From a virus: DNA of 64,000 bases. The notes under the pieces are model-generated. The model was not told the DNA's origin. It ran no database searches and saw only the letters and a program-made list of their open reading frames with translations. The position numbers were made by a program, and so were the translations under genes. The stretch lies in the IMG/VR virus record IMGVR_UViG_3300033997_000092, positions 186,001-250,000 of that record; one strand, written 5' to 3'. The first letter of the stretch is position 1. Each line of letters begins with the position of its first letter. Shown here piece by piece: positions 1 through 64,000 of this stretch.

Positions 1-867
1 GAGCCTACTGGTGCAGTTAAAGGTTTCGTTAATATGGTCAACAGCCTTATTAAAAAGCGCATTGAAAAATATGGTGTGTGTTACTTGGTTGTTGCTTTTG
101 ACAGCAACAAAGGAAAGAACTGGCGCCACCAATACACCGCTGACTTCCTTTCAAAGAACAAGAAGCACATAGGTGTAATGCCTACAGATACCGACAAAGG
201 ATATAAAGGCACACGGTTAAAAGATGAAACAAAATCATCTGAACTTAATCCACAAATTGAATTGGCTAAACAGGTACTTGCTGCCCGTGGAATCGTTTGC
301 TTAGAATCTCCAAGATACGAAGCAGATGACATCATAGGTACTCTTGCCTTACACGCCAGTCCTAAAACGTACAACCTTATGATATGGAGCCGTGATAAAG
401 ATTTCGCGCAGCTACTTTCTAGGAATGTACGCATAACACAGCAAGCTCAAGGTAATACCAAAGAGATTGTTGTGACACGCATGAACTGCAAAGAAGTCTA
501 CGGTGTACTTCCAAAACACGTTATACCTTATCTGGCCATGTGCGGAGATAAGTCTGACAATGTTCCTGGTATACCTGGAATAGGACCAGCTAAAGCAGTA
601 GAGCTGATTGCCTTACATGAGAACAGTGAAGATCTCATGTCTTCGATTTTCGCAGGATCTTATACAAAAGGACTTCAAAAGAAACTTACCGATCCAGTCA
701 ACCAAAAGTTGTATTATATGTCGGAGACTTTAGTTTCTATTTGCACAGATGTACCAAACGTACCTACAAAATTAAGTGAGTATCGTCTTGGTAAACTTTC
801 AAACCACATGAAACAACTAAACAAACTTGCCAAGCGTTGGGAGTTTACACAGTTGTTTACCGTTTAG
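1..867 (+). CDS. 5'-3' exonuclease / flap endonuclease (5' end outside window)
   Basis: Removes RNA primers and flaps during phage DNA replication, as in the T5 D15/T4 RNase H/Pol I 5'-nuclease family. The reading frame is open from base 1, and the residues before the first in-window ATG (PTGAVKGFVNMV) match the family's conserved N-terminal motif, so the gene starts upstream and the ATG at 34 is internal. Metal-binding motifs are visible in order: EADD near in-window residue 107, a DKD motif near 132, and GDKSDNVPGIPGIG near 182, which is the helix-hairpin-helix DNA-binding signature. The in-window part is 288 residues. It is followed 12 bases later by the next gene, probably the same operon. 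Confidence 0.93.
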   Translation, partial: EPTGAVKGFVNMVNSLIKKRIEKYGVCYLVVAFDSNKGKNWRHQYTADFLSKNKKHIGVMPTDTDKGYKGTRLKDETKSSELNPQIELAKQVLAARGIVCLESPRYEADDIIGTLALHASPKTYNLMIWSRDKDFAQLLSRNVRITQQAQGNTKEIVVTRMNCKEVYGVLPKHVIPYLAMCGDKSDNVPGIPGIGPAKAVELIALHENSEDLMSSIFAGSYTKGLQKKLTDPVNQKLYYMSETLVSICTDVPNVPTKLSEYRLGKLSNHMKQLNKLAKRWEFTQLFTV

Positions 868-879
868 CAGGAATAATAT

Positions 880-2073
880 ATGAGCGAAGCACATCAAGTA
901 CAAGGTGAAATCCAATGTGAAGATCAGGTCCAGGGTCACGTTCCTGGAACCCAGGTTAAGCCTGTAGAAATACAGACAGCTTTCATACCTGCACCTGAAC
1001 CAGACCATGCACCTGACGAAACTTACGCTATTTCAAATGATCCGGTTGAGCATTACCGCAAAACTGATCTTACCCCGCACATGGTGTCTGTGTCTCTGAT
1101 CGGTGGTACGTCTGTTGATCCTGAAATTGTTGAAGCAGAAGCCGAAGGCCAGTTAGCTGTTTTAGGCGAAACACAGGTAGAAGTATTGGAAGACGTGGAT
1201 AGTGAAGAGGTCCATGAACCTGTTGACGACCAAGCAGCCGTTGGTCTTGCTGTGCAGACTGAACAGCGTCCTGCTAAACGTAAGAACAAAAACAAATTGA
1301 CCACTCGTAATACTCCTATTGCACAAAACAGTTACAAGCCTGCAGGCAATGAATTGAAAGCAGCGTCTCCTGGTAGTTTGCAGCAATTGGCGGAACGGTT
1401 CAACAACAACGTAGACATTCCATCTCCAATCGATTACGTTGTTTATAGCAGCGTCGGTTACCTGAGCGCTGTCATGACACGTCCTCACCCGGACATGGTA
1501 AAGGCTTCTGCTGAATACAATGCCGGTGACGCGACTGCAAAACGCCGTATGCTTATCCAAACAGAGCAACATGCAGTTGATGTTATGGTTCTTACATCGA
1601 CAGTGTTCGGCAGTTTCAGTAATTGTGGTCGTCCTATCGCAAACAACTACAAAGACTTCGTTAATATGGTGCGTAGTGACCGCGAACCTAAAGCTAAGCG
1701 TTTAGGTCGTATTTCGTTCATGCGTTATGACGCGCAGAACACACGTAAGTTCCTGGCAGCCGCCTTCGTTCAATACAATGACGGCAGCCGCAATCCAGAA
1801 GATGCTACAACTGTCAACTTGAATGCGTTGCGTAAATCTCTGGTCAAAATCTTTGAAACATTCCGCAATGTACGCATCGGTATTATGTTCTTTGGTGACG
1901 ATCAGCACAAGCCTACTCACTGGTCTGAGATTGAATCGGTGATTGAAGCTGTGTGCCGTGAAAACAAACGGCAAGTAACTGTCTTTGTTCACAGCCGTGT
2001 GTTGGTAGACAACTCAAATCTTATGAGCCACAACCTGAAACAAAGTGCTGCTAAACGCGGCTTTGCTGTATAG
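880..2073 (+). CDS. Unknown protein, acidic N-terminus plus conserved C-terminal domain
   Basis: 397 residues, function not recognised. Residues 1 to about 130 are rich in E, D, V, Q and P and look disordered. A short basic stretch (RPAKRKNKNK) follows. Residues about 175-390 look like a folded alpha/beta domain. The order of hydrophobic strands, a Q-containing strand, a helix, a GDD turn followed by HWSEIESVIEAV, and a final VTVFVHSR strand recalls macro domains. However, the glycine-rich ADP-ribose loops are not preserved, so this is only a weak structural guess. Start chosen at ATG 880, preceded by a GGAAT Shine-Dalgarno-like site. It sits between the exonuclease and unknown genes in one direction. 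Confidence 0.75.
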   Translation: MSEAHQVQGEIQCEDQVQGHVPGTQVKPVEIQTAFIPAPEPDHAPDETYAISNDPVEHYRKTDLTPHMVSVSLIGGTSVDPEIVEAEAEGQLAVLGETQVEVLEDVDSEEVHEPVDDQAAVGLAVQTEQRPAKRKNKNKLTTRNTPIAQNSYKPAGNELKAASPGSLQQLAERFNNNVDIPSPIDYVVYSSVGYLSAVMTRPHPDMVKASAEYNAGDATAKRRMLIQTEQHAVDVMVLTSTVFGSFSNCGRPIANNYKDFVNMVRSDREPKAKRLGRISFMRYDAQNTRKFLAAAFVQYNDGSRNPEDATTVNLNALRKSLVKIFETFRNVRIGIMFFGDDQHKPTHWSEIESVIEAVCRENKRQVTVFVHSRVLVDNSNLMSHNLKQSAAKRGFAV

Positions 2074-2090
2074 TTAAATGTTAAGGTAAC

Positions 2091-2822
2091 ATGATGTCAG
2101 TTTACTTAATACCTTCCCATGTAATTGATTTAGACAGTGCTGCATATCTGAACCAATCTATGGATTTGGTAAAAGCTCATGTTGCCTTAGCTAGACACTT
2201 ACACAAGCAATACGGTTTCGATACACTATCTGTCAAATTGTCACCGACAGGAATTCCAGCAGCGTATGGTTTCCGTGTAGGTGACACTGTTAGCCCACTT
2301 TATAGTGTTAACGGCTCTCTGACACTGCTCTCTGATGTTGAAGAAGACCTTGACCTTGTGTCTTTGAAAACATTGTATGCAGGATATTGTATACCTGAAT
2401 TTTTGAAATCCATTCCTCCGACAGAATATTATTTGACAATAGTTCCTGTTGATGGTCTAGGATATTGCTTTAAATACATTGTATGTCTTCCACGTGATGA
2501 CCGTGGTGCCTTGCATCAACCAGTATTGGCAGCTAAAAGCATCTGTACTGAGGCATCTTATTTTGCTGACAAGGCACTTATAACAGGACAGCGTTTGGAC
2601 TTGAACCAATTGCCTGCCTTGGGACAAGCGGATGAACAGATGTACAACCTCATGCTTGACACATACCTGTTTGTACGTGACAAGTCAATAATCGATAGAA
2701 CAGCAAATGTTATGTATCGCTGGAATCTTCGTGGTTTTTTATTTGACCTAGTTGATTCCTTGCGTACAAGAGGCATTGATGTGCCTAAAGACATTTTAAA
2801 CTTTGTTACGGTGTCAGAATGA
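2091..2822 (+). CDS. Unknown conserved-looking phage protein, 243 aa
   Basis: No family recognised. Two adjacent ATGs (2091 and 2094) follow an AAGGT Shine-Dalgarno site; either could be used. The protein is mixed alpha/beta with no obvious signal peptide or membrane segment. The C-terminal third contains basic and aromatic residues (MYRWNLRGFLFDLVDSLRTRG). Its stop overlaps the start of the next gene, so the two are probably translationally coupled. Codon use resembles the neighbours. The reading frame is long and uninterrupted in a tightly packed operon, which supports a real gene. Confidence 0.8.
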   Translation: MMSVYLIPSHVIDLDSAAYLNQSMDLVKAHVALARHLHKQYGFDTLSVKLSPTGIPAAYGFRVGDTVSPLYSVNGSLTLLSDVEEDLDLVSLKTLYAGYCIPEFLKSIPPTEYYLTIVPVDGLGYCFKYIVCLPRDDRGALHQPVLAAKSICTEASYFADKALITGQRLDLNQLPALGQADEQMYNLMLDTYLFVRDKSIIDRTANVMYRWNLRGFLFDLVDSLRTRGIDVPKDILNFVTVSE

Positions 2823-3508
2823 AAGATCTGATTAAAGAATATTGCACAGCTTACAGGACCAAGATAATAAACTATCCTGCTCCTATCACAACAACTTCAG
2901 TAATATCAGAATTGCCTCAACGTGTGGCAAAAGCAGTGATGGCACTAGCCACTCTTGAGCATAAACTCGCTGATGCTGTAGGTAAAGTAGATTCTGTTAT
3001 CCACATGCGTTACGGCAGTACATCGTTGCCTATACACATGATGGCCAAAGCTTTGGATGTGAACGAACATTTTGTTTATGCCTACTATCTTGAATACGGC
3101 GGCGATGTCGGCGATTTGATTTCAATGTTAGGTCGGCAACCAATCTATTACTTCAACCTTGTTGTAGATAAAATAGAGTTGGGTAACGCTTATGACATCC
3201 CATGGGAGCTTGTTGATGCTTACAAAAATGAGTACGACATTTATCGCGCATTCGTATCTAAGTACACTGTTGGTGCCAAGAACGAATCTATTTATGTCAG
3301 AAAATCTATTGTCTCAGGTCAGTACCGTGAATTAAAAATAACTGCCAAAGTGCAGGAACGCTTCGACTCATTTGAGAAAAGCATTTTACAACAGTTGCGT
3401 CCAGCTCAGGCCGAACAGCGCTACGGCCGTAGAGTTCCAATCAAACTTCGTGGCGTATCTTCTTCTGAACATGCCCGACAACTGAAGGAAAGTGGATATG
3501 AAGATTAA
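2819..3508 (+). CDS. Unknown phage protein, 229 aa
   Basis: Starts at an ATGA overlap with the upstream gene and runs into the endolysin gene, whose start lies inside its last codons. No family recognised. The sequence is largely helical with a positively charged C-terminus (QRYGRRVPIKLRG), and a repeated YYLEYGGDVGDLISMLGRQPIYY region near residues 85-110 may form a compact helical hairpin. No membrane segment. Its place in front of the endolysin suggests co-transcription but says little about function. Confidence 0.8.
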   Translation: MKDLIKEYCTAYRTKIINYPAPITTTSVISELPQRVAKAVMALATLEHKLADAVGKVDSVIHMRYGSTSLPIHMMAKALDVNEHFVYAYYLEYGGDVGDLISMLGRQPIYYFNLVVDKIELGNAYDIPWELVDAYKNEYDIYRAFVSKYTVGAKNESIYVRKSIVSGQYRELKITAKVQERFDSFEKSILQQLRPAQAEQRYGRRVPIKLRGVSSSEHARQLKESGYED

Positions 3509-4301
3509 TATTCTGGACCCGTACTCATTATCTGGTTCGTTGAGTAAAGAACAGAAAACTACCTTGTTTGCTCCTAAAGTAGTTACTGTAACCACATTGG
3601 AGAATGCTGCTGAAGAAGGCATCACTAAATATCGTGATGATAATAAGGACGGTTATGTTGACCTTCCTACAAACCACAAACTCAGTGAATTTTTCAATTA
3701 CGGTGAGTTGATTCACAGCGACAATGCTGTGAAATTCAAACTTGAGAATCGTGTACCTATCTCCCGCACAGATATTCTGGATTCAGCAATCTATACAGGT
3801 ACCAATTTGCTTGATAAGTTGCGTGTCCAGTTCGGCTCATTTGTTCCTAACAGTTGGTATCGCGGTCCTGAAGTTGAATACGCCGCAACATATCGTGATG
3901 GGTTTGTTAAGTACATCAACAAATCATACAGTCGTACACAGACAGGTGAGCCTACAGCGGCTGAGTTAGTGTCTACTGTCACGAACACGATGTTTTTGCG
4001 TGATTTGGTTTCCAGAGCAAATGCAGGTTCCCGTACCTGCGGCCTTATTCTTAACCTGTGGAACAACTACTACAAAGGCAAGCAGCACCCTAACGGTGAA
4101 GCTGTTGACTTTGAAATACCAGGTTCAAAAGGCAACAAAGCTTTGTGGGACTGGATCAAATCAAGCGGTCTCAAATACGACCAGCTCATTCTGGAGTTTC
4201 ATAATCCACAAACCGGTCCATTCTCTGGTTGGGTACACGGCAGTGTTATTGATGAACAGGTCAAAGGTCGTAAGAACCGCATGTCCGCATTTACAATTTA
4301 A
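3498..4301 (+). CDS. Peptidoglycan peptidase M15 family (endolysin)
   Basis: Predicted D,D- or L,D-peptidase that cuts peptidoglycan cross-links to lyse the host. The N-terminal half has the M15A-type lead-in LSEFFNYGELIHSDNAVKFK. It is followed by SWYRGPEVE, matching the S-x-YR-P-x-V/LN strand of the family. The zinc site is visible as H197-P-N-G-E-A-V-D204 (family pattern HxxGxAxD), a downstream LILEF acidic strand, and H247 in GWVHG. 267 residues. The ATG at 3498 was chosen over one at 3492 because AAGGAAAG lies at the right distance. No signal peptide, so export should need the holin, which is encoded on the other strand at 7286-7621. A terminator follows immediately. Confidence 0.88.
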   Translation: MKINILDPYSLSGSLSKEQKTTLFAPKVVTVTTLENAAEEGITKYRDDNKDGYVDLPTNHKLSEFFNYGELIHSDNAVKFKLENRVPISRTDILDSAIYTGTNLLDKLRVQFGSFVPNSWYRGPEVEYAATYRDGFVKYINKSYSRTQTGEPTAAELVSTVTNTMFLRDLVSRANAGSRTCGLILNLWNNYYKGKQHPNGEAVDFEIPGSKGNKALWDWIKSSGLKYDQLILEFHNPQTGPFSGWVHGSVIDEQVKGRKNRMSAFTI

Positions 4302-4302
4302 C

Positions 4303-4330
4303 AATGGGGCCTAGTGCCCCATTTTCGTTT
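4303..4330 (+). terminator. Rho-independent terminator after the endolysin
   Basis: An 8-bp perfect stem, AATGGGGC / GCCCCATT, with a 5-base loop is followed by TTCGTTT. It begins two bases after the endolysin stop codon, so it would end the upstream plus-strand transcript and insulate the next gene, whose AGGAGA ribosome site lies just after the T-rich tail. Confidence 0.85.
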
Positions 4331-4340
4331 AGGAGACGTT

Positions 4341-4931
4341 ATGGACCAACTTGACATAAAACGAGACAGTGTATCTCTTGCAACGTCGCTGTTGTTGAAT
4401 CTAAACAGGCCAGAGATTCAGAAATGTATCGACTCAGGACTGTACGAAAATTTTGACTGTATTGTAATAGGGTCAAATGTAGATACGGCCTTAAAGTCCT
4501 CACGTATTAAGACTATTGCTGGTGCCATTGTGCATTCAACTTACTTTGTAGTCAGTGAACCTATATTAAATCCTGTACACTACTACTCTGGCTGCTCTTA
4601 TAATCTATACGATGTTGCCAATTATTTCATGGTCCCATATTGGATAGCTTGTCCTGTGCAATCTCCTTATGATCCTACTTTGTTTATTACTTCAACATCT
4701 GAAACTACGGAAGCCTTGCTTAGAACAGGTATGATTCCTAATTACAAAATTGATGACAGGATGAAGGACATAACACGGGATTTGTTTGTGGGTTATGTTA
4801 ACCAGGATGGGTTCAACTTTGAGTATGCCGGTTTCATTCAACATCGTACTTCAGGTTACTATCATTTAGTATTCGCATTCAGCAAAAACAAGCCTAAGAC
4901 TTGTTGCCACGGATGTCGAGCATCGAACTAG
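4341..4931 (+). CDS. Unknown phage protein, 196 aa
   Basis: No family recognised. The start at 4341 is set by AGGAGA ten bases upstream; an earlier in-frame ATG at 4314 falls inside the terminator hairpin and is unlikely. The protein has a hydrophobic middle (HYYSGCSYNLYDVANYFMVPYWIACPV) but no convincing membrane helix. It ends in a cysteine-containing basic tail, KTCCHGCRASN, which could bind metal or membrane; that is inference. The next gene begins nine bases after its stop. Confidence 0.75.
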   Translation: MDQLDIKRDSVSLATSLLLNLNRPEIQKCIDSGLYENFDCIVIGSNVDTALKSSRIKTIAGAIVHSTYFVVSEPILNPVHYYSGCSYNLYDVANYFMVPYWIACPVQSPYDPTLFITSTSETTEALLRTGMIPNYKIDDRMKDITRDLFVGYVNQDGFNFEYAGFIQHRTSGYYHLVFAFSKNKPKTCCHGCRASN

Positions 4932-4939
4932 GAAATATT

Positions 4940-5842
4940 ATGCGCCCAGGTAAGTTACAACAAAGAATTATAAGTTGGTTAGGAAGGACATACGGCCAGA
5001 AAACTTTGGAGAAAGAAGAACGCTGTTTGCGATATGCAGAAGAATCTATGGAACTGTTGCAGGCAGCAGGTGTTGATCGTGAGACATTGTTGAAAATAGT
5101 CGATCACGTATACAGTCGTCCTAAAGGCGATGTCGATCAAGAAGTGACGGGTAGTTATATCACGCTTGTAGGTATGTGTCATGCCCACGGAATTGATTTA
5201 CACCGTAGTGTTGACCGTGAACTTGATCGTGTTGAGCAAATTAAAGATGCCTGCCGTACCAAACACGATAGCAAACCTGATTTCATGCGTACACATTCGG
5301 CGGATATCCCTGTTGGTAAAATCCAACCTGCCGTAGATACAGTACGTTTCGGCAATGAATTGGAGTCCTTCATAGAAGCGATTGATTATCCTGACGATTA
5401 CATACATCGTATATCTGAACTGTACAAGTACCTTATTGAATTAAGTAAACAGAGTGGTCTGTTCTACACACCTGTCGAGGCTTCAATTGACTTTGCATCG
5501 TATGTAACAGAAGCCGAATCTCTCGATGGTGTGTTGCGTCAGCCTATACGGTTGAACTTTATAAATACTCTCTGTACAGATTTCCATATGCCTGATGCTC
5601 CTTACCGGGCCCATAAAGACACGCTTCATGTGGAATTATACGCTTATGAATCTATACGTGGTATCCACAGATTTGAATCTAATGAATCTATAGAGTTCGG
5701 TACCCCTTTAGGTCCTGTCGTATTACCTGTAAGCAAACTTCTTGAGCTGCGGTGCTTATCTATACGTATCGACCTAGATGAAGTTGTGGTTGATGACTCT
5801 ATGTACAGAGGTGCTAGTAGAATCAGCTTCTGTGTTTCCTAA
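4940..5842 (+). CDS. MazG-like nucleotide pyrophosphohydrolase, N-terminal domain
   Basis: 300 residues. The first ~100 residues resemble the all-alpha NTP pyrophosphohydrolase (MazG-like) fold: the pattern RYAEESMELLQAAGVDRE gives the EE..E metal-binding helix, and a later E/D helix (DVDQEVTGSYITLVGMCHAHGIDL) gives the second metal site. Family members hydrolyse dNTPs or (p)ppGpp-like nucleotides to monophosphates. The C-terminal ~150 residues are beta-rich and unrecognised. The ATG at 4940 was preferred over 4901 because AGGAAATATT precedes it and it does not overlap the upstream gene. It is followed by a strong terminator, so it ends the left-hand operon. Confidence 0.72.
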   Translation: MRPGKLQQRIISWLGRTYGQKTLEKEERCLRYAEESMELLQAAGVDRETLLKIVDHVYSRPKGDVDQEVTGSYITLVGMCHAHGIDLHRSVDRELDRVEQIKDACRTKHDSKPDFMRTHSADIPVGKIQPAVDTVRFGNELESFIEAIDYPDDYIHRISELYKYLIELSKQSGLFYTPVEASIDFASYVTEAESLDGVLRQPIRLNFINTLCTDFHMPDAPYRAHKDTLHVELYAYESIRGIHRFESNESIEFGTPLGPVVLPVSKLLELRCLSIRIDLDEVVVDDSMYRGASRISFCVS

Positions 5843-5848
5843 GACCGT

Positions 5849-5880
5849 AAAAGGCAGCTCATTTGGCTGCCTTTTGCTTA
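5849..5880 (+). terminator. Rho-independent terminator of left plus-strand operon
   Basis: A 10-bp perfect stem, AAAAGGCAGC / GCTGCCTTTT, encloses a 7-base loop and ends in a T-rich run, six bases after the MazG-like stop codon. The A-rich left arm could also let it work in the opposite direction. Confidence 0.85.
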
Positions 5881-6024
5881 TCTACGGATTGTGCCTCAAT
5901 ATGCAGTGTCAAAAACCACCTACCCATTATGGCCGTCTGCGGTACCCAAATCCTGCCTATAACTACCAAAACTAAGTACCAAAATATGCTAGTTTTCGAC
6001 TAATATACTTAGCTTCCTTAGACC

Positions 6025-6049
6025 TAAAAAAGGGAGCAAATAGCTCCCT
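6025..6049 (-). terminator. Rho-independent terminator of the minus-strand virion/lysis block
   Basis: On the minus strand AGGGAGC, a 5-base loop and GCTCCCT form a 7-bp stem that is followed by six T residues. It lies six bases downstream of the spanin lipoprotein stop. Together with the plus-strand terminator at 5849-5880 it closes the convergent junction. The rest of 5876-6024 shows no supported gene. Confidence 0.82.
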
Positions 6050-6054
6050 AATAG

Positions 6055-6519
6055 TTATATCGCTACTGCCAGAGCAAGTGCTGCCAGTATTTTTAAACTA
6101 ATGCTTTCAATCTGATTCCGCAACTGTTCTTCCCTTCGTGCATCTATTTCCATATCCAATAACACGTAAGCTTTGTTGGCCCTCATTTCTTCCAGTATAG
6201 CCAATTCACGAATCAAGTTTGCTCTTTGTACAGTAAGTGCCAATATGCTGTTAGCTTGTTCAACCAACGCTGCGTTGGACTCTGCACTTATATAAGCCTG
6301 CTCGATTTTATAAAGCTCTGCAGGATCAACAAGCGCCCAAACTTTACCGTTCGTATCAACATATTCCTTTACGTCTGAATCAAATGCTTCCGGTAATGCT
6401 ACAGGAGTAATGTCCTTATGGACAAATTCCTCTATTTTCGTAGTCTGCATCACAACAGGTTCTTTTTGTTGTGACGCACAACCTACTAATAAAAACAACG
6501 CTAACAGCAACACACGCAT
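6055..6519 (-). CDS. Small lipoprotein, candidate outer-membrane spanin (o-spanin)
   Basis: 154 residues. The start at 6519 gives a classic lipoprotein signal: MRVLLLALFLLVGC with the lipobox LVGC, Cys14 being the predicted lipidated residue. CTGGAG lies at ribosome-site distance; upstream in-frame ATGs would bury this signal. The mature protein has a helical, E/Q/R-rich region (about residues 70-140) and a hydrophobic C-terminus. It directly follows a small membrane protein with matching coiled-coil character, the usual i-spanin/o-spanin pair that fuses inner and outer membranes at the end of lysis. It is longer than typical o-spanins, and the C-terminal hydrophobic tail is unusual. Confidence 0.68.
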   Translation of the reverse strand: MRVLLLALFLLVGCASQQKEPVVMQTTKIEEFVHKDITPVALPEAFDSDVKEYVDTNGKVWALVDPAELYKIEQAYISAESNAALVEQANSILALTVQRANLIRELAILEEMRANKAYVLLDMEIDARREEQLRNQIESISLKILAALALAVAI

Positions 6520-6520
6520 A

Positions 6521-6874
6521 CTATTCTCCAGTTCGGCGCTTCTTCTGGCCTTTATTGAAGTTTGCAATCTGCTGGCTACTATCCGAATTTTCACTTTCTT
6601 TAGCTACTTGGTCGAATGCGGCCTGGCCCTGTTGAGCTACTTCCTCAGCTACTTGCTGTTCCTGCTCTATGTTAACTTGCAGTTTTTGGTCAGCTATGAT
6701 TTTATCACCAATGTGGTTTTTATCAATCGTGTCTAATTCATCTGCAACATCTTTTGTAGTTGGTTGGCGTTTAGCCATAACTACAGTGGCACCCAATGTT
6801 AGAATGGCAAGCACTGCCATCAAAATGTACTTGCCCCATTTCTTATACCAAACTTCTGTTAATTCTGGTTCCAT
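6521..6874 (-). CDS. Candidate inner-membrane spanin (i-spanin)
   Basis: 117 residues with one N-terminal membrane helix (about residues 15-34, ILMAVLAILTLGATVVMA). A long, charged Q/E/A-rich periplasmic segment with coiled-coil character follows (IEQEQQVAEEVAQQGQAAF), then a basic C-terminal tail. This N-in/C-out design with a coiled coil is typical of Rz-like i-spanins. The following lipoprotein starts only two bases after its stop, as expected for a two-component spanin. An AAGG ribosome site precedes ATG 6874. The identity rests on architecture and context, not on sequence motifs. Confidence 0.65.
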   Translation of the reverse strand: MEPELTEVWYKKWGKYILMAVLAILTLGATVVMAKRQPTTKDVADELDTIDKNHIGDKIIADQKLQVNIEQEQQVAEEVAQQGQAAFDQVAKESENSDSSQQIANFNKGQKKRRTGE

Positions 6875-6922
6875 TTTATATTACCTTATGTTTCGGTCAC
6901 ATACTCACATACAGAGACACAT

Positions 6923-7261
6923 TTAATTTTCCACAATATACGTTGCACATATAGAATACCAATTATATCTGTTTGCTGTAAATTCTTGGAATTGACCTCG
7001 AGTTATTCTAGCAACAAAGGCATCTATTTGCGCGGTATCTGTGATAGCAACGCCGTTTTTGGAGAACGATACGTTGTTATTTACCAGATTTTTAATATAG
7101 ACGTATCTTGTACCTCCAGGTTCATACAAATACAAATACAAATACCCTGCGGCATCCTCAACCCAGGTATTTTCTTTATTAACTGTGAGCCTGTCATAAG
7201 CACATACTGTGACAAATTCAGGCTCAGCTTCTCTCTTATAGATATGTTGGTGCAATGGCAT
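6923..7261 (-). CDS. Small unknown protein between holin and spanins, 112 aa
   Basis: No family recognised. Aromatic and beta-rich, with many Y, W and V residues and no membrane segment. The N-terminus (LHQHIYKREAEPEFVTVC) resembles that of the 109-residue protein at 9711-10040 (TQHVYRKEKETVQVC), which hints at paralogy and possibly a role as a small virion or surface protein. It lies between the holin and spanin candidates, so it could also be a lysis accessory. No strong Shine-Dalgarno is visible in front of ATG 7261. Confidence 0.65.
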   Translation of the reverse strand: MPLHQHIYKREAEPEFVTVCAYDRLTVNKENTWVEDAAGYLYLYLYEPGGTRYVYIKNLVNNNVSFSKNGVAITDTAQIDAFVARITRGQFQEFTANRYNWYSICATYIVEN

Positions 7262-7285
7262 AAAGTATCCAGAGTTGGATCCTAC

Positions 7286-7621
7286 TCAGTAGGTAGGCTC
7301 GTTGTTGTTTTGTTCAATTCCAGTACGTACACCACCGTCTTTATTCAACATACTGTCAATCATATAGCTGATGCTGATAAACGTGAGCATACTCGGGTTA
7401 GGATCGGTTAACAGGATACCTAAATAACTTGTCAACACACCGAAGATAACAAGAACACTGTTGCCTTTATTTGTAGTCCAGTACTTGACCCAATCCAAAT
7501 TTCCCTGCACACATTTTTTAACATAGTGAGCAGCTACTCCCAAGAAAGTAATCAACAAGGACAGTACGTAATAGTCCCATGTATAGTTTGCTAAGGGTCC
7601 TAATAAAATGGATGAATCCAT
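7286..7621 (-). CDS. Putative holin
   Basis: 111 residues with three predicted membrane segments: around residues 17-33 (YVLSLLITFLGVAAHYV), 54-71 (SVLVIFGVLTSYLGILL) and a shorter one near 78-90. Small size, several membrane helices and charged ends suit a holin, which forms inner-membrane lesions that release the endolysin. An AGGAGTG ribosome site precedes ATG 7621. It lies three genes upstream of the spanin pair, forming a lysis group at the end of the virion block, whereas the M15 endolysin is on the opposite strand. No specific holin family signature was recognised. Confidence 0.68.
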   Translation of the reverse strand: MDSSILLGPLANYTWDYYVLSLLITFLGVAAHYVKKCVQGNLDWVKYWTTNKGNSVLVIFGVLTSYLGILLTDPNPSMLTFISISYMIDSMLNKDGGVRTGIEQNNNEPTY

Positions 7622-7637
7622 AAAACACTCCTAATAA

Positions 7638-7967
7638 TTAAACTGTTTCGCAGATCCAGTGGACTTGAATTCCTCCATTCCACGGTTCTTCGATTTTACC
7701 TACTGTATACCTGCTCCTTATAGTAGCAGCTTCGTACTCAGGCACAACTGTCCCTAGAACTACGTTATCCATTTGACCTAAAGGCTCACCTGTACTTATT
7801 TTTGTATACCAGCGGTAGTTATCCCATACCCACTCGTACACATCAGAAGAAAGCCAAGCACCTATCATACGACTGTCGCCAGAGCCACCCCGGTTAAAAT
7901 AACATACCGATTGGGGCAACTCAGGCTCAACGTCTTCTATAGGCCTATAGGAATGTATTGTTAACAC
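7638..7967 (-). CDS. Small unknown protein, GTG start, 109 aa
   Basis: Begins with GTG at 7967, supported by AGGAAG six bases upstream. No family recognised. Rich in W, Y, E and P (VYEWVWDNYRWYTK), with no membrane segment or signal, probably beta-structured. It sits between the array of paralogous tail-surface proteins and the holin, so it may be a small virion component. Little else can be said. Confidence 0.62.
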   Translation of the reverse strand: MLTIHSYRPIEDVEPELPQSVCYFNRGGSGDSRMIGAWLSSDVYEWVWDNYRWYTKISTGEPLGQMDNVVLGTVVPEYEAATIRSRYTVGKIEEPWNGGIQVHWICETV

Positions 7968-7988
7968 TTTAACTTCCTGTTGTTGTGT

Positions 7989-8528
7989 TTAAATAACGAA
8001 ATTGATTGTCATGTCCGGCATTTTAATCTGTTGGCCTACAACAACATTCAATTGAGACAGTTCAAGATCGGCTCCAGAATCAGCCAAGCCACAAGTACCG
8101 TGAATAATAAAATTCGTTTGGGCCGCAGCGGCTGTACTGTTTGTATAGTCTGAGTTACTAAAACATAGTGTAAAGCAACCAATCGTTCCAACTTGTGTCG
8201 CTTTGAACACATCAGCACGTTTAGAGAATGCCAAGATACGTTGCAGAGGATTATCGCCCAAGTAACGATCATCAAAGTTCAGGAATACCATACGTGCTAA
8301 CTCGGTCTTCCCGTAGCTAGGCATACCTGTAGTAGCATTGAACGGCCATGTACTGTTGATAACCGTACCAGAGCGATGTGATTCATACATAGCTGCGAGT
8401 TGTACATCAGACAATTCGCCTCCTGTCCACAGACTCACTATACAATGGTTATTATTGCCTAAATGAGTTTGGATAGGAGAAGTGAACTGGCCTAACATAA
8501 GGCTCTTGGCCGTAATTGCAAATTCCAT
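7989..8528 (-). CDS. Array protein, short family (A), 179 aa
   Basis: Last member in transcription order of a group of six short (163-182 aa) paralogues. It shows both family landmarks: an N-terminal strand-turn around residues 30-37 (IVSLWTGGELS, matching LYEGPELT and IYNGPMPT in sisters) and a C-terminal block GLADSGADLELSQL followed by GQQIKMPDMTINFVI, matching VGDIGSGSDLEVL and KIADFRVNI elsewhere. It has no catalytic motif, signal or membrane helix. Position in the tail block suggests a surface-exposed virion protein such as a receptor-binding subunit; this is inference. It follows its long (B) partner directly. Confidence 0.75.
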   Translation of the reverse strand: MEFAITAKSLMLGQFTSPIQTHLGNNNHCIVSLWTGGELSDVQLAAMYESHRSGTVINSTWPFNATTGMPSYGKTELARMVFLNFDDRYLGDNPLQRILAFSKRADVFKATQVGTIGCFTLCFSNSDYTNSTAAAAQTNFIIHGTCGLADSGADLELSQLNVVVGQQIKMPDMTINFVI

Positions 8529-8540
8529 ACTGGACTCCTA

Positions 8541-9686
8541 CTACGATACTTTGATTGGGAACGGATTCAGGAGTTTGGGAACGATGTTCTCTGTACTCAA
8601 GAATGTGGTACGGTTTAACTCAATTTTTCCAGGACCTGTGCCAACTTCCGCAAGAATCATAGGATAGTAACTTACATTGGGGCTGAACTTACTGTTCTTA
8701 TCCGTCGCATACGTCGGGAAGCTCGGTGAGTAAGGGGTAATTAATGCCCATGTCGGAGTAAACGAATTGTTTTGCGGTGAAGCTGCTTTACCTAAACCAA
8801 AATCACTTAGATATAACGCCATAGAGCTGCCTTCACTCAAGCTTCCAGTTGACCACGCACGTATCAAGAACTTCGATGCCGTTACAGGGGCGTTTAAAGG
8901 TACTACTATATACGAAGTGTGGTTACCGGTAGAATATGACATAATTCCTACACTGGTCCAAGCAGTATCTGCCTCATTCCTGTAGTAGAACTGAATGTTC
9001 ATCGTTCTTGCACCGCTGCTATGGCCGTTGTTCTGTCCACTAGGTGGATGAATTCTGATTATTATTCTATCTACAGTGATAGGACTCCTATACTCCATAG
9101 CACTGTATCTGTCATTAGCGCGTATATATGAATGACCACCCACATAAGCATAGAGTTCAGGAGAACCATCTAGTCCTGGTCTTGGATCTAACCTTCTAGC
9201 TACTGTATACGTAGCTATGGATATGTCTGAATCTAATATAGGACCCGAGCTTGTATTTCCGTATAGCCAATAGTCCATTGGAAATACTGCGATTGACGAA
9301 TCCATTGTTCCTGAGGACAGAGCGCCTCCGAATGTAGAAGCATTGAAGCTCGTTAATCCTGTAGGAAGGTTTCTCGGGTGGAATATAGTATTTAGTGAGA
9401 GTGCGTCTGTACCAGAATTTACTAAGTTAATCGTATCATTTGCTTCTACGGTAGTTGCCAATTCTGTACTATACGCAATAATACCTTTTGCATTGTATTG
9501 GAGTGCTTTAAGGCGTGTGCCTGTCTCTCCGGTTTGCTGGGAGTCATCCAAGAAAGGCACATTATCAATACTTGAAGGAACGGCACCATCGAACAGAAAA
9601 ATGTTACCGCCGTACGTAACAGAGCTAGTCGCCACATTTTGGCTTACCGCTCTCAGCAATCCGCCTTTAAGACCTATATGCTTCAT
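8541..9686 (-). CDS. Array protein, long family (B) with discoidin-like middle, 381 aa
   Basis: Largest member of the long (288-381 aa) paralogue family. Landmarks: IFLFDGAVP at residues 29-37 and a C-terminal TPTWALITP block, both shared with sisters. Between them, residues about 150-305 form a beta-rich segment resembling a discoidin (F5/8 type C) jelly roll: paired strands around VDRIIIRI, NIQFYYRN and SKFLIRAWSTGS. Such folds often bind sugars. ATG 9686 was chosen over a GTG at 9701 because GGAG lies nine bases before it. Likely a tail-surface adhesin or decoration; the function is inferred from context only. Confidence 0.75.
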   Translation of the reverse strand: MKHIGLKGGLLRAVSQNVATSSVTYGGNIFLFDGAVPSSIDNVPFLDDSQQTGETGTRLKALQYNAKGIIAYSTELATTVEANDTINLVNSGTDALSLNTIFHPRNLPTGLTSFNASTFGGALSSGTMDSSIAVFPMDYWLYGNTSSGPILDSDISIATYTVARRLDPRPGLDGSPELYAYVGGHSYIRANDRYSAMEYRSPITVDRIIIRIHPPSGQNNGHSSGARTMNIQFYYRNEADTAWTSVGIMSYSTGNHTSYIVVPLNAPVTASKFLIRAWSTGSLSEGSSMALYLSDFGLGKAASPQNNSFTPTWALITPYSPSFPTYATDKNSKFSPNVSYYPMILAEVGTGPGKIELNRTTFLSTENIVPKLLNPFPIKVS

Positions 9687-9710
9687 AAGAAAATTCTCCA
9701 CATAATCCTG

Positions 9711-10040
9711 TTAAGGATCGATTTCATTTAATACACATAATTGGTAATACGTATAGGTTATGTCTTCCGATCTATACGCTCCCCGAGAACAACGACCCAC
9801 TACTTCCATGATAGGTTCAGCTAATATGCTGTTTATCGTGAATGTTCCTACTACATAAAACTCGAATGTTGGTGTTGTACCATTTGTTTGCCAGTGGTAT
9901 TGATTACCTTCTTCATCAGCGAAGTACCAGTAATGCCTATTAGATGCAGATAGCCTTTTCTTATAGATTACTTGGCCTTGACTTATACCACATACTTGTA
10001 CAGTTTCTTTTTCTTTCCTATATACATGCTGTGTTATCAT
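9711..10040 (-). CDS. Small unknown protein, 109 aa
   Basis: Starts at an ATGA overlap with the DUF1353-like gene, so translation is probably coupled; an earlier in-frame ATG at 10067 lies deep in that gene and is less likely. Beta-rich and aromatic. The beginning TQHVYRKEKETVQVC resembles QHIYKREAEPEFVTVC of the protein at 6923-7261, suggesting distant paralogues. No known domain, signal or membrane segment. It interrupts the run of A/B array genes together with its upstream neighbour. Confidence 0.65.
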   Translation of the reverse strand: MITQHVYRKEKETVQVCGISQGQVIYKKRLSASNRHYWYFADEEGNQYHWQTNGTTPTFEFYVVGTFTINSILAEPIMEVVGRCSRGAYRSEDITYTYYQLCVLNEIDP

Positions 10041-10537
10041 TGTCTGTTTTCTTCCCATGCACGGCATCCCATAAGACGTAAAGCAGAATACATTGCCATT
10101 GTTTTACGTTTAGATACTCCATCTGCAATCAAGCCTAGCCTGAAAATCTGATCAGCTTGTTTCTGGTTAAAGAAATCTCCAGATGGATTTGGAACATCAT
10201 GTCTGTATAGCAGATCATGAATTACAGATGCACGTAATCCAGAGCCGAAAGGTGGAAACAGAGACCAAAGGCTACGTGGGCTACTAATCAAATCTGTTCC
10301 GAATCCTTCCAAAGCAACCAAATCTACTGTGCGGAAGTTACACACGTACGGAGATTCAATTACACATTTCTTGTCCATATCCCAGCAAAACTGAAAACCA
10401 AAGTCTTCAACAAGCTCGAATTTATATCCACCTGGGAATGAATACAACTTTAAATCGCCGACAAACACAGGTGCATGCGGTACACCTTGTTTTGTCTCTG
10501 TGACAGTTATTTCATACATAGAAATTGGAGTGGACAT
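10037..10537 (-). CDS. DUF1353-like phage protein
   Basis: 166 residues from ATG 10537, chosen because GGAG lies nine bases upstream; an ATG at 10555 is also possible. The pattern GFGTDLISSPRSLWSLFPP, then AxVIHDLLYRHD, then a helix with QADQIF and a C-terminal MYSALRLMGCRAWEE, matches the DUF1353 family found in many tailed phages. It is usually encoded near lysis or tail genes and has no settled function. The conserved H-D-x-L-Y motif is present (near residue 112). It overlaps the next gene by ATGA. Confidence 0.75.
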   Translation of the reverse strand: MSTPISMYEITVTETKQGVPHAPVFVGDLKLYSFPGGYKFELVEDFGFQFCWDMDKKCVIESPYVCNFRTVDLVALEGFGTDLISSPRSLWSLFPPFGSGLRASVIHDLLYRHDVPNPSGDFFNQKQADQIFRLGLIADGVSKRKTMAMYSALRLMGCRAWEENRQ

Positions 10538-10556
10538 TGCTGCCCACTCCCTCATA

Positions 10557-11048
10557 TTATGGAACGCGAATTTCCAAATCTGTTATCTTGTAGACTTTGC
10601 CCGATTCAGATAAAGCAGACAGTACCTCAAGATCAGACCCTGAGCCTATATCACCGACACTTCCAACAAACGCTTGGTACACGTTCGCATTAGTTGTATA
10701 CGTCGGGTTGTTAATCGCGCTATCCACATACATAAACACGAACCAATTCAACGCACCTGAGGAGTGCAGTGTGTAATCCTGAGCTAACGCTTCGAGGCTC
10801 CACTTTTTGAAGTTCTTGTTAATGATCTGGACCGTAGCTGTGTTTGGATATGCAGCACTAAGACGTAACGTACCTAGTGCTTTCAAGCTGTTGCTTTGAA
10901 TTACACCAGATGTTTGAATCAGTGCTTCAATCTGAGCTTTGGTCGGCATAGTACCACCGAACAACCAGATTACTTTCTTTGATGCAGATACTACCTGCTC
11001 ATGTCTGGCTGTAGAAAGATGCTTCATACCTAAAGAGAACTTAGCCAT
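10557..11048 (-). CDS. Array protein, short family (A), 163 aa
   Basis: Short-family paralogue. Residues 27-36 read VIWLFGGTMPTKAQIEALI, nearly the same as the sister at 11918-12463 (AIYNGPMPTKAQFEAAM). The C-terminal block WFVFMYVDS...GSVGDIGSGSDLEVL...YKITDLEIRVP matches the other short members. GGAG stands seven bases before ATG 11048. It follows a long (B) member with no gap, a B-then-A order seen repeatedly here. No enzymatic motif; probably a small structural or receptor-binding protein of the tail. Confidence 0.78.
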   Translation of the reverse strand: MAKFSLGMKHLSTARHEQVVSASKKVIWLFGGTMPTKAQIEALIQTSGVIQSNSLKALGTLRLSAAYPNTATVQIINKNFKKWSLEALAQDYTLHSSGALNWFVFMYVDSAINNPTYTTNANVYQAFVGSVGDIGSGSDLEVLSALSESGKVYKITDLEIRVP

Positions 11049-11049
11049 A

Positions 11050-11916
11050 TTAAATCTCCGTTACTTCAGGTTTCAAACGGGCATACATCAAAGCAGCCTG
11101 TTGTTGTGGAAGTATCTGTGCTTTGCTTAAACGCACTTCTGCTGTTGTAGCAGGTCCGCCTGCAGTACAGATCAGGAACGGTGTAGATGCTCCTGCTGGC
11201 ACATAGGCGCTGTTGTATGTAACAGGCTTAATGATTGCCCACGTTGGAACAACAGCACTGTTATTTGGATTCACTGAGGTATAAGGAACGAACTTAGTGA
11301 TACCGCAACTTCCTACAGCAAACCGCACTATCAAACGTGTTGCACCTGGAGCAGATACTGGACGTAATACAGTGCTGCCTATTTGGGTAAACAACTCAGT
11401 TTCAGTTGTGCCGTTGTAGGCAAACACGGTGTACTGAGTGTTGCTATCTGCGGTTACAGTAATGTGTGACACATCTGCTGTATTCCATAGATCGAAGTTT
11501 AATTGGTTTGCGCCAGCCGCCGCAGTGAACGCATATTGAAGTCTCGCAGACAGTACATCCAATTTACGTTCCAGGTTTAAGCTTGGTGTTGTTCCAGTTA
11601 AATCACGCATACCTATAGCATACACAGGTACACCGTTTACCTCAGTTTCTGCTTCGTCGCGGCCTGCAGCAGGATAACCATAAAGGCGCTGTGTCTGAGC
11701 AAATTCCATCATGTGTGATGGAGATACAAGTAACGAAGAAGAAACACGTAAAGCCTCTACTGCATTTTGCAGCAAGCCGCTATCTGTGTTTGGGTCAAAT
11801 GATATTGCTTCTTCGGATTCTGGAACTGTACCTGCAAAAACAAACACGTTCCATCCAGAAGTACCTGCATAGTCCTGCATACTCTGCAAGATATTAGAGT
11901 GACAGAATAAAAACAT
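11050..11916 (-). CDS. Array protein, long family (B), 288 aa
   Basis: Long-family paralogue with VFVFAGTVPESEEAISF at residues 24-40, matching VPESMGTFPF in the sister at 12475-13416. A middle beta-sandwich-like segment (LNFDLWN, YTVFAYNG, RLIVRFAVGSCG) corresponds to the discoidin-like region of the family but is shorter. The C-terminal VPTWAIIKP...PFLICTAGGP block is the shared end module. There is no gap to the downstream short member. Predicted virion surface protein; substrate unknown. Confidence 0.77.
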   Translation of the reverse strand: MFLFCHSNILQSMQDYAGTSGWNVFVFAGTVPESEEAISFDPNTDSGLLQNAVEALRVSSSLLVSPSHMMEFAQTQRLYGYPAAGRDEAETEVNGVPVYAIGMRDLTGTTPSLNLERKLDVLSARLQYAFTAAAGANQLNFDLWNTADVSHITVTADSNTQYTVFAYNGTTETELFTQIGSTVLRPVSAPGATRLIVRFAVGSCGITKFVPYTSVNPNNSAVVPTWAIIKPVTYNSAYVPAGASTPFLICTAGGPATTAEVRLSKAQILPQQQAALMYARLKPEVTEI

Positions 11917-11917
11917 A

Positions 11918-12463
11918 TTAGCCGCCCCATGTGTAGTTGAATGTCAAGTCGTTGCCTTTCAGCACCTTTGACATATCGATTGCACTTCCAGCAAGGACCA
12001 TATCAGCATTGCTGCCAACATCGCCTATAGTACCGATACCAACAAAGTAAGCAGGCTGGCTCGAGGTCATATCAACAGCAGCCGTAGCACAAGTTGCGAA
12101 CAAGAACCAACTAACTGTACCGCCAGAAATTTTAGTAAATTCTTCAGCACGTTCACTCAGAGGGAAACGGAACTTGGTCGGACCTATGTTGTGACCTTGT
12201 AGTGTGTTCTCATAACGGCACCACGCCTTCAACGTACTGCCTAATGCTACTGCCCACTGATTTAACAGAGTCAGGCTGTACTGGCCACGCACTGTACTGA
12301 ACTGAATACCTGAACCGGCAACAGTGCTAAACATAGCCGCTTCAAATTGTGCTTTGGTAGGCATCGGGCCATTATAAATAGCCATCATCTTGCGGTACGC
12401 ACCTGAAGTAACGTAATCAGCGTTTGCTAAAGGTACTAAACCGTCCGTTGCTAAAATTGTCAT
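11918..12463 (-). CDS. Array protein, short family (A), 181 aa
   Basis: Short-family paralogue: MMAIYNGPMPTKAQFEAAM at about residues 26-44 and the end block WFLFATCATA...GIGTIGDVGSNADMVLAG...LTFNYTWGG. AGGAG lies eight bases before ATG 12463. Closest in the N-terminal motif to the gene at 10557-11048, suggesting these B-A pairs (12475/11918 and 11050/10557) arose by duplication of a two-gene unit. No catalytic residues or signals are apparent. Confidence 0.78.
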   Translation of the reverse strand: MTILATDGLVPLANADYVTSGAYRKMMAIYNGPMPTKAQFEAAMFSTVAGSGIQFSTVRGQYSLTLLNQWAVALGSTLKAWCRYENTLQGHNIGPTKFRFPLSERAEEFTKISGGTVSWFLFATCATAAVDMTSSQPAYFVGIGTIGDVGSNADMVLAGSAIDMSKVLKGNDLTFNYTWGG

Positions 12464-12474
12464 GCGAAGGCTCC

Positions 12475-13416
12475 TTACTCTACTTCGTTAACTACGTTGC
12501 CGAACACTTTCAGGTGAACCAGCGAGAAACTATCACTGATGCCTGCACGACGACGATTTAATACAGCTACTTTACCGTCAAGTGGACCACCTGCACTCAG
12601 CACCATAGCAGGCACCTGTGTAGCATCGGCAGACTTGTAAGTTGCTGTTGTTGGGTTAGCTGGAACCAATACACACCACGTTACGTCTGTAGTAGTTTTG
12701 TCGAACGTGTTTGATGGCAGCTCACTCGCAAAGAAACGAATGAAGCGATACTGCAATGTGTTAGCGGCCACTGTACCTGTATCATTCAGGAAACGAACAC
12801 GCCACAGACGCGCACTAATTGGAGCGAATGTAATTTCAATGCCCGCAGCGTTGTATGTTTTCACTGCTACGTTTGATGCCGCTGGAACCCATACAGATCC
12901 ATCGTAGTATTCGACGTTGATGTTGCTGGCATTACGAGTGGTTGCACTCATGTTAGCAAACAGTACCTTGTTGATACTGCACACATCGCCAAAATCAAAT
13001 TGAATGAAACGACCTGTGACTAAGTGTGTCGATGCTGTTGCTGTAACGGCGCTATCCTCTAAGCCATTAACATAGCCAACAGGTTCATCCATACCAGGAA
13101 TGTCAGTAGATATTGCCTGAGGCAAACACTGTATACCTGCAGTACCGTTATTGAGGCGTTCTCCGTGCATTTTCAAAGTAAACAAGGTCGACGCATGTTC
13201 AAAAGCTAACAGTTCTTGGCCGTAACCAGCGCTGTTAACCGCAGTAACACGAATACCAGCAATAGCATTGGCGAAGATACTGTCCATGTTAGCTAACTGG
13301 AATGGAAACGTACCCATAGACTCAGGTACTGTTCCTGACATTAAAAACATATTCCAGGCAGTGCCTCCTTTAAGAAGCATAGACTGAGCTTGAGCAAATT
13401 GTGCGGCTACGTACAT
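12475..13416 (-). CDS. Array protein, long family (B) with discoidin-like domain, 313 aa
   Basis: Long-family paralogue with NMFLMSGTVPESMG at residues 22-35. The central domain (about residues 130-245) is the clearest discoidin-like stretch in the array: RFIQFDFGDVCSINKVLF, then NINVEYYDGSVWVPA, then ARLWRVRFLNDTG, the strand order of F5/8C sugar-binding domains. The end module DVTWCVLVP...VPAMVLSAGGP is shared. Predicted tail-surface protein that might recognise host glycans; binding is inferred from the fold resemblance only. Confidence 0.78.
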   Translation of the reverse strand: MYVAAQFAQAQSMLLKGGTAWNMFLMSGTVPESMGTFPFQLANMDSIFANAIAGIRVTAVNSAGYGQELLAFEHASTLFTLKMHGERLNNGTAGIQCLPQAISTDIPGMDEPVGYVNGLEDSAVTATASTHLVTGRFIQFDFGDVCSINKVLFANMSATTRNASNINVEYYDGSVWVPAASNVAVKTYNAAGIEITFAPISARLWRVRFLNDTGTVAANTLQYRFIRFFASELPSNTFDKTTTDVTWCVLVPANPTTATYKSADATQVPAMVLSAGGPLDGKVAVLNRRRAGISDSFSLVHLKVFGNVVNEVE

Positions 13417-13426
13417 AACTCTTACC

Positions 13427-13969
13427 TTATGTCAGTGAGAAATTAAATTCTGAAGTGGATGCTTCCATCAGAACTACAGTGATTGGCGATACAGTTATTT
13501 CCATGGAGGATACATCGCTATAGAATATTTCACGCACTGCAGGTGATGTAGAGAATTGTGATTCACCTTCACCTACCAATGTAATACGTGAATCCAACAA
13601 GCGTCCATCGAGATACTGTTCAGGCGTTACGTTGACTGTGATGTTATTCGCATCATAAGTAGCAATGTTTGACTTATACCCAAGCATTTCATTCAGGTTA
13701 AAGTCTTCAGGTGCACCAAAGAAGTACAGACCTATATAACCGTAGAACAGACTTGTATCTTGATTGAGTGTAGCTTCCGCTTCTTGGAAAACACTCAACG
13801 ATACTTGGATACCATTGATGTCAATGTTCTGGTCGATTTCACTTGTTATAAGTGGGCGGAAGTTAGTGTCTCCTTCCAGTACACCCAACATAGTTGTTGA
13901 GATTGTGTCTGGAAAAAGTACACCAGGCTCGAACCGTTGAGCATAGTAATTATGAACTTGGATAAACAT
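13427..13969 (-). CDS. Array protein, third family (C), 180 aa
   Basis: Unlike its A and B neighbours but related to the 113-residue protein at 16090-16431. Both open with a short tail-like start and then F-x-x-G-x-LF-x-x-T (RFEPGVLFPDTISTTML here), continue to RPL, and end in short beta repeats (SPITVVLMEASTSEFNFSL here). The repeated strand pattern ITVNVTPEQYLDGR suggests an immunoglobulin-like or beta-sandwich fold. A GGGG ribosome site precedes ATG 13969. Likely a small virion component; no known family was recognised. Confidence 0.7.
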   Translation of the reverse strand: MFIQVHNYYAQRFEPGVLFPDTISTTMLGVLEGDTNFRPLITSEIDQNIDINGIQVSLSVFQEAEATLNQDTSLFYGYIGLYFFGAPEDFNLNEMLGYKSNIATYDANNITVNVTPEQYLDGRLLDSRITLVGEGESQFSTSPAVREIFYSDVSSMEITVSPITVVLMEASTSEFNFSLT

Positions 13970-13972
13970 AAA

Positions 13973-14509
13973 TTACCCCAGCAGGTTACTGATGTTCACA
14001 CGGAAGTCAGCTATACTGTATTTCTTACCTACAGTTACAGCCAGTGAGCCTACTTTAATGTCTTCTGTTGATGCTGGTAATCCTACAGTACAACAGAATA
14101 ATGTTCTGGCACTTGTAGTTGCTGATCCGTGTAAAGCTATTACCATAAGGCCCACATCACCAGCAGCAAGACCTTGCATGAAGTCAGTACGTTGGCTGAA
14201 CAAGAACGCTGCTCCTGAAGGACCTTCATGGCGCTTTTGTGTGAATGACGTCATCGCAGTAATAGCACCCGCAGTTGTTACCACAGAACCCAAGCGAGTT
14301 CGCGTAGACACCAGATTGGTATTCACTAAATCTAAGTTGATAATACCAGTCGTAGCGTTTTTAGCAGTGCCATTTATATAGTTCATTTCAGCAGGAGTAA
14401 TTGCAGGACCTGTGTAAAAGAAAATCGATACACGATCTGTATTCGCTAAATCGTTCCTGTGGAATGGGTACTTCAAGAAACTCAACATCGTCTTATTTGC
14501 TAAAAGCAT
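13973..14509 (-). CDS. Array protein, short family (A), 178 aa
   Basis: Short-family paralogue and tandem duplicate of the next upstream gene (14509-15057). The starts align (MLLANKTMLSFLKYPF versus MFLANKGMTAYLMNPF), the ribosome sites are nearly identical (TAGGAGAGTCGTA and TAGGAGAGTCCTA), and both share the G-x-x-x-T/G-x-A-E-M/L motif around residue 34 and the end block VGLPASTEDIKVGSL...YSIADFRVNISNLLG. The start overlaps the upstream stop by one base. Predicted surface protein of the tail. Confidence 0.8.
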   Translation of the reverse strand: MLLANKTMLSFLKYPFHRNDLANTDRVSIFFYTGPAITPAEMNYINGTAKNATTGIINLDLVNTNLVSTRTRLGSVVTTAGAITAMTSFTQKRHEGPSGAAFLFSQRTDFMQGLAAGDVGLMVIALHGSATTSARTLFCCTVGLPASTEDIKVGSLAVTVGKKYSIADFRVNISNLLG

Positions 14510-15057
14510 TACGACTCTCCTAATAAGTCTGTCAGCCTGACATACATATCATTCACACGGATTACATCGTTGGCTGCAATTGTTGTATTTTCTATCTCAA
14601 TCTCTTTGCCAGATCCAGGTAGACCTACTGTCATAAGTACCGCTGCGTGAATAGGACCGTTGTAGTTGTCGTACAGCATACACAACATTAGTCCAGTCGT
14701 ACCTGCTTGAAAACCTTTCAGTACCGAGGTCACTACTGGCCGCAAACGTAAACAGAACTCGTCTACTGTATTGCCATACGCTTTGTTCACTAACAACTGA
14801 CCGCTAACCGTAGTTCCACTGATAGAAGTGTAGGCTAAGTAACGGCGAATGCTGTTTAAATATGTTGTGAACGCACTGCCTCCTGCCATTGCCCCCGTTC
14901 CAGTTGTAACAGCAGTTTTAAGTGCGGCTAATTCTCCTGCAGTCAGTTCTGGACCTTCGTACAGGTAAGTCACTGCGTAACTTGCAAATGCTCCGCCTGC
15001 TGCCGCCCGGAAAGGATTCATCAAATAGGCAGTCATGCCTTTGTTTGCTAAGAACAT
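14509..15057 (-). CDS. Array protein, short family (A), 182 aa
   Basis: Short-family paralogue with TYLYEGPELTAGELAAL at residues 30-46 and the end block AAVLMTVGLPGSGKEIEIEN...YVRLTDLLGES. It is the tandem twin of the gene at 13973-14509; the pair breaks the usual alternation of long and short members. A glycine/alanine-rich stretch (AAAGGAFAS) at residues 18-26 and another in the middle could be flexible. AGGAG precedes ATG 15057. No enzymatic motif. Confidence 0.8.
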   Translation of the reverse strand: MFLANKGMTAYLMNPFRAAAGGAFASYAVTYLYEGPELTAGELAALKTAVTTGTGAMAGGSAFTTYLNSIRRYLAYTSISGTTVSGQLLVNKAYGNTVDEFCLRLRPVVTSVLKGFQAGTTGLMLCMLYDNYNGPIHAAVLMTVGLPGSGKEIEIENTTIAANDVIRVNDMYVRLTDLLGES

Positions 15058-15074
15058 TAGGACTCTCCTATTTA

Positions 15075-16082
15075 TTAGAACAACTGCCCGTAAGCTAAGT
15101 ACAGATCAAACTTACTATCGTTGTTGGCTTGCACAGGAGCGTTGAAGCGCAGACGTCCATTTCCACCAATACCAGAAGCACTTACCAAGAAACAGAAATC
15201 ATCTGTGTCAAACGGGCTATTGCCGTAAGAGTCAATCAGTTTTGCCTTTAAATTTGTCAACACTGTTGCTGATGTGAAATCAGGAACGATAACTGCCCAA
15301 GTAGGAACAGCTAAGTTGTATTGTACATCACCAGCTTCATAATCAAACTTACCGAAGTAGGCAAATGCCATAAGCACGGTACCTGCTGTACCTGACGCCA
15401 GTTTACGAATACGGAAGCGTGTTGCAGTTACTTCTGGGAAGCGAATGATTTGGTAACCTGTTACGTTCAGTACAGAAGTAACCAGCTCTACCCAAGCACT
15501 ACCGTTATAGTATTCGATGACCATCTGACGCATAAACGTGTTTGCAGCAGTACCTTGTTTGATACCGAAGCAGTTAACGTCTATAGGACGATTATATTCA
15601 AATTCAAAAACTTCGTTGGTGTTTGTGCTTACAGTCACATAACTTGTTGTCAGACCTGCGAAGTTTGCTTCGGAACTCTGCTTGTACATAAACAGTTCAA
15701 ACAGTTTGTGGTCACGGTAATCACCATACGCTTTAAAATTCGATGGGCCATAAACCAAGTGATTGGCGAAATTGGTACTTACAACACTTCCGCCTTGATA
15801 CACGTTCACAGTCTCACCAGCATATTTGGCAACTATGTCTGCGCCTTTCAACAAAGAACTACGCTGAGTCAATTGCACTTCAGATACAGATGGATACGAC
15901 AGTGTTGCCAGGAAAGCGTTTTTGCAGTTTTGGATAAGGTTAGCTGCGTTTGGAGCAAAACCAATACCATCGAAATCTGTAGGAGGTGTGCCTTCGAAAG
16001 CATACACCAGCATGTTTGTGTTTGCTGGAAAGTTTACTTGCATACCAGCAATCATTGTTTCAGTTGCGCCAAATACGTGCAT
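15075..16082 (-). CDS. Array protein, long family (B) with discoidin-like domain, 335 aa
   Basis: Long-family paralogue: NMLVYAFEGTPPTDFDGIGF at residues 23-42, a discoidin-like centre (EVFEFEYNRPIDVNCFGI, QMVIEYYNGSAWVEL, TRFRIRKLASG, roughly residues 150-255) and the end block VPTWAVIVPDF...FLVSASGIGGNG. The strand pattern is very close to that of the gene at 12475-13416, although the residues differ, as expected for diversified receptor-binding modules. GAGGT precedes ATG 16082. Predicted tail-surface protein. Confidence 0.78.
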   Translation of the reverse strand: MHVFGATETMIAGMQVNFPANTNMLVYAFEGTPPTDFDGIGFAPNAANLIQNCKNAFLATLSYPSVSEVQLTQRSSLLKGADIVAKYAGETVNVYQGGSVVSTNFANHLVYGPSNFKAYGDYRDHKLFELFMYKQSSEANFAGLTTSYVTVSTNTNEVFEFEYNRPIDVNCFGIKQGTAANTFMRQMVIEYYNGSAWVELVTSVLNVTGYQIIRFPEVTATRFRIRKLASGTAGTVLMAFAYFGKFDYEAGDVQYNLAVPTWAVIVPDFTSATVLTNLKAKLIDSYGNSPFDTDDFCFLVSASGIGGNGRLRFNAPVQANNDSKFDLYLAYGQLF

Positions 16083-16089
16083 GTTTACC

Positions 16090-16431
16090 TCACGATAAGT
16101 TTAACACTATTGTAAAATTACTCGATTGTCCGACCGAAGCAACGATTGGTGTGACACCAGCTTCAAAATCTAAGACATCGCCATAGAAGAATCCATCTAA
16201 CACAACTGGACTCACATTAACAGTGAAGTTAGCAACACTGTCTTGGTAAAACAGATTGTTTTCATTTTGACTTGCATTCGGGAATAAAGGAGCACTCACT
16301 CCTTCGAGAGGCCTCAAAATTCTAAATGTCTTTGGGTCCAGCGCTACAGATACCTCTACTGTCTCACCAAACAAAGCACCAGAATCAAAACCAGGACCAT
16401 AACGTCCACTTGCTTTTACTAAGTTGCTCAT
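16090..16431 (-). CDS. Array protein, third family (C), 113 aa
   Basis: Smaller relative of the protein at 13427-13969. The start YGPGFDSGALFGETVEVSVAL aligns with YAQRFEPGVLFPDTISTTML, both then reach RPL, and the end SNFTIVLNLS aligns with SEFNFSLT. It lacks about 65 residues in the middle compared with that sister. Beta-rich, no signal or membrane segment. It overlaps the upstream short-family gene by ATGA, so the A and C products are likely made in coupled amounts. Confidence 0.7.
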   Translation of the reverse strand: MSNLVKASGRYGPGFDSGALFGETVEVSVALDPKTFRILRPLEGVSAPLFPNASQNENNLFYQDSVANFTVNVSPVVLDGFFYGDVLDFEAGVTPIVASVGQSSNFTIVLNLS

Positions 16432-16931
16432 ATCACGTGCCTCACTTTAAAGTTCAATGCACGGTATGTTTGACCTAATGTCATAGATGGATTGTTGATT
16501 TTCAAATCACCATCATCATTTAAGTCCGTTATAGTTCCTTTCATTGAGAACAGTGAATTACCGTTTACGTTGTAGGCTACGTTTGATGCACGGTCATACA
16601 GCAAGAACCAGTCAGGTACTCCAGAGGTCAGTACAGTTACAGGAACTCTGCCTAACTGAAAGTTTATATTCAAGTCAGGTGCACTTCCTATATTTGGATA
16701 GGTTGCTTTATCAATATCGATGTAACCAACTATCTTACCTCCACGTGCAACAATAGCAGAGTACAGTCCTGCAAAGCTGCCGAGAAAAGGATTAGATGTG
16801 TTAGTTATGTAAGCACCAACTTCCTGTGCAGTCATATAACCTTTTTCAATCAACACGAACTGATAACGAAAGCCTGAATTTTTCAAAGGATATTGGTAGA
16901 TTAATGCAGCCGCATCTTTATTCATTCTCAT
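16428..16931 (-). CDS. Array protein, short family (A), 167 aa
   Basis: Short-family member. The start at 16931 forms an ATGA overlap with the upstream long member and has GGAGG ten bases before it; the longer upstream frame would lie wholly within that gene. Landmarks: YQFVLIEKGYMTAQEVGAYI at residues 23-42 and the end block WFLLYDRAS...KGTITDLNDDGDLKINN...YRALNFKVRHVI. It is the most diverged short member. Predicted small surface component of the tail. Confidence 0.75.
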   Translation of the reverse strand: MRMNKDAAALIYQYPLKNSGFRYQFVLIEKGYMTAQEVGAYITNTSNPFLGSFAGLYSAIVARGGKIVGYIDIDKATYPNIGSAPDLNINFQLGRVPVTVLTSGVPDWFLLYDRASNVAYNVNGNSLFSMKGTITDLNDDGDLKINNPSMTLGQTYRALNFKVRHVI

Positions 16932-17845
16932 GTTGCAGTTGCCTCCAGCTTTATGTCTTCTGTTATGAAAACAATAGGAGTATAAACAGACGGCTCTTCC
17001 CTGTTTGTTTCGCATTCTGATTTATCGAATGCAAATACTGGACACCGAGTTGTTGACCAATCTAACGCAGTAGGATATCCTAAGATATTGTACATGATTG
17101 GACAAAGAAGGATTGTTTGTATTGGACGAGATACGCAGCGTCTCTGGTCTGTTGTAGCGTAGAATGTGTCAATTGACCATCCTACTTGGCCAGCACTAGC
17201 AACAGCAACAGTCAGTTTTATGCCTGAGCATACGCGCTCAACCAATCCACTTACTATATTTGTCCCAGAGCCTACAATCAAACCCAAGTCTTGCCAACTT
17301 CCATTCACAAGACACTCAAGGCGTACTGATGTTGGGCGTTGGTTTGTAGCACTGGCTATACCTGGAGCGTATTTAACATCTTTCACAAAGCACGGTTCAA
17401 ATGTCTGCACTATTTCAGCAGATATGAAATCCGTTCCCCATACAATTGGAATGTTCCTTTGTGGAGCAGCCAAGCTGTAGTGTGGCGTGTAGAATGCGAA
17501 TATGTCTCTTGGGACAGTTGTGCCAAAGTACATTGATTCAGGACAAACACGTATTTCTTGCTGACCGTCGTCACTATAGGCTCCTAAGTGTTTAACCAAA
17601 GGCGCTCCATATGTTGTAGTCAACTTGTTGTAAGATATTGTCCCTAATCTGCCTGCCGCAGACAATGTATGTGAGGCAATGCAATGTTCGGTGAAATACT
17701 TCAGAGCTTCTGGTGAAGCTGGAGATTCCATCAGAATATCCAACTCACTTGTATCCATGAACAATGCAAGCCACGTATAAGCTGACCCAGATTGTCCTGC
17801 TAGTCCATTAGCAATACTTGCGTTCCAGTGAATTAATTCCATCAA
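16928..17845 (-). CDS. Array protein, long family (B), diverged, 305 aa
   Basis: First array member in transcription order. Its length and middle beta region fit the long family: TSVRLECLVNGSWQDLGLIVG at about residues 170-190 corresponds to the VEYYNGSAWVEL strand of sisters, with a CSGIKLTVAVASAG strand after it. The N-terminal motif is weaker (WLALFMDTSELDILM). The family's end block is degenerate (ILLCPIMYNILGYPT). Its stop overlaps the start of a short member. Relationship to the family is therefore likely but less certain than for the others. Confidence 0.68.
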   Translation of the reverse strand: MMELIHWNASIANGLAGQSGSAYTWLALFMDTSELDILMESPASPEALKYFTEHCIASHTLSAAGRLGTISYNKLTTTYGAPLVKHLGAYSDDGQQEIRVCPESMYFGTTVPRDIFAFYTPHYSLAAPQRNIPIVWGTDFISAEIVQTFEPCFVKDVKYAPGIASATNQRPTSVRLECLVNGSWQDLGLIVGSGTNIVSGLVERVCSGIKLTVAVASAGQVGWSIDTFYATTDQRRCVSRPIQTILLCPIMYNILGYPTALDWSTTRCPVFAFDKSECETNREEPSVYTPIVFITEDIKLEATAT

Positions 17846-17866
17846 GAATCTCCAACGTAGGACTGC

Positions 17867-18433
17867 TTAACGTGGAACTACCAGGTTACCGCAGATGGTG
17901 ATGTCGATATTTGCTAATGTTGCGTCACGAATCTCAGGAGACTTCATACGGAATATTTGACCACGTTCAAATACTATTGAAGTACCGCCTGTAGATGCAA
18001 ACACGCCTGAAGTGGCACCAGCAGCAAACGTCAGTGTGCCTACTTGGGTCGCTACTCCACCTACCACACGCTCAACAATGAATTGAGAAGTTGCAGTTGC
18101 CGCAGTTGTTGCTACAGCCAGAGAGTTTGCAAAGTTTGCACCAATTTGGAAAGTACGTGCGGCTATGTGTTTACACACAATGTCCAAAGACTTCGGACGG
18201 TCGAATATAGTTAGACCTATATCATATACGTCGAATTCAGTGTTTTCCGCCAGCACCCACTTGTTCAATTGGGCATTGAAAATGTATACGCCATTCGTGA
18301 TAACCACACTGCCTATTACTTCAAACAGTTGTTTATCGACAGCACCGACAACAGAAGGCAATACTGAGCCACTGTTTTCTGCTGTACGGGACAGGCGACT
18401 TGATTCTAACAAGCTTAAACCATCAGATAACAT
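17867..18433 (-). CDS. Unknown virion-region protein, 188 aa
   Basis: Not clearly a member of the A, B or C groups. The first half (FDVYDIGLTIFDRPKSLDIVCKHIAAR) is mixed. The second half is rich in A, T, G and V with even strand spacing (TSQFIVERVVGGVATQVGTLTFAAGATSG, then GQIFRMKSPEIRDATLANIDITI). This resembles the beta-prism-like or jelly-roll carrier regions in phage fibre and capsid-decoration proteins. AAGGAG precedes ATG 18433. It sits between the fibre genes and the array, so it is probably structural; no function assigned. Confidence 0.68.
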   Translation of the reverse strand: MLSDGLSLLESSRLSRTAENSGSVLPSVVGAVDKQLFEVIGSVVITNGVYIFNAQLNKWVLAENTEFDVYDIGLTIFDRPKSLDIVCKHIAARTFQIGANFANSLAVATTAATATSQFIVERVVGGVATQVGTLTFAAGATSGVFASTGGTSIVFERGQIFRMKSPEIRDATLANIDITICGNLVVPR

Positions 18434-18443
18434 TGTTCGCTCC

Positions 18444-18671
18444 TTAATTGACGCGAGCTTCGCCTGTTAATGGGACAGAGAATTCAACACGCAAAGTGTT
18501 TGAATCTACCGATGAAACTGACTTAGGCAGTATCTTTTGGAGCTTGCCTTGCCAGTTAACAAACACGTCCACAAGAACATTAGTTCTTCCAAGATTGTGT
18601 GGGATGCTCCACACAGTGTTTGCATGATCTTGTTTGTGCGAATAGCCTGCACCACGAACTTTAAGTGTCAT
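18444..18671 (-). CDS. Stand-alone fibre-type beta domain, 75 aa
   Basis: Consists of little more than one beta domain that also occurs in neighbouring fibre proteins: HANTVWSIPHNLGRTNV, then a strand, then ILPKSVSSVDSNTLRVEF, then PLTGEARV. The same order (H-x-x-V/W-x-V-x-H-x-L/M-G ... P-x-S/T-V/I ... D-x-N-T/S-L-x-V-x-F ... TG) is seen in the 206-residue protein at 18684-19304 and at the end of the 564-residue fibre. It is likely a small fibre-tip or chaperone-like subunit that assembles with them; this is inference. Confidence 0.7.
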   Translation of the reverse strand: MTLKVRGAGYSHKQDHANTVWSIPHNLGRTNVLVDVFVNWQGKLQKILPKSVSSVDSNTLRVEFSVPLTGEARVN

Positions 18672-18683
18672 AGTTAGGCCTCG

Positions 18684-19304
18684 TTACATACAAAGAACAG
18701 TACCAGTCACTGCATTAGTGAATGTCAATACTGTTTGGTTAGTTGTTGTGTGTTGGACTGAGCTAGGTAATAACTCAAATCCATCCGATGTAATGAAACG
18801 GATGATAGGAGCATATCCCAGCATGTGGTTCACAGTTACTTCTGTTGTAGCCACGTCCACTTCCATTTCATATGCAACATCAGGCTTAGTCATGCCGTCC
18901 AGGTTACCTATCATTATGATAGCGTGACCAGTAGTTGCTTGCGCGAAAGTAATCTCAACTGTATCAGCATCAATGCCTTCAACGCTGTCAGGAACAACAA
19001 GCTGGTTATCGCTGTTGTATACTTGGACAATTACTTTAGCACTGTTCATACCGTGTGGGACAGTCCACACAGCACTTGCAGAGTCTTGCTGGTGTATGTA
19101 AGTATTACGCTCTTGCAGCAGAGGTACCCACAGTACACTTTGACCATACGCTATAGCAAACAGCAAACGACCATCTACTACAGCTACACGGTTTGGAACA
19201 GCATATTGTACGCCAGCAGAGTCATCACCTAAAACAACATGACTCAAAGCATTACCTTGCATGTCCAGACCGCCGAACATCGTTAATCCGCCTAAGACCT
19301 TCAT
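18684..19304 (-). CDS. Small tail-fibre protein with two copies of a fibre beta domain, 206 aa
   Basis: The start at 19304 is preceded by AAAGGTGA; a longer frame to 19370 would run through a terminator hairpin and is rejected. The N-terminus MKVLGGLTMFGGLDMQGNALSHVVLGDDSAG resembles the opening of the large upstream fibre (VIGNITLVGGGTIRNMKP), a typical fibre attachment start. It then holds two copies of the domain SAVWTVPHGMNSAKVIVQVY...DADTVEITFAQATTGHAIIM and EVTVNHMLGYAPIIRFI...NQTVLTFTNAVTGTVLCM. Probable fibre or fibre-tip subunit. Confidence 0.77.
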   Translation of the reverse strand: MKVLGGLTMFGGLDMQGNALSHVVLGDDSAGVQYAVPNRVAVVDGRLLFAIAYGQSVLWVPLLQERNTYIHQQDSASAVWTVPHGMNSAKVIVQVYNSDNQLVVPDSVEGIDADTVEITFAQATTGHAIIMIGNLDGMTKPDVAYEMEVDVATTEVTVNHMLGYAPIIRFITSDGFELLPSSVQHTTTNQTVLTFTNAVTGTVLCM

Positions 19305-19330
19305 GGATTCACCTTTGGTTCGTTGGGACA

Positions 19331-19360
19331 AAGAAAAATGGGGAGACAAAGCTCCCCATT
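19331..19360 (-). terminator. Rho-independent terminator behind the 564-aa fibre gene
   Basis: On the minus strand AATGGGGAG and CTCCCCATT form a 9-bp stem with a 6-base loop, followed by TTTTTCTT. It lies between the stop of the large fibre gene and the start of the 206-residue fibre gene, so it would reduce transcription of the downstream array and lysis genes relative to the upstream tail genes. Confidence 0.85.
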
Positions 19361-19379
19361 CATCAATCACTGAGGCCTA

Positions 19380-21074
19380 TTAGGCAGCAGGAGCAACAGT
19401 TGTTACGATCACTTTGCACTTAACGGCGATAGCGAAAGTAACTGTCAGGCTGTTACCATCTACGTAGGTGATGGTGTCTGGCAGAACAACTTCGTCTGAT
19501 TCGTCAACAACAGTTACCTGGCAGTATTTCGTGCCAATGTTGTGTGTAACAGTGTGTGAAGCAGAAGCAGTGTCAGTACCTGTTGCAGTGCTGTCGTAGA
19601 TGAACTGGCCAGCGCTGATACGAGTGTTGACGTTGCTGATTGAAGTGTTGATACCAGATACTGCGGTATCTAAGTCCAGCTTACGTGCTGGGTTAGCATC
19701 GGCAGTAGGAGCAATCACAGTAATCGCGCCTGTGAAATCAGCACCATCTAAACGGCCGTACAATGTGTCCAGATGTGCTTCATTCACTTTAACGCCAGTA
19801 GCATCAACAGTGATAGAAGAATCTGAAGCCAGAACAGCCAGGTCAACACCTGAACCGCCAGTTAAACCGTTACCAGCAACGTCACCTAACATAGTAGATG
19901 CAACGCCCTGAGAAGCGATTTGTAAACCACCAGAACCGTCGAAGCTCAAGCTGTTGTTCGCGCCGACTTTGATAGCCAGTTGGCCATTGCTGTCAGTAGT
20001 TTCGTCAGTACCGTTGATAGTCAGCATCAAACCGCGGTTCAGGTACAGATCTAAACCAACTTCGTCTGAAGGCAGTTCAGCGATACCAGCACCTAAGTTA
20101 ACGCTGATTGTGTTACCAGATTTGCTCAGACCGATACCAGCATTCACGCCAGCCAGACCACCGAACTCACCCCATGCGCCGCCCTGCAGAGCTAACCAGG
20201 TACCAGCAGTTGTATTCCATGCCAGCGCACCGTTAGGGCCTGATACAGAAATGTCATAGCTGATAGACTGGATTGCACCAGTAGCATCAACAACTACGAT
20301 GTCACCAGCAGCAGGAGTCAGAGTGTTTGGATCTGTGAAGTCTGAACCATCTACATAGATGTAACGGCCAGCAGCATCAACGAAATCGCTTTCGTAACCA
20401 ACTACGTCAGCTTGGAAGTCCAGGCCAGCGATAGCATTTTGCACGTCGATTAAACGGGCAGCATCTGTAGCGTTTTCTGGAGTAGCCAGACCGATGATTT
20501 TGTTGTTGTTCATCGCTAACTGACCGAACATGCTGTCGCCAGCTTGGTTTACTGGAGTGTAGCCCAGATTGTCTTGCTTGCTGTCAATTTGGGTCTGTAC
20601 GTTATCAGTCACACCTGACAGGTAACCCAGCTCAGTAGTAGTTACAGCAGATGCAGCAACTTTACCAGAACCATCAGACACTAAAGCCTTGCTTGTATCC
20701 AGGTCAGAAGAAACGATGGTTGTAGCAGCACCAGTGACAGTATCCTGTTTGGTACCTAAACGAGTTTCAACGTGACCCTTAGATACAGCAGCCAGGTTAT
20801 CTGAACCAGACTGATCAGTGCTTGATAACAGCAAGTCGGCTTCCATAGCCACTGTGCCGTCTTTCTTCACGTAATCGTTCAGGTTGCCACCTTTAGCAAC
20901 TGTCTGTACGCTGGTACCATCGTAATACTTCAGCGCTTTTTCAGTTGAGTTGTACCACAGGCGAGACTCATAGCCAGCTAACTCGCCAACCGTTGGGTCA
21001 GTTGCCAGGTTTTCTGGTTTCATGTTGCGGATGGTACCGCCGCCGACTAATGTGATATTACCAATTACTTGCAT
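19380..21074 (-). CDS. Tail fibre protein, 564 aa
   Basis: Long, glycine/alanine/threonine-rich fibre. The N-terminus has the trimeric-fibre attachment pattern GYESRLWYNSTEKALKYYDG. Residues about 150-200 include TTTELGYLSGVTDNVQTQI, a coiled-coil-like motif common to phage fibres and trimeric adhesins, and FGQLAMNNNKIIGLATP, a repeated fibre-knob motif. The C-terminus carries the beta domain HTVTHNIGTKYCQVTVV...DGNSLTVTF shared with the next two genes. ATG 21074 is preferred over 21080 because AAGGTG is at the right distance. Expected to form a receptor-contacting trimer. Confidence 0.86.
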   Translation of the reverse strand: MQVIGNITLVGGGTIRNMKPENLATDPTVGELAGYESRLWYNSTEKALKYYDGTSVQTVAKGGNLNDYVKKDGTVAMEADLLLSSTDQSGSDNLAAVSKGHVETRLGTKQDTVTGAATTIVSSDLDTSKALVSDGSGKVAASAVTTTELGYLSGVTDNVQTQIDSKQDNLGYTPVNQAGDSMFGQLAMNNNKIIGLATPENATDAARLIDVQNAIAGLDFQADVVGYESDFVDAAGRYIYVDGSDFTDPNTLTPAAGDIVVVDATGAIQSISYDISVSGPNGALAWNTTAGTWLALQGGAWGEFGGLAGVNAGIGLSKSGNTISVNLGAGIAELPSDEVGLDLYLNRGLMLTINGTDETTDSNGQLAIKVGANNSLSFDGSGGLQIASQGVASTMLGDVAGNGLTGGSGVDLAVLASDSSITVDATGVKVNEAHLDTLYGRLDGADFTGAITVIAPTADANPARKLDLDTAVSGINTSISNVNTRISAGQFIYDSTATGTDTASASHTVTHNIGTKYCQVTVVDESDEVVLPDTITYVDGNSLTVTFAIAVKCKVIVTTVAPAA

Positions 21075-21108
21075 CGTCATTCACCTTTTGGTTGTTGAAT
21101 TTTGCATA

Positions 21109-21861
21109 TCACAGTATGCAAACTATTTCCATACCTTCCTGCTTCAAAGAATCTAACAGCGATTCGTAGTCGGCATGAAGTTTAGGATCCGATTCCAGAC
21201 TAACACTATCTATGTAGGACTTGATGCACAGTTTGTGCCCCTGGATGTAACGGCTTTCTCTGTAAACAGACAGGCGCATTACAGGCATTGAAATTGATCT
21301 GTCTCTGTGGATAGCTAAGTCCAACAAATCAATCGTAAGAAACGGGTCGCACGATTTCTTGGAGCCAAATATAAGGCAGTCCATTTCGTGCATTACAATA
21401 CGCAAGTGGTTCATGTATTGTATTAGAAAATTATTGAGATCTGTTACGGCAGCAGTAGTGTTATTATCAAGTAGTTTGTTAATCCGAAACACAAGGTGGT
21501 CTTTGTATTTATCGGATACTACCATGAGAATCAACGCCAACTTGACATCTATGTCAGGATACTTCATCCTAGTTACGTGAACAGATTTACTCATACCATC
21601 CAAGAATTTCTCGGATAGAGTTTTTATGATGTATGTGTCTACTGTGGCTACTTTGCTGTTACGCAGTGCCATATAGACTTCATTGGACCAATCAAGTATT
21701 TGCTCAAGCACCGTGCATATTATTGCTTTGGTGCTATCGTCGAACTTGTAGGTAGATGTGTTGGTCAAGCTATCCAAGATAGTAAACCTAGCATTGTGAA
21801 AAGCAATACCATTAAGACTTATCATAGCTTGGAAATCGAGGTCATCAGTCAGGAATTTCAT
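21109..21861 (-). CDS. Unknown helical protein, 250 aa
   Basis: No family recognised. Predominantly helical with many L, I, D and K residues and no signal or membrane helix. The start overlaps the stop of the membrane coiled-coil gene (ATGA), so the two are probably coupled and may interact. A cysteine-containing segment (FGSKKSCDPFLTIDLL) lies near residue 165. Its position between tail fibres and a cluster of membrane/exported proteins gives no firm clue to function. Confidence 0.75.
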   Translation of the reverse strand: MKFLTDDLDFQAMISLNGIAFHNARFTILDSLTNTSTYKFDDSTKAIICTVLEQILDWSNEVYMALRNSKVATVDTYIIKTLSEKFLDGMSKSVHVTRMKYPDIDVKLALILMVVSDKYKDHLVFRINKLLDNNTTAAVTDLNNFLIQYMNHLRIVMHEMDCLIFGSKKSCDPFLTIDLLDLAIHRDRSISMPVMRLSVYRESRYIQGHKLCIKSYIDSVSLESDPKLHADYESLLDSLKQEGMEIVCIL

Positions 21862-22421
21862 TTGAGATCCTTCACCTCTCCAACGCCCATAAGTTCACCG
21901 GCGGCTCTAGCATTAGGACCAGAGCCTATCAGTAAACCTGTGATGCTAGATAACTTACTAACGATACCATTTACTTGTTGTCCTAAGACACGCAGTTCGG
22001 CATCAATTGTCATCAACTTAGCCTGAGCAGGATCGGACATACTCGACCTTTGTAGATCTTTGAGCATATCTGTAACGCTGTCGATTTCATCGATCAGTTT
22101 TCGTGCATCCAAGTCAGCGGTCCGTATATACTCTACCAAGATATTGTACGTCATCTGGCAGGTTTTTAGGACCTCAGCTATTTGATATTCTGTTTTGCTA
22201 TTTTCAACGTGGAGTTGAATCGTTTTACTAGCCTTATCCAAAGCTTCTCTGTATTCAGAGAGCTTAGTGCTCCATTCTTGTTTTTCTGCTTCCAGTTCTT
22301 CCAGCTGGCGCAATTTTGGTATAACGTACATTATGAAAAAGAACGCTCCAGATATAAGAGCAAGCAGTAATGTAGTAGTACCTACCGGCACCGTAGCCAG
22401 AAATTCAAATACTATATCCAT
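21858..22421 (-). CDS. Membrane-anchored coiled-coil protein, 187 aa
   Basis: One N-terminal membrane helix (about residues 13-33, VGTTTLLLALISGAFFFIMYVI) is followed by a long charged helix with heptad character (LRQLEELEAEKQEWSTKLSEYREALDKASKTIQL), then more helices and a glycine-rich end (GLLIGSGPNARAAGELMGVG). This resembles i-spanin or methyl-accepting-type scaffolds, but the cytoplasmic or periplasmic side cannot be told. GGTGG precedes ATG 22421. It is encoded with two other signal- or anchor-bearing proteins, suggesting a small envelope-associated complex. Confidence 0.75.
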   Translation of the reverse strand: MDIVFEFLATVPVGTTTLLLALISGAFFFIMYVIPKLRQLEELEAEKQEWSTKLSEYREALDKASKTIQLHVENSKTEYQIAEVLKTCQMTYNILVEYIRTADLDARKLIDEIDSVTDMLKDLQRSSMSDPAQAKLMTIDAELRVLGQQVNGIVSKLSSITGLLIGSGPNARAAGELMGVGEVKDLK

Positions 22422-22438
22422 AGCAGTAGTCCACCGCC

Positions 22439-22741
22439 TTATTTAAACGTAGAGGTTCCGCATTGCTTGTCGCTAGTTTCAATAACTATCCTTTTAGCTC
22501 CTACGACATTATTGTCCTCAGTGACTATGACAGTAGCTATCGAACTGCTTAGCTCCAAGCACTGGTGTCCTGGAGCCCTGTCAACACAGATTGCACTTAG
22601 ACATCCTACGTATTCGGATTTGATTGCATGATCTCTATCGTTCTTCGACTGCTGCTGATATTGCACGCCAGCGATAACTATACCAATCAACACAACAATC
22701 AACACCAAAAACGAAGACATCCTGTATTTATCGATTTTCAT
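22439..22741 (-). CDS. Small membrane-anchored cysteine-containing protein, 100 aa
   Basis: An N-terminal hydrophobic helix (residues about 9-26, SSFLVLIVVLIGIVIAGV) anchors a soluble domain with four cysteines (GCLSAIC, GHQC, KQCG) in a region rich in beta-prone residues; disulfides would fit a periplasmic location. The start overlaps the upstream exported protein by ATGA. No family recognised. Could be an accessory to that exported protein, or an envelope-modifying (exclusion-type) protein; both are inference. Confidence 0.7.
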   Translation of the reverse strand: MKIDKYRMSSFLVLIVVLIGIVIAGVQYQQQSKNDRDHAIKSEYVGCLSAICVDRAPGHQCLELSSSIATVIVTEDNNVVGAKRIVIETSDKQCGTSTFK

Positions 22742-23649
22742 TTTACTATCTCGTCAATATGTTCGACAGCTTGCACTGGACGGAATCCTAATGTCTCCAT
22801 CCTGTGTATATTAGCATACAGCCTTGTTTTAAGCTGAGCTGTCTTCGCTGTTCCGTCTAAGAATGCACCAATACCCGCATAGTCCAGTTGAAGTATTATT
22901 GCCTCATTGGAATCACCAAACCTATAGCCTCCGACATCTAAGTGGGTGCGGTTATATCGCACCAATGTCTTCTTAATGTCGACCACAAGCTTATGGTTTG
23001 TATGTTCATCATCTGCAAGTTCATACATACAATTGATGATTACGCCTTTATTATGTCTGTTTAGTACGCGAAGTTTAGACTCCAATTCCTGCACAGAACG
23101 GACAGATATTGTTTGAATTTGCTTTTCAGGTATACCAGCTTTTAAAATCGCATCCTTGTAGATTTCAGACGCACGTTTACCTTTTAATGACCCATCATCC
23201 ATGATAAAGAACTTACTTGGGTCGAAATTTAATGCTTTAGTGAAGGAAATTAAACGACTAACGGGATTGTCTTCGTGAAAGTCACTTCCTGTTACTGAGA
23301 ACGAAAACTCCATGACTTTTTTCTTAGGAAAGGCCGCACGGACCTCTTTTGATAGACCAGAACCATGTACTACAATAATCTCAGGGTCGATCCTTTTGAT
23401 GTCATCAATAACGCTGTCTATTAGGAATCGTTTATGTCCAACAGACTTTCCAAAATCCATTTTCAAATAAAAAGAGTATACCCTGTATTTCGTACTACGG
23501 TGAGATATATAACTCGCCGCTGCATTTCCATAATAAGCAGATATTGGATTCTGGTTTAGAAAATATATAACAGGTTTGCTTTTGTCTTGGTATTCCATAC
23601 CGAACACAGGAAATACCAAGACAAGTAGCAATAGAAAGCGCTTTATCAT
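22738..23649 (-). CDS. Exported protein resembling ABC-type periplasmic substrate-binding proteins, 303 aa
   Basis: A clear signal peptide (MIKRFLLLLVLVFPVFG) starts a 303-residue alpha/beta protein. Its layout recalls the two-lobe ABC_sub_bind family: strand VIYFLNQ, helix, DIKRIDPEIIVVHGSG, then KKKVMEFSFSVTGSDF, where the family has PVVF and V-x-G, then KFFIMDDGSLKG, and GVIINCMYELADDEHTN. The match is by pattern, not a certain homology. Such a protein is unusual in a tail gene block. It overlaps its neighbours on both sides by ATGA. It might bind a small ligand in the periplasm, or serve in adsorption or superinfection exclusion. Confidence 0.6.
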   Translation of the reverse strand: MIKRFLLLLVLVFPVFGMEYQDKSKPVIYFLNQNPISAYYGNAAASYISHRSTKYRVYSFYLKMDFGKSVGHKRFLIDSVIDDIKRIDPEIIVVHGSGLSKEVRAAFPKKKVMEFSFSVTGSDFHEDNPVSRLISFTKALNFDPSKFFIMDDGSLKGKRASEIYKDAILKAGIPEKQIQTISVRSVQELESKLRVLNRHNKGVIINCMYELADDEHTNHKLVVDIKKTLVRYNRTHLDVGGYRFGDSNEAIILQLDYAGIGAFLDGTAKTAQLKTRLYANIHRMETLGFRPVQAVEHIDEIVK

Positions 23650-24563
23650 GCTACCGCAGGTGTTGTTGTTATTACAACACGTCCTACAATAGGAATTTGC
23701 GTCCTGACAATAATGAAATTTTTATCAGGAAGTTCGATTGATTCAGGTATGATTTGTGCATAAACTTCAGGAGCATCAGGAAATTCAGGGTCTTCCCCTT
23801 CACTTGATGCCAATAACCATACTTGAGCAATTATGTTGTATGAGTCCAGCTCGTGGTGAATAATAACCTCAGAACTAGGTTCATTGATTACATGGACATA
23901 GAATCTAGCACCCGCAACGCCTCCACCGACATCACCGCCTGTACCTGTCTCTATATTCTGCAATCTACGTTTCAATTCAATGATGTCTTCTTCAGCCTGT
24001 GTGAGTCTGACATTCATTTCCATCATTATGTTGAAGTAGTTGTTCGACTGTTGGCTTAGTATTGTCCTGAATACACCGTATGGAAATACTTCAGCATTTG
24101 CATATTGTTGTCCTGGCCCCACCGTTCTAGGATATAGAGGTCCTGTCAGCGTCTGACCGCCACTCAATCGTACCAAGTTAGGATGTGCATCAGTATCCCG
24201 TGTGTGCTTCTCTAAACTTGTCGGATCAGCCAATCGTAAACGATCTGCCTCATCATAATACTGGTTTTCTGTTGCGGTCGCATAGTCAAACAACTCGGTC
24301 CATGTGTGTTGTCTGTTGCCACTTACGTTCTTGGAGACACGCTTCAGCAACTTAAAATAATCAGCATCATTTTCACCTGACACTAACCAACACACATTTA
24401 ATGGTAAAGAGTTGTTTATGGGTTCGTCACTTCCGACATAGATATAAATGATTTGACCTACATCGTTACCAAACTCTAACAGAATAGACTGCTCTTGCGT
24501 TAATCCATAACCTACTGCACGTACATAACAGTCATTGATTAACGTCTGTAGTTGCTGGTCCAT
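23646..24563 (-). CDS. Tail fibre-like protein with coiled coil, 305 aa
   Basis: Residues about 115-155 read HTRDTDAHPNLVRLSGGQTLTGPLYPR, matching the H-x-x-D-x-AHP and SGGxLTG motifs of many phage tail fibres. A coiled coil follows (LTQAEEDIIELKRRLQNIE), then a glycine hinge (GTGGDVGGGVAG) and a C-terminal beta domain (FYVHVINEPSSEVIIHHELDS ... VGRVVITTT) like the HNLG-type domain of other fibres here. Probably a trimeric side-fibre or baseplate-fibre subunit. The next gene is a probable assembly protein. Confidence 0.8.
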   Translation of the reverse strand: MDQQLQTLINDCYVRAVGYGLTQEQSILLEFGNDVGQIIYIYVGSDEPINNSLPLNVCWLVSGENDADYFKLLKRVSKNVSGNRQHTWTELFDYATATENQYYDEADRLRLADPTSLEKHTRDTDAHPNLVRLSGGQTLTGPLYPRTVGPGQQYANAEVFPYGVFRTILSQQSNNYFNIMMEMNVRLTQAEEDIIELKRRLQNIETGTGGDVGGGVAGARFYVHVINEPSSEVIIHHELDSYNIIAQVWLLASSEGEDPEFPDAPEVYAQIIPESIELPDKNFIIVRTQIPIVGRVVITTTPAVA

Positions 24564-24571
24564 AAGCTCCC

Positions 24572-25057
24572 CTACGTGTAAAGATTGGTGCTGATTTGTT
24601 CGCGGCGTATCCTGAGTGCTTCAGTGATTTTTATAAGCTGCTTGTGATCATGCTCGGCGAACTGCCATTGTCCTTCTACAACACACCACATCTTTGGTTT
24701 AACTTCAGGATTATGCAATGTTTCATGCAATGCTAATCCTAAGTTTAATTGAAAAGAAAGATCTGGAGTGTATATCCTGTTATCTATCTCCAGAGGAGCA
24801 AGTATGTCGTTTCGTGCGCTGCTCTGTCCTTGAGCTTTTGCTGCCAAAGCTATATCAGCTTGGTCTGCTTTGATTCTGATAAAAGTACCGTTCTCAATAC
24901 GATAGTTATTCGGGTTATCACGCCATCTTTGCACTTCAATAGCTGTAGCAAGGATATAGTGTTCCGATTTGATTTGTTGCGGATTCGAGTAAGACCCTGT
25001 TATGTTACTGCCGGAAACCACTTCAGGGTTATATGTTAGAAAAAGTTGACCTGCCAT
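24572..25057 (-). CDS. Probable tail-fibre assembly-type protein, 161 aa
   Basis: Small soluble protein lying directly upstream of a fibre gene. Its C-terminal region (WQFAEHDHKQLIKITEALRIRREQI) resembles the helical end of DUF4376-type fibre-assembly or fibre-associated proteins, in which a short beta N-terminus is followed by A-rich helices and conserved W and R positions. No signal or membrane helix. Assignment is by size, context and weak pattern only; it might instead be a virion protein. Confidence 0.55.
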   Translation of the reverse strand: MAGQLFLTYNPEVVSGSNITGSYSNPQQIKSEHYILATAIEVQRWRDNPNNYRIENGTFIRIKADQADIALAAKAQGQSSARNDILAPLEIDNRIYTPDLSFQLNLGLALHETLHNPEVKPKMWCVVEGQWQFAEHDHKQLIKITEALRIRREQISTNLYT

Positions 25058-25061
25058 AAAA

Positions 25062-25853
25062 TTAATCTCCCATCACTTGCCAGAAGAAATCCCATTTATC
25101 TGGAAGTGGGTTTGGGTGGGTTCCGGGTTTGAGTGTTATTGTTATACCGCCAATCTCAGTATCATCATAGATGAATTCACCAAAGAAGTATTTACTTGCT
25201 TGATAGCATTCTGGATCTAAGAATGTAAGCTGAATACTTGCGATACCGTTTACAAAGTTTAGTGGAAACAATAACGACACTGTATCACTGATAGGCAATG
25301 TCTCAGAAGTGAAACGTCCACTTTGAATCATACCTCCAGCTCTACGAAGCCGCATTGCTACACCGCGAGTACCTTTTACCCATTCAGGTTCATCGCCATC
25401 ATTACCCGGAGCGCCTGTTGCTCCTGTAGGGCCGGTAGGGCCAATGGGGCCCAATAAACCCTGAGGACCAATAGGACCTGTAGGCCCAGTGGGACCTATA
25501 GTCCCTCTGTCGCCTTTAATACCAGGACATCCTTGAATGCCAGGACGACCGTCACGACCGTTTCGTCCTGCTGCTCCAGTAAGACCTCTAGGTCCTCTGG
25601 CTCCTGTCTTTCCTTCTGGAGCTGTTCTTTCTGTTAACAGTCCTGAAGCCGTGTAGATATTGTTGTTCATATCTACAATAGTTATTGTTCCTGAGTTGCT
25701 ATCAATGCTGAAGCTCTTTATTAGAGGATCGCCCACTGATTCAGGAGCTACTACTGCCATCTGGCCTGGAGCCGCAACTTGCATCAAATCGCCTGTACCT
25801 GCTGTACCGGGATCGATCATAGCTGGGCTGATTTTAGTCAATTTGTTAGACAT
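25062..25853 (-). CDS. Collagen-like tail protein, 263 aa
   Basis: Residues about 80-153 are a run of about 24 Gly-X-Y triplets, many of them GPT, GPI or GRD, a collagen-type triple helix that makes a stiff trimeric spacer. A GCPG triplet sits inside the run. The N-terminal ~75 residues form a small beta module (SGTITIVDMNNNIYTASGLL) shared with three other collagen-like proteins at 33288-35949. The C-terminal ~105 residues are a beta-rich globular domain (FVNGIASIQLTFLD, GGITITLKPG) that may be the fibre tip. Probably a short fibre of the baseplate. Confidence 0.86.
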   Translation of the reverse strand: MSNKLTKISPAMIDPGTAGTGDLMQVAAPGQMAVVAPESVGDPLIKSFSIDSNSGTITIVDMNNNIYTASGLLTERTAPEGKTGARGPRGLTGAAGRNGRDGRPGIQGCPGIKGDRGTIGPTGPTGPIGPQGLLGPIGPTGPTGATGAPGNDGDEPEWVKGTRGVAMRLRRAGGMIQSGRFTSETLPISDTVSLLFPLNFVNGIASIQLTFLDPECYQASKYFFGEFIYDDTEIGGITITLKPGTHPNPLPDKWDFFWQVMGD

Positions 25854-25867
25854 ATCGTTGCATCCAC

Positions 25868-26107
25868 TTAAGGAGATTCGCTTGGTTCAAATGGCTCAAG
25901 CCATAGAGGAAATTCTGGATCGTCTGGAGCATGTACTGCTTCATCATGCTCTGGATTCCGAATTCGTGTATTTTCTGGCACCATGCGGTACCACCCAGTG
26001 TTTTCGATATTACGAACGAGCCAACCAGCGTCCGCGAAATTATTTACACGGAACTGGTTGGCTTCTTTGCGAATATCTCTGGGTCTCAGGATTATTCGTT
26101 TTGCCAT
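25868..26107 (-). CDS. Small unknown protein, 79 aa
   Basis: Short protein between a giant Calx-beta protein and a collagen-like protein. Basic first half (MAKRIILRPRDIRKEANQFRV) and acidic, proline-rich end (FPLWLEPFEPSESP). No known domain. The reading frame is bounded closely on both sides, with starts and stops spaced as elsewhere in the operon, which supports it as real. It might be a small adaptor between fibre parts; this is inference. Confidence 0.65.
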   Translation of the reverse strand: MAKRIILRPRDIRKEANQFRVNNFADAGWLVRNIENTGWYRMVPENTRIRNPEHDEAVHAPDDPEFPLWLEPFEPSESP

Positions 26108-26118
26108 AATAAATTAAA

Positions 26119-29100
26119 TTATAGAGAAGTTATGTTATTGTTGTTAATCAAGAACCTGGAAGTTGTTTCTGGATTCTCAATTATAACAGGCGAGCCTGCG
26201 TCTTGCGCGATAGTCAGACCTGAATTCTGCCATGCTGACACACTCTGGTTATACCGATATGTAATGTTTGCTTGAGCATCGTAAACTTTTGTTAAGTCCA
26301 CAGCTCCAGAAAACATTGTATCTAAGAATGTTGCACCTGCTTGGCTTCTGACCATATACCCGTAATTGCTTTGATTGCGGAACGGCGCATATTTTGAATC
26401 AGAATTCAAATCAAGCGTTATAGTCGAGTTCGGATCATATGATGGGACTGCTCCTGTGTACCAATCAGTACAACGCGCTGTTAACGTATTTCCTGAGCGG
26501 ACAACTTCAATTTTGCGTCGGGCATCAGACCATCCTCGTATACCACTTCCTACAAGTATACCAGGAATAGAAGCTACTACGACACCATTCTCAATAAAGA
26601 ATAGTCCCCAATTCATGTCAGGCGCAGGCGTCATACCGTTACCTATGCCACCACCTGTACAACAGAAAGATATTGTACGTACTATGTTGTCTGACCCTAA
26701 ATCGAAGCCCACTAATGCTCCTATTAAGTCGTCATCGGTATCAGCAGATGTTACAACCACTTCATACTTGTAGTCGCTATATTTATCAGGAGATACGAAG
26801 CCTGTGTAGGACGATAAGTTGTCTGGCATAACTATTCTGTCTGGGTTAGATTGTAGTTGCCAGTTTGCTGCGGATCCTTGTGCTGTGCTGGCATTTGCAT
26901 AGAAGTTGTTTGCGTCAGTTCTCCCCCAACTGTTGAAAATCTCTTGTTGGGTTGGAGGAGAGTACGCATTCATACGGGCCTGTGCTTCTACAGACGTTCC
27001 ATAAATATAACCAGAAATTTGTGGAATCGGTGTAGGGCAATTCATCGTGTACGTCCATGCCGTTCCATCTGGACCTGTCACACGTATCATACACGTTGTT
27101 GCGTGTGGAGGGCCAGGATAAAAGAAACTTAATGTTCCGTTACCTGAGACCAAACCACCTGTAGTAGCAACAAGTTGACCTTCATAGAAGATTTCCATCA
27201 TGTCAGGTACACTGTACATAGTGTAGTTTACGTCAAGACGTCCTGCATCAGGACCTAAATAATGTATCGTTTCTGTTGTTCCTGCACCACCTGCAGGTGT
27301 TTCAACACCGCAAGGAGTAGCATCGTCGTCGCGTATTGTGATAGTTCCTATAGGTTTAACAAGGATACCACGAGTGTTGTTGGATAAGATGATTTCAAAA
27401 GTTTCATCATTCTCTATATCGCTATCACCTACTATCGTAATAGGAATAGTCTTTTCACTTTCGCCTGATTGGAAGCAGATTTGCCCACTAGCACCGACAT
27501 AATCTGGTTCTTGATCAACTGCGTCGATATATGCTTCTGATTGACCTGAGTTGATTTGGCCAGTCATTCCTGTCCACAATGGATGAGGTCCGTTCTGGGC
27601 AATAGCGTTTTCCACAGTCAAATTCATTGTATCGCGATCTATTGAGCCTTTGAACTTAATCCCGTAGAAATCAAACAGAACTTCGTTGGCGCCCTTGTAG
27701 AAGCCTATGCCGCTAGGGTCACCATCTACGCCGTGGTCAGCGATTACACCGAATCCTTGACCTGCAAGATGTGAAGCCTTCATCGCTGCTATCAGCGCTG
27801 GAGAGTTTACTTGTCCTCCAGTGTATGCACTACTGATATACAAAACACAATCAAATCCGTCAAAGAACGCTTGTGTTTCTGGACACTCATTGCCGTACAT
27901 GACTGTTAACGTGCGTCCTGTACCTGCAGCAGCCGAAGTAAAGTAGTTTGTGAAGCCTGTGTACGTTACACTGTCTTTAACATCGTAAGCTTGTCCAGCT
28001 ACTCCTGCATCACCCATGAGTAATACTGCGCCACCTGTCTTGCTTCCACTTAACCAGTTCATTACGTTTTGTAAGAACAGCAGAGTGTTTCCGTACTTCT
28101 GGACTGTAGCGCGATCATTCCAATATCCGTTGTAGAATTTAGGAAATGCACCGTCTAAGTACATCTTACGGTCACCAGCTATGTTCTCAATAACCATAAC
28201 ATGGGGGAGCTGTTGGTCGTCTTTAGCTAATGAGCGAACACTCAAGTCGCTCTTTGCAGTTCCATCTTGTGTACGCCAATCGACACACAGTGGAGTTGAT
28301 CCCTGATAAGGCTCGCTAAGGAAAACACGTACATCTATTTCGCGGGAAACATCCAATTCAACGATGCTCATGTCTTCTATGCGAATCTCAGGATCGTTAC
28401 CCTCAAGAACGCACGGTAATTCAAATGTGATTGTTCCAGAATCAGTATCACTTACACCAAGAACAGCATATTGCTTATCCGCAACAGTGGCTGTTATTGT
28501 TATAGGATATTGTGCGCGGTTATCTTCAAGTGCCAGTTGTTTCGTGAAACGAATCTTTGCTATACGTCCTTCTTCTTGGACTTCTAGCAGTTCTACCATT
28601 CCGTTACCTATGTCTCCGTGCCATAGATATTCGTATTTTCTCTGTTGCCAGTCAGGAGGATTAACAAATCTGACTTCAACAAGTGCTTCTTGTGACCAGA
28701 CATCATCAACAAAATAACATCTGTCTTCACATGGAACAGGCGGAGGCGGTGTTGGATCGGGTGGAGGAGGAGCAACAGGCACTACTGGAGTACGCTCATA
28801 CACTTCGTACAAGTGAGGACTATGTTCACCCCAACTATGCACTTGACGATAGCCTCTACGTTCCCATGTCTCCGGACAAAATCCAAATGGAGCACTAGAG
28901 CCACTTTCAGTAGCTAAAATGTTCCAGCGCCACCGAGCTAATATCGACGGGTCTGTTACTATCAAAGGGTCAGTGTATATAGATGCACATGATATTTCGT
29001 CTGTGCCTCTCGGATCACTGTACACACTTGAGTATTCTTTATCGTTTTCCCAAGGAAATGCTGTGGCTTCATTTGACTTACCGCCAATCATCTTACCTTT

Positions 29101-29823
29101 AGGCAACTGTGTGAATATTCGCTTCCATCCGTTGTACTTGTCATCAGGCTGAGTTACTGTGCGTATTGGTCTACGTGCTAAATAACGTAAGTTTGCATTG
29201 GTGTCGATTATTTTCATGCGACGACCCGCCAAGCTGCTTGGATTACCGGGAGCTCTAAAGAAGCTGCACCAACCGCCAAACACCTGCGCGTGATATATTT
29301 CACCTGAACTGTTGATTAGTCCATTATCGATTCTGTTACACGATGCAGGACAGAACGCATAACCTTGCGCTACAAAACGTGGATTACCGCCGTACGGACC
29401 TACGTTGAATACTCCATGAGCATGTACAAGATACTCATAATCATCTTCCCATTGAATAGGAAAATCAGTCACGGCGCCTAACCAAAAATGTTCCCAGTTG
29501 TCGTTATCACCTGCAGGAGAAGCAGTACCGAAGTTGATAGGACGTTCCAGGATACGTATGATATTTACGTTACCTCCGCGCCTGTCAATACTGCGGATGC
29601 CTTTAGTTACTTGATCGAATATCATCCAACCGTCAATAGTTCTGATAGCAAATCCGCGATCTCCTGGATTTATAGCTGCTGCCAGTGTTATACAGCGGCT
29701 GTGATCCATTTCGATATTTCTGTGTCCCGCTATAGAGAACACAATGTATTCATGATCGAATTTCCAATCATACGGAACCCATGTAGCTCCGTTCAAATTG
29801 TCATAGACTACATTCCAAGTCAT
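26119..29823 (-). CDS. Giant tail/surface protein with a split Calx-beta domain, 1234 aa
   Basis: Residues 1 to about 340 are unusual W/Y/G-rich sequence with many paired cysteines. A proline hinge follows (PPPPDPTPPPPVP, near 350), then beta-sandwich domains. A Calx-beta domain begins near residue 495 (FLSEPYQGSTPLCVDWRTQDGTAKS) but is interrupted. About 245 residues resembling a flavodoxin-like or ThuA/GATase-like alpha/beta domain (VLLMGDAG, FDCVLYISSAY, GFGVIADHG, HPLWTGMTG) lie between its GTA and PDY parts. It resumes near 773 (PDYVGASGQICFQSGESEKTI) and closes with GTITIRDDDA near 830. The C-terminal ~400 residues include a lectin-like beta region. Likely host-contact or tail-tip protein. 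Confidence 0.82.
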   Translation of the reverse strand: MTWNVVYDNLNGATWVPYDWKFDHEYIVFSIAGHRNIEMDHSRCITLAAAINPGDRGFAIRTIDGWMIFDQVTKGIRSIDRRGGNVNIIRILERPINFGTASPAGDNDNWEHFWLGAVTDFPIQWEDDYEYLVHAHGVFNVGPYGGNPRFVAQGYAFCPASCNRIDNGLINSSGEIYHAQVFGGWCSFFRAPGNPSSLAGRRMKIIDTNANLRYLARRPIRTVTQPDDKYNGWKRIFTQLPKGKMIGGKSNEATAFPWENDKEYSSVYSDPRGTDEISCASIYTDPLIVTDPSILARWRWNILATESGSSAPFGFCPETWERRGYRQVHSWGEHSPHLYEVYERTPVVPVAPPPPDPTPPPPVPCEDRCYFVDDVWSQEALVEVRFVNPPDWQQRKYEYLWHGDIGNGMVELLEVQEEGRIAKIRFTKQLALEDNRAQYPITITATVADKQYAVLGVSDTDSGTITFELPCVLEGNDPEIRIEDMSIVELDVSREIDVRVFLSEPYQGSTPLCVDWRTQDGTAKSDLSVRSLAKDDQQLPHVMVIENIAGDRKMYLDGAFPKFYNGYWNDRATVQKYGNTLLFLQNVMNWLSGSKTGGAVLLMGDAGVAGQAYDVKDSVTYTGFTNYFTSAAAGTGRTLTVMYGNECPETQAFFDGFDCVLYISSAYTGGQVNSPALIAAMKASHLAGQGFGVIADHGVDGDPSGIGFYKGANEVLFDFYGIKFKGSIDRDTMNLTVENAIAQNGPHPLWTGMTGQINSGQSEAYIDAVDQEPDYVGASGQICFQSGESEKTIPITIVGDSDIENDETFEIILSNNTRGILVKPIGTITIRDDDATPCGVETPAGGAGTTETIHYLGPDAGRLDVNYTMYSVPDMMEIFYEGQLVATTGGLVSGNGTLSFFYPGPPHATTCMIRVTGPDGTAWTYTMNCPTPIPQISGYIYGTSVEAQARMNAYSPPTQQEIFNSWGRTDANNFYANASTAQGSAANWQLQSNPDRIVMPDNLSSYTGFVSPDKYSDYKYEVVVTSADTDDDLIGALVGFDLGSDNIVRTISFCCTGGGIGNGMTPAPDMNWGLFFIENGVVVASIPGILVGSGIRGWSDARRKIEVVRSGNTLTARCTDWYTGAVPSYDPNSTITLDLNSDSKYAPFRNQSNYGYMVRSQAGATFLDTMFSGAVDLTKVYDAQANITYRYNQSVSAWQNSGLTIAQDAGSPVIIENPETTSRFLINNNNITSL

Positions 29824-29835
29824 ACATATTCCTTT

Positions 29836-29854
29836 TGGGAGACCAAGTCTCCCA
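29836..29854. other. Intercistronic hairpin between the two giant genes
   Basis: A perfect 8-bp inverted repeat TGGGAGAC / GTCTCCCA with a 3-base loop lies between the stop of the 1123-residue gene and the start of the 1234-residue gene. There is no T-run on either strand, so it is not a standard terminator. A role in mRNA stability or in separating translation of two very long cistrons is possible. Confidence 0.5.
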
Positions 29855-29859
29855 TAAGA

Positions 29860-32800
29860 TTATAATTGAAGATTTCCCGCAACGTCTGACAATACTAAAG
29901 TAAGTTCGTTACTCTTTAATATATTGCCTGCGCTGTCTTTTATTAAACAGTATACCCTCCACTCACTGCGTTTTTCAGGAGGTGTGTTTGATGATAAGTG
30001 TCCATCTATAACTTCCACTCTAAATAAGTCATTATCTGGAGAGAAGTCATTAGGCACGGCTACATCAATTTTAGCAACATAATTGCTATTAGGGTTGTTT
30101 ATGTTGTTGAAAGTTTCGACAGCTTCCCATTTGTAAGAATATGTCTTTGCAGGATCGTATGGATACGAAGCAGCAATTCCATGTCTGTTACGTGCGGCAG
30201 GATTACTGACAAACCCACCGTTAGCTTCCATATATGCTATTTTTCCTGGCTGCGCTATTTCTGTATGGTTTTGATCAGCTAATTGAGAGAATCCTATACC
30301 AAATATAACTGCACATCCAAAAGCTTGGTATTGTGTTGTTGAGTATGATTCTGCGGCATAGTTAGTACGTGTGAAGTTTAAGTCACTCACTGTGCCTCCA
30401 CCGACATTCGGCTTCAGTATAGTAACAGTACCTTCGTTATCCAGAATTGTTGCATTCACAGGATTACTTATACGCAAGTAGAACTGTCTGCCATTATTGT
30501 CGTGCGCTGGAGTTAATGTTTCCACAGGAACATTAACACTTGCTTGTCCCGCTAACAATGTAGCTGTCCCACTGCGACTATTGTAATCCGGATTTTGCAC
30601 TGTGCTTTCTGGAGTAACCATTAACTGCGCTTGGTTGTAGCTTGCATCTATTACACCATCTGTAGGAACGCCTTGAACAAGCGGACTTCCAGGAAGGTGA
30701 GCTAAATGGTCAACTACATAATATTGAGGAGTAGCGCGCCATTGACGCTGTGTAGCATCGAATGAAATACGCTCATCCGACAAGTTGTTGAATGTTGCCT
30801 GTAGTGCTGCATTGGCCCAGTAGTTACGGTGCATGTCCGTCGGGAACACACGCATTGGGAAGTGCAGTACAGCTCCATTACGCAGCAGTGTTCCAAGTGC
30901 TTGGCCTATACGCGCAGTATTACCTGACATATAGACAGCAGCAACTGAGAATCCTGACATCTGGAACCACAATTTAGAATCGGCTACAGTAATAATGTCA
31001 GCATCCGTTGTAGACAGTGTGTTTTCCCACGTGTTGCTATTGTTTGGGATAGTACGCATTGGAACCTGCACAACAGTCATGTTGTAGATGTTACGCATTG
31101 CCTGAATAAAGTTAGAGCATTTAAGTGCCCACTCTGTTTCAGGTTCACCTTCACCTAGTATCAGCCATTTCTTGTTAGTCAAATCTGGAATTTTCATCTT
31201 CCATGCGTTAACTGTCATCTTGGCTTCTGGTGTAAGCGTAGCAAACGATGATACTGCCTGAATAGTGTTTATTTGCGAACATTCGGTCGCACGATATTCA
31301 CTGTTCATCAGGCGTTCCCACGAAGCATCTACTACAAGAGAGCCTGCTGTTCCGGGGAAGTTTTGTACGCCGAAAGTAGCTAAGTTCGGCACTGCGTCAC
31401 CGTATGGACGGTTCTCATTGCCTGTACTGAACACTGCCAGAGTACCACTTAATCCACTACTACCGCCAACACTTTTAGCTGTCCCATCTACAGTAACAAA
31501 ATCAAACGTCACATCAGTTGGAGCAGGAATATTGCTGCTGACAGTTACTTGGGCAACGGCACCTTTAGTCACATTGGCATCACTGACCACCAACTGCACT
31601 TCGTCATCACATACAGGTATAACTTTATCATCTACTTCAATGTCCAATACAGGAACAGGACAACCAACAAAGTATTCCCAGCTTGAGCCTAATGGTGCAT
31701 CGATTCTCACTGTGATACGTTTACGTCTGCCATTATCTAAAGCACTGTTTGTAAGGAATTGCACGAACGTAGTGCGCTTGCCTGTTTTGGCTTCGATAAG
31801 ATTCATGTCCATGTCGAATACAGACACGACATATTGGAACTCGCCTTTACCAACTACTTTGATACTGACTACGCCAGGATCGACACCATTATCCATATCA
31901 TAGTTGTCTTCTGTGCTGCTGTGGCCCATAGACTGCAATCCAGCTACAGGTTCCTCACACGGCCACGGATTATCACGGTAGCCTGGAGTGTTTGTACAGA
32001 ACAGAGTATAATACCAGCTTTTCATATCGTCATCGAGCAGACGCTCTGCCGATGTTACACGTACCATGATGTCATGTACTTCTGTAGGGAACTCGTAAGG
32101 TTTCCACCACCACTTCAACGAACCTAATTCTTGAGCTGGGTCCATTGTACTTGCTACACGATTCTGGTTGTGATACACTTCAAACTTATCTGCATTTAAC
32201 CAGCTAGTGTAATCAAGAACTAACTGCCAGTTCACGTTAGGGTCTGATACTGGGCCGATGTAATGATGGAATTCATAGTACCACTTACCGTCTTCCAAAC
32301 GTGCTTCAAGAGGAAACACAGTTGCGTGACACGGAGCAGGGTAAATAGGAGTACCGACATATTCTTCTGTGAATACACCCAAGAATTGATTCAAGTCAGT
32401 GTTATCCAAATTCACAACAGCTAAGTTGGGTTTTGGTCCCACAAATTGATACGCCCAGCGAGTACCGTCGCTACCACGCACACGAATCATAACACGTTGT
32501 TCACCTTCACCTACAGCTTGGTCAAGATAGAATTCGATTTTGCTACGATCTTTAACACGGCCACAAGTTGTTGCTATGCGAGTTCCCATGTAATAAACGT
32601 CAACACTGATACCTTCACTGTCGTAGCTGGCAAACAACACTTCAAAGTAACCTGGACGATCACCTGTGTTGAATATAGTTTCAGTTATCTGACTTCCGCC
32701 ACTGAACACACTGCTTCCCAAGTAGTTCGGGTTAGCATAAGTACCACGACCGTATGACGGCGTAACACCTGAATCATCGTAGCTTTCAATAGCATAGTTT

Positions 32801-33231
32801 AATGCTGGACGTTTAAGCACGTAGCCTTTAGGTGCACCAGCATCCGGCAACTTTTCAAATCCCGGTTCACCTGCATCAGGCAAATCATATCCTGGAGGAT
32901 AGCCTGTTATCAGATTGAACAAGTTACCATCAGAGCCTATTCCATTTCCAGAACCAGCTTCGTCTGCTGTTAGTCCTGGAGGACAATTCACTGAACCTAC
33001 TACGCGGAATTCACACTCAACATCAAAGCGAGGATCGAATGTGCAGTCGTTATGTATAAACTCACTATTGGCACCATCACGCATACGGATAGCTTTTGGG
33101 TCAATAAGCAGCCAGCTCCTGTTGTCGCGTGACCTGATACGCAACGTAGCTTTGCATGGATCTAGCCATTTATTGTTGTAGGAGTTTCTTATTAAGAGGC
33201 GTCCCAGCGCTGGGATTTCGTTATCAGCCAT
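29860..33231 (-). CDS. Giant tail/surface protein with a split Calx-beta domain, 1123 aa
   Basis: Several beta-sandwich modules repeat in the first 550 residues: NTGDRPGYFEVLFASYDSEGISVDVYYMG, DYTSWLNADKFEVYHNQNRVAST, and GVVSIKVVGKGEFQYVVSV, each ending in a T/S-W-x-Y strand. A Calx-beta domain opens near residue 555-580 (PTDVTFDFVTVDGTAKS). It is interrupted by about 295 residues resembling a flavodoxin-like fold (NKKWLILGEGEPE, DADIITVADS, AVLHFPMRVFP, GSPLVQGVP) and resumes near 881 (PDYNSRSGTATLLAG), ending at GTVTI near 934. The last ~185 residues are a separate beta domain. Paralogue of the downstream giant protein in layout. Confidence 0.82.
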   Translation of the reverse strand: MADNEIPALGRLLIRNSYNNKWLDPCKATLRIRSRDNRSWLLIDPKAIRMRDGANSEFIHNDCTFDPRFDVECEFRVVGSVNCPPGLTADEAGSGNGIGSDGNLFNLITGYPPGYDLPDAGEPGFEKLPDAGAPKGYVLKRPALNYAIESYDDSGVTPSYGRGTYANPNYLGSSVFSGGSQITETIFNTGDRPGYFEVLFASYDSEGISVDVYYMGTRIATTCGRVKDRSKIEFYLDQAVGEGEQRVMIRVRGSDGTRWAYQFVGPKPNLAVVNLDNTDLNQFLGVFTEEYVGTPIYPAPCHATVFPLEARLEDGKWYYEFHHYIGPVSDPNVNWQLVLDYTSWLNADKFEVYHNQNRVASTMDPAQELGSLKWWWKPYEFPTEVHDIMVRVTSAERLLDDDMKSWYYTLFCTNTPGYRDNPWPCEEPVAGLQSMGHSSTEDNYDMDNGVDPGVVSIKVVGKGEFQYVVSVFDMDMNLIEAKTGKRTTFVQFLTNSALDNGRRKRITVRIDAPLGSSWEYFVGCPVPVLDIEVDDKVIPVCDDEVQLVVSDANVTKGAVAQVTVSSNIPAPTDVTFDFVTVDGTAKSVGGSSGLSGTLAVFSTGNENRPYGDAVPNLATFGVQNFPGTAGSLVVDASWERLMNSEYRATECSQINTIQAVSSFATLTPEAKMTVNAWKMKIPDLTNKKWLILGEGEPETEWALKCSNFIQAMRNIYNMTVVQVPMRTIPNNSNTWENTLSTTDADIITVADSKLWFQMSGFSVAAVYMSGNTARIGQALGTLLRNGAVLHFPMRVFPTDMHRNYWANAALQATFNNLSDERISFDATQRQWRATPQYYVVDHLAHLPGSPLVQGVPTDGVIDASYNQAQLMVTPESTVQNPDYNSRSGTATLLAGQASVNVPVETLTPAHDNNGRQFYLRISNPVNATILDNEGTVTILKPNVGGGTVSDLNFTRTNYAAESYSTTQYQAFGCAVIFGIGFSQLADQNHTEIAQPGKIAYMEANGGFVSNPAARNRHGIAASYPYDPAKTYSYKWEAVETFNNINNPNSNYVAKIDVAVPNDFSPDNDLFRVEVIDGHLSSNTPPEKRSEWRVYCLIKDSAGNILKSNELTLVLSDVAGNLQL

Positions 33232-33242
33232 TTTACTTCTCC

Positions 33243-33278
33243 GAGCCAGAAACGACTTGAGCCAGAATAAACTGGCCC
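33243..33278 (-). other. Repeat/hairpin in the gap behind the collagen-like gene group
   Basis: The 7-mer GAGCCAG occurs twice (33243-33249 and 33259-33265). Its near-complement CTGGCCC follows at 33272-33278, so the minus-strand RNA can form a 7-bp hairpin with a 6-base loop, or an alternative one using the first copy. No T-run follows. It lies between the 164-residue collagen-like gene and the giant gene; the role is unknown. Confidence 0.4.
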
Positions 33279-33287
33279 AAATCAGTA

Positions 33288-33782
33288 TTATTTAGTTGCT
33301 ATCCATAAAGCGCCTGCACCTACTGCACCAGGATCTTCAGCTTGAATGTAGATCTGCACACGTCCATCTTGTCCTCTGATGCCTTGAGGACCTGTAGATC
33401 CTGTAGGACCAATAGGACCTTCAATGCCTCTAGGTCCACGTACTCCAGGCTTACCTTGAGGGCCTTGGGGTCCACGACATCCACGAGGACCTTGAATACC
33501 TTCAGCTCCAAGTAAACCATCTACACCAGGAGAACCATCGAATCCAGGAAGACCTTGACGACCTGTTCCCATACTTGATAGCGTTGGATATCCGCGAATG
33601 TGCAGAGGCTCAAATCCTGGAATAGTTATTGTAGTTATTCCCATTACAGGATCGAATACACCAGTTACACTTTGCCCTGCTGTAGGATCAGGTAATACAG
33701 AAAGTGATTTGCCTTCAGCTACAACTTGACCTGCTACTGCGGTAGCTGGCTTAATCATATCCATAGATACTTTGGTAACCAT
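33288..33782 (-). CDS. Collagen-like protein ending in a short beta tail, 164 aa
   Basis: Residues about 73-140 are Gly-X-Y triplets (roughly 22), with one GCRG triplet. The N-terminal module (MVTKVSMDMIKP ... GITTITIPGFEPLHIRGYPTL) is the same type as in the three other collagen-like proteins here. After the triplets, VQIYIQAEDPGAVGAGALWI matches [19 protein letters not shown] of the next gene, a short end motif often seen at the tip of phage collagen fibres. It forms part of a run of three adjacent collagen genes, likely building trimeric stalks or fibres at the baseplate. Confidence 0.85.
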   Translation of the reverse strand: MVTKVSMDMIKPATAVAGQVVAEGKSLSVLPDPTAGQSVTGVFDPVMGITTITIPGFEPLHIRGYPTLSSMGTGRQGLPGFDGSPGVDGLLGAEGIQGPRGCRGPQGPQGKPGVRGPRGIEGPIGPTGSTGPQGIRGQDGRVQIYIQAEDPGAVGAGALWIATK

Positions 33783-33792
33783 GAATCACTCC

Positions 33793-34440
33793 TTAATCGA
33801 AAAACTGTTCAATGTCATCATCAATCTGACCCACAGTAGGATTAACCCAAATACCGCCAGGACCTATCGATGGTCCGGGATCGATTTCACTGATAACGAG
33901 ATTGATACGTCCGACTGGGCCTTGAGGACCAATGGGGCCTGCTGGACCAGGAGCGCCTGTTGGGCCTGTTGGGCCTTGAGCTCCAGTCGGACCTGTAGGA
34001 CCTGTAGGTCCCATTTGACCCATAGGACCCGGACACCCAGGAGCTCCCTGAGGACCTATGTCTCCAGGCAAACCGTCGCGTCCATCTAAGCCCTGAGGAC
34101 CTGTTGGGCCCTGAGGACCAGGACATCCTGCTTCACCTTCTAAACCGTCGCGTCCATCTTTACCTGGAGCTCCGTCAGGACCCGGATCACCCTGAGGACC
34201 TTGAGGACCCTCAGGTATCTGACTTACTATGGGAAAGTTACCCAGCACTTGTGTACTGCCGTCATAGAACGAGAATATAACTTTGCCTGTAGTTTCGTCG
34301 TATCTAAGTCCTGTCACAGGGGACACTGTTGAAGCAGTTCCTTCTGTGGGAGCAAGTACGCCTCCAACAACGCTTAAAGATTTACCTTCAGCCGATGTAG
34401 GCGCACGAACCATGCTTGTGTCAATTCTTGTTAGTTTCAT
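33793..34440 (-). CDS. Collagen-like protein, 215 aa
   Basis: Longest triplet run of the group: about 33 Gly-X-Y units from near residue 85 to 185, with two GCPG triplets and runs of [10 protein letters not shown]. The N-terminus ([16 protein letters not shown] ... [21 protein letters not shown]) is the shared attachment module. The C-terminal [21 protein letters not shown] is the same end motif as in the downstream collagen gene. Expected to trimerise into a rigid rod. Starts four bases after the stop of the Hint-containing gene. Confidence 0.87.
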
Positions 34441-34443
34441 TAC

Positions 34444-35949
34444 CTATACCTTATGAATAGGACCCGCGTTATCTAAGTTGTGAATTAAATAACCACTCAC
34501 AAAGAATACGTCGGTCGTTTCCACATTGAGGCTGACTACAGGCTTCTGGTCTTCAATAACTTCCACTTTAATTACATCGTGGAACTGACCAGATTCGTGA
34601 TAAATTTTGTCACCAACAACTACACGATACATACGTTCAAAATAACAAACGCCATTACGTTGAATTAATATGTTTTCGTCTGATGTTAATGTGACAGTGC
34701 CATTCAGTCTGATAAACCTTCCGAATGAGCTATGCGTGGCTGTCATTACAACAGCGGCTTCATACTCTGCTTTAAAATTAGTTGTTGTCCACGATAAGAA
34801 CTGATCGTTATCTGAACTATCAGGAAGTCCTGCAATACGCACTGAGTCAACCGCGTCTGCTTCGTAAAGCGATTCGACTAATACTTTGCGCCTGCCCGCA
34901 GAAATCATTTGACCGTACGGTATACAGCCGCCACCGCCACCTCCAGGAGGGTTAGTTGGAGGGGTAGCTGCATTAGTTGCAGAAAACTTAAACGTACCTG
35001 TCAATGTCAGTGTTTTGTTGTTGTCACCTGTGTCTTTGATTGTCAGTATTACCTGACCTTCGCGGACTTCAGTTGTTCCTGGAGCAACATACACACGACA
35101 ACGCAAGTTCATGTTTGTGGAACTATCGCCTGTTTGATATATGTAGACATTTGGCGCCATCGTAAGAAAATCACCTGTCCACTTATACTCAAAAGGACCT
35201 TTACCGCCACTAAAATTGTCGAGTGTGTACGCAGCAATGCCTTCGTAGAAATCACCACCGACATGGGACAGCGTTAATGCGCGACTAGGAATGCTGCCAC
35301 GCATTTGCTCTATAATCTCTGGATTAGTAGGAAGACCTGTATCAACAGTAACAAGTTGCCCCCAGATATAGACAAGTGGATCAGTAGGTTCAGAATCGCT
35401 GAATACTACAGATGTTATAGGCGTAGGACCTGTAGGACCTGTAGGACCAATCAAGCAGCTATTACCTATCGCTCCTCGTGCACCGTCAGGTCCTGTCGGT
35501 CCTATTATACCCATCGGGCCTGTAGGACCTTCATCGCCTCCACAGCCTAGCGGGCCTACTGGTCCACGGGGGCCATCTTCAGCATCTAATCCTGGCTCAC
35601 CCTGAATACCCATCACACCAGGAATACCAGCACAGCCTACTTTGCCCTTACGGCCATCAAAGCCTTTGTAGCCATCACGGCCTTTACGTCCAGGAAGACC
35701 TTTCTTGCCAACTTTACCTGTACCCAGATTGGACTGTGTTAAGAATCCTGTAGCTTCAAAAGTACCGTCGGGCGTAATGAATGTTAGAGCACCACGTACA
35801 CTGTCCCAAGCAAACTCATAAGAACTTGACTTCGCTACAGGAGGTGCTTCGTAATCTATTAGCGCAGAAGAACCTGGTACGATAGCCTTTTGACCATCGT
35901 ACCCTTGTTCAGCAGCTACGTTTTGTAAGTTAACGTAAGTGTCTGACAT
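34444..35949 (-). CDS. Collagen-like protein with C-terminal Hint (intein/hedgehog-type) domain, 501 aa
   Basis: N-terminal attachment module (residues 1-75), collagen-like triplets (about 75-170) with GCAG and GCGG, then a beta-sandwich spacer (PFEYKWTGDFLTMAPNVYIY). After a PPGGGGGG hinge comes a Hint domain, from C342 (GCIPYGQMIS) to H490-N491 (VETTDVFFVSGYLIHN). It contains the block-B-like strand TLTSDENIL and the block VVVGDKIY. In block B the usual histidine is Glu, and the residue after HN is Leu rather than Cys/Ser/Thr, so protein splicing is unlikely; cleavage or C-terminal processing is conceivable. Tail or baseplate protein by position. Confidence 0.82.
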   Translation of the reverse strand: MSDTYVNLQNVAAEQGYDGQKAIVPGSSALIDYEAPPVAKSSSYEFAWDSVRGALTFITPDGTFEATGFLTQSNLGTGKVGKKGLPGRKGRDGYKGFDGRKGKVGCAGIPGVMGIQGEPGLDAEDGPRGPVGPLGCGGDEGPTGPMGIIGPTGPDGARGAIGNSCLIGPTGPTGPTPITSVVFSDSEPTDPLVYIWGQLVTVDTGLPTNPEIIEQMRGSIPSRALTLSHVGGDFYEGIAAYTLDNFSGGKGPFEYKWTGDFLTMAPNVYIYQTGDSSTNMNLRCRVYVAPGTTEVREGQVILTIKDTGDNNKTLTLTGTFKFSATNAATPPTNPPGGGGGGCIPYGQMISAGRRKVLVESLYEADAVDSVRIAGLPDSSDNDQFLSWTTTNFKAEYEAAVVMTATHSSFGRFIRLNGTVTLTSDENILIQRNGVCYFERMYRVVVGDKIYHESGQFHDVIKVEVIEDQKPVVSLNVETTDVFFVSGYLIHNLDNAGPIHKV

Positions 35950-35964
35950 ATATTTGCCTTTAGT

Positions 35965-38334
35965 TTACGGCAAAGGAACTACAATGCCTGTCAACTCTGC
36001 TACAAGTGCTATTGTGAACTGGCCAGCAACAACATTCGTTACTTTAGCTTTAGCTACAATATCAACTACGCCATCTGGGTAGTTTTCTTTAAGCAGAATA
36101 AGACTTGACCCTTTAGAACCGTTACCATATCCGTAAGAGTTTTCACCGCCACGCTGAGTAGCAATACCTGTCTCGCCTGTACCTGGAATACTACGACCGT
36201 AGTCAACTGTCGCTTCACTAGGACGCTTAACAGCCAGAATGAATTGCAATTCTTCATTGCCTGATGTCACAGTGTAACCTGGACCTAAACGGGCACTAAA
36301 GTCTGCATGGACGTTAATCATTATGTCTGTTTTGAATTCCACACGCTGCGTAATGACAACTTCGTTTGTGTCTTCGGCGCGTTGGCGTGAACTGATGCGT
36401 TGGTAGTTACCTTTATCAAGTCTGACCTTATCAGTCGAACTGATTTTGAAGTTAGGGAACGTACCTTCTATTAGCATGCCTGGACCTGGAACCAAGTCAA
36501 TCGGCACAGCAGGCAGGAATATTGGGTCAGCATTCTGACGTATTACCTTGTACCCTGTTGGTGTAGGAATAATATCAGTTACCATTCCACGCAATCCAGT
36601 GTCGCTGCTTCCTTCTGCTCTTACGTTATGGAAAATCATTACTTCAAGTGGTCGTCCCGTAGCAAAATCTGTTCTTGCTACAAGCTTGTTGCCTACAATA
36701 GAATACTCTGACTTCATAACGTGTGCACCTGACTCACTCAAAAACACTAGGTCTTTTGACTGTGGTGCGATTGGCAGTGAAAGCACGTTACGCTTGGTAG
36801 TCGGATTGAACGTAGCCGTGATTACCTGTGTACTATAGCCTGGAATTGGACGCTGTATGAAAGCGTTGATTTCAATCTTCAAGCCTACACCAGGAGCTTC
36901 GCTGAATATTACTTTCCTGCGTACAACATCTACGGTATATGACGAATGCACTGTCATTATCCTGTCGATGAAGCACCAAGAATAGAATACGTTTTCAATA
37001 TCAGCAGGCAAGTCGAATTCACGACGGGAACCATCACCAATATCTTCAAAGCTAACGCATTCCGTGTACATGCCCGAGTGAGGCTCTAACTGGAATAAAC
37101 GCGCATCGATTTCTAACCCAGAAGGAACATTCTCTGCAAATTCCAGCATGTTGTCTTCGATGTTAGCGGACTGGCGGAACTGACGCACACCAGAAATACT
37201 GATATACCAGTAATGGCTATTCTTGCGATAGCTGTACAGGCGCATCTGAGTTTCATCTACACCTGCTGTCAGTGGATCTTCGCTGTACAGAAGGAATTTG
37301 TTTGTTTCTTCCATAACAACTTGCGTTATCGCACTGAACTTCAACTTACCTGGAGGATGATACAGGTTTCCTCTTGTGCGGGAAGCTGCTGCTCCACTCG
37401 GTACCCAACGTGGAACACCATCAAGCGGACCAGCTACAAGTACCCAGTCTTCATCTGTTCCTGCACGGCTAGGCAATCCTGAACCTGAGCCTTGCACTGT
37501 GTTTTGTTTCCAGATACTTACAGTGCTTGTTACATCAAGTTCCAAGAACGCCAAATCACGGGTCATTACTTCTTCGGCTGCTGTTATAACACAACGTCGT
37601 GTAGTACCTTCTCCAGGACCTGAAACAATTTGAACTACAACAATGTCATCTTCTACAAGACCATAATCAGTTATCAATGAATCGACTTTGAATATCGACG
37701 GGTCTGTTACTTCTGTTGGGTTACCCATAAACAACTTGGTAAATCCCAGGAAGCTCCAATGCTTACCTGCCAATCCACCGCGCACAGCAAGTCCTGCTGT
37801 TTCACTGTTTTGTTCATCTGGATTGACGACAATATCAAGCACAGCCACAGCATTGGTGATTGCTTCTGCTGGATTAGGTAAGGCATCGACGTTGCCTACA
37901 CTCGGTACTGAACCGAATTCTGACAGTGTGACATCGATAACGTGTGCATTGCCTTGTGCTAAGTGCAACAAGAATTCTATTTGCGCCGCACGATTCTTCC
38001 GTTTAGTAACAGATTCACTGAAACGTACACGGCCTAACACAGTGCCGTCGTTCAGTCCAATAGTTGCTTCCGACAGTTCTATTGATGAATTGCCTCCTAC
38101 TTCACGAGGTACAACTACAGTGAACCGAACTGTATTGCGGTTTAAAACTTCAATGTAGTGAATGCGTCCGCTGTGGTGTTCTGTACCTAGTAACGCATCT
38201 GGTGTCTGAGCCGGTTCTGAGCCTTGGTAATCACCAACAGCAAAGAAACGGGGGCGAATAACTGCGCCCCCTGCTTCGGCACTCAGCAACGCCTGTTCAC
38301 CTTGTGGGGTAAGAATCAAACGATCTGGTGTCAT
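35965..38334 (-). CDS. Baseplate/tail-fibre protein, gp12/gp34-type N-terminus, 789 aa
   Basis: The opening MTPDRLILTPQGEQALLSAEAGGAVIRPRFFAVGDYQG matches the N-terminal module of phage tail-fibre and wedge proteins (LTxxGxxxLxxA, then FxxGD) that docks fibres on the baseplate. The remaining ~640 residues are successive beta domains; one near residues 440-500 (CVSFEDIGDGSRREFDLPADIENVFYSWCFIDR) has the DGS-R-x-F-x-L-P pattern of a repeated fibre domain. It is encoded directly after the big baseplate protein, as fibre-attachment proteins usually are. Likely a proximal fibre or fibre connector. Confidence 0.8.
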   Translation of the reverse strand: MTPDRLILTPQGEQALLSAEAGGAVIRPRFFAVGDYQGSEPAQTPDALLGTEHHSGRIHYIEVLNRNTVRFTVVVPREVGGNSSIELSEATIGLNDGTVLGRVRFSESVTKRKNRAAQIEFLLHLAQGNAHVIDVTLSEFGSVPSVGNVDALPNPAEAITNAVAVLDIVVNPDEQNSETAGLAVRGGLAGKHWSFLGFTKLFMGNPTEVTDPSIFKVDSLITDYGLVEDDIVVVQIVSGPGEGTTRRCVITAAEEVMTRDLAFLELDVTSTVSIWKQNTVQGSGSGLPSRAGTDEDWVLVAGPLDGVPRWVPSGAAASRTRGNLYHPPGKLKFSAITQVVMEETNKFLLYSEDPLTAGVDETQMRLYSYRKNSHYWYISISGVRQFRQSANIEDNMLEFAENVPSGLEIDARLFQLEPHSGMYTECVSFEDIGDGSRREFDLPADIENVFYSWCFIDRIMTVHSSYTVDVVRRKVIFSEAPGVGLKIEINAFIQRPIPGYSTQVITATFNPTTKRNVLSLPIAPQSKDLVFLSESGAHVMKSEYSIVGNKLVARTDFATGRPLEVMIFHNVRAEGSSDTGLRGMVTDIIPTPTGYKVIRQNADPIFLPAVPIDLVPGPGMLIEGTFPNFKISSTDKVRLDKGNYQRISSRQRAEDTNEVVITQRVEFKTDIMINVHADFSARLGPGYTVTSGNEELQFILAVKRPSEATVDYGRSIPGTGETGIATQRGGENSYGYGNGSKGSSLILLKENYPDGVVDIVAKAKVTNVVAGQFTIALVAELTGIVVPLP

Positions 38335-38369
38335 TGTATTAACTTCCTATTTCTAATCGTGTCTACAAA

Positions 38370-41300
38370 TTAGCGTTTGAACGCCACAGAGAATTCAGCC
38401 TGGCCGAATCCGCGCTTCACACTTTTGAAAATGATCCAAGTCTCTGTCATTCCGTCCAAGTAAGTACGGACAACATCTACTCCTGGTTCCAAGTTACCCC
38501 AATCAACATCTGGGTTAATACTAGGAACCGCAGCCATTCTCAACGGCACTAACACTTTCGGGCAAGCAAAGTACAGATAGTCTGTGCTGTTTGGTAACAC
38601 AGTAAATTTACCTGTGTCAACGCTTGTTAAACGCTTGAACTTATTCTCTGACCAAATCAGGTTAAAGTAAGTTGTGTTGATTACATTAAATCCTGCTGTC
38701 CAATATATTGAGAAGCTGGATTGCAACAAGATACGGAACTTCTTCTCTTGCCTGAACCCACCTAATACATAAACACAACGAATATCAATGTAAGTGTCCT
38801 GCTCTACATAAGGCGTTGTTAAACGTCCTGTATTTCTTTCGATTGACAATCCTGTCATCTTAGTATCGAGCATCCAGATACATGCGGAGGTCACATCTAT
38901 AGGAGTCGGATTGTTACGCAACTTCAACATAGCAACCAAGTTTATAACTGAGTTGTCTTTGTAGCCAGGACTGTTAGCATCGACCAGCAGATCCTCTGGA
39001 ACAAATCCTGCCAGCAAGTTGAACACAAAGTCCCGCGTTATTTCACGTTGTCCTTCACGACCAATTGCTTTCAGTGTCATAGTTGTGTCTGTGTCAAGTC
39101 TAGGTATTTTGAATGAAAACCTGTCATTGACTTCAAGGCCTTTAGGACCATTTACTATTTCCCATGACAATACATCCGCAGCAATGGCTGTAGATCCGTC
39201 ACGGCGAAGTACACGGACATTCGGATAGAAAACAGTATCATCCTGTGCAAAGTTAGGACCGATCAGTTCAATAATGTCCAGTGCCTTGGAGGCTGTTACT
39301 GTGATTACATAACGGGCTTCCACTGTTTCAGTGAACACTTCGGCTGATTCTTCTGTCTCACGGAATTCCTCAGTGTATGAAGCGACTAAGGTAACCTGCG
39401 AGTCATCTGATTGTGGTGCTATGTACAAACGACCCGTTGCTTCATCAAGAGACACACCATTACCAGTCGGCTCGGCACGCCACAGCACAAGTCCAGGCGG
39501 AGGACCTGCAACAGGGTTATCTGTACGTTCCAAATCAACAGACAATTGGTAGTACAAGGTGCCATCCAAGCTATCAAATGCCCACTGATTGGGTTCATCA
39601 AGTATCAAGCTCTTGAAGTCATAGCTGATTAAACCGCTAGGACCTGTTATCTTCATGTTCAGACCGCGCAGAATACTGTTGATCTTTTTCATGTAGATAT
39701 TCAAGGTTTCTGTAAGTGTTGAAATACCGTCGTCATAGTTGGTGATTAATATCAGCCTAGCATCCACATTCATTTTGGGATATAGGTAACCATCACCATC
39801 AATATCTACTACGCTGGCAATAGGAAGAATCTCTTCCATGTCGATTTTGGAAAGCATATCAACAGATACGCGAGTTCCACTCCCATCACTAGACATAGGC
39901 AATATGTCTTCCTTGCCGTCAACTTCAACCAAGTAACGTATAAGTTCACGTTGCTGGTCAAAATCAACATCACGATAGAAATCAATTTCCCAGTCGCTTG
40001 ACACAGGATATTCTTCACCTTCGTCATCGTAGTCCATGACCAACGCATAACTGTACATCATGCTTTCGTTAGCTTCTATTTCAACTGGACCTGATATGTA
40101 GTACGAATCAATGCGGTCGTGAGGTTGTAATGGTGCATTCACGACAGTCAGAGGCTGCGTTACTTCTTGGGCATAGAATTTGCCTACCAACTGGATAGTT
40201 TCGTCTTCGTCAATGTAACGAGTCTGAATCAGTGTTCTGTTGAGTAATACACCGTCATACTGCGCCATGAGTATGCCTAACTTGCTTGGCCAAGTTTGTC
40301 CTGTTACAGGACGGTTGCTTGGGTTAGCAAATATCGGTTCACCTTGTATCAGCTTTCTTACTTGGTCAACAGACAAGTTTTCATTGTCGATTGCCATCTG
40401 TTCGATTGTAGTGCGGTCAATACCAATCAATGCTTCCACAATACGATCAAGTGGGAACTGGCCGTTGTTGATATTGATAGGGAGATTATCAGTTTCACCC
40501 ATCTGGTCGTAACCCATCCAAGTAGCATTTACTTCTTGGGTTTCGCCGTTGTCGTAGTACCCTATCGTTGGGAAGAAGTAACGGTTGCCTTCTGCAAGCT
40601 GTAGTGGTATAGTAGATTCGATACGTTCCACTTTTGGTATGCGTGGTATTGCAACAACAGGAACAACATACTGCTGCACGTTTCCATTCGTATACACTGC
40701 TTTGATATGTATTGCACCCTGCACCTTGTCTGGGCCTTCCGTGTACTTCAGCATAACCATCGGATGAGTCAGACCAGTCTCCGCATCGATGAATTGGAAA
40801 TCAGGATTGTTCTCGATTTCTATCTGGCTAAAGGACTGGAATTGCAGCGCATTACCTACATTCGTAGCTGTTGCCAATATTTGAGTAAGAGCGTCATCAC
40901 CGTACACTATTACCTGTGTAGGCAGCACTTCAGTTCTGCTGTCAGTTGACCAACGCGCAGTAAAGCGCATTTGAACACTCTGGCCTTCGTTGATTGTGTT
41001 TGCTACGTCTGTGAGAATACCAATCAAATCTCTGGAATTCTTTTGGATAGTGACAAACTTTTGTGCTGTTATTGTCTGGTAATCGGTGTACCGTTGTGTG
41101 CTTACACGGACAAGACCGACACTGTTGTCTGTAACAAGAGGCATCTGCGCCACACCAGTAGAATCGATATTCACGTTCAGCACATCTTGGTTATCGACAT
41201 TTCCTCCTGTACTGTACCAATCGGCCTGATTGATAATACTACGCTGACCGTTGCTCCAGTTAGCGATAGCTATGAATCGGGCAACACGACCTTCTACAAC

Positions 41301-43010
41301 AGCATCAGGTCCTTCGATGTTAATGCTCAACAAATCTATCTGTGGAAATTCCACATTCAAATAGTCTGTTTTCTTTATCGTTTCTTCCTTGTCCACATAT
41401 ATAAAATCGAGGACCAACTTATAGTCTTCACCGGCGGCTGTAGCAAGGAAAATGTTCTGATCGTTTACTTCGACCATGCCTACACGCGAAGATACCAAGA
41501 AGCCTTCGCTAACAACGCTGCCATCAGAAAACAATATGTCGGCGTACACTTTGTAGTAGTTGCCTTGATTGAAGTCTGTTACAGTAGTCTCTGTTGCAAT
41601 ATTACCGTACTGGTCAAATGTAACCAAAGTGTAGGCAGGCTGTATTTCTACAGGAATAGGACTTACCAAATTCTCGACTATCAGAATTTGCTTGTTAGCA
41701 CTCAACTCAGCACCATCAAAAGCACGATACAGGACCTGCATCAATACATTCTGGTCTTGGATAACACGTTTAGCCCGGATAGTAGATGTGTCCAACTCCG
41801 CATACTGGTCGCTGTCCAGTGACCACACGATGTTTTCAGTGTCTTGAATAGTGAAAGTGTTGTTGCCTATCTTACCTAACAACTCATACTTCTCAGATGC
41901 ACCTGGTTTAAGAACACTGGCACCTTTTATAACAAGTGAATCAGGCTTAATCGGAATACCGTACGCCAGCACAACTATGTTCTTGGATATTTCGGTACCC
42001 ATAAACGTAGCTATTACTGTTGTTGATTGGCTGATGCCTGTTTGTGGGTCACGAAACATTGTAGTAGGCTTCGTCTGCGTCATTAATCCCGCCGTGTCCG
42101 ACAGGGTGTTAGGAATCACAGTTGTTACTGTAGTGTCATCCCAAAACACCTTAACATAGACATTGTATTCCGTAGAAGCTGATACTACGTTTGGTACCAT
42201 AAGCTCAACACGCTCTATCCCAGGAGTCTCCAGCCGAGCAAAGTCTTTTGGATAGAACATGGCTGACATACTGACATACAGGTATGTTTTGGAATACAGG
42301 CCAATGTAAATATCTTTGATTACTTCTTCTATTGGAGCAAACTTGTAGAACAGTTCCGATATTCTGTAATCAACAAGAGCCTCGACTATTTCTGGATCAT
42401 CTGTGTCAGGATTTAATTCGCGTGACATCAATGCCATCAATTGGTTGCCAATAGCTACTTTCTGTGCTTCGTCCAGCTTGTCGTAATCCAGACGGCGACG
42501 CACGTACTCCAAATCACCCGCACCCAAGTTGATGCTCAGATCTTCTGCTAGGTTAGCTCCATCAACAACAAGGTTAACGTGCGATGTGCTGAACCAACTA
42601 CCGCCGTCGATATTCAGTTTGCCTGGAACAGGACTGAAGTTCACATAGTCTTGAGAAAACAAGTTCTGCACTTGGAATCCGCGGTTCAACAGAAAGCTGA
42701 TGAATTTTGGATATACAGGAGTGTTGTTAATCTCGCTGTACTTGGACAGTTGGTAGAAGCCTTTGCGAATATTACTTCCGTTTATCTCAAGGATATCACG
42801 GTGAATATCAAAGCCTATGTGCCGAATCATTTCATCTATAATTTCAGGATTAGTATTCCTGTCGATTGCCCGTAAGTTTTCCAACATACGGATGAACTGT
42901 TTGACGTTTTCTTCTGTGTAATCGTGGATGATGTCATAGAGTCTGACCCATGCAGGTTCTTCCTCACGCATCAACTCTACCAACATATCAGATAGGCGTT
43001 TAGATGTCAT
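38370..43010 (-). CDS. Large baseplate protein with tail-protein-I-like N-terminus and Ig-like repeats, 1546 aa
   Basis: The first ~270 residues are helical (EEPAWVRLYDIIHDYTEENVKQFIRMLENLR ... IDEMIRHIGFDIHRD) and, by context after the gp6-like gene, fit a P2 gpI/T4 gp7-type wedge protein. The other ~1270 residues are about eight bacterial Ig-like units of roughly 100-150 residues. Each opens with a strand such as SINIEGPDAVVEGRVARF, YYISGPVEIEANES, MKITGPSGL or IELIGPN and carries a W-x-x-x strand in the middle (ADWYSTGG, SDWEIDF, LSWEIVN). The start overlaps the upstream gene by 11 bases. Far larger than gpI-type proteins; the Ig array may extend from the baseplate rim. Confidence 0.8.
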   Translation of the reverse strand: MTSKRLSDMLVELMREEEPAWVRLYDIIHDYTEENVKQFIRMLENLRAIDRNTNPEIIDEMIRHIGFDIHRDILEINGSNIRKGFYQLSKYSEINNTPVYPKFISFLLNRGFQVQNLFSQDYVNFSPVPGKLNIDGGSWFSTSHVNLVVDGANLAEDLSINLGAGDLEYVRRRLDYDKLDEAQKVAIGNQLMALMSRELNPDTDDPEIVEALVDYRISELFYKFAPIEEVIKDIYIGLYSKTYLYVSMSAMFYPKDFARLETPGIERVELMVPNVVSASTEYNVYVKVFWDDTTVTTVIPNTLSDTAGLMTQTKPTTMFRDPQTGISQSTTVIATFMGTEISKNIVVLAYGIPIKPDSLVIKGASVLKPGASEKYELLGKIGNNTFTIQDTENIVWSLDSDQYAELDTSTIRAKRVIQDQNVLMQVLYRAFDGAELSANKQILIVENLVSPIPVEIQPAYTLVTFDQYGNIATETTVTDFNQGNYYKVYADILFSDGSVVSEGFLVSSRVGMVEVNDQNIFLATAAGEDYKLVLDFIYVDKEETIKKTDYLNVEFPQIDLLSINIEGPDAVVEGRVARFIAIANWSNGQRSIINQADWYSTGGNVDNQDVLNVNIDSTGVAQMPLVTDNSVGLVRVSTQRYTDYQTITAQKFVTIQKNSRDLIGILTDVANTINEGQSVQMRFTARWSTDSRTEVLPTQVIVYGDDALTQILATATNVGNALQFQSFSQIEIENNPDFQFIDAETGLTHPMVMLKYTEGPDKVQGAIHIKAVYTNGNVQQYVVPVVAIPRIPKVERIESTIPLQLAEGNRYFFPTIGYYDNGETQEVNATWMGYDQMGETDNLPININNGQFPLDRIVEALIGIDRTTIEQMAIDNENLSVDQVRKLIQGEPIFANPSNRPVTGQTWPSKLGILMAQYDGVLLNRTLIQTRYIDEDETIQLVGKFYAQEVTQPLTVVNAPLQPHDRIDSYYISGPVEIEANESMMYSYALVMDYDDEGEEYPVSSDWEIDFYRDVDFDQQRELIRYLVEVDGKEDILPMSSDGSGTRVSVDMLSKIDMEEILPIASVVDIDGDGYLYPKMNVDARLILITNYDDGISTLTETLNIYMKKINSILRGLNMKITGPSGLISYDFKSLILDEPNQWAFDSLDGTLYYQLSVDLERTDNPVAGPPPGLVLWRAEPTGNGVSLDEATGRLYIAPQSDDSQVTLVASYTEEFRETEESAEVFTETVEARYVITVTASKALDIIELIGPNFAQDDTVFYPNVRVLRRDGSTAIAADVLSWEIVNGPKGLEVNDRFSFKIPRLDTDTTMTLKAIGREGQREITRDFVFNLLAGFVPEDLLVDANSPGYKDNSVINLVAMLKLRNNPTPIDVTSACIWMLDTKMTGLSIERNTGRLTTPYVEQDTYIDIRCVYVLGGFRQEKKFRILLQSSFSIYWTAGFNVINTTYFNLIWSENKFKRLTSVDTGKFTVLPNSTDYLYFACPKVLVPLRMAAVPSINPDVDWGNLEPGVDVVRTYLDGMTETWIIFKSVKRGFGQAEFSVAFKR

Positions 43011-44463
43011 TCAATGCACCTTTTCTTTCTGTGTACTTGACTAACACTGTGACTTGGTTAGGCGCAATGTATTCAAGTTTTGACCTGGGTTCAATGGGTT
43101 GGATAGGCTCTAATACACGAACATAGTCCAAACCTTCGTAGCGTTTCTTATCAGCACCGAATGTAGCAAGGTCTTTCAAGTCGCTGATTTCTAACTTGCG
43201 TCCAAGCACACCACGGCGGCGCCTGAAGTAATCGGCTATTGCTTGCTCGGTACGGGCTTTCCATGTTTCCCGTGATTGGTCTTCGTTGATGTATACTTCC
43301 ATGACAATGTTAGTCAGTATGCGCTCTGGGTTACATGGCAGTATCATTACATGCTTGTTTTTAATCTTTTCTGCCCATGCCAAGAACTTCGTCCATTGTC
43401 CTGATTGAGGGTTAGGATTAGTGCCTCCCCAACTGCTTGTGCTTTTCGGCAGCACACATACACGCACTACGTTCATGTAGGTCAAATCATCAGGGGCTAT
43501 GTCACGCTGGCCTTGAATAACAACGTCAGCCACATCCGGGTACATGCCTATATTACCCAACCATGAATCATGTCGATCAAGATTGCGTTTTGATTGGAAC
43601 ACATAAGGTGCGTACATTTTAAGTACGTCTGTATCCATCGGCTCACTTCCACCAACAGAAGCTTCGTCAGTGATACCACCTATAGTAGTATCGTTCTCAT
43701 AGCGTACCCGCACACCGCTGGTTCCGATATTGCCAGATTCACCAGAAGTAAGAACATATCGTACTACAATACGATCACTGCTATTTAAACGCACACCAAA
43801 TTGGCCGTTACCGAACATCAAGCTCACATCACCTTCAGCGGTTGTGTTTGGAATGTACATGGGTTCATCGGCATCAACATCGAATATGCTGTCGTAAGGA
43901 ACAAAAGCTTGTCGAGTACCACTTACAGGATTCTCGCTGTATACAAACATATCGTCCATTGATACAACGTGTCCCGGTACACCAAGTACAATCTCAGGGA
44001 AGTCCAAATCCACATTGCCCAAGTTGAATGTTTTGAGTTGTATGGTACCTTGTCCCATGATTACTTTACGTGATTCACTTGGACGCAACATAACGCTTTC
44101 ACGGTTGTAGAAAGGCAAACCGTTTATAGTAAATGCACTGAACTCGGGAATAGATTTGTTCACAGTGCTGTTGTTGCGTAATGTGACTGTTACCGTGCTG
44201 CCTGTCTTACGATTCAGTGTTTGTCCTAAATCACGGGCGTTTGCAAGTACGCTGCTTGCACGGCGCGCTCTACGCATAAATGCTTCACGGAAAGCAAAGT
44301 TGATATATGCTTGGTTGACTTCAGTGCTACCTGCTAAGGCATCTGCAATAAAGATAGCCAGGCGGCTTTTGCTTTTATCAGACCATACATAATCGGAGGC
44401 AAAGCGTGTAAGGATAGCCTGAACGTGTTCCTCAAATGACGCTGCGTTTATAATTGGGTTCAT
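43000..44463 (-). CDS. Baseplate wedge protein, gp6/J-like family
   Basis: 487 residues. The N-terminal helical part (RLAIFIADALAGSTEVNQAYINFAFREAFMRRARRASSVLANARDLG) followed by RKTGSTVTVTLRN and IPEFSAFTINGLPFY is the standard pattern of baseplate J/gp6-like proteins: helices, then an extended domain with a GxxV-x-IPxGT-like strand. A later GEVGNIG-like strand (SGESGNIGTSGVRV) and GGITDEASVGGSEPMD correspond to the family's E-x-GGxDxE region. It forms the ring of wedges that triggers sheath contraction. Located, as in other myoviruses, beside the gp25-like gene. Confidence 0.87.
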   Translation of the reverse strand: MNPIINAASFEEHVQAILTRFASDYVWSDKSKSRLAIFIADALAGSTEVNQAYINFAFREAFMRRARRASSVLANARDLGQTLNRKTGSTVTVTLRNNSTVNKSIPEFSAFTINGLPFYNRESVMLRPSESRKVIMGQGTIQLKTFNLGNVDLDFPEIVLGVPGHVVSMDDMFVYSENPVSGTRQAFVPYDSIFDVDADEPMYIPNTTAEGDVSLMFGNGQFGVRLNSSDRIVVRYVLTSGESGNIGTSGVRVRYENDTTIGGITDEASVGGSEPMDTDVLKMYAPYVFQSKRNLDRHDSWLGNIGMYPDVADVVIQGQRDIAPDDLTYMNVVRVCVLPKSTSSWGGTNPNPQSGQWTKFLAWAEKIKNKHVMILPCNPERILTNIVMEVYINEDQSRETWKARTEQAIADYFRRRRGVLGRKLEISDLKDLATFGADKKRYEGLDYVRVLEPIQPIEPRSKLEYIAPNQVTVLVKYTERKGALNDI

Positions 44464-44467
44464 GTTG

Positions 44468-44926
44468 TTATCCTAATTTCTGTAATCCGAATGAAACTTT
44501 CTTGCCTGTTACTTCCAAACGTGGAATATCTACTTTGAGTTCACACACGTAGGTGCTAGTGCCGTAGTCCATTCCAATATCAATAGTGTCGATGTACACA
44601 CCAAGGTCACCACTTGCTGTACGGTCGGCTGCCGTTTGTATAACAGTTAAGATTTCGTCCCGTGTTATTGTGTCGAATGGCTCAAACAACAAGTCCATTA
44701 ACCTACGCACTCCCCACTCAGGTCTCCACCAGCGGCTGCCTCTTGGAGTAGATAGTAGCAACAAGAATTGTTGTACTTCTGCTTCGCCGTCATAAACAAA
44801 CTCGTCACCTTTCTTGCCAATATCAATATTGACATCACGGAATACATACGTTCCTTTATTCGTAGTTTCTTCCATTGACTCACGGGCAGCGACCTGTTGT
44901 TCATGCGTTTTAATAGTTCTGAACAT
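44468..44926 (-). CDS. Baseplate wedge protein, gp25/GpW-like
   Basis: 152 residues. The central pattern LLLLSTPRGSRWWRPEWGVRRLMDLLFEPFD (residues 56-85) matches the family's L-x-T-x-x-GE-R-x-x-x-P-x-x-G ... LFEP signature. A helix (TRDEILTVIQTAADR) and a C-terminal beta part (TYVCELKVDIPRLEVTGK) follow. gp25-like proteins link the first sheath ring to the wedge and are essential in contractile tails. Its start overlaps the PAAR gene's stop by one base, so the central-spike and wedge components are made together. Confidence 0.9.
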   Translation of the reverse strand: MFRTIKTHEQQVAARESMEETTNKGTYVFRDVNIDIGKKGDEFVYDGEAEVQQFLLLLSTPRGSRWWRPEWGVRRLMDLLFEPFDTITRDEILTVIQTAADRTASGDLGVYIDTIDIGMDYGTSTYVCELKVDIPRLEVTGKKVSFGLQKLG

Positions 44927-45216
44927 TACCCTGCTCCTACGTTGCTTGAACCACCCATCGAAGTATCTCCACAGGTAGTTTTATCTCCCATACGTGTGAC
45001 GCCACGTTTATTAACAAAAACTTTGGAAGAACCTGTTGCTGTAGGAACGTGACAGCTTCCATTACAGCAGTGTAGCTTGTATTTATCTCCAGTACGCACA
45101 GCAGGAAGACCGTTAACAAACACATTGTTACTGCCTTGAATTGCTGGTACAGGAGGAAAGCAAGGACTGTGTCCCATCGTCATGTCAGGTCCTTTACGGA
45201 TGACTGGTTTACCCAT
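44926..45216 (-). CDS. PAAR-domain spike-tip protein
   Basis: 96 residues: MGKPVIRKGPDMTMGHSPCFPP begins the PAAR fold. Repeats of the type N-x-V-F-V-N-G-L-P-A-V-R-x-G-D (residues 32-46) and S-x-V-F-V-N-K-R-G-V-T-R-M-G-D (about 64-78) follow. Cys and His residues (HCCNGSCHVP, TTCGD) are placed for metal binding at the tip. PAAR proteins sharpen the central spike that pierces the host envelope. It is the first gene of the minus-strand block; GAGG precedes ATG 45216. Confidence 0.92.
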   Translation of the reverse strand: MGKPVIRKGPDMTMGHSPCFPPVPAIQGSNNVFVNGLPAVRTGDKYKLHCCNGSCHVPTATGSSKVFVNKRGVTRMGDKTTCGDTSMGGSSNVGAG

Positions 45217-45234
45217 GATCTTAGCCTCGGTTTT

Positions 45235-45276
45235 CTGTAAATATAAACTAAATTAGCAACTAGGAGGTATTTACAG
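45235..45276. promoter_or_regulatory. Divergent control region with 9-bp inverted repeat
   Basis: The 60 bases between the PAAR gene and the right-hand operon are A+T-rich and contain CTGTAAATA (45235-45243) and its exact inverse TATTTACAG (45268-45276), 24 bases apart. The right arm touches the ATG of the 25-residue gene, and the AGGAGG ribosome site lies in the loop. It could act as a DNA operator for both strands or as an RNA hairpin that hides the start. CTGTAAAT also precedes the genes at 47872 and 48348. No clear -35/-10 pair was found here. Confidence 0.5.
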
Positions 45277-45354
45277 ATGGCTAAGGTGCTGGCTAAGATA
45301 ATCAAGGTAACTAAAATCCCCTGCTTCCCAATGTCCTGGAGTCGAATATGGTAG
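45277..45354 (+). CDS. 25-residue small protein or leader peptide before RNase H
   Basis: ATG 45277 follows an ideal AGGAGG by nine bases. The product (MAKVLAKIIKVTKIPCFPMS plus five more residues) is basic and amphipathic. Its stop codon (TAG 45352-45354) overlaps the start of the RNase H gene by seven bases, an arrangement typical of translational coupling. It may be a true small protein or only a leader that delivers ribosomes to RNase H. Sits at the start of the operon, inside the inverted repeat region. Confidence 0.6.
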   Translation: MAKVLAKIIKVTKIPCFPMSWSRIW

Positions 45355-45884
45355 AAGTTCATGCGTACACCGACGGTTCATGTATCAACAATCCGGGACC
45401 AGGCGGCATAGGCATCCACATGAGGAAGCCCGCTACAAAAAAGAAGAAGAAAATCAGCCTACCGTTCGGTTATACGACAAACAATGAAATGGAATTGATG
45501 GCTATATTGATCGCACTTATATCATTAAAGCCTGGAAAGTTTGTTACAGTGTTCTCCGACAGTGAATATTCTATAAATTGTCTGTGTTTGTGGCACCACG
45601 GTTGGGCAGCAAACGGTTGGCGTAAACCAGAACACAACAAAAAGCTGATACAAACCATAGTCAAGTGCTTTTACTTTCATCGTGTAGAGTTTGTTAAAGT
45701 CAAAGCTCACTCAGGAATCAAGTACAACGAGAGTGCAGATGCTTTGGCTAGACAGGGCAGCGCTATCGCCCAAAAGAAGCGAAACAGTCCTGATTGTTTT
45801 ACGTTAGAGCAGTGCCTACAGCAAGCTGAATTGTACTTTAAGAAATATGCAGGCTTCAAAGCACCAAACATAATAACAGCATAA
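45348..45884 (+). CDS. Ribonuclease HI
   Basis: 178 residues. Degrades RNA in RNA-DNA hybrids, e.g. primers. Catalytic residues of the DEDD set are visible: D9 in YTDGS, E49 in TNNEMEL, D71 in FSDSEY and D131 in NESADALAR, with the flexible-loop H121 in KAHSG. A short basic insertion (KKKKK, residues 31-35) follows the first strand. The C-terminal ~40 residues extend beyond the usual ~155 and are basic. GGAG lies six bases before ATG 45348. First enzyme of the right-hand operon; complements the flap exonuclease at the left end of the window. Confidence 0.93.
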   Translation: MVEVHAYTDGSCINNPGPGGIGIHMRKPATKKKKKISLPFGYTTNNEMELMAILIALISLKPGKFVTVFSDSEYSINCLCLWHHGWAANGWRKPEHNKKLIQTIVKCFYFHRVEFVKVKAHSGIKYNESADALARQGSAIAQKKRNSPDCFTLEQCLQQAELYFKKYAGFKAPNIITA

Positions 45885-45932
45885 CACTAATTTAATCTAG
45901 TACAATTAACCAGTACGACCAGGAGAATTATT

Positions 45933-47033
45933 ATGTCTGGAATTAACTTCCAACCAACTTTCATCGTACAATTGGGTGCGAATTCAAGCCAACACCGTGT
46001 TGTAGTAAGCGCACCAAGCAAAGGCGCTCCATTTACTATAGCTGCAGGTGACGGTACTACTAACGGCCGTGTATTTGCTCCACAAGTAGGCGAAGATCAG
46101 TGGGACGCAGAACGTGTCGCATTGTTAGAAGCTCACCTTAATGCAGCGCTGCCTGGAATCCTGAACAATGTGGATTTATCTAAAGCTGGTGCGGCCGACC
46201 ACGTAAACCTTATGCTGCGTGGTGTAGCTCAGTCTTACATGGAAACAACCTTGTTTGACGACAGTGTTGATGATTTGCAGCAAATTGGCGATACTGCTAT
46301 GACTGAAATCGCTAAGCTGTCCAAGCAAAACAATCCTCCTAAGCGTGGACCAGGTTATCCAATTGACCCAGTGGATCCAGAAGAGCCTATCTTTGAAGAA
46401 GGTGAGTTGGCTGTCACTATTATGTCTGCACTGTCTGCCCAGTTCTTGCAGGCTAACGGTACGTTGTTTGTGGGCTCTGGTATCCCAGGCAGCAAGTATA
46501 ATATTGTCAGCAACGACTTGTTAGAAATCGGCATGACTGCACACCGTCGTGGACAGTGGGACACAGGCCGTACATGGGACGAAGATGAAATCAACCTGGA
46601 TTTAGCTACTACTGTTCCTGCTGATCGCTGGAACGTAAGCTGGTCAATCGGTTTGAAAAATCCTGAAGTTGAACTTATTACTGACCTGTTCGACATCGAA
46701 TTTATCATGGGCCTGCGTAACGACGGTACTCTGGCTGAAGGCGAATCAATTGTTTATCAACTGGAATACAATCCAGAAAACACTGCGCCGAATAGCCCAT
46801 ACGTGTTTACTGAAACAACAGGTATTATCAACAGTATCGTAGATAGCCGTGGTGATGCGGAACTGCGCTGTGTGCAGAACAGTAGCTCCCTGCACTGGGT
46901 TAAATCTTCGTTGATTCCTCCTCTGGCTGCCGACGCTCCTGTTGAAGGTATCTATGCTGCTCAAATCCGCGCTACCAACAAGCAGACTGGTACCGTGCTG
47001 ATCAACACCTTGACTGTATCTGCTATGGTGTAA
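45933..47033 (+). CDS. Unknown beta-rich protein, 366 aa, possibly structural
   Basis: AGGAG precedes ATG 45933. The N-terminal ~130 residues are mixed (FQPTFIVQLGANSSQHRVVVSA ... helices). A proline-rich linker (RGPGYPIDPVDPEEPIF, near 140-155) leads into a beta-sandwich C-terminal domain with evenly spaced strands (WNVSWSIGLKNPEVELI, SIVYQLEYNPEN, AELRCVQNSSSLHWV). No catalytic motif, signal or membrane segment. It resembles a virion decoration or fibre protein in composition although it is encoded among enzymes. No family recognised. Confidence 0.75.
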   Translation: MSGINFQPTFIVQLGANSSQHRVVVSAPSKGAPFTIAAGDGTTNGRVFAPQVGEDQWDAERVALLEAHLNAALPGILNNVDLSKAGAADHVNLMLRGVAQSYMETTLFDDSVDDLQQIGDTAMTEIAKLSKQNNPPKRGPGYPIDPVDPEEPIFEEGELAVTIMSALSAQFLQANGTLFVGSGIPGSKYNIVSNDLLEIGMTAHRRGQWDTGRTWDEDEINLDLATTVPADRWNVSWSIGLKNPEVELITDLFDIEFIMGLRNDGTLAEGESIVYQLEYNPENTAPNSPYVFTETTGIINSIVDSRGDAELRCVQNSSSLHWVKSSLIPPLAADAPVEGIYAAQIRATNKQTGTVLINTLTVSAMV

Positions 47034-47048
47034 CACAGGAGTCCTGGC

Positions 47049-47336
47049 ATGAGAATTTTTGTTAGCTTGAGTGCTGAACAGTTTTCTGTTACATTGCGTG
47101 AAGACGCAGGTATGTCAACAGCACAAATCCGTGAAAAGATTGATGCTATAAACAAGGAAACTAAATCGAATGCCAGGATAACTTCTATGGCAAAGTCAAT
47201 TGCCAGTGTTCCCAAGCAGTTTACTATAACAGGCACTAAACGCGATGTAGTGTTTGTTGCCGCTGGCTGGTACGATACCGATCCAGATGAACATCAGTTG
47301 AGCCAAGACTGGAATCTGGATTTCCTTAAAAGTTAA
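47049..47336 (+). CDS. Small unknown protein with MRIFVSLS start, 95 aa
   Basis: Shares its first eight residues, MRIFVSLS, with the next gene, and the DNA behind them is also similar, pointing to a duplicated beginning. Otherwise helical and basic in the middle (AQIREKIDAINKETKSNARI), ending in a strand and an acidic tail. CAGGAG precedes ATG 47049. No known domain. The shared N-terminus may be a common beta strand or interaction tag; unproven. Confidence 0.7.
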   Translation: MRIFVSLSAEQFSVTLREDAGMSTAQIREKIDAINKETKSNARITSMAKSIASVPKQFTITGTKRDVVFVAAGWYDTDPDEHQLSQDWNLDFLKS

Positions 47337-47346
47337 GGAGCGCACT

Positions 47347-47766
47347 ATGCGTATTTTTGTTAGTTTGAGTAAGGCGGACGTGGCGCTCAAACCTGTTACG
47401 GGTCCAGGTCTTCCTTATGCAGATTTCGAGGATAGATTACTATACGGAGATCCTAAGGATAGCGCTAAATACTTATCTAAATACTTTTCTCTGCCTGTTC
47501 AAGGCGCGGATCAGTTTGATGACGGTAACTCTTTTGCTGGTTGCTGGCTTGAAATTTTAAGTGAAGGTAAGATAAGAACTTTTGCTTTGGTTGTCAAAGA
47601 CGCAAGCATATCAGAAACAGTTAAGTTTTCAGGAGCCAAGAACGTAATCTTATTTGAAGTTGAAGATAAGAAACAGTTGTACTTAGGTAAACCTGTTGTC
47701 ATAGGTAAAGCTTATACTGCCAATCGTGTAGATCCACTGATGTATACACTTAAAAATTTTGTGTGA
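47347..47766 (+). CDS. Small unknown protein with MRIFVSLS start, 139 aa
   Basis: Paired with the upstream gene through the identical start MRIFVSLS. The sequence (GPGLPYADFEDRLLYGDPKDSAKYLSKYF ... FDDGNSFAGCWLEIL ... VKFSGAKNVILFEVEDKKQ) looks like a compact alpha/beta protein of unknown family. A reminiscence of phage or mobile ADP-ribosyl-type folds is too weak to assign. AAGGAG precedes ATG 47347. A strong terminator follows 14 bases after the stop. Confidence 0.7.
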   Translation: MRIFVSLSKADVALKPVTGPGLPYADFEDRLLYGDPKDSAKYLSKYFSLPVQGADQFDDGNSFAGCWLEILSEGKIRTFALVVKDASISETVKFSGAKNVILFEVEDKKQLYLGKPVVIGKAYTANRVDPLMYTLKNFV

Positions 47767-47780
47767 ACCACTTTACTGCA

Positions 47781-47815
47781 AAAACCCACCTCAGCAATGT
47801 CGTGGGTTTTTTTTT
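47781..47815 (+). terminator. Rho-independent terminator
   Basis: AAAACCCAC and GTGGGTTTT form a 9-bp perfect stem around a 12-base loop, followed by an unbroken T-run to 47815. It ends the RNase H - 47766 transcript; the next gene therefore needs its own promoter. Confidence 0.9.
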
Positions 47816-47871
47816 GGTCTCCAAACAGCTTAAAACACATGATACTGTAAATCAAGTGTAGGAGGAACATT

Positions 47872-48312
47872 ATGATTCAACATGCAAATTTACGTGATAT
47901 TTTACAACTGCCCTCAGGTCCACTAAAAGAACTGTTTATCAGTCCACATGATAAATTCCGCACAATGAATTGCCGTACTGTGGAATGCAGTTTTGAGTAT
48001 CTGCCACTAACACCGTACACTCAGGCATTTGCTGAATCCATCTGCGCTTACCTAAACAAGAAATTTGTTGATGGACGTATTCATAAATTCGATGCCGATG
48101 ATTTCTGTGCTGTCCACGAAGATACAGCCTATCCTTACTCCCACACGATCATAGTGTGCTTGGACAAAGACGAAGATGACAGGCTTGTGATCAACGACAC
48201 TATTGTCCGGGAATACGAAGGCTCAGTTTACGTGATGCCTCCGTTGACTAGCCACGGTATAGCTAAAGGCAAAAGTTCGCGCATTTCATTCATTATCTGG
48301 GCTAACCAGTAA
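47872..48312 (+). CDS. Possible 2OG-Fe(II) oxygenase, 146 aa
   Basis: Pattern of the double-stranded beta-helix dioxygenases: H82-E-D84 as the first two iron ligands, a strand HTIIVCLDKD, a turn, then EGSVYVMPP with H128 (LTSHGI) as third ligand and R137 in KSSRISFIIW as 2-oxoglutarate-binding arginine. This matches HxD...H...R spacing (H to H 46 residues) of small phage prolyl-hydroxylase-like enzymes, although the usual GG-x-L strand is absent. The substrate is unknown; phage members act on proteins, nucleotides or modified bases. AGGAGG precedes ATG 47872, and CTGTAAAT lies 19 bases upstream. Confidence 0.62.
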   Translation: MIQHANLRDILQLPSGPLKELFISPHDKFRTMNCRTVECSFEYLPLTPYTQAFAESICAYLNKKFVDGRIHKFDADDFCAVHEDTAYPYSHTIIVCLDKDEDDRLVINDTIVREYEGSVYVMPPLTSHGIAKGKSSRISFIIWANQ

Positions 48313-48347
48313 CTGTAAATAATACTTGTTAACAACGGAGATTTATT

Positions 48348-48866
48348 ATGCAACCTAATACTACTGGCGTTCCACAAATAGGCAACGTACTGTTCGCACA
48401 CAACTTCTACCAACACATCCAAGTACGTACCTGTGTGCGTTTGGTAATGCTGGATTACGAAAATGACCGTGTTGAAATATCAGCACTGTATCATCGTGAA
48501 CCTGAGTATCCACCACAGGCATACATTGAGATCGCTGTTGGTGTGGACAGCTCTGGCCCTATGCTCGTACACAACGAATTCTTTTTGACTAAACTGGAAG
48601 AATCTGGTGCAGTTAAAATGCCCGCTGACTTCAATATCGACACTATGATTCCTTATATCAAGAGTCGCATTGAAAACTTTGACAACAATCCAGACCATTC
48701 AGATTTGCTAGAGCTGGATTATGACGATTTGGAACGTGACATCAACAATCACATTGCTAATGAAATTCCAGCGTTGCGTGAAGTAACTGAGCGTCTGGTA
48801 GACCTGTGTATTAAGTCATACCGTGCACAGATGGATTGTATGCAGGCCGATGGTCTGGTAGTGTAG
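48348..48866 (+). CDS. Unknown acidic protein, 172 aa
   Basis: No family recognised. The first ~90 residues are beta-prone (VRTCVRLVMLDYENDRVEISALY, AYIEIAVGVDSSGPMLV) and the rest helical and acidic (DNNPDHSDLLELDYDDLERDINNHIANEI). CGGAG precedes ATG 48348. It is directly followed by thymidylate synthase, ten bases away, so it may be produced with it. No signal, membrane segment or catalytic motif. Confidence 0.72.
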   Translation: MQPNTTGVPQIGNVLFAHNFYQHIQVRTCVRLVMLDYENDRVEISALYHREPEYPPQAYIEIAVGVDSSGPMLVHNEFFLTKLEESGAVKMPADFNIDTMIPYIKSRIENFDNNPDHSDLLELDYDDLERDINNHIANEIPALREVTERLVDLCIKSYRAQMDCMQADGLVV

Positions 48867-48875
48867 GAGAATACA

Positions 48876-50072
48876 ATGAATTTTCAACAATCGAATCCTA
48901 TTATCATCGGCGGCGATACTGAATTCAATGAAGTAAACTGGCTCGATAACAGCTATATCATGGCAGCCGACCGTATTATGGTGGAAGGCGTTCGTAGTGG
49001 TAATCGCACAGGCGTAAACACTTACAAAGTATTCGGCCACTTTATCAATACTAACTTGATGGAAGGCTACCCTCTGCTTACAACAAAGCAAGTATTCACC
49101 CGTCCTATGTTCCATGAACTGATTTGGATGTTGAACGGTGAAACAAATATTCAATACTTGCTGGACAATGATGTACATATTTGGGACGGCTGGGCTAACA
49201 CTAACGGTGACTTAGGTCCTGTATACGGTGAACAGTGGCGTAATCGTGAAGACACTCAGATCCTGATGCGTAACGACCCGTACTACGAACAACGCCTGTC
49301 GTACTATGAAAGCAACGGCTACACAAACGTAGCTACCAACCCAACGCTGGATGTGTACAGCCGTCGCATTGACCAAATTCAGGTAGCATTGGATCGTTTA
49401 AAAACAAACCCAGACTGCCGCCGCATTATCGTAGATGCGTGGAATCCTGGTCTGCTGCCTACAGACGAGCATCCAACAAAACAAGCTGAACAGGGCCGTC
49501 AAGCATTACCTGCATGTCATGCGTTCTTCCAATTCGGCTCCAGTGAACATCATCGTAACGATATTACTATCGATGACTTAGGCATACTGAACATCTATCG
49601 TGTAGGCAACAAAGTCTATATGAGCGGTGTTGAAATTGATGTCCAGTTGTCTGATGTTGAGCAAATGGATGAAGTAGGTCTGTTGCAGCTTATCCGCCGC
49701 TACAAAGATAGCCGTGTTCCATTTAAGCGTATGTTAGATACTCACCTGCACTTGCGTAGTAGTGATGTGTTCTTGGGTCTGCCGTTTAATATCAGTTCCT
49801 ACGCTGCTTTGTCTGGTTTGTTCTGTGCTGTTCTTGGTATGATACCCCGCGGTCTGACACTCAGCTTTGGTGACATGCACATTTATAGCAACCACGTTGA
49901 GCCTTTGCAGAAGCAAGCGAATAACTTGGAAAACACTAAGTACCCACCAAAGCTTGTAACTATTGGTGTTGGTCCTGAGCAAAACGCCGATTTGAAGAAC
50001 CTCAGCATTGATTGTTTCCGTGTGTTGCAATACAGTCACTGTGGTAAAATCACAGCCGACGTGGCCGTGTAA
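48876..50072 (+). CDS. Thymidylate synthase-family enzyme with large insertions, 398 aa
   Basis: Converts dUMP to dTMP with methylene-tetrahydrofolate. Visible: R44-T-G (phosphate loop), LLTTK, FHELIWML, GPVYGEQWR, D180-C-R-R (phosphate arginines), catalytic C214 in ALPACHAFFQF, and R294-SSDVFLGLPFN305. N305 is the residue that selects dUMP over dCMP, so a dCMP hydroxymethylase is unlikely; a dUMP hydroxymethylase cannot be excluded. The gene is ~130 residues longer than usual. Extra segments lie near 125-160, near 195-210, and about 60 residues between the catalytic loop and the LHLRSSD strand. Confidence 0.92.
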   Translation: MNFQQSNPIIIGGDTEFNEVNWLDNSYIMAADRIMVEGVRSGNRTGVNTYKVFGHFINTNLMEGYPLLTTKQVFTRPMFHELIWMLNGETNIQYLLDNDVHIWDGWANTNGDLGPVYGEQWRNREDTQILMRNDPYYEQRLSYYESNGYTNVATNPTLDVYSRRIDQIQVALDRLKTNPDCRRIIVDAWNPGLLPTDEHPTKQAEQGRQALPACHAFFQFGSSEHHRNDITIDDLGILNIYRVGNKVYMSGVEIDVQLSDVEQMDEVGLLQLIRRYKDSRVPFKRMLDTHLHLRSSDVFLGLPFNISSYAALSGLFCAVLGMIPRGLTLSFGDMHIYSNHVEPLQKQANNLENTKYPPKLVTIGVGPEQNADLKNLSIDCFRVLQYSHCGKITADVAV

Positions 50073-50081
50073 GGTACAACT

Positions 50082-50882
50082 ATGGAACAGTTAAAAACAT
50101 CATTTGATTTTGTTGAAGATGACCAAAGGCCTGTAACACAGGTTGTAGCTGATTGGACAGACTTAATTGCAAAGTCCGTTAAAGAAGACCTTGTTGTGCT
50201 GCATGAAGGTCAGTGGTTCGACCCAAATATCATGGCAACTGCCGATGAATACACTATGCACATCCTGGTACTTACAGGCAAGCTGTGGCCAACGCACGTA
50301 ATTGTCAACCATGTGTCTGTTAAAGCAGATTCAGACGAAGACAGTGCTTGGAAAGACACGGCACCTGCTCCTGTACTCCACAATGAGCTTAGCTGGTTAC
50401 GTGGTATTTTGCCTACGCTGCGTGGTAACGTCAAGTCCCGTGTCCGTTGTAGTTTACGTGCGTTAGAACTTGCGTTACCTCACATCAATAAAGGCAACTA
50501 CATTCTGCAACGTGAATTCTTTGCCGAGGTAGGTCGCCTTACTCGTTTGGTTATCAATTGGAAGAATAAACAGGGTAATTACAACGATGTACTGAAACAG
50601 CGTTTCCTATATCTCGATGCAGCTATGCAGAAGTTAACTGGTAAATCGGCTGACCGTATGCGTATGTCCTTGTACTATGCCCACGACCAGAAGCACAAAG
50701 CTGTTGTTGGTCGCGCAGTAAAAGCTTGGATTGAAGGTGGCCTCAATCAACCACTTTGGTTTCCTCCTGCAGGAACTGATAAAGGTAAGTTGAACAGTGA
50801 CGGAACCATCGACGTATCGTTCAGATTCAATCCTGATTATGGAAAAATAACAGATGTCGAAACAGATGCTGGTTCAAGCTAA
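50082..50882 (+). CDS. Unknown protein, 266 aa
   Basis: No family recognised. The first ~80 residues are mixed alpha/beta. A conserved-looking helical centre (ELSWLRGILPTLRGNVKSRVRCSLRALELALPHINKG) is rich in R and L, and the C-terminus has aromatic strands (GLNQPLWFPPAG, VSFRFNPDYG). The end overlaps the next gene by 29 bases. Possibly nucleic-acid binding because of the basic central helix, but no motif proves this. Follows thymidylate synthase by nine bases. Confidence 0.72.
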   Translation: MEQLKTSFDFVEDDQRPVTQVVADWTDLIAKSVKEDLVVLHEGQWFDPNIMATADEYTMHILVLTGKLWPTHVIVNHVSVKADSDEDSAWKDTAPAPVLHNELSWLRGILPTLRGNVKSRVRCSLRALELALPHINKGNYILQREFFAEVGRLTRLVINWKNKQGNYNDVLKQRFLYLDAAMQKLTGKSADRMRMSLYYAHDQKHKAVVGRAVKAWIEGGLNQPLWFPPAGTDKGKLNSDGTIDVSFRFNPDYGKITDVETDAGSS

Positions 50883-51282
50883 ATCTAAGGCCTTTCTCCA
50901 CAGAGTGGTCAAAAGCAAGTTTATTGAAGTTGCCGATAAAGCAGCAGAGGATATTCTTACACGGCGCGCTTATGCCTATATTATATCCTATTCACCGAAG
51001 CTTGAACCAACAAGTGGTTACATGACGTTAGTTCACATTCTATCTGTCATACGTCCAGGTAACATTCCAAAACCAGGAACTTTACCTACAGGTGAATACA
51101 GTTTCGTATTAGATTCAGTTGTAGTGTCCTTGAACGAGGCTGGCAAGGCTCGTATGGCCAAGTTTGGCATTGTTTCATTCAAGGACGAAGACTACGACCT
51201 AGAAGATTTTGTCGAAGCCGTATCTTTGACAGGCAACTTGGAAAACATTGATGATAAGTCTGACGAACAAAGCTCAGCTTAA
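50854..51282 (+). CDS. Unknown small basic/acidic protein, 142 aa
   Basis: Starts 29 bases inside the upstream gene with a GGA-type ribosome site. N-terminal half basic (KQMLVQAKSKAFLHRVVKSK) and C-terminal tail acidic (DEDYDLEDFVEAVSL ... DDKSDEQSSA). A central segment (GYMTLVHILSVIRPGNIPKPG) is hydrophobic but too short and broken for a membrane helix. No known family. The start of the following gene lies inside its last codons. Confidence 0.68.
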   Translation: MSKQMLVQAKSKAFLHRVVKSKFIEVADKAAEDILTRRAYAYIISYSPKLEPTSGYMTLVHILSVIRPGNIPKPGTLPTGEYSFVLDSVVVSLNEAGKARMAKFGIVSFKDEDYDLEDFVEAVSLTGNLENIDDKSDEQSSA

Positions 51283-52123
51283 ATTGATGAAGAAGAGGTC
51301 GTATGCTTCGGTTGAAGAAATCTCTGACTTAACTGGACAGACACTGACAACCGAAGCCTACTGCGACGATGTCCCTGATTTGGATGCTACCGTTCTAGTG
51401 TGTCCAAAGGGGGATCGTCTGCGCCCACGTTACTTCGGAATCTTTTCAGCTAGAAAGAACATTAAAGGTGACTACGTTATTTCTGTTGAGCAGGCCCTTA
51501 GTCGGATGAATGCCGATAGCTTCAATTTGATATTTGCCAAGCCGGCAATACAATCAAGCGAACGCGACAGGCTCCTAACTCTATATGAGAAACAATTAAG
51601 GGCGCATGAAAAACATGCCAATGGGAAAGGACTTGGAGTACCTATACCAAAAGCCAGCCCAGAAGAAATAATGAAAGCAATGGAAGAACTTGAAGAACGT
51701 CCTGACGCTAACTATGGCAGATGTACAATCATTTCTCCTAACATGCTACAGCAGCCAGACAAACTGCGTCTGCTGTTTGAGACAATAAAATTGCCTTTTA
51801 ATTGGGGCCGTTCCTATTTTATGACGCCCTCAATTTACCGTGAGTTTTTGTGTAAGAACATCAAGTGGATATTAGAGACTATGGATATTTCCATACGTCA
51901 TTACGATGGCCGTCCTTGTGTACGCATAAAGAAAATGCACAGCAAGATATTCGCAGGTTATATTCATTCGATGTGCGAGAATAACCGAAAGCAAGTAGTC
52001 TTGTCTGGTAAAGAAATATGCCAAGTCATATCAAATACCTGGGGCATCGATTGCAGGCTTCCTGAAATTGAATCTCTTTGGTCAGTGTCTGTGATCAAAC
52101 GAACAAAGAAAAAGAAGGATTGA
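51251..52123 (+). CDS. Unknown basic protein, 290 aa
   Basis: The ATG at 51251, within the preceding gene and behind GGAAA, was chosen; an internal ATG at 51287 has no ribosome site. The N-terminus is basic (KAQLKLMKKRSYASVEEISDLTG), with SVEEISDLTG looking like a short helix-turn-helix-type element, and the C-terminus ends in KRTKKKKD. Cys, Trp and basic residues cluster in the second half (SIRHYDGRPCVRIKKMHSKIF). DNA or RNA binding is plausible but no family was recognised. The next gene starts three bases after the stop. Confidence 0.7.
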   Translation: MISLTNKAQLKLMKKRSYASVEEISDLTGQTLTTEAYCDDVPDLDATVLVCPKGDRLRPRYFGIFSARKNIKGDYVISVEQALSRMNADSFNLIFAKPAIQSSERDRLLTLYEKQLRAHEKHANGKGLGVPIPKASPEEIMKAMEELEERPDANYGRCTIISPNMLQQPDKLRLLFETIKLPFNWGRSYFMTPSIYREFLCKNIKWILETMDISIRHYDGRPCVRIKKMHSKIFAGYIHSMCENNRKQVVLSGKEICQVISNTWGIDCRLPEIESLWSVSVIKRTKKKKD

Positions 52124-52126
52124 ACT

Positions 52127-52759
52127 ATGATGTCTCCAAACATAGATGAAGAATATTACTCGTTGAACGATGATGTTAAACAGCGCGTTATCAAACGTCT
52201 GCAGGTCGTTGCAGGTAAAACATTGGACGTTGTTATTTCTGAAGACAATGTTGAAATTCTGGCTTCACTGATATTCCAGCAGACGCATCCTATCCGCATG
52301 TTAGGTGCTTTGTCCGCTTTAGGCTGTGGTGATTTACAATCACTGGCTGTGTCAGGTTTCTTTGATTTACGTGACGCTACTCTGGAAAAGTTACGCGCGA
52401 ATTTAGGTAAACGTGTTTCGTTCTCTCCTATCGAAGAAATACGTGGTGTGCCACGCTCATACATTACTTTCCATGACGTGGAACATACTGTAACGCTGAC
52501 GCGGTTCGCATTTGGTAACTGTCCGTGGTGGGATCCTGACACAATTGTCATGGCGCACGACGGTCTTTTGTTGTGGGTATCGTCAGAAGACTTAGCTGCC
52601 GATAAAGAAAACCACAAAGGCATCGACTATACAATCGTCGGTGACGTTCACCACATCCGTGGAACAAAAATGCTGTACGATCAGCAGAACAAACTAACTG
52701 TGAATCCAGTCACGCTGAATGCGTATGGTGTATTCAATGTTCGTGGAGATACCGAATGA
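52127..52759 (+). CDS. Unknown protein, 210 aa
   Basis: No family recognised. Helical N-terminal half (DDVKQRVIKRLQVVAGKTLDV ... HPIRMLGALSALGCGDLQSLA) and beta-rich C-terminal half (HTVTLTRFAFGNCPWWDPDTIVMAHDGLLLWV). Two start ATGs lie side by side at 52127 and 52130 behind AAGGA. Its stop overlaps the next gene's start (ATGA). No membrane segment. Confidence 0.7.
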   Translation: MMSPNIDEEYYSLNDDVKQRVIKRLQVVAGKTLDVVISEDNVEILASLIFQQTHPIRMLGALSALGCGDLQSLAVSGFFDLRDATLEKLRANLGKRVSFSPIEEIRGVPRSYITFHDVEHTVTLTRFAFGNCPWWDPDTIVMAHDGLLLWVSSEDLAADKENHKGIDYTIVGDVHHIRGTKMLYDQQNKLTVNPVTLNAYGVFNVRGDTE

Positions 52760-53220
52760 ATATTATGGAACATGCCCTGCTTGCAACAGTAGTCCTTTAC
52801 ATTGTGTTGGCTCTGGCACTGTTTGGTTTCGTTACACTGTACTTCCTTTTCTACTACAGAAAAGCACTGTATCACATTCTCGCCAGTTACCAGTATTTCA
52901 GTAGTCCTGAGCATTCGCGTGGTTACACAGGTAACACTGAATTCAAAATGTCTTACAGGACACTGTACGCTCTGTATAAAGCCTTTTCCCAGTTAGCTGA
53001 TGAAGGCTTGCCGTGGACAATGTGTCCTAAGTGCAGCACTAAAACGCATGAAATGAAAGAACCGTTTAACATGCGTGAACATCCGAGTAAGCAATCTAGC
53101 CTGTACATCAAAACATGCGGGTCATGTAAACACGAATCTACTTGGACATTTGGACCAGGTATTTGGATTCATGTACCAGATGTGTGGCATGACAAAGAGG
53201 AAAGCAAAAATGAAAACTAA
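52756..53220 (+). CDS. Membrane protein with zinc-ribbon-like cysteine pairs, 154 aa
   Basis: One N-terminal membrane helix (about residues 8-32, LLATVVLYIVLALALFGFVTLYFLF) is followed by a soluble part containing C90-PK-C93 and C121-GS-C124, the spacing of a zinc ribbon. With this topology the ribbon would probably be cytoplasmic. No family was recognised. The start overlaps the upstream stop by ATGA, and the stop overlaps the next gene. Could be an envelope-tethered regulator or inhibitor; this is inference. Confidence 0.72.
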   Translation: MNIMEHALLATVVLYIVLALALFGFVTLYFLFYYRKALYHILASYQYFSSPEHSRGYTGNTEFKMSYRTLYALYKAFSQLADEGLPWTMCPKCSTKTHEMKEPFNMREHPSKQSSLYIKTCGSCKHESTWTFGPGIWIHVPDVWHDKEESKNEN

Positions 53221-53551
53221 AATCCTGATAGTCGATCCCTTCCGTGACTACGAATTCCCATTTGTTAACACGGACACACTATTGTTGATTCAAAACAAGC
53301 GCCCTGTTAAGCTAATGTCCAGCGGCTTCTTTGGAACTGTGATTATCAACGACATGGCTCTACGCGAACTATGTCCTCAGATGGTTCAGTTTTTAATTGA
53401 TTGTTGTACGCATACAATCAACAATTGTGCCTATGCTGGCGATGTTGACTTCCAGATTTTCTTAGCTGGTAAGCTGGAGTACCAATCTAAGTTCTCGCTG
53501 CTGGAAGAAAAGCTACGTGAGTTGATTAAACCAGAGAACCATCAGGAGTAG
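53210..53551 (+). CDS. Unknown small protein, 113 aa
   Basis: ATG 53210 follows GAGGAAAG and overlaps the upstream stop by 11 bases; a longer frame starting inside that gene has no ribosome site. The fold looks alpha/beta: strand ILIVDPF, strand DTLLLIQNK, strand GTVIINDMAL, then helices with three cysteines (LCPQ, IDCCTHTINNC) and an E/K/L-rich helix at the end. No known family. Confidence 0.68.
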   Translation: MKTKILIVDPFRDYEFPFVNTDTLLLIQNKRPVKLMSSGFFGTVIINDMALRELCPQMVQFLIDCCTHTINNCAYAGDVDFQIFLAGKLEYQSKFSLLEEKLRELIKPENHQE

Positions 53552-53553
53552 CT

Positions 53554-54339
53554 ATGCACACTATACAACCTACAACAACATTATTAGATATAGCTGTTCC
53601 AGTTTATTCATTACGTGGACTACAGCAAGTTGACTTTGGTATGGTAGGAGCCTATTTGGATTCTATCACTCGTGGTGATATAACGGCAGCACTGGTAATC
53701 TTTGCCTCAAAATACCCAACTGATACAAATCCAGAAGAACCAATCTACGTTCCTTTAGTATCAGTTTATGATGTGGCAACAGACACGTTGAACTATACAC
53801 GTTTGCCTGAGTCCGTTGACTCTATGCCAATACCTGCGGCAACTCCTGACTCAAGTAACACGCACATAAAGGTTCCTGGGATTCCTGGCGTGTTTCGTAA
53901 AGATGTTCTTACTACCAAACGCTTTAACCATCGCCACAATATGTTCAGGCGTTCTACAAAAGGTATTTTGAACTTCCAAAACAAACACTTTACCTCTATG
54001 TACAGTCGGACCGATTTAGAAAATCTCCGCAGTATGGACGCATTGCCTAGCTGGGCTACGCATGTTTATACACCTGGCTCACAGGATGCACGTATTGGGT
54101 CTCCTTATGACCGCATCTATCGCTTGGCGACATACAGGTTTGTCGGTGAAACTCAGGAAACTGGTGAGAATAAGCTGGTGTATTTCCAACAAGAGCCAGT
54201 ACCATCGTTCTATACGGCCAATGCACAAGCCGCTGAAATACTGAAAACACGGTCTGCTAAAGTAATGACTATTGTTCCGCAGGACAGCAAGATAATCTGG
54301 ACGTTGGACTCTTTCTTTAATCCATTGAGTTGCCTATGA
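53554..54339 (+). CDS. Unknown protein, 261 aa
   Basis: No family recognised. Beta-rich with many P, T and Y residues. A basic, aromatic middle (TTKRFNHRHNMFRRSTKGILNFQNKHFTSMYSR) may contact nucleic acid or form a surface. AGGAG precedes ATG 53554. The end overlaps the next gene's start (ATGA). No signal or membrane segment. Confidence 0.68.
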   Translation: MHTIQPTTTLLDIAVPVYSLRGLQQVDFGMVGAYLDSITRGDITAALVIFASKYPTDTNPEEPIYVPLVSVYDVATDTLNYTRLPESVDSMPIPAATPDSSNTHIKVPGIPGVFRKDVLTTKRFNHRHNMFRRSTKGILNFQNKHFTSMYSRTDLENLRSMDALPSWATHVYTPGSQDARIGSPYDRIYRLATYRFVGETQETGENKLVYFQQEPVPSFYTANAQAAEILKTRSAKVMTIVPQDSKIIWTLDSFFNPLSCL

Positions 54340-54761
54340 AACGACTGGTAAAGATGCTACTACACTGTCCTGATGTTCTCCCTATGACATTGCTTGGTCC
54401 TACTTCATGTCTGTCAGAAATACATGCGCTGTGCGGAAAGACACATAACGAACACGGACTACATCAGGTACCTGATATTTTCAGCGCAGCGAACTTCAAT
54501 GTTGAACTTTACCGCAACTCGTTTGGTATAAAGTGGGACGCAGAAGGTAAACCTTTCAACGAAGTTAAGTGTGTTATCGAAATAGGCGATGCCAACGTAG
54601 CCGATCCTAGTGATTACAGCTACGTGCATATTAATGAAAGGACCACTGTAGAAAACAAGCACCTACTCAGGTATGTCAATCATGGATCAAACACATCCAG
54701 AATTCCTGGAATTGGTTTCTTCAGCCCTTACTATTGTTATTTAGGTACTTCAATAGGATGA
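54336..54761 (+). CDS. Unknown small protein, 141 aa
   Basis: Start placed at ATG 54336, overlapping the upstream stop by ATGA; a TTG two codons earlier is less likely. The first ~20 residues are basic and hydrophobic (MKRLVKMLLHCPDVLPMTLL) and could be a weak signal or membrane-associated segment, but the proline and cysteine content makes this unsure. The rest is beta-prone with scattered cysteines. No family recognised. Overlaps the next gene by ATGA. Confidence 0.65.
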   Translation: MKRLVKMLLHCPDVLPMTLLGPTSCLSEIHALCGKTHNEHGLHQVPDIFSAANFNVELYRNSFGIKWDAEGKPFNEVKCVIEIGDANVADPSDYSYVHINERTTVENKHLLRYVNHGSNTSRIPGIGFFSPYYCYLGTSIG

Positions 54762-55021
54762 ATTTGTCAAAACTAACCAAAGCAATCCGCTTTGAAACCC
54801 AGGCGGATAAGTTACTGAAAACTTGGGACAGACGTTATGAAGAAGGCTGCACTTACGCATATCAGCGGGTATGTGAGGCTGGACCTGACATGACCCAAGT
54901 AAATCAAGTCATACAAGAGTTGGAGCTGAATATTGCTCTGTCTGACTTAGGTGGCCAGAAGACAAGTGCTTTCGATGAAGGCGTGTTGGCTTATATTCGT
55001 AGTTATCGTTTAGCGAGGTAA
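54758..55021 (+). CDS. Unknown small helical protein, 87 aa
   Basis: ATG 54758 overlaps the upstream stop (ATGA). Mostly helical and charged (LTKAIRFETQADKLLKTWDRRYEEGC, IQELELNIALSDLGG), no membrane segment. An earlier in-frame ATG at 54734 is less plausible because the frame would start inside the neighbour without a ribosome site. Function unknown. Confidence 0.65.
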   Translation: MNLSKLTKAIRFETQADKLLKTWDRRYEEGCTYAYQRVCEAGPDMTQVNQVIQELELNIALSDLGGQKTSAFDEGVLAYIRSYRLAR

Positions 55022-55023
55022 GT

Positions 55024-55146
55024 ATGTCAGGTAAAGATGATTTAGATTTAGATAGCTTCGACGAACTGGAAGTTCCAGACGTTGATATTGAAAACAATCA
55101 GCCTGCGGAAGACGAAGGTTGTGAAGGCGGCGCTTGTAAAATCTAA
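55024..55146 (+). CDS. Very acidic 40-residue protein
   Basis: Begins two bases after the upstream stop with GAGG nearby and ends ten bases before the next start. The first three quarters are D/E-rich (KDDLDLDSFDELEVPDVDIE). The end, EGCEGGACKI, carries two cysteines in a C-x4-C arrangement. The strict fit between neighbours and the ribosome sites on both sides support a real gene. A highly acidic mini-protein could mimic DNA or bind a basic host protein; this is speculation. Confidence 0.6.
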   Translation: MSGKDDLDLDSFDELEVPDVDIENNQPAEDEGCEGGACKI

Positions 55147-55155
55147 GGAGATTTC

Positions 55156-55599
55156 ATGGCAAATTTCAACAAACAGGCAGCAACTGTTGTCAGTGGCTTC
55201 CCTGGAATCGGCAAATCACACTTCTTTAATCGCCAACAAGAATTAGGTCTGAAGGTGATGGACAGCGACAGTTCAAAATTCCCAAAAGACAACTTTCCAC
55301 AGAACTACATGCAACACATTGGTGAGGCTATGTATCAGTGCGACTACTTGTTGGTAAGTTCACATGATGCGGTACGCCGTGCTTTGGTAGATGCGGGTAT
55401 AGTTTATACATTGGTCTATCCGCATATTTCACTGAAAGATGAATATATGCGTCGGTATAAGGAGCGCGGTTCTCCTCAGCCGTTCTTAGATCTAATGGAA
55501 AAGAACTGGGACAGTTTTGTTACTGGTTGTATTAACCAAACAGGCTGCAAGCATGTTGTGCTTCAAGCTGGCCAATATATGTCTGACGTAATAGGGTAG
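55156..55599 (+). CDS. P-loop NTPase, small nucleotide kinase-like, 147 aa
   Basis: Walker A motif G14-FPGIGKS21 after the strand TVVSGF, then DSDSS at residues 36-40, which may bind the substrate or metal as in nucleoside/nucleotide kinases. A strand YLLVSSH follows (the Walker B position), and basic residues in RRYKERG suit a lid. Size and layout fit small phage kinases acting on nucleotides or polynucleotide ends, but the substrate cannot be told. AAGGAG precedes ATG 55156. Confidence 0.75.
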   Translation: MANFNKQAATVVSGFPGIGKSHFFNRQQELGLKVMDSDSSKFPKDNFPQNYMQHIGEAMYQCDYLLVSSHDAVRRALVDAGIVYTLVYPHISLKDEYMRRYKERGSPQPFLDLMEKNWDSFVTGCINQTGCKHVVLQAGQYMSDVIG

Positions 55600-55603
55600 G
55601 CTT

Positions 55604-56320
55604 ATGCTCAGTGAACTGTTAAAATACCTACAGCAAAACACATCGTTGGCCATGCTGCCTGCGTGGTCTGAAGATCTTATGTATATGTCTAGTGAAGATT
55701 CTGATCACTTGCAGCGTACAGCAACCAGTGCTATGATGGAAACGTATAAGCTTTTGACTAATGCACTTCCACGTGTGTTCAGCAAAAGTATTGCATTATC
55801 TCAGGCACCAAACGAAAACACCCGTGTCACGTTTGACGTACTGAACGGTTGTGTTGAAGACTACACGGACATGATAAAGACTACATTTATCGCTCGTGGT
55901 CAACCGATAGTTGATTACATGGTTGCATCTATCCGCAATCAGGTTACAGATTTTGAAATGACTGTCAACTGTTTTATTTTAACTTATACAACTGTTGGTC
56001 CATTACTTAATCTAATCCGTACAGGACAATCTATTGAACTTGCCTTGTCTGTTTTAGAGTGTTTACCTTCGCACGATAATGAAAATGGACCAATATACTG
56101 TCCTGTACTGCCTCCAGGGCCAATAGAACTCTATGACTTAGTTGCTACAAGGCGTGGTTTTACTGTAGGCCAACGGGTTACAGAAATTGTTTCAAGGTAC
56201 GATTGCTTGGTAGCGCAATCAGGCAACAAAGAAATGTCACTTTACTGGGAAGCTTTGAAAAACTTACCAGGCAACAAAAAAGTTCTGGGGTCATTAGGCT
56301 ATGAAAACAACTGCAGGTGA
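55604..56320 (+). CDS. Unknown protein, 238 aa
   Basis: No family recognised. Almost entirely helical with a long hydrophobic-polar central stretch (DFEMTVNCFILTYTTVGPLLNLI) that is borderline for a membrane segment. A proline loop (CPVLPPGPIELYDL) separates it from a C-terminal helical part. The end overlaps the protease gene by 20 bases. Encoded between a kinase-like protein and a probable cysteine protease. Confidence 0.68.
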   Translation: MLSELLKYLQQNTSLAMLPAWSEDLMYMSSEDSDHLQRTATSAMMETYKLLTNALPRVFSKSIALSQAPNENTRVTFDVLNGCVEDYTDMIKTTFIARGQPIVDYMVASIRNQVTDFEMTVNCFILTYTTVGPLLNLIRTGQSIELALSVLECLPSHDNENGPIYCPVLPPGPIELYDLVATRRGFTVGQRVTEIVSRYDCLVAQSGNKEMSLYWEALKNLPGNKKVLGSLGYENNCR

Positions 56321-56999
56321 GTTGCGTAAACGCGGCTTCAATATTCCAGACAATATACCTGACTGCGCTACTACAGAACTCAACGGATACGGAGTTGGTA
56401 CTGTGTCAGCAGGCCATGACAATTCCCTTCAGGTAGACTTGCTTGCCAACTTGGGTCCTTTCGAGTGGGTATCGGCTACTGTTGTTGCTAAAGGTCCAGA
56501 CAAGATAACGCTTGACAAAACTCTATGGCCAGCTCCTCTGACTTTAGATCATGTCCAGCAGCGCACTCCAACAGAATGCCTGTCTGCCTGTATCGCTATG
56601 ATAACGCGCATACCTATTGACCGCGTAGTTGCGGACTTCCATGAGCGTTATAGGCGAGACTGGACTGTAAATGTATCTACATACTTCAACGAAATTGGTT
56701 TGAAGCATACGGTGCGTTCTGCTGTCGACCGTGTCATTGAAGAAGGCTTTGTGTATACAGCCCGTGTGTCTTCGCTGAATAATATCGGCGGCGGCCATGC
56801 TGTTGTAATACATAATTGCCCGGATGCTGGTTTCACTGTTTACGACCCAAACAAAGGTCGTCCTGATACCCGCTATTATGAGTTTGTTAAAACAGACGAT
56901 CCACTGTCTGAAACATTAACGTCCTACATTACTACAACCCAAATAGCTGAGCAGGATTTGCGTGTGTTCTGGGCAGCACAACAGGAGAAAATAGAATGA
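56301..56999 (+). CDS. Papain-fold (C39-like) cysteine protease candidate, 232 aa
   Basis: The C-terminal domain (about residues 80-200) shows the catalytic order of C39-like peptidases: Q87 ahead of C93 (QQRTPTECLSACIAM), H166 in NIGGGHAVVIHN and D182 in VYDPNKG. The ~75-residue N-terminal part is a separate unknown domain. It has no signal peptide or transporter part, so it is not a bacteriocin exporter; it may process phage or host proteins, or be a ubiquitin-like-protein or defence-targeting hydrolase. Its stop overlaps the start of the Acb2/Tad1-like gene (ATGA), so they are likely made together. Confidence 0.68.
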   Translation: MKTTAGELRKRGFNIPDNIPDCATTELNGYGVGTVSAGHDNSLQVDLLANLGPFEWVSATVVAKGPDKITLDKTLWPAPLTLDHVQQRTPTECLSACIAMITRIPIDRVVADFHERYRRDWTVNVSTYFNEIGLKHTVRSAVDRVIEEGFVYTARVSSLNNIGGGHAVVIHNCPDAGFTVYDPNKGRPDTRYYEFVKTDDPLSETLTSYITTTQIAEQDLRVFWAAQQEKIE

Positions 57000-58051
57000 G
57001 TCATTCTGGTCGTATCGAAAATGCGTTGACTAAGCTTAATGCGCTTGGTTGGACGTGTGAAGTCCACAACTTCAAAATTCCACAGTTCAGTATGCACGTT
57101 GACTATGATAACAAGCGTCTGGCAATCAACTGTCCGAAAGCATATCATACAGCGCAGATGCTGGACCACGTACACGATATTACTACTGTTGAAACTGAAT
57201 CTTTAAGTGGTCAGAAGTGTGTTGTTCGTGGCGCTTATGTTTATAGCTTTGTTGGTCTGGAAGTCTTTGAATACACTTCTCCAAACTCAGGCGACCATAA
57301 AGCATTTGCTAATCTGGTTCTTACTGGAATGCCACGCAGCATGTACACAGGTGAGTTTTTTCCTGAATCAGAAGACCGTGCTGTAATGCACATTGAAGTC
57401 GAAGGCGATGTCAATATCCAGACTCTGGACGCTGTCGTAGCTGCCGTACAGAACGCAACAGGTTATGTTCGTGAGAAGCCAACTATTCCAGGTCGCTACA
57501 ATGTTCGCCACATTGCTAAAGAAGGTCAACCTGAGTTTATCGGTGAAGAAGTTAACGTCTGGTTAGTTGAAGGCGTCCCTTACGTTGACTTAGACCCAGA
57601 CGGTAGCTGTCCAGTGTCCAGCGTACACGACGGTTTAGAATGGCAATTGATTGAAAAAGCAGACAGCCCTGTTGCTGAAGACGTTCAGGTATCTGTTTGT
57701 GTTCGCCGTTCAGACAGCACAATCGTTACAGCCGACGATGCTCCTGGTAATGGTGGTGCACACCACGAATACAGTATCTCGACAGTACACGATCCTGAAC
57801 TCAACTCCTCGTTTAAGATTGCAGTTTTGCGATTCCAGAATGGCGGAGTAGCAGAAGTCGGTGTTAACGGTATTCAGATTGAAGACCTGTTAGCTATGAG
57901 CGCACATCGTCTGGAGTGTTTCCAAGCAGGTCCGTTTGCCTGTATTCAAAATCAATCAGCGCTGGAAAGCATTAAACATGCACTTGCTACATTAGACGCA
58001 CGTACTGCTGACCGCAAGGCTCGTAATGTAGAAGGCAAACAAGTAGTCTAA
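56996..58051 (+). CDS. Multidomain protein ending in an Acb2/Tad1-type domain (candidate anti-defence sponge), 351 aa
   Basis: Residues about 256-347 match the Acb2/Tad1 pattern: HHEYSIS, then RFQNGGVAEVGVNGIQIEDLL (279-299), HRLECFQAGPFAC (304-316), N319, ALESIKHALATL, RTADR (336-340) and VEG (345-347). In phages this hairpin domain forms oligomers that soak up signalling cyclic nucleotides of CBASS or the ADP-ribose signals of Thoeris. The N-terminal ~100 residues are an unknown alpha/beta domain, and about 158-222 a small beta domain (GRYNVRHI ... GLEWQLI). Free-standing sponges are only ~100-130 residues, so the extra domains are unusual. A terminator follows. Confidence 0.72.
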   Translation: MSHSGRIENALTKLNALGWTCEVHNFKIPQFSMHVDYDNKRLAINCPKAYHTAQMLDHVHDITTVETESLSGQKCVVRGAYVYSFVGLEVFEYTSPNSGDHKAFANLVLTGMPRSMYTGEFFPESEDRAVMHIEVEGDVNIQTLDAVVAAVQNATGYVREKPTIPGRYNVRHIAKEGQPEFIGEEVNVWLVEGVPYVDLDPDGSCPVSSVHDGLEWQLIEKADSPVAEDVQVSVCVRRSDSTIVTADDAPGNGGAHHEYSISTVHDPELNSSFKIAVLRFQNGGVAEVGVNGIQIEDLLAMSAHRLECFQAGPFACIQNQSALESIKHALATLDARTADRKARNVEGKQVV

Positions 58052-58055
58052 CCGT

Positions 58056-58087
58056 AAGAGGGAGCAATTTGCTCCCTCTTTTCGTTT
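58056..58087 (+). terminator. Rho-independent terminator
   Basis: AAGAGGGAGCA and TGCTCCCTCTT make an 11-bp perfect stem with a 3-base loop, followed by TTCGTTT. It starts four bases after the Acb2/Tad1-like stop codon and ends the long operon that begins after 47815. Confidence 0.9.
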
Positions 58088-58103
58088 CTATGGTTCAGAG
58101 TCA

Positions 58104-58180
58104 TTATCTCTGTTATCCGTAGCAAAAACAGGACACTATAAAACCGACTGTTTTGAGCTATAGTTATCTCTGTTATCCGT
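58104..58180 (+). repeat. Duplicated 17-bp element upstream of a promoter
   Basis: TTATCTCTGTTATCCGT occurs at 58104-58120 and again at 58164-58180, exactly 60 bases apart, each followed by a GCA and A-rich sequence. The second copy ends 15 bases before the -35 box. Between them, ACTATA and TATAGT form an inverted repeat. The layout suggests regulator-binding sites or duplicated promoter parts. Confidence 0.7.
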
Positions 58181-58195
58181 TGCATAAATAGGCTA

Positions 58196-58225
58196 TTGAC
58201 ACCCACCCATATACTCTGCTATAAT
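58196..58225 (+). promoter_or_regulatory. Consensus sigma-70 promoter
   Basis: TTGACA (58196-58201) and TATAAT (58220-58225) are both perfect consensus boxes, separated by 18 bases. Transcription would start about 58232 and read into the gene at 58258. It is the clearest host-type promoter in the window, suited to early expression of the genes to the right. Confidence 0.88.
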
Positions 58226-58257
58226 AAGCCCATACGTTGAACAGGAGAAAGCATATT

Positions 58258-58551
58258 ATGCTGCCTATACAGATAGCTACTGCAATCGTGATAAACAACA
58301 ACGTACACCGCGCAATATCAGGCGTTAACAGAACACGTTTGGGTATTGGAGCTGGTGGCTTTGTTGAACACCGAATCGTTCTTACTCCGCTCGGTCAGAA
58401 GTGCATGGACTTAGTGAAGCAGGACAGAGAGGCAATGCGTTCGGTTATTTACCAACAGCGTGTTGCTGAATTGAAAGCGCGTGGTATTACAAGACCGGGC
58501 GATATTATGAAATATACATACGATATGTTTGGAGGAAAAGTAAGATGGTAA
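58258..58551 (+). CDS. Unknown small basic protein, first gene after the consensus promoter, 97 aa
   Basis: ATG 58258 follows AGGAGA; a TTG seven codons earlier would lie on the ribosome site and is rejected. Basic and helical C-terminal half (LVKQDREAMRSVIYQQRVAELKARG), beta-prone start (IQIATAIVINNNVHRAI). As the first gene behind a strong early-type promoter it may take part in host takeover; no family was recognised. The stop overlaps the next start (ATGGTAA). Confidence 0.68.
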   Translation: MLPIQIATAIVINNNVHRAISGVNRTRLGIGAGGFVEHRIVLTPLGQKCMDLVKQDREAMRSVIYQQRVAELKARGITRPGDIMKYTYDMFGGKVRW

Positions 58552-58991
58552 ACTCAAAAGATCTGAAAGCTGGTTCATTAATCGAAGCACAGTTCAACGA
58601 CGGTCCGAATCGTTCAGGTATCGTAACTGAACTCATACACCAGAAAGGAGCAAAAACTGAAGGTGAACTGTTCGGACTACGCGCCTTGTTTTATATGGAG
58701 GAGTTTAAAGCACACTGGAATATTTCTATTGAAACTTCTCAGGTAGTGTTTGTTGCTCCTACGCAGCCGGATTTACCTGCGTTACTTGACGAAGCCAAAC
58801 AAGCTGTAATGCGCTGGACATGCACTATCGACGGCGAAGAATCTGTGCCACTGAGCTTTGCTTCTATGACAATGCCAGAAGACGGCTTCAACCTAAGCAA
58901 AGAAGAAGCGGACAAACTAAAGTCGATGCAAGTCGGCGATAGTTTCGTTGCTGGTGATGAAGGTCAAGCACTGATTAAACGTGTAGCCTGA
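58545..58991 (+). CDS. Unknown protein, 148 aa
   Basis: Overlaps the upstream stop by seven bases, with GGAGG upstream. Starts with a small beta part (LKAGSLIEAQFNDGPNRSGIVTELI), resembling an SH3-like barrel in spacing, and continues with an acidic helical C-terminus (LSKEEADKLKSMQVGDSFVAGDEGQALI). No known family. An intergenic hairpin follows 11 bases after the stop. Confidence 0.68.
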   Translation: MVNSKDLKAGSLIEAQFNDGPNRSGIVTELIHQKGAKTEGELFGLRALFYMEEFKAHWNISIETSQVVFVAPTQPDLPALLDEAKQAVMRWTCTIDGEESVPLSFASMTMPEDGFNLSKEEADKLKSMQVGDSFVAGDEGQALIKRVA

Positions 58992-59002
58992 GTTTGATAT
59001 TA

Positions 59003-59026
59003 GTAGGCATTCCACAGAGTGCCTGC
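59003..59026 (+). repeat. Intergenic hairpin element, copy 1
   Basis: AGGCA and TGCCT pair around the 10-base loop TTCCACAGAG, preceded by ATTAGT. First of three similar hairpins (see 60069 and 61857) placed between genes in the same operon. No T-run follows, so it is not a standard terminator. Confidence 0.6.
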
Positions 59027-59057
59027 ACTATATGATTCTCAACACAAGGAAAACATT

Positions 59058-59492
59058 ATGTTCGATAACCAAAGCAAAGAAGTAAAATCAATCGCTACAC
59101 GTTTGGCAAAAATCACCAAGCCTCAAATGGCACTTGAACGTATGGCTCAGATTCTAAAAAGCAAAGGCATTAATGGTTATCCGCGTATAGGCCATTATGT
59201 ACCAGACATCGGATTTATGATTCCATCCACTGTTCCTGGTTCTGAGTACATAACTGTACCTCTTGTGCCGAAAGTACACGAACACATCAAAGGCCTTATG
59301 GAGAATCACAAAGGCTTCATTGTGTTGCGCCACAGACCCTTTTCTCTATTAGCTGGGGTTGCTTACCGTTCATCTGATGCGGTCATTGATGAACATGGTG
59401 TAGTACATACAGATAAACTTACATTCAACTGTGAGCGAGTAATGACACTCAGCTTAAACTTAGGCCCACGTTCTTCAAACGGAGATTTATAA
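59058..59492 (+). CDS. Unknown protein, 144 aa
   Basis: Start at ATG 59058 behind AAGGAAAAC; an upstream in-frame ATG at 59019 lies in the hairpin and is rejected. Basic N-terminal helices (VKSIATRLAKITKPQMALERMAQILKSKG) followed by beta-rich sequence (YITVPLVPKV, GFIVLRHRPFSLL). No family recognised. The stop overlaps the next start as TAATG. Confidence 0.68.
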   Translation: MFDNQSKEVKSIATRLAKITKPQMALERMAQILKSKGINGYPRIGHYVPDIGFMIPSTVPGSEYITVPLVPKVHEHIKGLMENHKGFIVLRHRPFSLLAGVAYRSSDAVIDEHGVVHTDKLTFNCERVMTLSLNLGPRSSNGDL

Positions 59493-60061
59493 TGTCAGAT
59501 GCACCAGCAAAATTTTTACCTGTTAAAGGTCGCGTATACACAACTAGCCAGATCGACAATGCGTTGGATCTACGAGACAGTCCTCATTTAGGTTTCTACA
59601 ACATCGACAAGGTAAAGGATGTTGTTCAGGATAGTCATTTGGCTGTCAATCTCAGCACTCTGCCTGGCTGGAAGGACCTGCGCTGGATATTTATTCGTGA
59701 AACACACGAATGGATTCCAATCTTCCAGATCGTGGAAGAAGATGAACCGAAGCTGTTAAAGCTGCTTCGGGAAAGCGATACTGAAGGTGAAGACGAAGAA
59801 GCCGTGTACTACCCACACATACCAGAGGGATTTGATGAAAAGGGCAGACCAGTTAAACCTGTGCATGTTCCTAAGACGTACACGTTGTACGATAAAGAAC
59901 GGCATGTAGACACCGAAGAATCTCGTGGTCCGTTCAACTTACTGTCTCTGATTCACACCACTGATTGGTCTGACGAGGAGTTTGACAAAATCACCGATTT
60001 GACTGTTGGTCAAGTCGTTGAATTTGCCGAAGGTCGTCTGGTAGTAACTCGCGTGAGTTAA
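59492..60061 (+). CDS. Unknown acidic protein, 189 aa
   Basis: GGAG precedes ATG 59492, which overlaps the upstream stop by one base. Mixed fold with a strongly acidic middle (EEDEPKLLKLLRESDTEGEDEEAV) and a proline/histidine-rich stretch (PHIPEGFDEKGRPVKPVHVPKTY). A final V-V-E-F-A-E-G-R-L-V-V-T-R-V strand closes it. No family recognised. Followed by the second intergenic hairpin. Confidence 0.68.
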   Translation: MSDAPAKFLPVKGRVYTTSQIDNALDLRDSPHLGFYNIDKVKDVVQDSHLAVNLSTLPGWKDLRWIFIRETHEWIPIFQIVEEDEPKLLKLLRESDTEGEDEEAVYYPHIPEGFDEKGRPVKPVHVPKTYTLYDKERHVDTEESRGPFNLLSLIHTTDWSDEEFDKITDLTVGQVVEFAEGRLVVTRVS

Positions 60062-60068
60062 GATTACT

Positions 60069-60094
60069 AATGGGCATTGTGTTCAGTGTCCATT
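60069..60094 (+). repeat. Intergenic hairpin element, copy 2
   Basis: AATGGGCA and TGTCCATT form an 8-bp stem (one G-U pair) around the 10-base loop TTGTGTTCAG. It follows ATTACT as in copy 3, and the loop begins TT and ends AG as in the other copies. Confidence 0.65.
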
Positions 60095-60122
60095 GTTAAT
60101 ACTCAAACAAAGGTAACAGGAT

Positions 60123-61271
60123 ATGCTACAACATTTTATAGTCTGCTTGATAGCAGGCTTCTTTATGTCGTTCTCGCGTTGGTTCAAACACAAAGATGCA
60201 CCAGTTGACCCAAATGTACCAAAACACAGGCGGCCCCGACTAGAGGTAGTCAACTTTGAGAAGATAACACTCAAGGAATTTGGTATAAGCGCAATAGGCA
60301 ATGTGTTTGTTGCTGCATTCAGTATGATATTCTTCTTCATCTACTTGACTACAGCCGCATCCGACTTTGAGATTTTGAATGGCCGTGTAACAGACAAACA
60401 GCGTGATGAAGTCAGTTGTAGCCATTCATACTCCTGCCCGCCTTGCCGTGACGTATGTACAAAACGCAGTGACGGAAGTAGGAGTTGTACACGGGAATGT
60501 TCAACGTGTTATAAACATCGTTATGATGTGGACTGGGATGTGTTTACTACAGTAGGTACATTCACTATATCGCGTGGTCCTAACAATGAACAGGGATTAG
60601 ATATGCCTCCGTACTGGGCGTCTTTACAAATAGGTGACCCAGCCTCGGCAGAACATACTTATGAAAACTTTTTGCTTATCGGCCAGAACAGCCTGAACTT
60701 CAAAGCCGAAAGTGTTGAAGAACGATTTGCAGGTTCGTTACACAAATACCCTGAAGTGTACAACTACTTTGATTATAACCGTGTACTCAACACAACCAAA
60801 GCAGGAACAAGCTGGCTCAATGATAAACTCAATCGTTGGTTATCTGTCAAAGGCAGTCAGAAGCAGCTCAACATCATATACGTGTTGACTGAACAGAACC
60901 CTGAATACTTCTATGCCTTAATGTCGAAGTGGTCTGGCGGTAAAAAGAACGACTTGATTATAGTGATTGGTATGGACAACACAGGAAAAGAGATTCTTTG
61001 GTTCAATGCAAACACGTACGGTAAAGGCATGAACAACCGCGAACTACTGACCGAACTGAAGTTTGCTTCTGTTGGTAAGCCGTTTGACGTAAGCTTGGTA
61101 GACAAGCATTTGGAATTAGTAGATGAAAAGTTTGTGCGTTTACCTGCAGAAACTTTCGCTCAGAAGAAATCTGAAGTTCAGATACCGCTGTGGTTCTCGC
61201 TTATCATGGCATCCTTAAATATGTTAGTTAGCTATTTCATTTCACGTAAAATGAGGGAAGTAAATTTATGA
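60123..61271 (+). CDS. Membrane protein with central cysteine cluster, 382 aa
   Basis: Hydrophobic segments near residues 3-16, 57-80 (AIGNVFVAAFSMIFFFIYLTT) and 355-373 (LWFSLIMASLNMLVSYFIS). The ~270-residue domain between the second and third begins with seven cysteines (99, 105, 108, 112, 122, 126, 129) in CxxC and CxxxC spacings, suited to zinc or disulfides. It continues with alpha/beta sequence (LNIIYVLTEQNPEYF, DLIIVIGMDNTGKEIL) that recalls TPM-type membrane-associated domains. No firm family. The stop overlaps the LemA-like gene's start (ATGA), implying a two-protein membrane unit. Confidence 0.75.
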   Translation: MLQHFIVCLIAGFFMSFSRWFKHKDAPVDPNVPKHRRPRLEVVNFEKITLKEFGISAIGNVFVAAFSMIFFFIYLTTAASDFEILNGRVTDKQRDEVSCSHSYSCPPCRDVCTKRSDGSRSCTRECSTCYKHRYDVDWDVFTTVGTFTISRGPNNEQGLDMPPYWASLQIGDPASAEHTYENFLLIGQNSLNFKAESVEERFAGSLHKYPEVYNYFDYNRVLNTTKAGTSWLNDKLNRWLSVKGSQKQLNIIYVLTEQNPEYFYALMSKWSGGKKNDLIIVIGMDNTGKEILWFNANTYGKGMNNRELLTELKFASVGKPFDVSLVDKHLELVDEKFVRLPAETFAQKKSEVQIPLWFSLIMASLNMLVSYFISRKMREVNL

Positions 61272-61849
61272 AAACGCAAAAAGGTTCGGCTCTGGGTATT
61301 ATTCTGGGTGTGTTGGGTTTATTGTTTTTGGTTGTTGCTCTGATTGCAGCAATTTTCTTTCACTACAAAGACAGAGGCTCCGACTTCCAGGTCAAAATCG
61401 GTTCATCTTACCGTCTGGCTCAATCTTCATTGAGTAAGTACACACTCAAGATGCAGGATTTGAAGGGCCTGAAGAATATGGACACGCAGGCACTGAAGGA
61501 TCTGTTAACTTCATCCAACACTTCACGTTACGGTGCAGACGGTTCTCAGGCTGCGGTACAGTGGTTGAAAGAAAACAACATTCCTGTCAACAACGAACTG
61601 GTAACAAAAATGGCTGTGTTGATTGACTCAGGCCGTGACGAATACGGTGTACAGCAGGAAAACTTAAATGCCGACTGTACCACATTCAAATATGAACTGG
61701 GTCGTAGCTGGAGCGGTCTGTGGTATTCAATCGCTGGTCGTCCTGATGAAAGCAACAAAAAAGAATTCAGCCTGTCTATGTGTGACCTGGTTCTGGATGC
61801 TGCTACAGTAGAAGCATACGAAACCAAACAAGCGAAGTCCGTGTTCTAA
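61268..61849 (+). CDS. LemA-like membrane-anchored protein, 193 aa
   Basis: N-terminal membrane helix (about residues 9-31, LGIILGVLGLLFLVVALIAAIFF) followed by a helical soluble part (DFQVKIGSSYRLAQSSLSKYTLKMQDLKGLKNM), in the manner of LemA proteins: one anchor and a four-helix bundle. The match is by layout and weak pattern. LemA proteins in bacteria and phages often sit beside TPM-type membrane proteins, which fits the upstream gene. Translation is coupled through ATGA. Possible role at the host membrane during infection; unproven. Confidence 0.65.
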   Translation: MKTQKGSALGIILGVLGLLFLVVALIAAIFFHYKDRGSDFQVKIGSSYRLAQSSLSKYTLKMQDLKGLKNMDTQALKDLLTSSNTSRYGADGSQAAVQWLKENNIPVNNELVTKMAVLIDSGRDEYGVQQENLNADCTTFKYELGRSWSGLWYSIAGRPDESNKKEFSLSMCDLVLDAATVEAYETKQAKSVF

Positions 61850-61856
61850 CATTACT

Positions 61857-61882
61857 AATAGGCATTCATAGTAGTGCCTATT
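61857..61882 (+). repeat. Intergenic hairpin element, copy 3
   Basis: AATAGGCA and TGCCTATT form a perfect 8-bp stem with the 10-base loop TTCATAGTAG, preceded by ATTACT and followed by GTTGAT. Closest to copy 2 in its flanks (ATTACTAAT...ATTGTT). Confidence 0.68.
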
Positions 61883-61910
61883 GTTGATGAACGAAAAAGG
61901 AAAACTAATC

Positions 61911-62285
61911 ATGTTAGTAGATGCAAAGAAACTCAAAGCAGTAAAATTCTTGTCGATGCTGGACCAACTATACATTGACATTCTTGGTGCAGAGCCGAAT
62001 ACTATGGAACCAAACTCTCTGGTAGTGTTCACGCAGTTTGCCGACTTAATAGATGACAATACGGAACAAAACATCCGTAACTTGTTTGAAGGCACGATTG
62101 ACCTTGCGTGGACAATACAAGAAAACAGAACATCGGTTCCGTTTTATTCGCAGGGCATTGCTGTATTCATTATCTATTTACTTAAACGTCACTGCAACCG
62201 TTTGAAAGCAGACTGGCCATTAGAGTGGCGTTTGCTTTCAGCCGTCGCTACAAACATCGGCGTATCATTGCGCGAAGGCGACTAA
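61911..62285 (+). CDS. Unknown helical protein, 124 aa
   Basis: ATG 61911 follows AAAAAGGAAA; a longer frame from 61881 begins in the hairpin and is rejected. Largely helical, with W and L-rich helices (VFIIYLLKRHCNRLKADWPLEWRLLSAVATNIG). Hydrophobic stretches are short and amphipathic, so it is probably soluble. No family recognised. Confidence 0.68.
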   Translation: MLVDAKKLKAVKFLSMLDQLYIDILGAEPNTMEPNSLVVFTQFADLIDDNTEQNIRNLFEGTIDLAWTIQENRTSVPFYSQGIAVFIIYLLKRHCNRLKADWPLEWRLLSAVATNIGVSLREGD

Positions 62286-62313
62286 ATCAAATCTAAATTT
62301 TATCGAGGTATTT

Positions 62314-62946
62314 ATGAAAGTTTTAAGAATTGCTGTTGAAGGCAAACGTGTAGAAAAACCGCGCTGGACAAAAGAGACACCTGAAGAAAGACTGGCGAGT
62401 GAGCGTTTACCTACGTTCACCGTGTTCGGTACTTCTGACAGAACAGACCCACGTATGCACATGGATATTATGGCAACGGCATCCATAATCCGTGGTGCTG
62501 CTGGTGCCCTGGGCGTGTCTCCTGAAGTGTTTACGTCTGAGTTTAACTTTGAACGAAGTGACCACGAAGACAATATGCACACAATACACTTCTTACCAAA
62601 AGTAAAGCCTGGTGTACTGGCGCATCTGCAATTTCCTGGCGATGACGAACCCCATCTAGTAATGGTTATTGCTGAAGTTCTGGAACGTCAAGGTGTAGTT
62701 TGGGAAAAACACGAACCTAATCGAGAAATCCGTCTTCTCAACAAGATTGATTTGCCTGATACAAACGCCCGTATACAATTTCCACAAGTTGACGGTTGGG
62801 TAGTAGCCAGTGTTATCAAAGAAGTAAAAAACACCAACGCCAGATCCATCCACAGTGCGAAATGGGAACCAGGTTTGGTGATTGGCAGTGATTGGTTCTT
62901 TGTAACGCATGAATCTCTGACACCTATTGATTTTGCTCAATGGTGA
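62314..62946 (+). CDS. Unknown protein, 210 aa
   Basis: CGAGG precedes ATG 62314. Alpha/beta with a beta-rich second half (HLQFPGDDEPHLVMVIAEVL, GWVVASVIKEV, GSDWFFVTHESL). A conserved-looking acidic/His stretch, RSDHEDNMHTIHF (near residue 82-94), might bind metal but does not match a known motif. The next small gene starts three bases after its stop. Confidence 0.68.
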   Translation: MKVLRIAVEGKRVEKPRWTKETPEERLASERLPTFTVFGTSDRTDPRMHMDIMATASIIRGAAGALGVSPEVFTSEFNFERSDHEDNMHTIHFLPKVKPGVLAHLQFPGDDEPHLVMVIAEVLERQGVVWEKHEPNREIRLLNKIDLPDTNARIQFPQVDGWVVASVIKEVKNTNARSIHSAKWEPGLVIGSDWFFVTHESLTPIDFAQW

Positions 62947-62949
62947 TTT

Positions 62950-63126
62950 ATGTCAAACAGTGAAAAATCATTTGTAGTATCTACGCCGTTTAGCGAAGTG
63001 GTTATGTCACACCGTGATGTGCTGCGTAAATTCAAGTTCACGCCTGCTCAGAGTAAAACATTCTCTGGATTAGGCATCAATTCAACGATGTCAGTAGGCA
63101 AAACTAACATCAAGCGTAAGGAATAA
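62950..63126 (+). CDS. Small basic protein, 58 aa
   Basis: Fits tightly between neighbours: it begins three bases after the upstream stop and ends four bases before the next start. The product (SNSEKSFVVSTPFSEVVMSH ... VGKTNIKRKE) is basic with a beta-prone start. There is no strong ribosome site, so it may rely on coupling with the upstream gene. Function unknown. Confidence 0.6.
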   Translation: MSNSEKSFVVSTPFSEVVMSHRDVLRKFKFTPAQSKTFSGLGINSTMSVGKTNIKRKE

Positions 63127-63130
63127 CAAA

Positions 63131-63766
63131 ATGAAACCAGCTAACAATGCTCCTATGTACGCTGCACTGTATCCTGAATTGGCTGAGATATGCCGTAGCT
63201 TTGGTTATGCGCTTGCTGTTCACGGCACTATGTCACGCGATTTTGATATTGTGGCAATACCGTGGGCAGAAACAATGTCAGGCGGACCTGAAGACGTAGT
63301 TAAAGCGATCTGCAAACGCTTTGCAGTAAACAAAGTCTCGGGCGACCCAGTGATTATGAATCACGGACGAATCTGCTACAATTTGGCACTAATGGGTGAG
63401 TTCTTTTTCGACCTCAGTTTCATAGCAACTGATTCTCCTGCTGTTAAGCTACGCGCAGGCCTGAACCAAGCTATCGAACTACTGGCTACTGCACTGCATG
63501 AGCCTGAGCAGATCACCGAAGAAGAAATCCATGAGCTGCGTACTCTGGAACGTGAATCGGTCGGTGACTCTACTCCGATATGTGTACGACGTTTCACGTT
63601 GACTGTTGACGAAGATGCCGAAGATGTCTCTTATGCTGCTATCAGAAAAAGAGCCGATGCTTTGGACCTGAATGATGAAGATCTGACAAACATTGCTCGC
63701 CTTGATGTTCAGGAAGAGCTTCCGATTCACGAAAATCCAATAGTTATAATCACCCGTATTGCATAA
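63131..63766 (+). CDS. Nucleotidyltransferase-like phage protein, 211 aa
   Basis: Residues 25-46 (GYALAVHGTMSRDFDIVAIPWA) match a motif found in many tailed phages in which a predicted nucleotidyltransferase fold carries G-S/T-x-x-RD-x-D: G32-TMSRD37-F-D39 would hold the metal. A later acidic strand (FFFDLSFIA) could supply the third carboxylate. The C-terminal part is unrelated and acidic (EQITEEEIHELRTLE ...). Function in phages is unknown; roles like tRNA or protein nucleotidylation are inference. GTAAGGA lies upstream of ATG 63131. Confidence 0.72.
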   Translation: MKPANNAPMYAALYPELAEICRSFGYALAVHGTMSRDFDIVAIPWAETMSGGPEDVVKAICKRFAVNKVSGDPVIMNHGRICYNLALMGEFFFDLSFIATDSPAVKLRAGLNQAIELLATALHEPEQITEEEIHELRTLERESVGDSTPICVRRFTLTVDEDAEDVSYAAIRKRADALDLNDEDLTNIARLDVQEELPIHENPIVIITRIA

Positions 63767-63777
63767 GGAAACAGGCA

Positions 63778-64000
63778 ATGAAAGAATTCCACATTTTAAC
63801 ACACGAAAAAGAAATTCTCCGTGTAGTAGAACGCAACTTAGTTGCTATTGAAGGTGTATTATGTATGCGGGCATATGCACCTAACGGTACTGTTATCAAT
63901 GTAGCCGAATCTCGCATTGTCTACGGACACGAAGACACGCAAGTTTTAGAAACGATGCGTACTGGTAAAGTCAAAGTAAAAGACGTTGCCAGTTGGTGGC
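63778..64000 (+). CDS. Unknown protein, 3' end beyond window
   Basis: AAGGAAACAGGC precedes ATG 63778, and the frame stays open for all 74 codons to the window edge. The visible part is alpha/beta (FHILTHEKEILRVVERNLVAIEGVL ... DTQVLETMRTGKVKV). No family recognised from this fragment. Confidence 0.65.
   Translation, partial: MKEFHILTHEKEILRVVERNLVAIEGVLCMRAYAPNGTVINVAESRIVYGHEDTQVLETMRTGKVKVKDVASWW

Follow-up and report, generated by a model that had tools for sequence, protein, structure and literature searches.

The 64-kb window analysed here (bases 186001-250000 of a 261,032-base IMG/VR record), part of the genome of a ~261-kb jumbo myophage, carries in its late tail module an array of short (A) and long (B) paralogous proteins that, on profile comparison, are built on one common scaffold. 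On balance, we favour the reading that this array encodes an expanded baseplate garland/connector family of the virion, partly lectin-bearing, for adhesion to the host surface. The direct basis of this reading is the homology among the A proteins and among B2-B5, the homology between the ends of A and B, the inserted domain of B3, a fold match to a solved garland protein, the adjacency of B and A genes and the exchange of parts between closely related phages.

Genomic setting and gene families

The tail and baseplate genes of the window have their nearest counterparts in NCTB, PaBG, Lu11 and the jumbo phages of Erwinia, Dickeya and Yersinia. On one side, the array is bordered by the virion-protein gene 19380-21080 (phrog_16122) and the three smaller genes that follow it, and on the other by genes whose counterparts in these phages are lysis genes. 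The gene order along the transcript is B A C B A A C B A B A (DUF1353, X2) B A, all on the minus strand. Gene order, strand and coordinates are exactly those given by an earlier note on this DNA, and its count of six short A genes (163-182 aa) and five long B genes (about 288-386 aa) is likewise confirmed. When the whole genome of this phage was searched with the profiles, all matches to A and B fell inside the array.

Four of the short genes, A1 (16428..16931, 167 aa), A4 (11918..12463), A5 (10557..11048) and A6 (7989..8528), cluster by BLAST (E<1e-4) with 21 short genes found at the same locus in Alexandra-like phages. A2 (14509..15057) and A3 (13973..14509) enter by profile (hhalign 4e-10), and the external short family matches the A family of the window at 5e-19, so that BLAST and profiles together unite all six into the single family that had been claimed. 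The A profile had no match among PDB sequences and A5 none by tblastn against phage records; the alignments of A1 and A2 are too diverged for a locus search, and a conserved neighbour gene served as query instead.

The long genes B2 (15075..16082), B3 (12475..13416), B4 (11050..11916) and B5 (8541..9686, starting inside the ORF 8541-9701) are joined to each other by BLAST (E<1e-4) and match the long family of Alexandra-like phages (hhalign 2e-9); B3 as sole query found no relative among viral contigs. B1 (16928..17842, 304 aa, with ATG 17842 favoured over TTG 17845) matches neither the B nor the A profile directly. Its orthologue in the phages L017 and L018 (2e-30) in turn matches the B profile at about 8e-4, and B1 is therefore placed as a divergent B. 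The unity of the B family claimed earlier thus holds directly for B2-B5 and, by way of this orthologue only, for B1.

The two C genes, which had been proposed as a third family, C1 (16090..16431, 113 aa) and C2 (13427..13969, 180 aa), have no profile-level support as a single family (hhalign probability 3%, and 1% with relatives added), and this grouping was rejected. C1 has no profile match to C2 or to the other families. C2 matches the L017 gene at the equivalent position at 5e-4, and its N-terminus resembles NCTB_187 by eye only. Two further genes stand outside the A/B family. X1 (10037..10537, 166 aa, longer ORF to 10555) encodes a DUF1353 protein (PF07087, 2.6e-16), a homologue of which (about 60%) sits among lysis genes in the L017 and L018 phages. 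X2 (9711..10058) may be related to the gene 6923-7261, as judged from an alignment of the single sequences (hhalign 9e-4 over 99 columns).

A common scaffold of the short and long proteins

The N-terminal profiles of the families align in register at a strand-turn motif near residue 30. Here, the external short family (S) scored 31.2 against B (120 column shuffles reached at most 14.2) and 22.4 against the external long family (L; shuffle maximum 11.6), and A against B scored 18.2 (shuffle maximum 14.4), which is weak alone (4.7% probability). Column shuffling gives a lenient null, in which a few scores may duplicate the preceding one; the observed scores are unaffected. For E82, E84 and E87, the remaining short families in these arrays, no such N-terminal match was obtained. 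The motif described earlier as common to A and B is thus above chance, carried by S.

At the other end, columns 112-178 of A align to columns 263-327 of B at E 6e-8 once NCTB and other relatives are added; in the same comparison the N-terminus reaches E 0.0015 and the middle of B stays unmatched. Furthermore, a whole-genome search with the A profile picks up the B4 C-terminus at 1e-4, and both results bear out the shared C-terminal end that had been proposed. In whole-genome searches, the B profile also finds A-type genes in phage AD1 (6e-5) and in the L017 phage (7e-4). Because both ends match in the right order, the N-terminal value being modest alone, we conclude from the profiles that A and B share homology at either end and that B consists of the A scaffold interrupted by an insert.

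Predicted structures

A4 and B3 were modelled as monomers with AlphaFold2 (pLDDT 82 and pTM 0.81 for A4; pLDDT 68 and pTM 0.69 for B3). The A4 model matches 9rkv_A along almost the full chain (VIA-align Z 9.3, 124/139 residues, rmsd 3.2; next best Z 4.9); the sequence of 9rkv_A identifies it as gp014 of Agrobacterium phage 7-7-1. Foldseek likewise returned this chain at 5.4e-5 as the sole match under 0.001, with a TM of only 0.48/0.59. PRMT chains among the structural matches (Z 3-4) were set aside as background. As far as a model of one A protein of the window can tell, A4 has the garland fold, its only clear solved match.

In phage 7-7-1, gp014 is the garland protein round the distal baseplate, where it touches the short and the long tail fibres (PMC12796354). 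The garland proteins of phage Milano reportedly resemble the T4 gp8 and A511 gp105 connectors, which form dimers (PMC10811340). The resemblance of A4 itself to the T4 gp8/Listeria A511 gp105 type (BW3TFN) is at background level here, with Z 4.1 to gp105 (6hhk_A). Both gp014 and gp012 of 7-7-1 belong to phrog_3758 and lie close together beside a tail-fibre gene, a small set of paralogues like those of the array. The two garland phages have two paralogues each (141 and 143 aa in 7-7-1; gp125 and gp127 in Milano) and no lectin insert has been described for their garlands, whereas the array of the window, in a jumbo phage, comprises six A genes and five B genes, and B has an inserted domain. The family phrog_3758 is reached weakly, by A1 at 0.0017 and A6 at 0.006 in the window and by NCTB_194 at 6.8e-5. 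In phrog_17152, matches were found for A1 (0.0026), A6 (0.012), A4 and A5 (1.7e-12), the last two matching this family only. The weakness of the phrog_3758 link for the window proteins is a point against the garland reading.

In the B3 model, residues about 90-236 (12709..13149, minus strand) form an inserted domain that aligns with many CBM32/discoidin chains (VIA-align Z 12.7-13.9), and the Pfam family F5_F8_type_C_2 is matched at 1.3e-5 (26.1 bits, just under the cut-off of 27.8). By its model, this insert has the galactose-binding-type beta-sandwich (F5/8C, CBM32-like) fold. For B2, the same family is marginal (E 0.044, under the curated cut-off), and a Pfam search of B1, B4 and B5 gave no lectin match. 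A laminin-G-like domain is found in two long-family members elsewhere, AD1_085 (7.7e-5) and JA29_083 (0.0012), neither of which reaches the Pfam cut-off. The surface role expected for these proteins is supported by the sugar-binding-type domain, which is clear in the B3 model, has a marginal Pfam match in B2 and has no Pfam match in B1, B4 and B5. F5/8C, CBM32 and discoidin domains, the type present in B3, have been surveyed in jumbo phages (PMC7824862); the passage of the survey that deals with them speaks of scattered domains and contains no evident reference to an array on a shared scaffold.

Distribution in related phages

Homologous arrays of alternating short and long genes occur in Alexandravirus, Yoloswagvirus, Sasquatchvirus, Salmondvirus, Rivsvirus, Snuvirus, fHe-Yen9-02 and NCTB; most of them occupy the equivalent position ahead of the lysis genes, and their genes are mostly annotated as hypothetical. 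The NCTB array (B B B B A A c B B B A C B A B A, at about 141-155 kb) differs in sitting away from the lysis genes of that phage, and the arrays of Erwinia and Dickeya phages differ in carrying additional M and other families. At this locus in Erwinia relatives, L and S genes are stable and the front M and E88 genes vary in number and order. Genome-wide searches of PaBG, Lu11 and HRDY3 gave no match to the A or B profile at E 0.001; that the relatives Lu11 and HRDY3 manage without the array speaks against the garland reading. No published description of the array was found in the open-licence literature.

Age of the duplications and exchange of modules

In the tree of the A family, A1, A3, A4, A5 and A6 each pair with a gene of the L017 phage, the nearest relative (bootstrap 95-100), and A2 joins A3 as its sister on a long branch (support 93/87), the one duplication seen in the lineage of the window. 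Among these pairs, identity is 41% for A3 and 53% for A5 (55% for B3 and its L017 orthologue), and A6 and its orthologue (L017 14513-15079) occupy different positions within the two arrays. The pairing of five A lineages with L017 genes indicates that duplication mostly predates the split between the two phages. Repeated duplication and divergence, as the earlier note had read the array, is therefore supported, as a mostly old process.

Between the phages L017 and L018, the DNA around and through the array is mostly 96-100% identical, with the initial 1.5 kb of the locus lower, at 71-87%. Within the array, the divergent genes are B2b (27% protein identity), the A gene following it (78%) and a D-type gene (47%), and the next A gene is again 97% identical. 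Synonymous divergence follows the same pattern, with dS of 1.1-2.6 in the three divergent genes and 0.005-0.15 in the other array genes compared.

A second, independent comparison concerns the Dickeya phages JA11 and JA13, which differ in host range and have identical annotated tail fibres (PMC6143709). In a 32-kb stretch, the array proteins show about 116 differences in 3093 residues and the flanks 32 in 6766. A scripted count gave 118/2939 (4.0%) for the array against 142/23012 (0.62%) for other late minus-strand genes, with a p of 7e-44 that assumes independent residues, which residues are not. Of the late minus-strand genes compared, those of the array form the block that diverges most. 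Within this block, a tract of four genes (S L S L) has dS of 0.34-0.61, against 0.01-0.08 in the rest of the array, and dN/dS of 0.05-0.11; we take high dS with low dN/dS as the mark of an imported tract that is under purifying selection, and positive or diversifying selection is not seen in it. At gp073, JA29, which is more distant overall, differs from JA11 at 2 positions where JA13 has 22 differences, which fits recombination. Both comparisons support the exchange of B/A modules between close relatives, one part of the earlier idea of exchangeable parts.

Whether such exchange matters for the host is a separate question. The array might encode virion proteins of the garland type that play no part in host choice, their exchange being neutral or structural and host-range differences arising from other loci. 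The low dN/dS of the JA tract would fit this explanation. Furthermore, JA11 and JA33, for which an alanine-to-threonine change in a discoidin domain is reported, are listed with the same host range (PMC6143709), and this change corresponds to A174T, the one substitution between them in the array gene gp073. The greatest genome-wide differences between JA11 and JA13 lie at 171-177 kb and about 209 kb and far exceed those in the array. The array was therefore rejected as their only difference, and the difference in host range cannot be assigned to it. However, neutral exchange sits poorly with the sugar-binding-type fold of B3 and with the array being the most divergent of the late minus-strand blocks, and we consider this explanation rather unlikely.

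Virion placement and proposed function

For PaBG, gp257, gp261 and gp263 have been detected in the virion by mass spectrometry (PMC7412058). Here, gp257 is the counterpart of the window gene 19380-21080, and gp261 and gp263 occupy the genomic slot of the array. The computed masses agree with the published ones for gp257 (57,162) and gp263 (18,908) and nearly so for gp261 (35,165 vs 34,778), which supports the gene numbering; that of gp240 disagrees (54,052 vs 83,518). As homologues of the array, gp261 and gp263 were rejected, since profile comparison detects no similarity to A or B. Since A4 resembles a virion protein in fold, the array lies in the late tail module and the PaBG proteins of the same slot are present in virions, we infer that the A and B proteins are probably located on the virion surface.

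An A gene directly follows a B gene in 24/27 cases. Permutation gave p values between 0.002 and 0.24 for single phages and 5e-5 for the window, NCTB and AD1 combined. This adjacency recalls fibre-chaperone gene pairs and, together with the several neighbouring genes of the array that overlap or abut, would suit A proteins that act as assembly chaperones or adaptors for B, with only B reaching the virion as an adhesin. Against this, A and B have the same scaffold ends and the fold of A is that of a structural protein of the virion, which is untypical of known fibre chaperones, so that this division of labour appears improbable. That the proteins decorate the virion by forming or coating the tail hairs of "hairy" myoviruses, a structure that would suit many related surface proteins and is reported for several array carriers (JA phages, AD1 and Y3; PMC6143709), is very doubtful, since Lu11 is also reported hairy (PMC6143709) and yet has no A or B match genome-wide, and since the fold match of A4 is to a baseplate protein.

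In the favoured garland/connector reading, A would be the bare scaffold of garland fold and B the same scaffold split by an insert, of the F5/8C sugar-binding type in B3, with a laminin-G-like domain in its place in some long-family relatives. Proteins of adjacent B-A gene pairs would assemble as dimers, and these dimers may form a ring or network round the tail fibres at the baseplate rim. The inserted domains could then present several putative binding sites to host surface glycans. Tracts of B/A genes would be swapped by recombination, the common scaffold ends keeping the parts compatible, and such swaps might affect host range. Besides the weak phrog_3758 link and the lack of the array in Lu11 and HRDY3, points against this reading are the modest Foldseek TM, the lack of Pfam lectin matches in B1, B4 and B5, the low dN/dS of the JA tract and the dissimilarity of PaBG gp261 and gp263 to A and B. 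A more tentative extension is a mixed garland of many paralogous beads, bare and lectin-type, which would give a single virion several glycan specificities and allow beads to be swapped with the main tail fibres left untouched. A function of the array in host choice is put forward here as a proposal.

If correct, this would mean that a group of jumbo phages, Erwinia and Dickeya isolates among them, possesses a second, modular layer of host recognition beside the tail fibres. JA11 and JA13 differ in host range for reasons as yet unexplained, and the array is one candidate among others that can be tested. Furthermore, a probable fold and place would be obtained for proteins that mostly carry a hypothetical annotation in these phages.

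Genes within and around the array

Within and after the array, a small gene family, here called D, may be present, comprising the genes at 9711-10058 (inside the array), 7638-7967 and 6923-7261. This possible grouping draws on sequence comparison, in which the gene at 9711-10058 matches that at 6923-7261 at 9e-4, and the gene at 7638-7967 matches 16299-16628 of L017, a locus of one of the nearest relatives, at 1.5e-9. The DUF1353 gene (10037-10537) is located within the array here, whereas in the phages of L017 and L018 it lies amid the lysis genes.

Upstream of the array, three adjoining genes (18444-18671, 18684-19370 and 19380-21080) have a repeated domain in common. Here, BLAST matched the first to the second at ~1e-11 and the second to the third at 1e-4.

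Arrays of related phages

Among related Erwinia phages (loci L019-L036), the number and order of the M and E88 family genes differ at the array front. The N-terminus of M resembles that of the long family, the counterpart of B in Alexandra-like phages (8e-5).

In the related phage NCTB, the array is found at 141.2-154.9 kb of LT598654.1, distant from the lysis and baseplate genes. For the Dickeya jumbo phages JA11 (NC_048077) and JA13, which have different host ranges, the largest genome differences are located at 171-177 kb and 209-211 kb (JA11 coordinates), outside the array, and these regions encode hypothetical proteins, which are 31-67% different between the two phages.

Follow-up and report, generated by a model that had tools for sequence, protein, structure and literature searches.

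A BIL-like Hint domain lacking the block B His at the C-terminus of a collagen-like phage tail protein

Introduction

A-type BIL domains are defined by a length of 130-155 aa and a His-Asn at the C-terminal end, and a nucleophile at position +1 is not required (PMC9185962, PMC7765530). The block B His has been reported as essential for the N-S shift if the residue at position -1 is Gly (PMC6333167). Some inteins manage without this His, and Tko CDC21-1 was reported to use Lys (PMC5874633, PMC7765530). Self-cleaving C-terminal domains are already known on phage fibres. In phage T5, pb1 carries a C-terminal trimeric coiled-coil intramolecular chaperone with a cleavage site at Ser1264, which is auto-proteolysed after folding (PMC4690869). 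In the literature searched, a Hint domain acting as a self-cleaving C-terminal domain on a phage fibre was not found described; the inteins that were described lay in terminase, ribonucleotide reductase and other genes, with tail fibres not among them.

The NCTB, Dickeya and Erwinia phages, PaBG and Lu11 have been put in one group (PMC7412058). NCTB gp136 and gp110 of Erwinia phage Y3 already bear the annotation 'putative phage tail protein, contains intein domain', so that a Hint in these proteins had been noted before. Here, the corresponding gene was analysed in a stretch of 64,000 nucleotides (the window) taken from a 261-kb virus record.

Results

Gene and domain layout

An earlier reading made from the letters of the window (the sequence-only reading) had given the right coordinates for the gene, which was found on the minus strand (Table 1); the plus strand across 34444-35949 was full of stops. 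The predicted protein matched the virion structural protein profile phrog_38766 (E 2.2e-58) from residue 28 to 494 of 501 against profile positions 24-471 of 478, and this full-length match together with the conserved gene order assigned it to phrog_38766. The collagen-like character claimed by the same reading was borne out by Pfam. The last residue of the Gly6 linker is Gly -1 of the Hint domain. Codons of C342, T422-S-D-E425, H490-N491 and L492 were read directly from the DNA. The same phage is represented by another IMG/VR contig, of 10,945 bp, which carried an identical Hint gene and differed by one mismatch at position 126, outside the gene; this ruled out E425 as a sequencing or assembly error.

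Table 1. Features of the Hint gene locus and free-standing Hint-fold genes of related loci.
Feature	Coordinates	Strand	Basis or remark
Collagen-like tail protein with C-terminal Hint domain, 501 aa	34444..35949	-	ORF, phrog_38766 match, syntenic orthologs
Collagen Gly-X-Y region, about residues 77-175	35425..35721	-	Pfam Collagen E 7e-13
Ig-like beta-sandwich domain, about residues 176-331, boundary approximate	34957..35424	-	AlphaFold model strands and ortholog alignment
Gly6 linker, residues 336-341	34927..34944	-	
Hint domain, C342-N491, 150 aa	34477..34926	-	AlphaFold model, Foldseek, VIA-align, leave-one-out HMM
C342, Hint position 1, codon TGT	34924..34926	-	
Altered block B, T422-S-D-E425	34675..34686	-	T-x-x-H in orthologs
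H490-N491, conserved block G pair	34477..34482	-	Invariant across 32 Hints
10-residue tail LDNAGPIHKV	34447..34476	-	Asn cleavage would free it
Tail-collar fibre gene, upstream	35965..38334	-	Synteny marker, phrog_21488
Collagen gene 2, downstream	33793..34440	-	
Collagen gene 3, downstream	33288..33782	-	
Free-standing Hint-fold genes	L003:9506-9967; L027:13933-14397; L028:13936-14400		Always directly after the collagen-Hint gene

The three adjoining collagen genes lie at 33288-35949 (minus strand) in the window and recur in relatives. A simple scan of Hint-less loci gave near-constant repeat counts for them (26, 31 and 20), and a fourth collagen gene with a repeat count of about 21-22 was located further downstream. 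Calx-beta domains were present in neighbouring tail proteins of the window (26119-29823, minus strand) and of locus L030 (12324-14498); the latter places Calx-beta directly ahead of a C-terminal Hint.

Hint fold of the C-terminal domain

The sequence-only reading had placed a Hint domain between C342 and H490-N491, to be compared with Hint families by HMM and to be given up if no Hint fold was predicted. A profile HMM was built from 31 Hint domains of other loci, leaving out that of the window protein. It scored the window domain at 80.9 bits (E 4.7e-23, Z=10000), whereas not one of 2000 shuffled sequences appeared up to the E=100 cut-off. In the AlphaFold model of residues 176-501, the mean pLDDT was 84, rising to about 90 for the greater part of the Hint, which showed a clear Hint fold; the input alignment included intact Hint relatives, so that the model shows the fold of the family and is not an independent measurement. 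VIA-align of the model gave a Z of 19.4 with BIL2 6y75_B (rmsd 1.5 Å, 135 residues) and 17.7 with BIL 2lwy, the latter being also the best Foldseek match (E 8.8e-8). Positions 1 to 440 of Mtu RecA intein structures aligned by VIA-align to model positions 167 to 316, which are C342 to N491. The C-terminal part of the window protein is a Hint domain, beyond chance.

Membership of the Hint superfamily was evident from the fold of the AlphaFold model and not from a curated profile above its cut-off. Pfam Intein_splicing gave 15.6 bits on the window Hint, below the cut-off of 35.8, and the relatives scored 25.8 (Alexandra) and 28.6 (Afa) with Pfam Hint_2 against a cut-off of 28.4. A phmmer search of PDB sequences returned MJ0781 (KlbA intein) as the sole match, with an E of 0.29. 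Used alone as query against viral contigs, the window Hint retrieved the same phage only, and one lineage with this type of Hint is known. A Foldseek search of viral models showed that further virion-like phage proteins, with the names fibronectin III, PASTA and collagen, also bear Hint folds.

Orthologs and catalytic residues

Full-length co-linear orthologs with about 30% identity were found in jumbo phages allied to PaBG, NCTB and Alexandra, among them Alexandra, Yoloswag, Y3, AD1, fHe-Yen9-02 and NCTB. Their common gene order consisted of a tail protein of about 1500 aa, a collar fibre of about 780 aa, the Hint gene, two collagen genes and a large protein. In Alexandra-type phages, the median dN/dS of the Hint was 0.12 versus 0.117 for the Ig part, a rough estimate with many dS > 1, which suggests that their Hint is under purifying selection.

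Residues were compared across 32 different Hint domains from syntenic loci, the window included. The His-Asn pair formed the only two invariant columns (32/32), and the window Hint retains it at about 22% identity. Cys1 was present in 28 Hints besides the window, all of which (28/28) had T-x-x-H in block B. The window Hint has Cys1 and T422, and its block B His is replaced by E425. As read earlier from the letters, block B is TSDE with Glu for His, and Leu (L492) follows His-Asn, a position taken by Thr in most Alexandra-type members. Block A of the window Hint, a change missed in the earlier reading, has EAD in place of the usual Gly-Asp, and the Asp of 'TVDIDV' in Alexandra-type members corresponds to Ser in an alignment made without a structural check.

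Class 1 splicing inteins have T-x-x-H in block B and C, S or T at +1; the window Hint has T-S-D-E and L492, in agreement with the earlier view that splicing is unlikely. The length of 150 aa, H490-N491 and the non-nucleophilic L492 fall within the A-type BIL definition, and of the BIL pair of intact Cys1 and block B His only the Cys is present. E425 together with Gly at -1 should block the N-terminal step here, which speaks against the earlier proposal that the protein cleaves at its N-terminal Cys (PMC6333167).

Hint-less, swapped and free-standing variants

Orthologs of the Dickeya JA29 type (loci L031, L034, L036, L037, L039 and L064) stop at '..ARNPK', where Alexandra runs '..ARNPVNTATSG' into Cys1. 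From its sequence, the Hint-less protein would be about the product that N-terminal cleavage would leave. In PaBG-type phages, a different C-terminal part stands in place of the Hint. This domain ('..WYSTWANY..VMCGTL..') was seen in loci L012, L045, L055 and L069 and had no Pfam name in L012, the one tested.

A free-standing Hint gene of about 150 aa was found in NCTB and in the marine loci L027 and L028. These Hints have neither Cys1 nor the block B His, keep His-Asn, and gave a model with a Z of 17.0 to 6y75_B. Their retention in the three phages indicates that Hints without N-terminal chemistry are maintained in the gene module. In NCTB, L027 and L028, a large protein terminates in yet another Hint, the third of these loci; that of NCTB matched inteins of mycobacteriophage terminases and of T4-like recombination genes. 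The window encodes at 29860-33231 (minus strand) a protein homologous to NCTB gp132 ('large intein domain protein'), and it stops just before the Gly6 and C-terminal Hint of NCTB. One Hint was found in the 261-kb record, a free-standing Hint gene being absent from the record and likewise from the interval between the Hint gene and collagen gene 2. A scan with the NCTB free-standing Hint found 0 relatives, and scans with alignments of the 'large' and the free-standing marine Hints found already known contigs only.

Discussion

Overall, the reading that we favour on balance is that the window domain is a BIL-like self-removing C-terminal domain in which N-terminal cleavage was lost and the Hint stays as a folded cap. 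The loss would follow from the fact that all 28 Cys1-bearing relatives keep T-x-x-H and the window Hint does not. From the sequence, orthology, predicted fold and residue losses we infer the activity of the relatives, the inactivity of the window Hint and its role as a cap. In relatives with Cys1, T-x-x-H and His-Asn, the Hint probably removes itself through a thioester at Cys1 and cyclisation of the Asn at its C-terminal end, and a fibre of collagen and Ig parts would be released, similar to the direct product of JA29-type phages. In the window phage, the first step was probably lost and the Hint would remain as a C-terminal cap; cleavage after N491 may still occur and would trim 10 residues. 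Maturation of a fibre by its Hint, as suggested by the sequence-only reading, thus suits the relatives, where Cys1, T-x-x-H and His-Asn appear under purifying selection, and fits the window phage less well. Its other suggestion, a structural relic, comes close to the present reading, except that in our view the fold is being retained and is not in decay.

Two observations weigh against the favoured reading. Exceptions to the need for a block B His, of the Tko CDC21-1 kind, have been reported (PMC5874633, PMC7765530). As an alternative, the window Hint may still be active, with another residue compensating and C342 slowly cutting off the Hint or joining the fibre to some other molecule. In favour of this, Cys1, T422 and His-Asn are present, the fold is predicted well and at least one intein is reported with Lys for the block B His (PMC5874633). 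Against it, the His was reported essential precisely when Gly stands at -1, and both the block A Gly-Asp and the 'TVDIDV' Asp (here Ser) are altered; we regard continued activity as unlikely. The other observation is that the long branch of the window Hint (2.98, the longest in the tree) and the loss of the block A Gly-Asp would also fit decay. A functionless Hint decaying neutrally after the loss of its job, with deletion yet to come, would agree with several altered catalytic positions and with JA29-type phages living without any Hint. It is quite improbable in our judgement, given an open frame, a confidently predicted fold and His-Asn kept despite such low identity, and since three further phages keep similar Hints, likewise without the N-terminal residues, in genes of their own.

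The origin of the window Hint was also considered. A collagen gene could have been fused to a free-standing degenerate Hint with the active Hint being lost, in which case the fold would be a partner or chaperone in the module. The free-standing gene of NCTB, L027 and L028 is missing from this record with its single Hint, and window and free-standing Hints share an 'RI..[LM]P.S' stretch and both lack the block B His. The tree weakly joined the two, but with a support of 54/10 and long branches meeting, and a topology that forced the window Hint into the collagen-fused group could not be rejected (p-AU 0.113). Moreover, the window Hint has Cys1 and T422 like the active group, and leave-one-out HMMs gave 48.7 bits for the free-standing versus 68.3 bits for the collagen-fused Hints (built from 3 and 28 rows, respectively). 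The fusion was not adopted because the tree does not place the window Hint, and it is considered very unlikely.

Returning to the loss of N-terminal cleavage, a wider version is conceivable, if doubtful: the collagen-like tail subunit of this jumbo-phage group would be a pro-protein, its Hint roughly a self-removing C-propeptide, and Hints that no longer have the residues for N-terminal cleavage, whether in their own gene or fused, would be kept as folding or cap partners. At one syntenic position, nature offers a graded set: the Hint is intact, is missing its block B His, is encoded on its own, or is absent. With this set, maturation of a fibre by its Hint can be tested directly in phages in culture, Alexandra for example, and it would show the use of the Hint fold after loss of its first reaction.

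Among known systems, the Hog part of Hedgehog likewise has a C-terminal Hint on an N-terminal working part, with a Z of 17.6 between the model and 1at0, but the 10 residues after N491 leave no room for a sterol-recognition region, and transfer to a sterol of the hedgehog type was ruled out on that count. T5 pb1 resembles the maturation idea for the relatives only, as a C-terminal domain, on a trimeric fibre, that cuts itself off after folding; it is a coiled-coil chaperone and not a Hint, and the likeness is one of function alone with no homology claimed. NCTB gp136 and Y3 gp110 are full-length co-linear orthologs in the same gene order, and differ in that T-x-x-H and the block A Gly-Asp are kept there and lost in the window Hint. 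The closest solved structures to the window Hint are BIL domains (6y75, 2lwy), tied with inteins. With A-type BILs the window domain shares a size of about 150 aa, the Hint fold, Cys1, the C-terminal His-Asn and a +1 residue that need not be a nucleophile; it differs in lacking the block B His, in its C-terminal position with 10 residues after it and in its location on a phage collagen-like tail protein. Because the block B His is Glu, it is classed as BIL-like rather than as a BIL member.

Follow-up and report, generated by a model that had tools for sequence, protein, structure and literature searches.

Can a sponge for host immune signals work when it forms the end of a much longer protein? 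This question is raised by one open reading frame (ORF) of the window, the 64,000-nt stretch analysed here, which comprises bases 186001-250000 of an IMG/VR virus record of 261,032 bases. Few known anti-defence proteins act as broadly as Tad1 (Thoeris anti-defence 1) sponges. Taking fold, ligands and fusion origin together, we put at roughly 70% the probability that this ORF encodes a functional Tad1 sponge with a novel domain architecture.

The printed sequence confirms the ORF with its ATG start, and it is present as a single copy across the 261-kb phage record (Table 1). Among the genes of the window are those for a T4-like baseplate protein (phrog_219), tail proteins, thymidylate synthase and RNase H, and its gene order is shared with the Pseudomonas jumbo phage Lu11; megablast of window bases 50000-62000 against the phage collection finds no near relative. 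The fused ORF and the gene upstream of it, whose product shows a weak, sub-threshold similarity to peptidase C39, are probably co-translated. Because a terminator-like hairpin directly follows its stop codon, the fused ORF is probably the last of its transcription unit. A short distance past this hairpin, a perfect sigma-70 promoter (58196-58225; TTGACA-18-TATAAT with extended TG, 12/12) stands ahead of the next genes. Upstream of that promoter lies an exact 17-bp direct repeat, TTATCTCTGTTATCCGT (58104-58120 and 58164-58180), which has no further copy elsewhere in the window and could be a regulator site.

Table 1. The fused ORF, its parts and its flanking features (window positions)
Feature	Position	Strand	Remarks
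Upstream gene	56301..56999	+	phrog_4049 (E 5e-30); 4-nt overlap (ATGA) with the start of the fused ORF
Whole ORF	56996..58051	+	351 aa; N-domain, beta insert and Tad1 domain
N-domain	56996..57340	+	residues 1 to about 115; stand-alone relatives in Lu11, HRDY3, Peetri, YerA41 and L023-L027
T6 run	57356..57361	+	just ahead of the domain junction; a run of five T would bring the frame to a stop at TAA 57384-57386
Residues 126-158	57371..57469	+	matches by eye the extension at the start of the separate Tad1 gene in L024: HIEVEGDVNIQTLDAVVAAVQ vs FIAVDGEVTAEKITQAMEDYD
Latent TAATG	57384..57388	+	+1-frame stop that overlaps the Met131 ATG of the window frame; close to where L024 has its gene boundary; weak ribosome site
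Extra beta-rich segment	57470..57673	+	residues about 159-226; secondary structure predicted, low confidence
Tad1-type Acb2/Tad1 domain	57695..58048	+	residues 234-351
Intrinsic-terminator-like hairpin	58056..58080	+	11 pairs, directly 3' of the ORF stop codon

The C-terminal Tad1 domain

The initial annotation read the C-terminal end of the protein as an Acb2/Tad1 domain preceded by additional sequence, and phmmer, phrog_2428 and Foldseek agree with this placement. The phrog_2428 family matches residues 239-349 (E 8.7e-28), and phmmer against PDB sequences gives E values of 1.4e-12 to CmTad1 (8kbb), 3.3e-12 to CbTad1 (7uav) and 1.2e-10 to phiKZ gp184, with no Acb2-proper chain among the matches even at E 10. 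Pfam, NCBIfam and PADLOC yield no usable family for the fused protein, although the name 'Acb2/Tad1 hairpin domain' exists in UniProt. The motifs from which the domain was first read are all present (FQNGG 280-284, GVNG 289-292, HRLECFQAGPFAC 304-316, N319, RTADR 336-340 and NVEG 344-347). Moreover, the window protein keeps 22/22 columns that are invariant among 25 Tad1-domain sequences, including F280, Q281, E287, R305, F309, Q310, N319, R336, R340, E346 and G347. In the phmmer alignment, F309, N319, R336 and R340 correspond to F82, N92, R109 and R113 of CbTad1 (a one-residue numbering offset allowed), which we take to be ligand-contact or pocket positions.

The AF2 monomer model (25 sequences) contains strands 234-238, 242-246, 258-263 and 274-279 followed by a hairpin of two long helices (295-311 and 317-342), with pLDDT in this block reaching 97 in the helices. 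A four-strand antiparallel beta-sheet with two long C-terminal helices is the Tad1 fold. Because the Tad1 beta-sheet precedes the helical hairpin, the domain begins at about residue 234; its C-terminal location holds as first proposed, but its confinement to the last ~95 residues (256-351) does not. All PDB chains that Foldseek returns at E<1e-3 are Tad1 (20 chains, probability 1.00); by target, their TM-scores are low (0.42-0.47), which may reflect poorly modelled parts within the whole-chain alignment. Structures were predicted with split alignments, and the combined alignments A5 and A6, which placed N-domain rows on the Tad1 region, were discarded.

The solved Tad1 proteins (CbTad1 7uav/7uaw/8smd and CmTad1 8kbb-8kbd) are homologous to the window domain at E about 1e-12, adopt the same fold of a beta-sheet and two helices and share all of its family-invariant residues. 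However, their chains of 123-138 aa have no extra domains, whereas ~230 residues precede the domain in the window protein. Acb2 (PaP2 and T4 vs.4 type) belongs to the same superfamily by its helical hairpin, but has a short N-terminal helix in place of the beta-sheet (PMC12043709), whereas a sheet precedes the hairpin in the AF2 model of the window protein. The domain is Tad1-type within the Acb2/Tad1 superfamily. No Tad2 is found in records G000 or G001, the latter being the record of L024, described below.

The N-domain, its unfused relatives and the join

The remainder of the protein had been described as two unknown domains, which still fits the middle segment but not the N-domain, for which relatives are found. 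For the middle segment, no family is matched in Pfam, PHROG or the PDB, and its best phage matches are at E 5 or worse. In a tblastn search with residues 1-225, residues 7-105 match Peetri (2e-4), YerA41 (7e-4) and Lu11 and HRDY3 (about 0.06), and the similarity to the Lu11-type family covers the GW...P-F...VDYD...N..KA region. A profile search of IMG/VR adds five loci (L023-L027), and all N-domain relatives are stand-alone proteins of 136-229 aa. The family has no Pfam, PHROG or PDB match, and no catalytic signature was found in the N-domain. In Lu11, HRDY3 and L025 the N-domain gene is flanked by thymidylate synthase on one side and a P-loop gene on the other, with no adjoining Tad1 gene, and the Lu11 record has no Tad1 gene anywhere. 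The P-loop protein itself (phrog_4182; window 55156-55599 and Lu11 gp227, L021:4344-4772), conserved near the N-domain gene, is kept across Lu11-like jumbo phages without an assigned function.

Two of the IMG/VR loci, L023 (IMG/VR 3300024308_000027) and L024 (record G001; IMG/VR 3300033997_000243), are the closest relatives of the window Tad1 half and among the closest for the N-domain. In both, the N-domain precedes the Tad1 domain, as it does in the window, but the two are encoded by separate genes and the beta segment of residues 159-226 is missing. In L024, the N-domain gene (8001-8438, 145 aa) and the Tad1 gene (8435-8896, 153 aa) overlap by 4 nt (ATGA), and L023 has the same overlapping arrangement. 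BLAST of the window ORF against L024 matches residues 1-113 to the first gene (35%, E 9e-15) and residues 223-348 to the second (53%, E 2e-34). The beta segment has no counterpart in L024, and residues 126-158, aligned by eye with the extension of the L024 Tad1 gene, give no significant BLAST match to it. In a maximum-likelihood tree, the window Tad1 domain groups with L023/L024 (support 91/78) and stands apart from Burkholderia phage FLC9 and the phiKZ group; support for the deep nodes is weak.

These comparisons suggest an origin in which a Tad1 gene came to lie directly behind an older jumbo-phage N-domain gene with a few-base overlap, as in L023/L024; in the window lineage, the two genes would then have become one reading frame and gained a beta segment of ~70 residues between them. 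Since the T6 run is followed by the latent TAATG (Table 1), a one-base indel could have made the fusion, and the run raises the unlikely alternative that the window encodes two proteins, as L024 does, and that the single ORF results from one extra T, be it an error of sequencing or assembly, a recent mutation or the work of a slippage site. If one T were removed, the N-domain protein would be 129 aa long and would end at a TAA that overlaps the Met131 ATG (TAATG), near the homologous L024 boundary, which is also a 4-nt overlap; in addition, A6/T6 runs occur in 0/7 large ORFs checked (19380-44463). However, the window frame scores as coding across the whole junction, and the eight codons between the T6 run and the ATG fit phage codon usage better in the window frame (+4.1 nats) than in the +1 frame (-0.2). 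The Met131 ATG lacks a good ribosome site, which most window genes have, and unbroken ORFs of 789-1546 aa in the same window indicate that indel errors are rare. The beta insert, missing from L024, indicates that the region has been altered in other ways too. A true single protein is very probable.

Distribution and partners of Tad1 domains

Tad1 domains were found in 137 phage records by tblastn, in 166 encoding stretches of IMG/VR (80 kept) and at 25 loci in GTDB genomes; these scans key on conserved peptides, so that their counts are a sample. Most Tad1-domain proteins have 105-160 aa. Counted as residues ahead of the match, the N-terminal extension is longest, among confident matches, in the window protein (240); FLC9 gp131 (235) and the phiKZ group (about 80-120) come next. 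The view that known sponges are short and single-domain is contradicted by phiKZ gp184 (230 aa) and by FLC9 gp131, and long Tad1 proteins are not unique to the window. What was already known is the long Tad1 of phiKZ, and what is new is the fused architecture of N-domain and Tad1 in the window, which occurs in one phage only among those found.

Like the window protein, gp131 of the jumbo phage FLC9 (338 aa) has a C-terminal Tad1 domain behind about 230 residues, but its N-terminal domain is a cyclophilin-type peptidyl-prolyl isomerase (PF00160, E 2.5e-44). In the FLC9 record, the gene (L004:5344-6360) is annotated solely as a hypothetical protein. The jumbo-phage proteins phiKZ gp184 and PhiPA3 gp217 (phrog_22140, phrog_23843) likewise carry Tad1 at the C-terminus behind an N-terminal extension, but this part is shorter, partly acidic and unrelated to that of the window; phrog_22140 and 8y6v_I match the window protein at residues 275-348 only. 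Because the tree separates the window domain from FLC9 and the phiKZ group, the fusions in these three appear to be independent. A further candidate is the 233-aa ORF of L066/L068 over the match at 3001-3321, with 120 residues before the Tad1 match; its N-terminal segment of ~100 residues, which has no Pfam family, is possibly a small beta-barrel.

Other apparent extensions were set aside. Those of L139 and L140 are chance partial matches, and those of 60-140 aa in L054, L061, L079, L092, L104 and L124 were not counted as fusions because they appear to be in-frame DNA upstream of the real start codon. In phage HPP-Temi (L014), a Tad1-domain gene at 2647-3231 is missed in the record; it lies on the strand opposite to the annotation, and an annotated 1095-base ORF on the opposite strand spans most of it.

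Proposed function and alternatives

We propose that the C-terminal ~118 residues fold as a Tad1 protomer, with the beta-sheet and the two long antiparallel helices, and that such protomers very likely form a hexamer, which in Tad1 consists of three dimers; the binding sites and the oligomer of Tad1 are summarised in PMC12043709. The assembly would very likely sequester glycocyclic ADP-ribose, the Thoeris signal, and the cyclic di- and trinucleotides that are CBASS signals, so that the host effectors would stay off. The N-domain would most likely sit outside the sponge, as a co-expressed partner or a tether, presumably placed like the N-terminal parts of phiKZ gp184 and the cyclophilin of FLC9 gp131. 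This role is a guess because the AF2 model of the N-domain is unreliable (pLDDT about 40).

phiKZ offers a comparison for a sponge with an N-terminal extension. gp184, which has the same domain, is a virion protein that is injected and that interacts with proteins of the inner body (PMC10449902). A review from 2026 describes a Tad1 that phiKZ injects and that blocks CBASS/Thoeris, the sole anti-defence protein described in jumbo phages (PMC13282480). We infer from sequence that gp184 is the Tad1 meant there, and the phiKZ case suggests, by this analogy, that a Tad1 sponge can work despite an N-terminal extension. The window protein could, by the same comparison, be a virion protein delivered with the DNA, with its sponge active from the first minute of infection, and the homologues in Lactococcus phage 1706 and Bacillus phage P59 carry an annotation as structural proteins. 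We consider this quite unlikely, since the N-terminal part of the window protein has no similarity to that of gp184 and the gene, with a terminator at its end, belongs to a cluster of small genes, among them thymidylate synthase, RNase H and P-loop genes; members of the N-domain family adjoin metabolic genes in Lu11 and HRDY3.

It is very unlikely that through the fused N-domain the sponge acquires a second activity or a destination that depends on the bound signal; if it did, the phage would be exploiting an alarm nucleotide of the host to position or switch one of its own proteins. The idea that the Tad1 domain is a ligand-gated sensor instead of a plain sponge, with the bound immune signal altering the action of the N-domain, would fit the different N-terminal fusions in separate lineages (window, FLC9, L066/L068 and the phiKZ group) as uses of a reusable ligand-binding module, but it is very unlikely, since the N-domain occurs without Tad1 in Lu11 and others and has no catalytic signature, and plain sequestration accounts for the conserved pocket residues.

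We found no discussion of the varied N-terminal partners of Tad1 in the accessible sponge literature. The examples of the window, FLC9, phiKZ gp184 and L066/L068 suggest that N-terminal partners of various kinds are tolerated by the Tad1 domain and may even benefit it. The fused lineage and its unfused relatives form a natural pair in which any effect of the fusion on location, timing or ligand choice can be compared.
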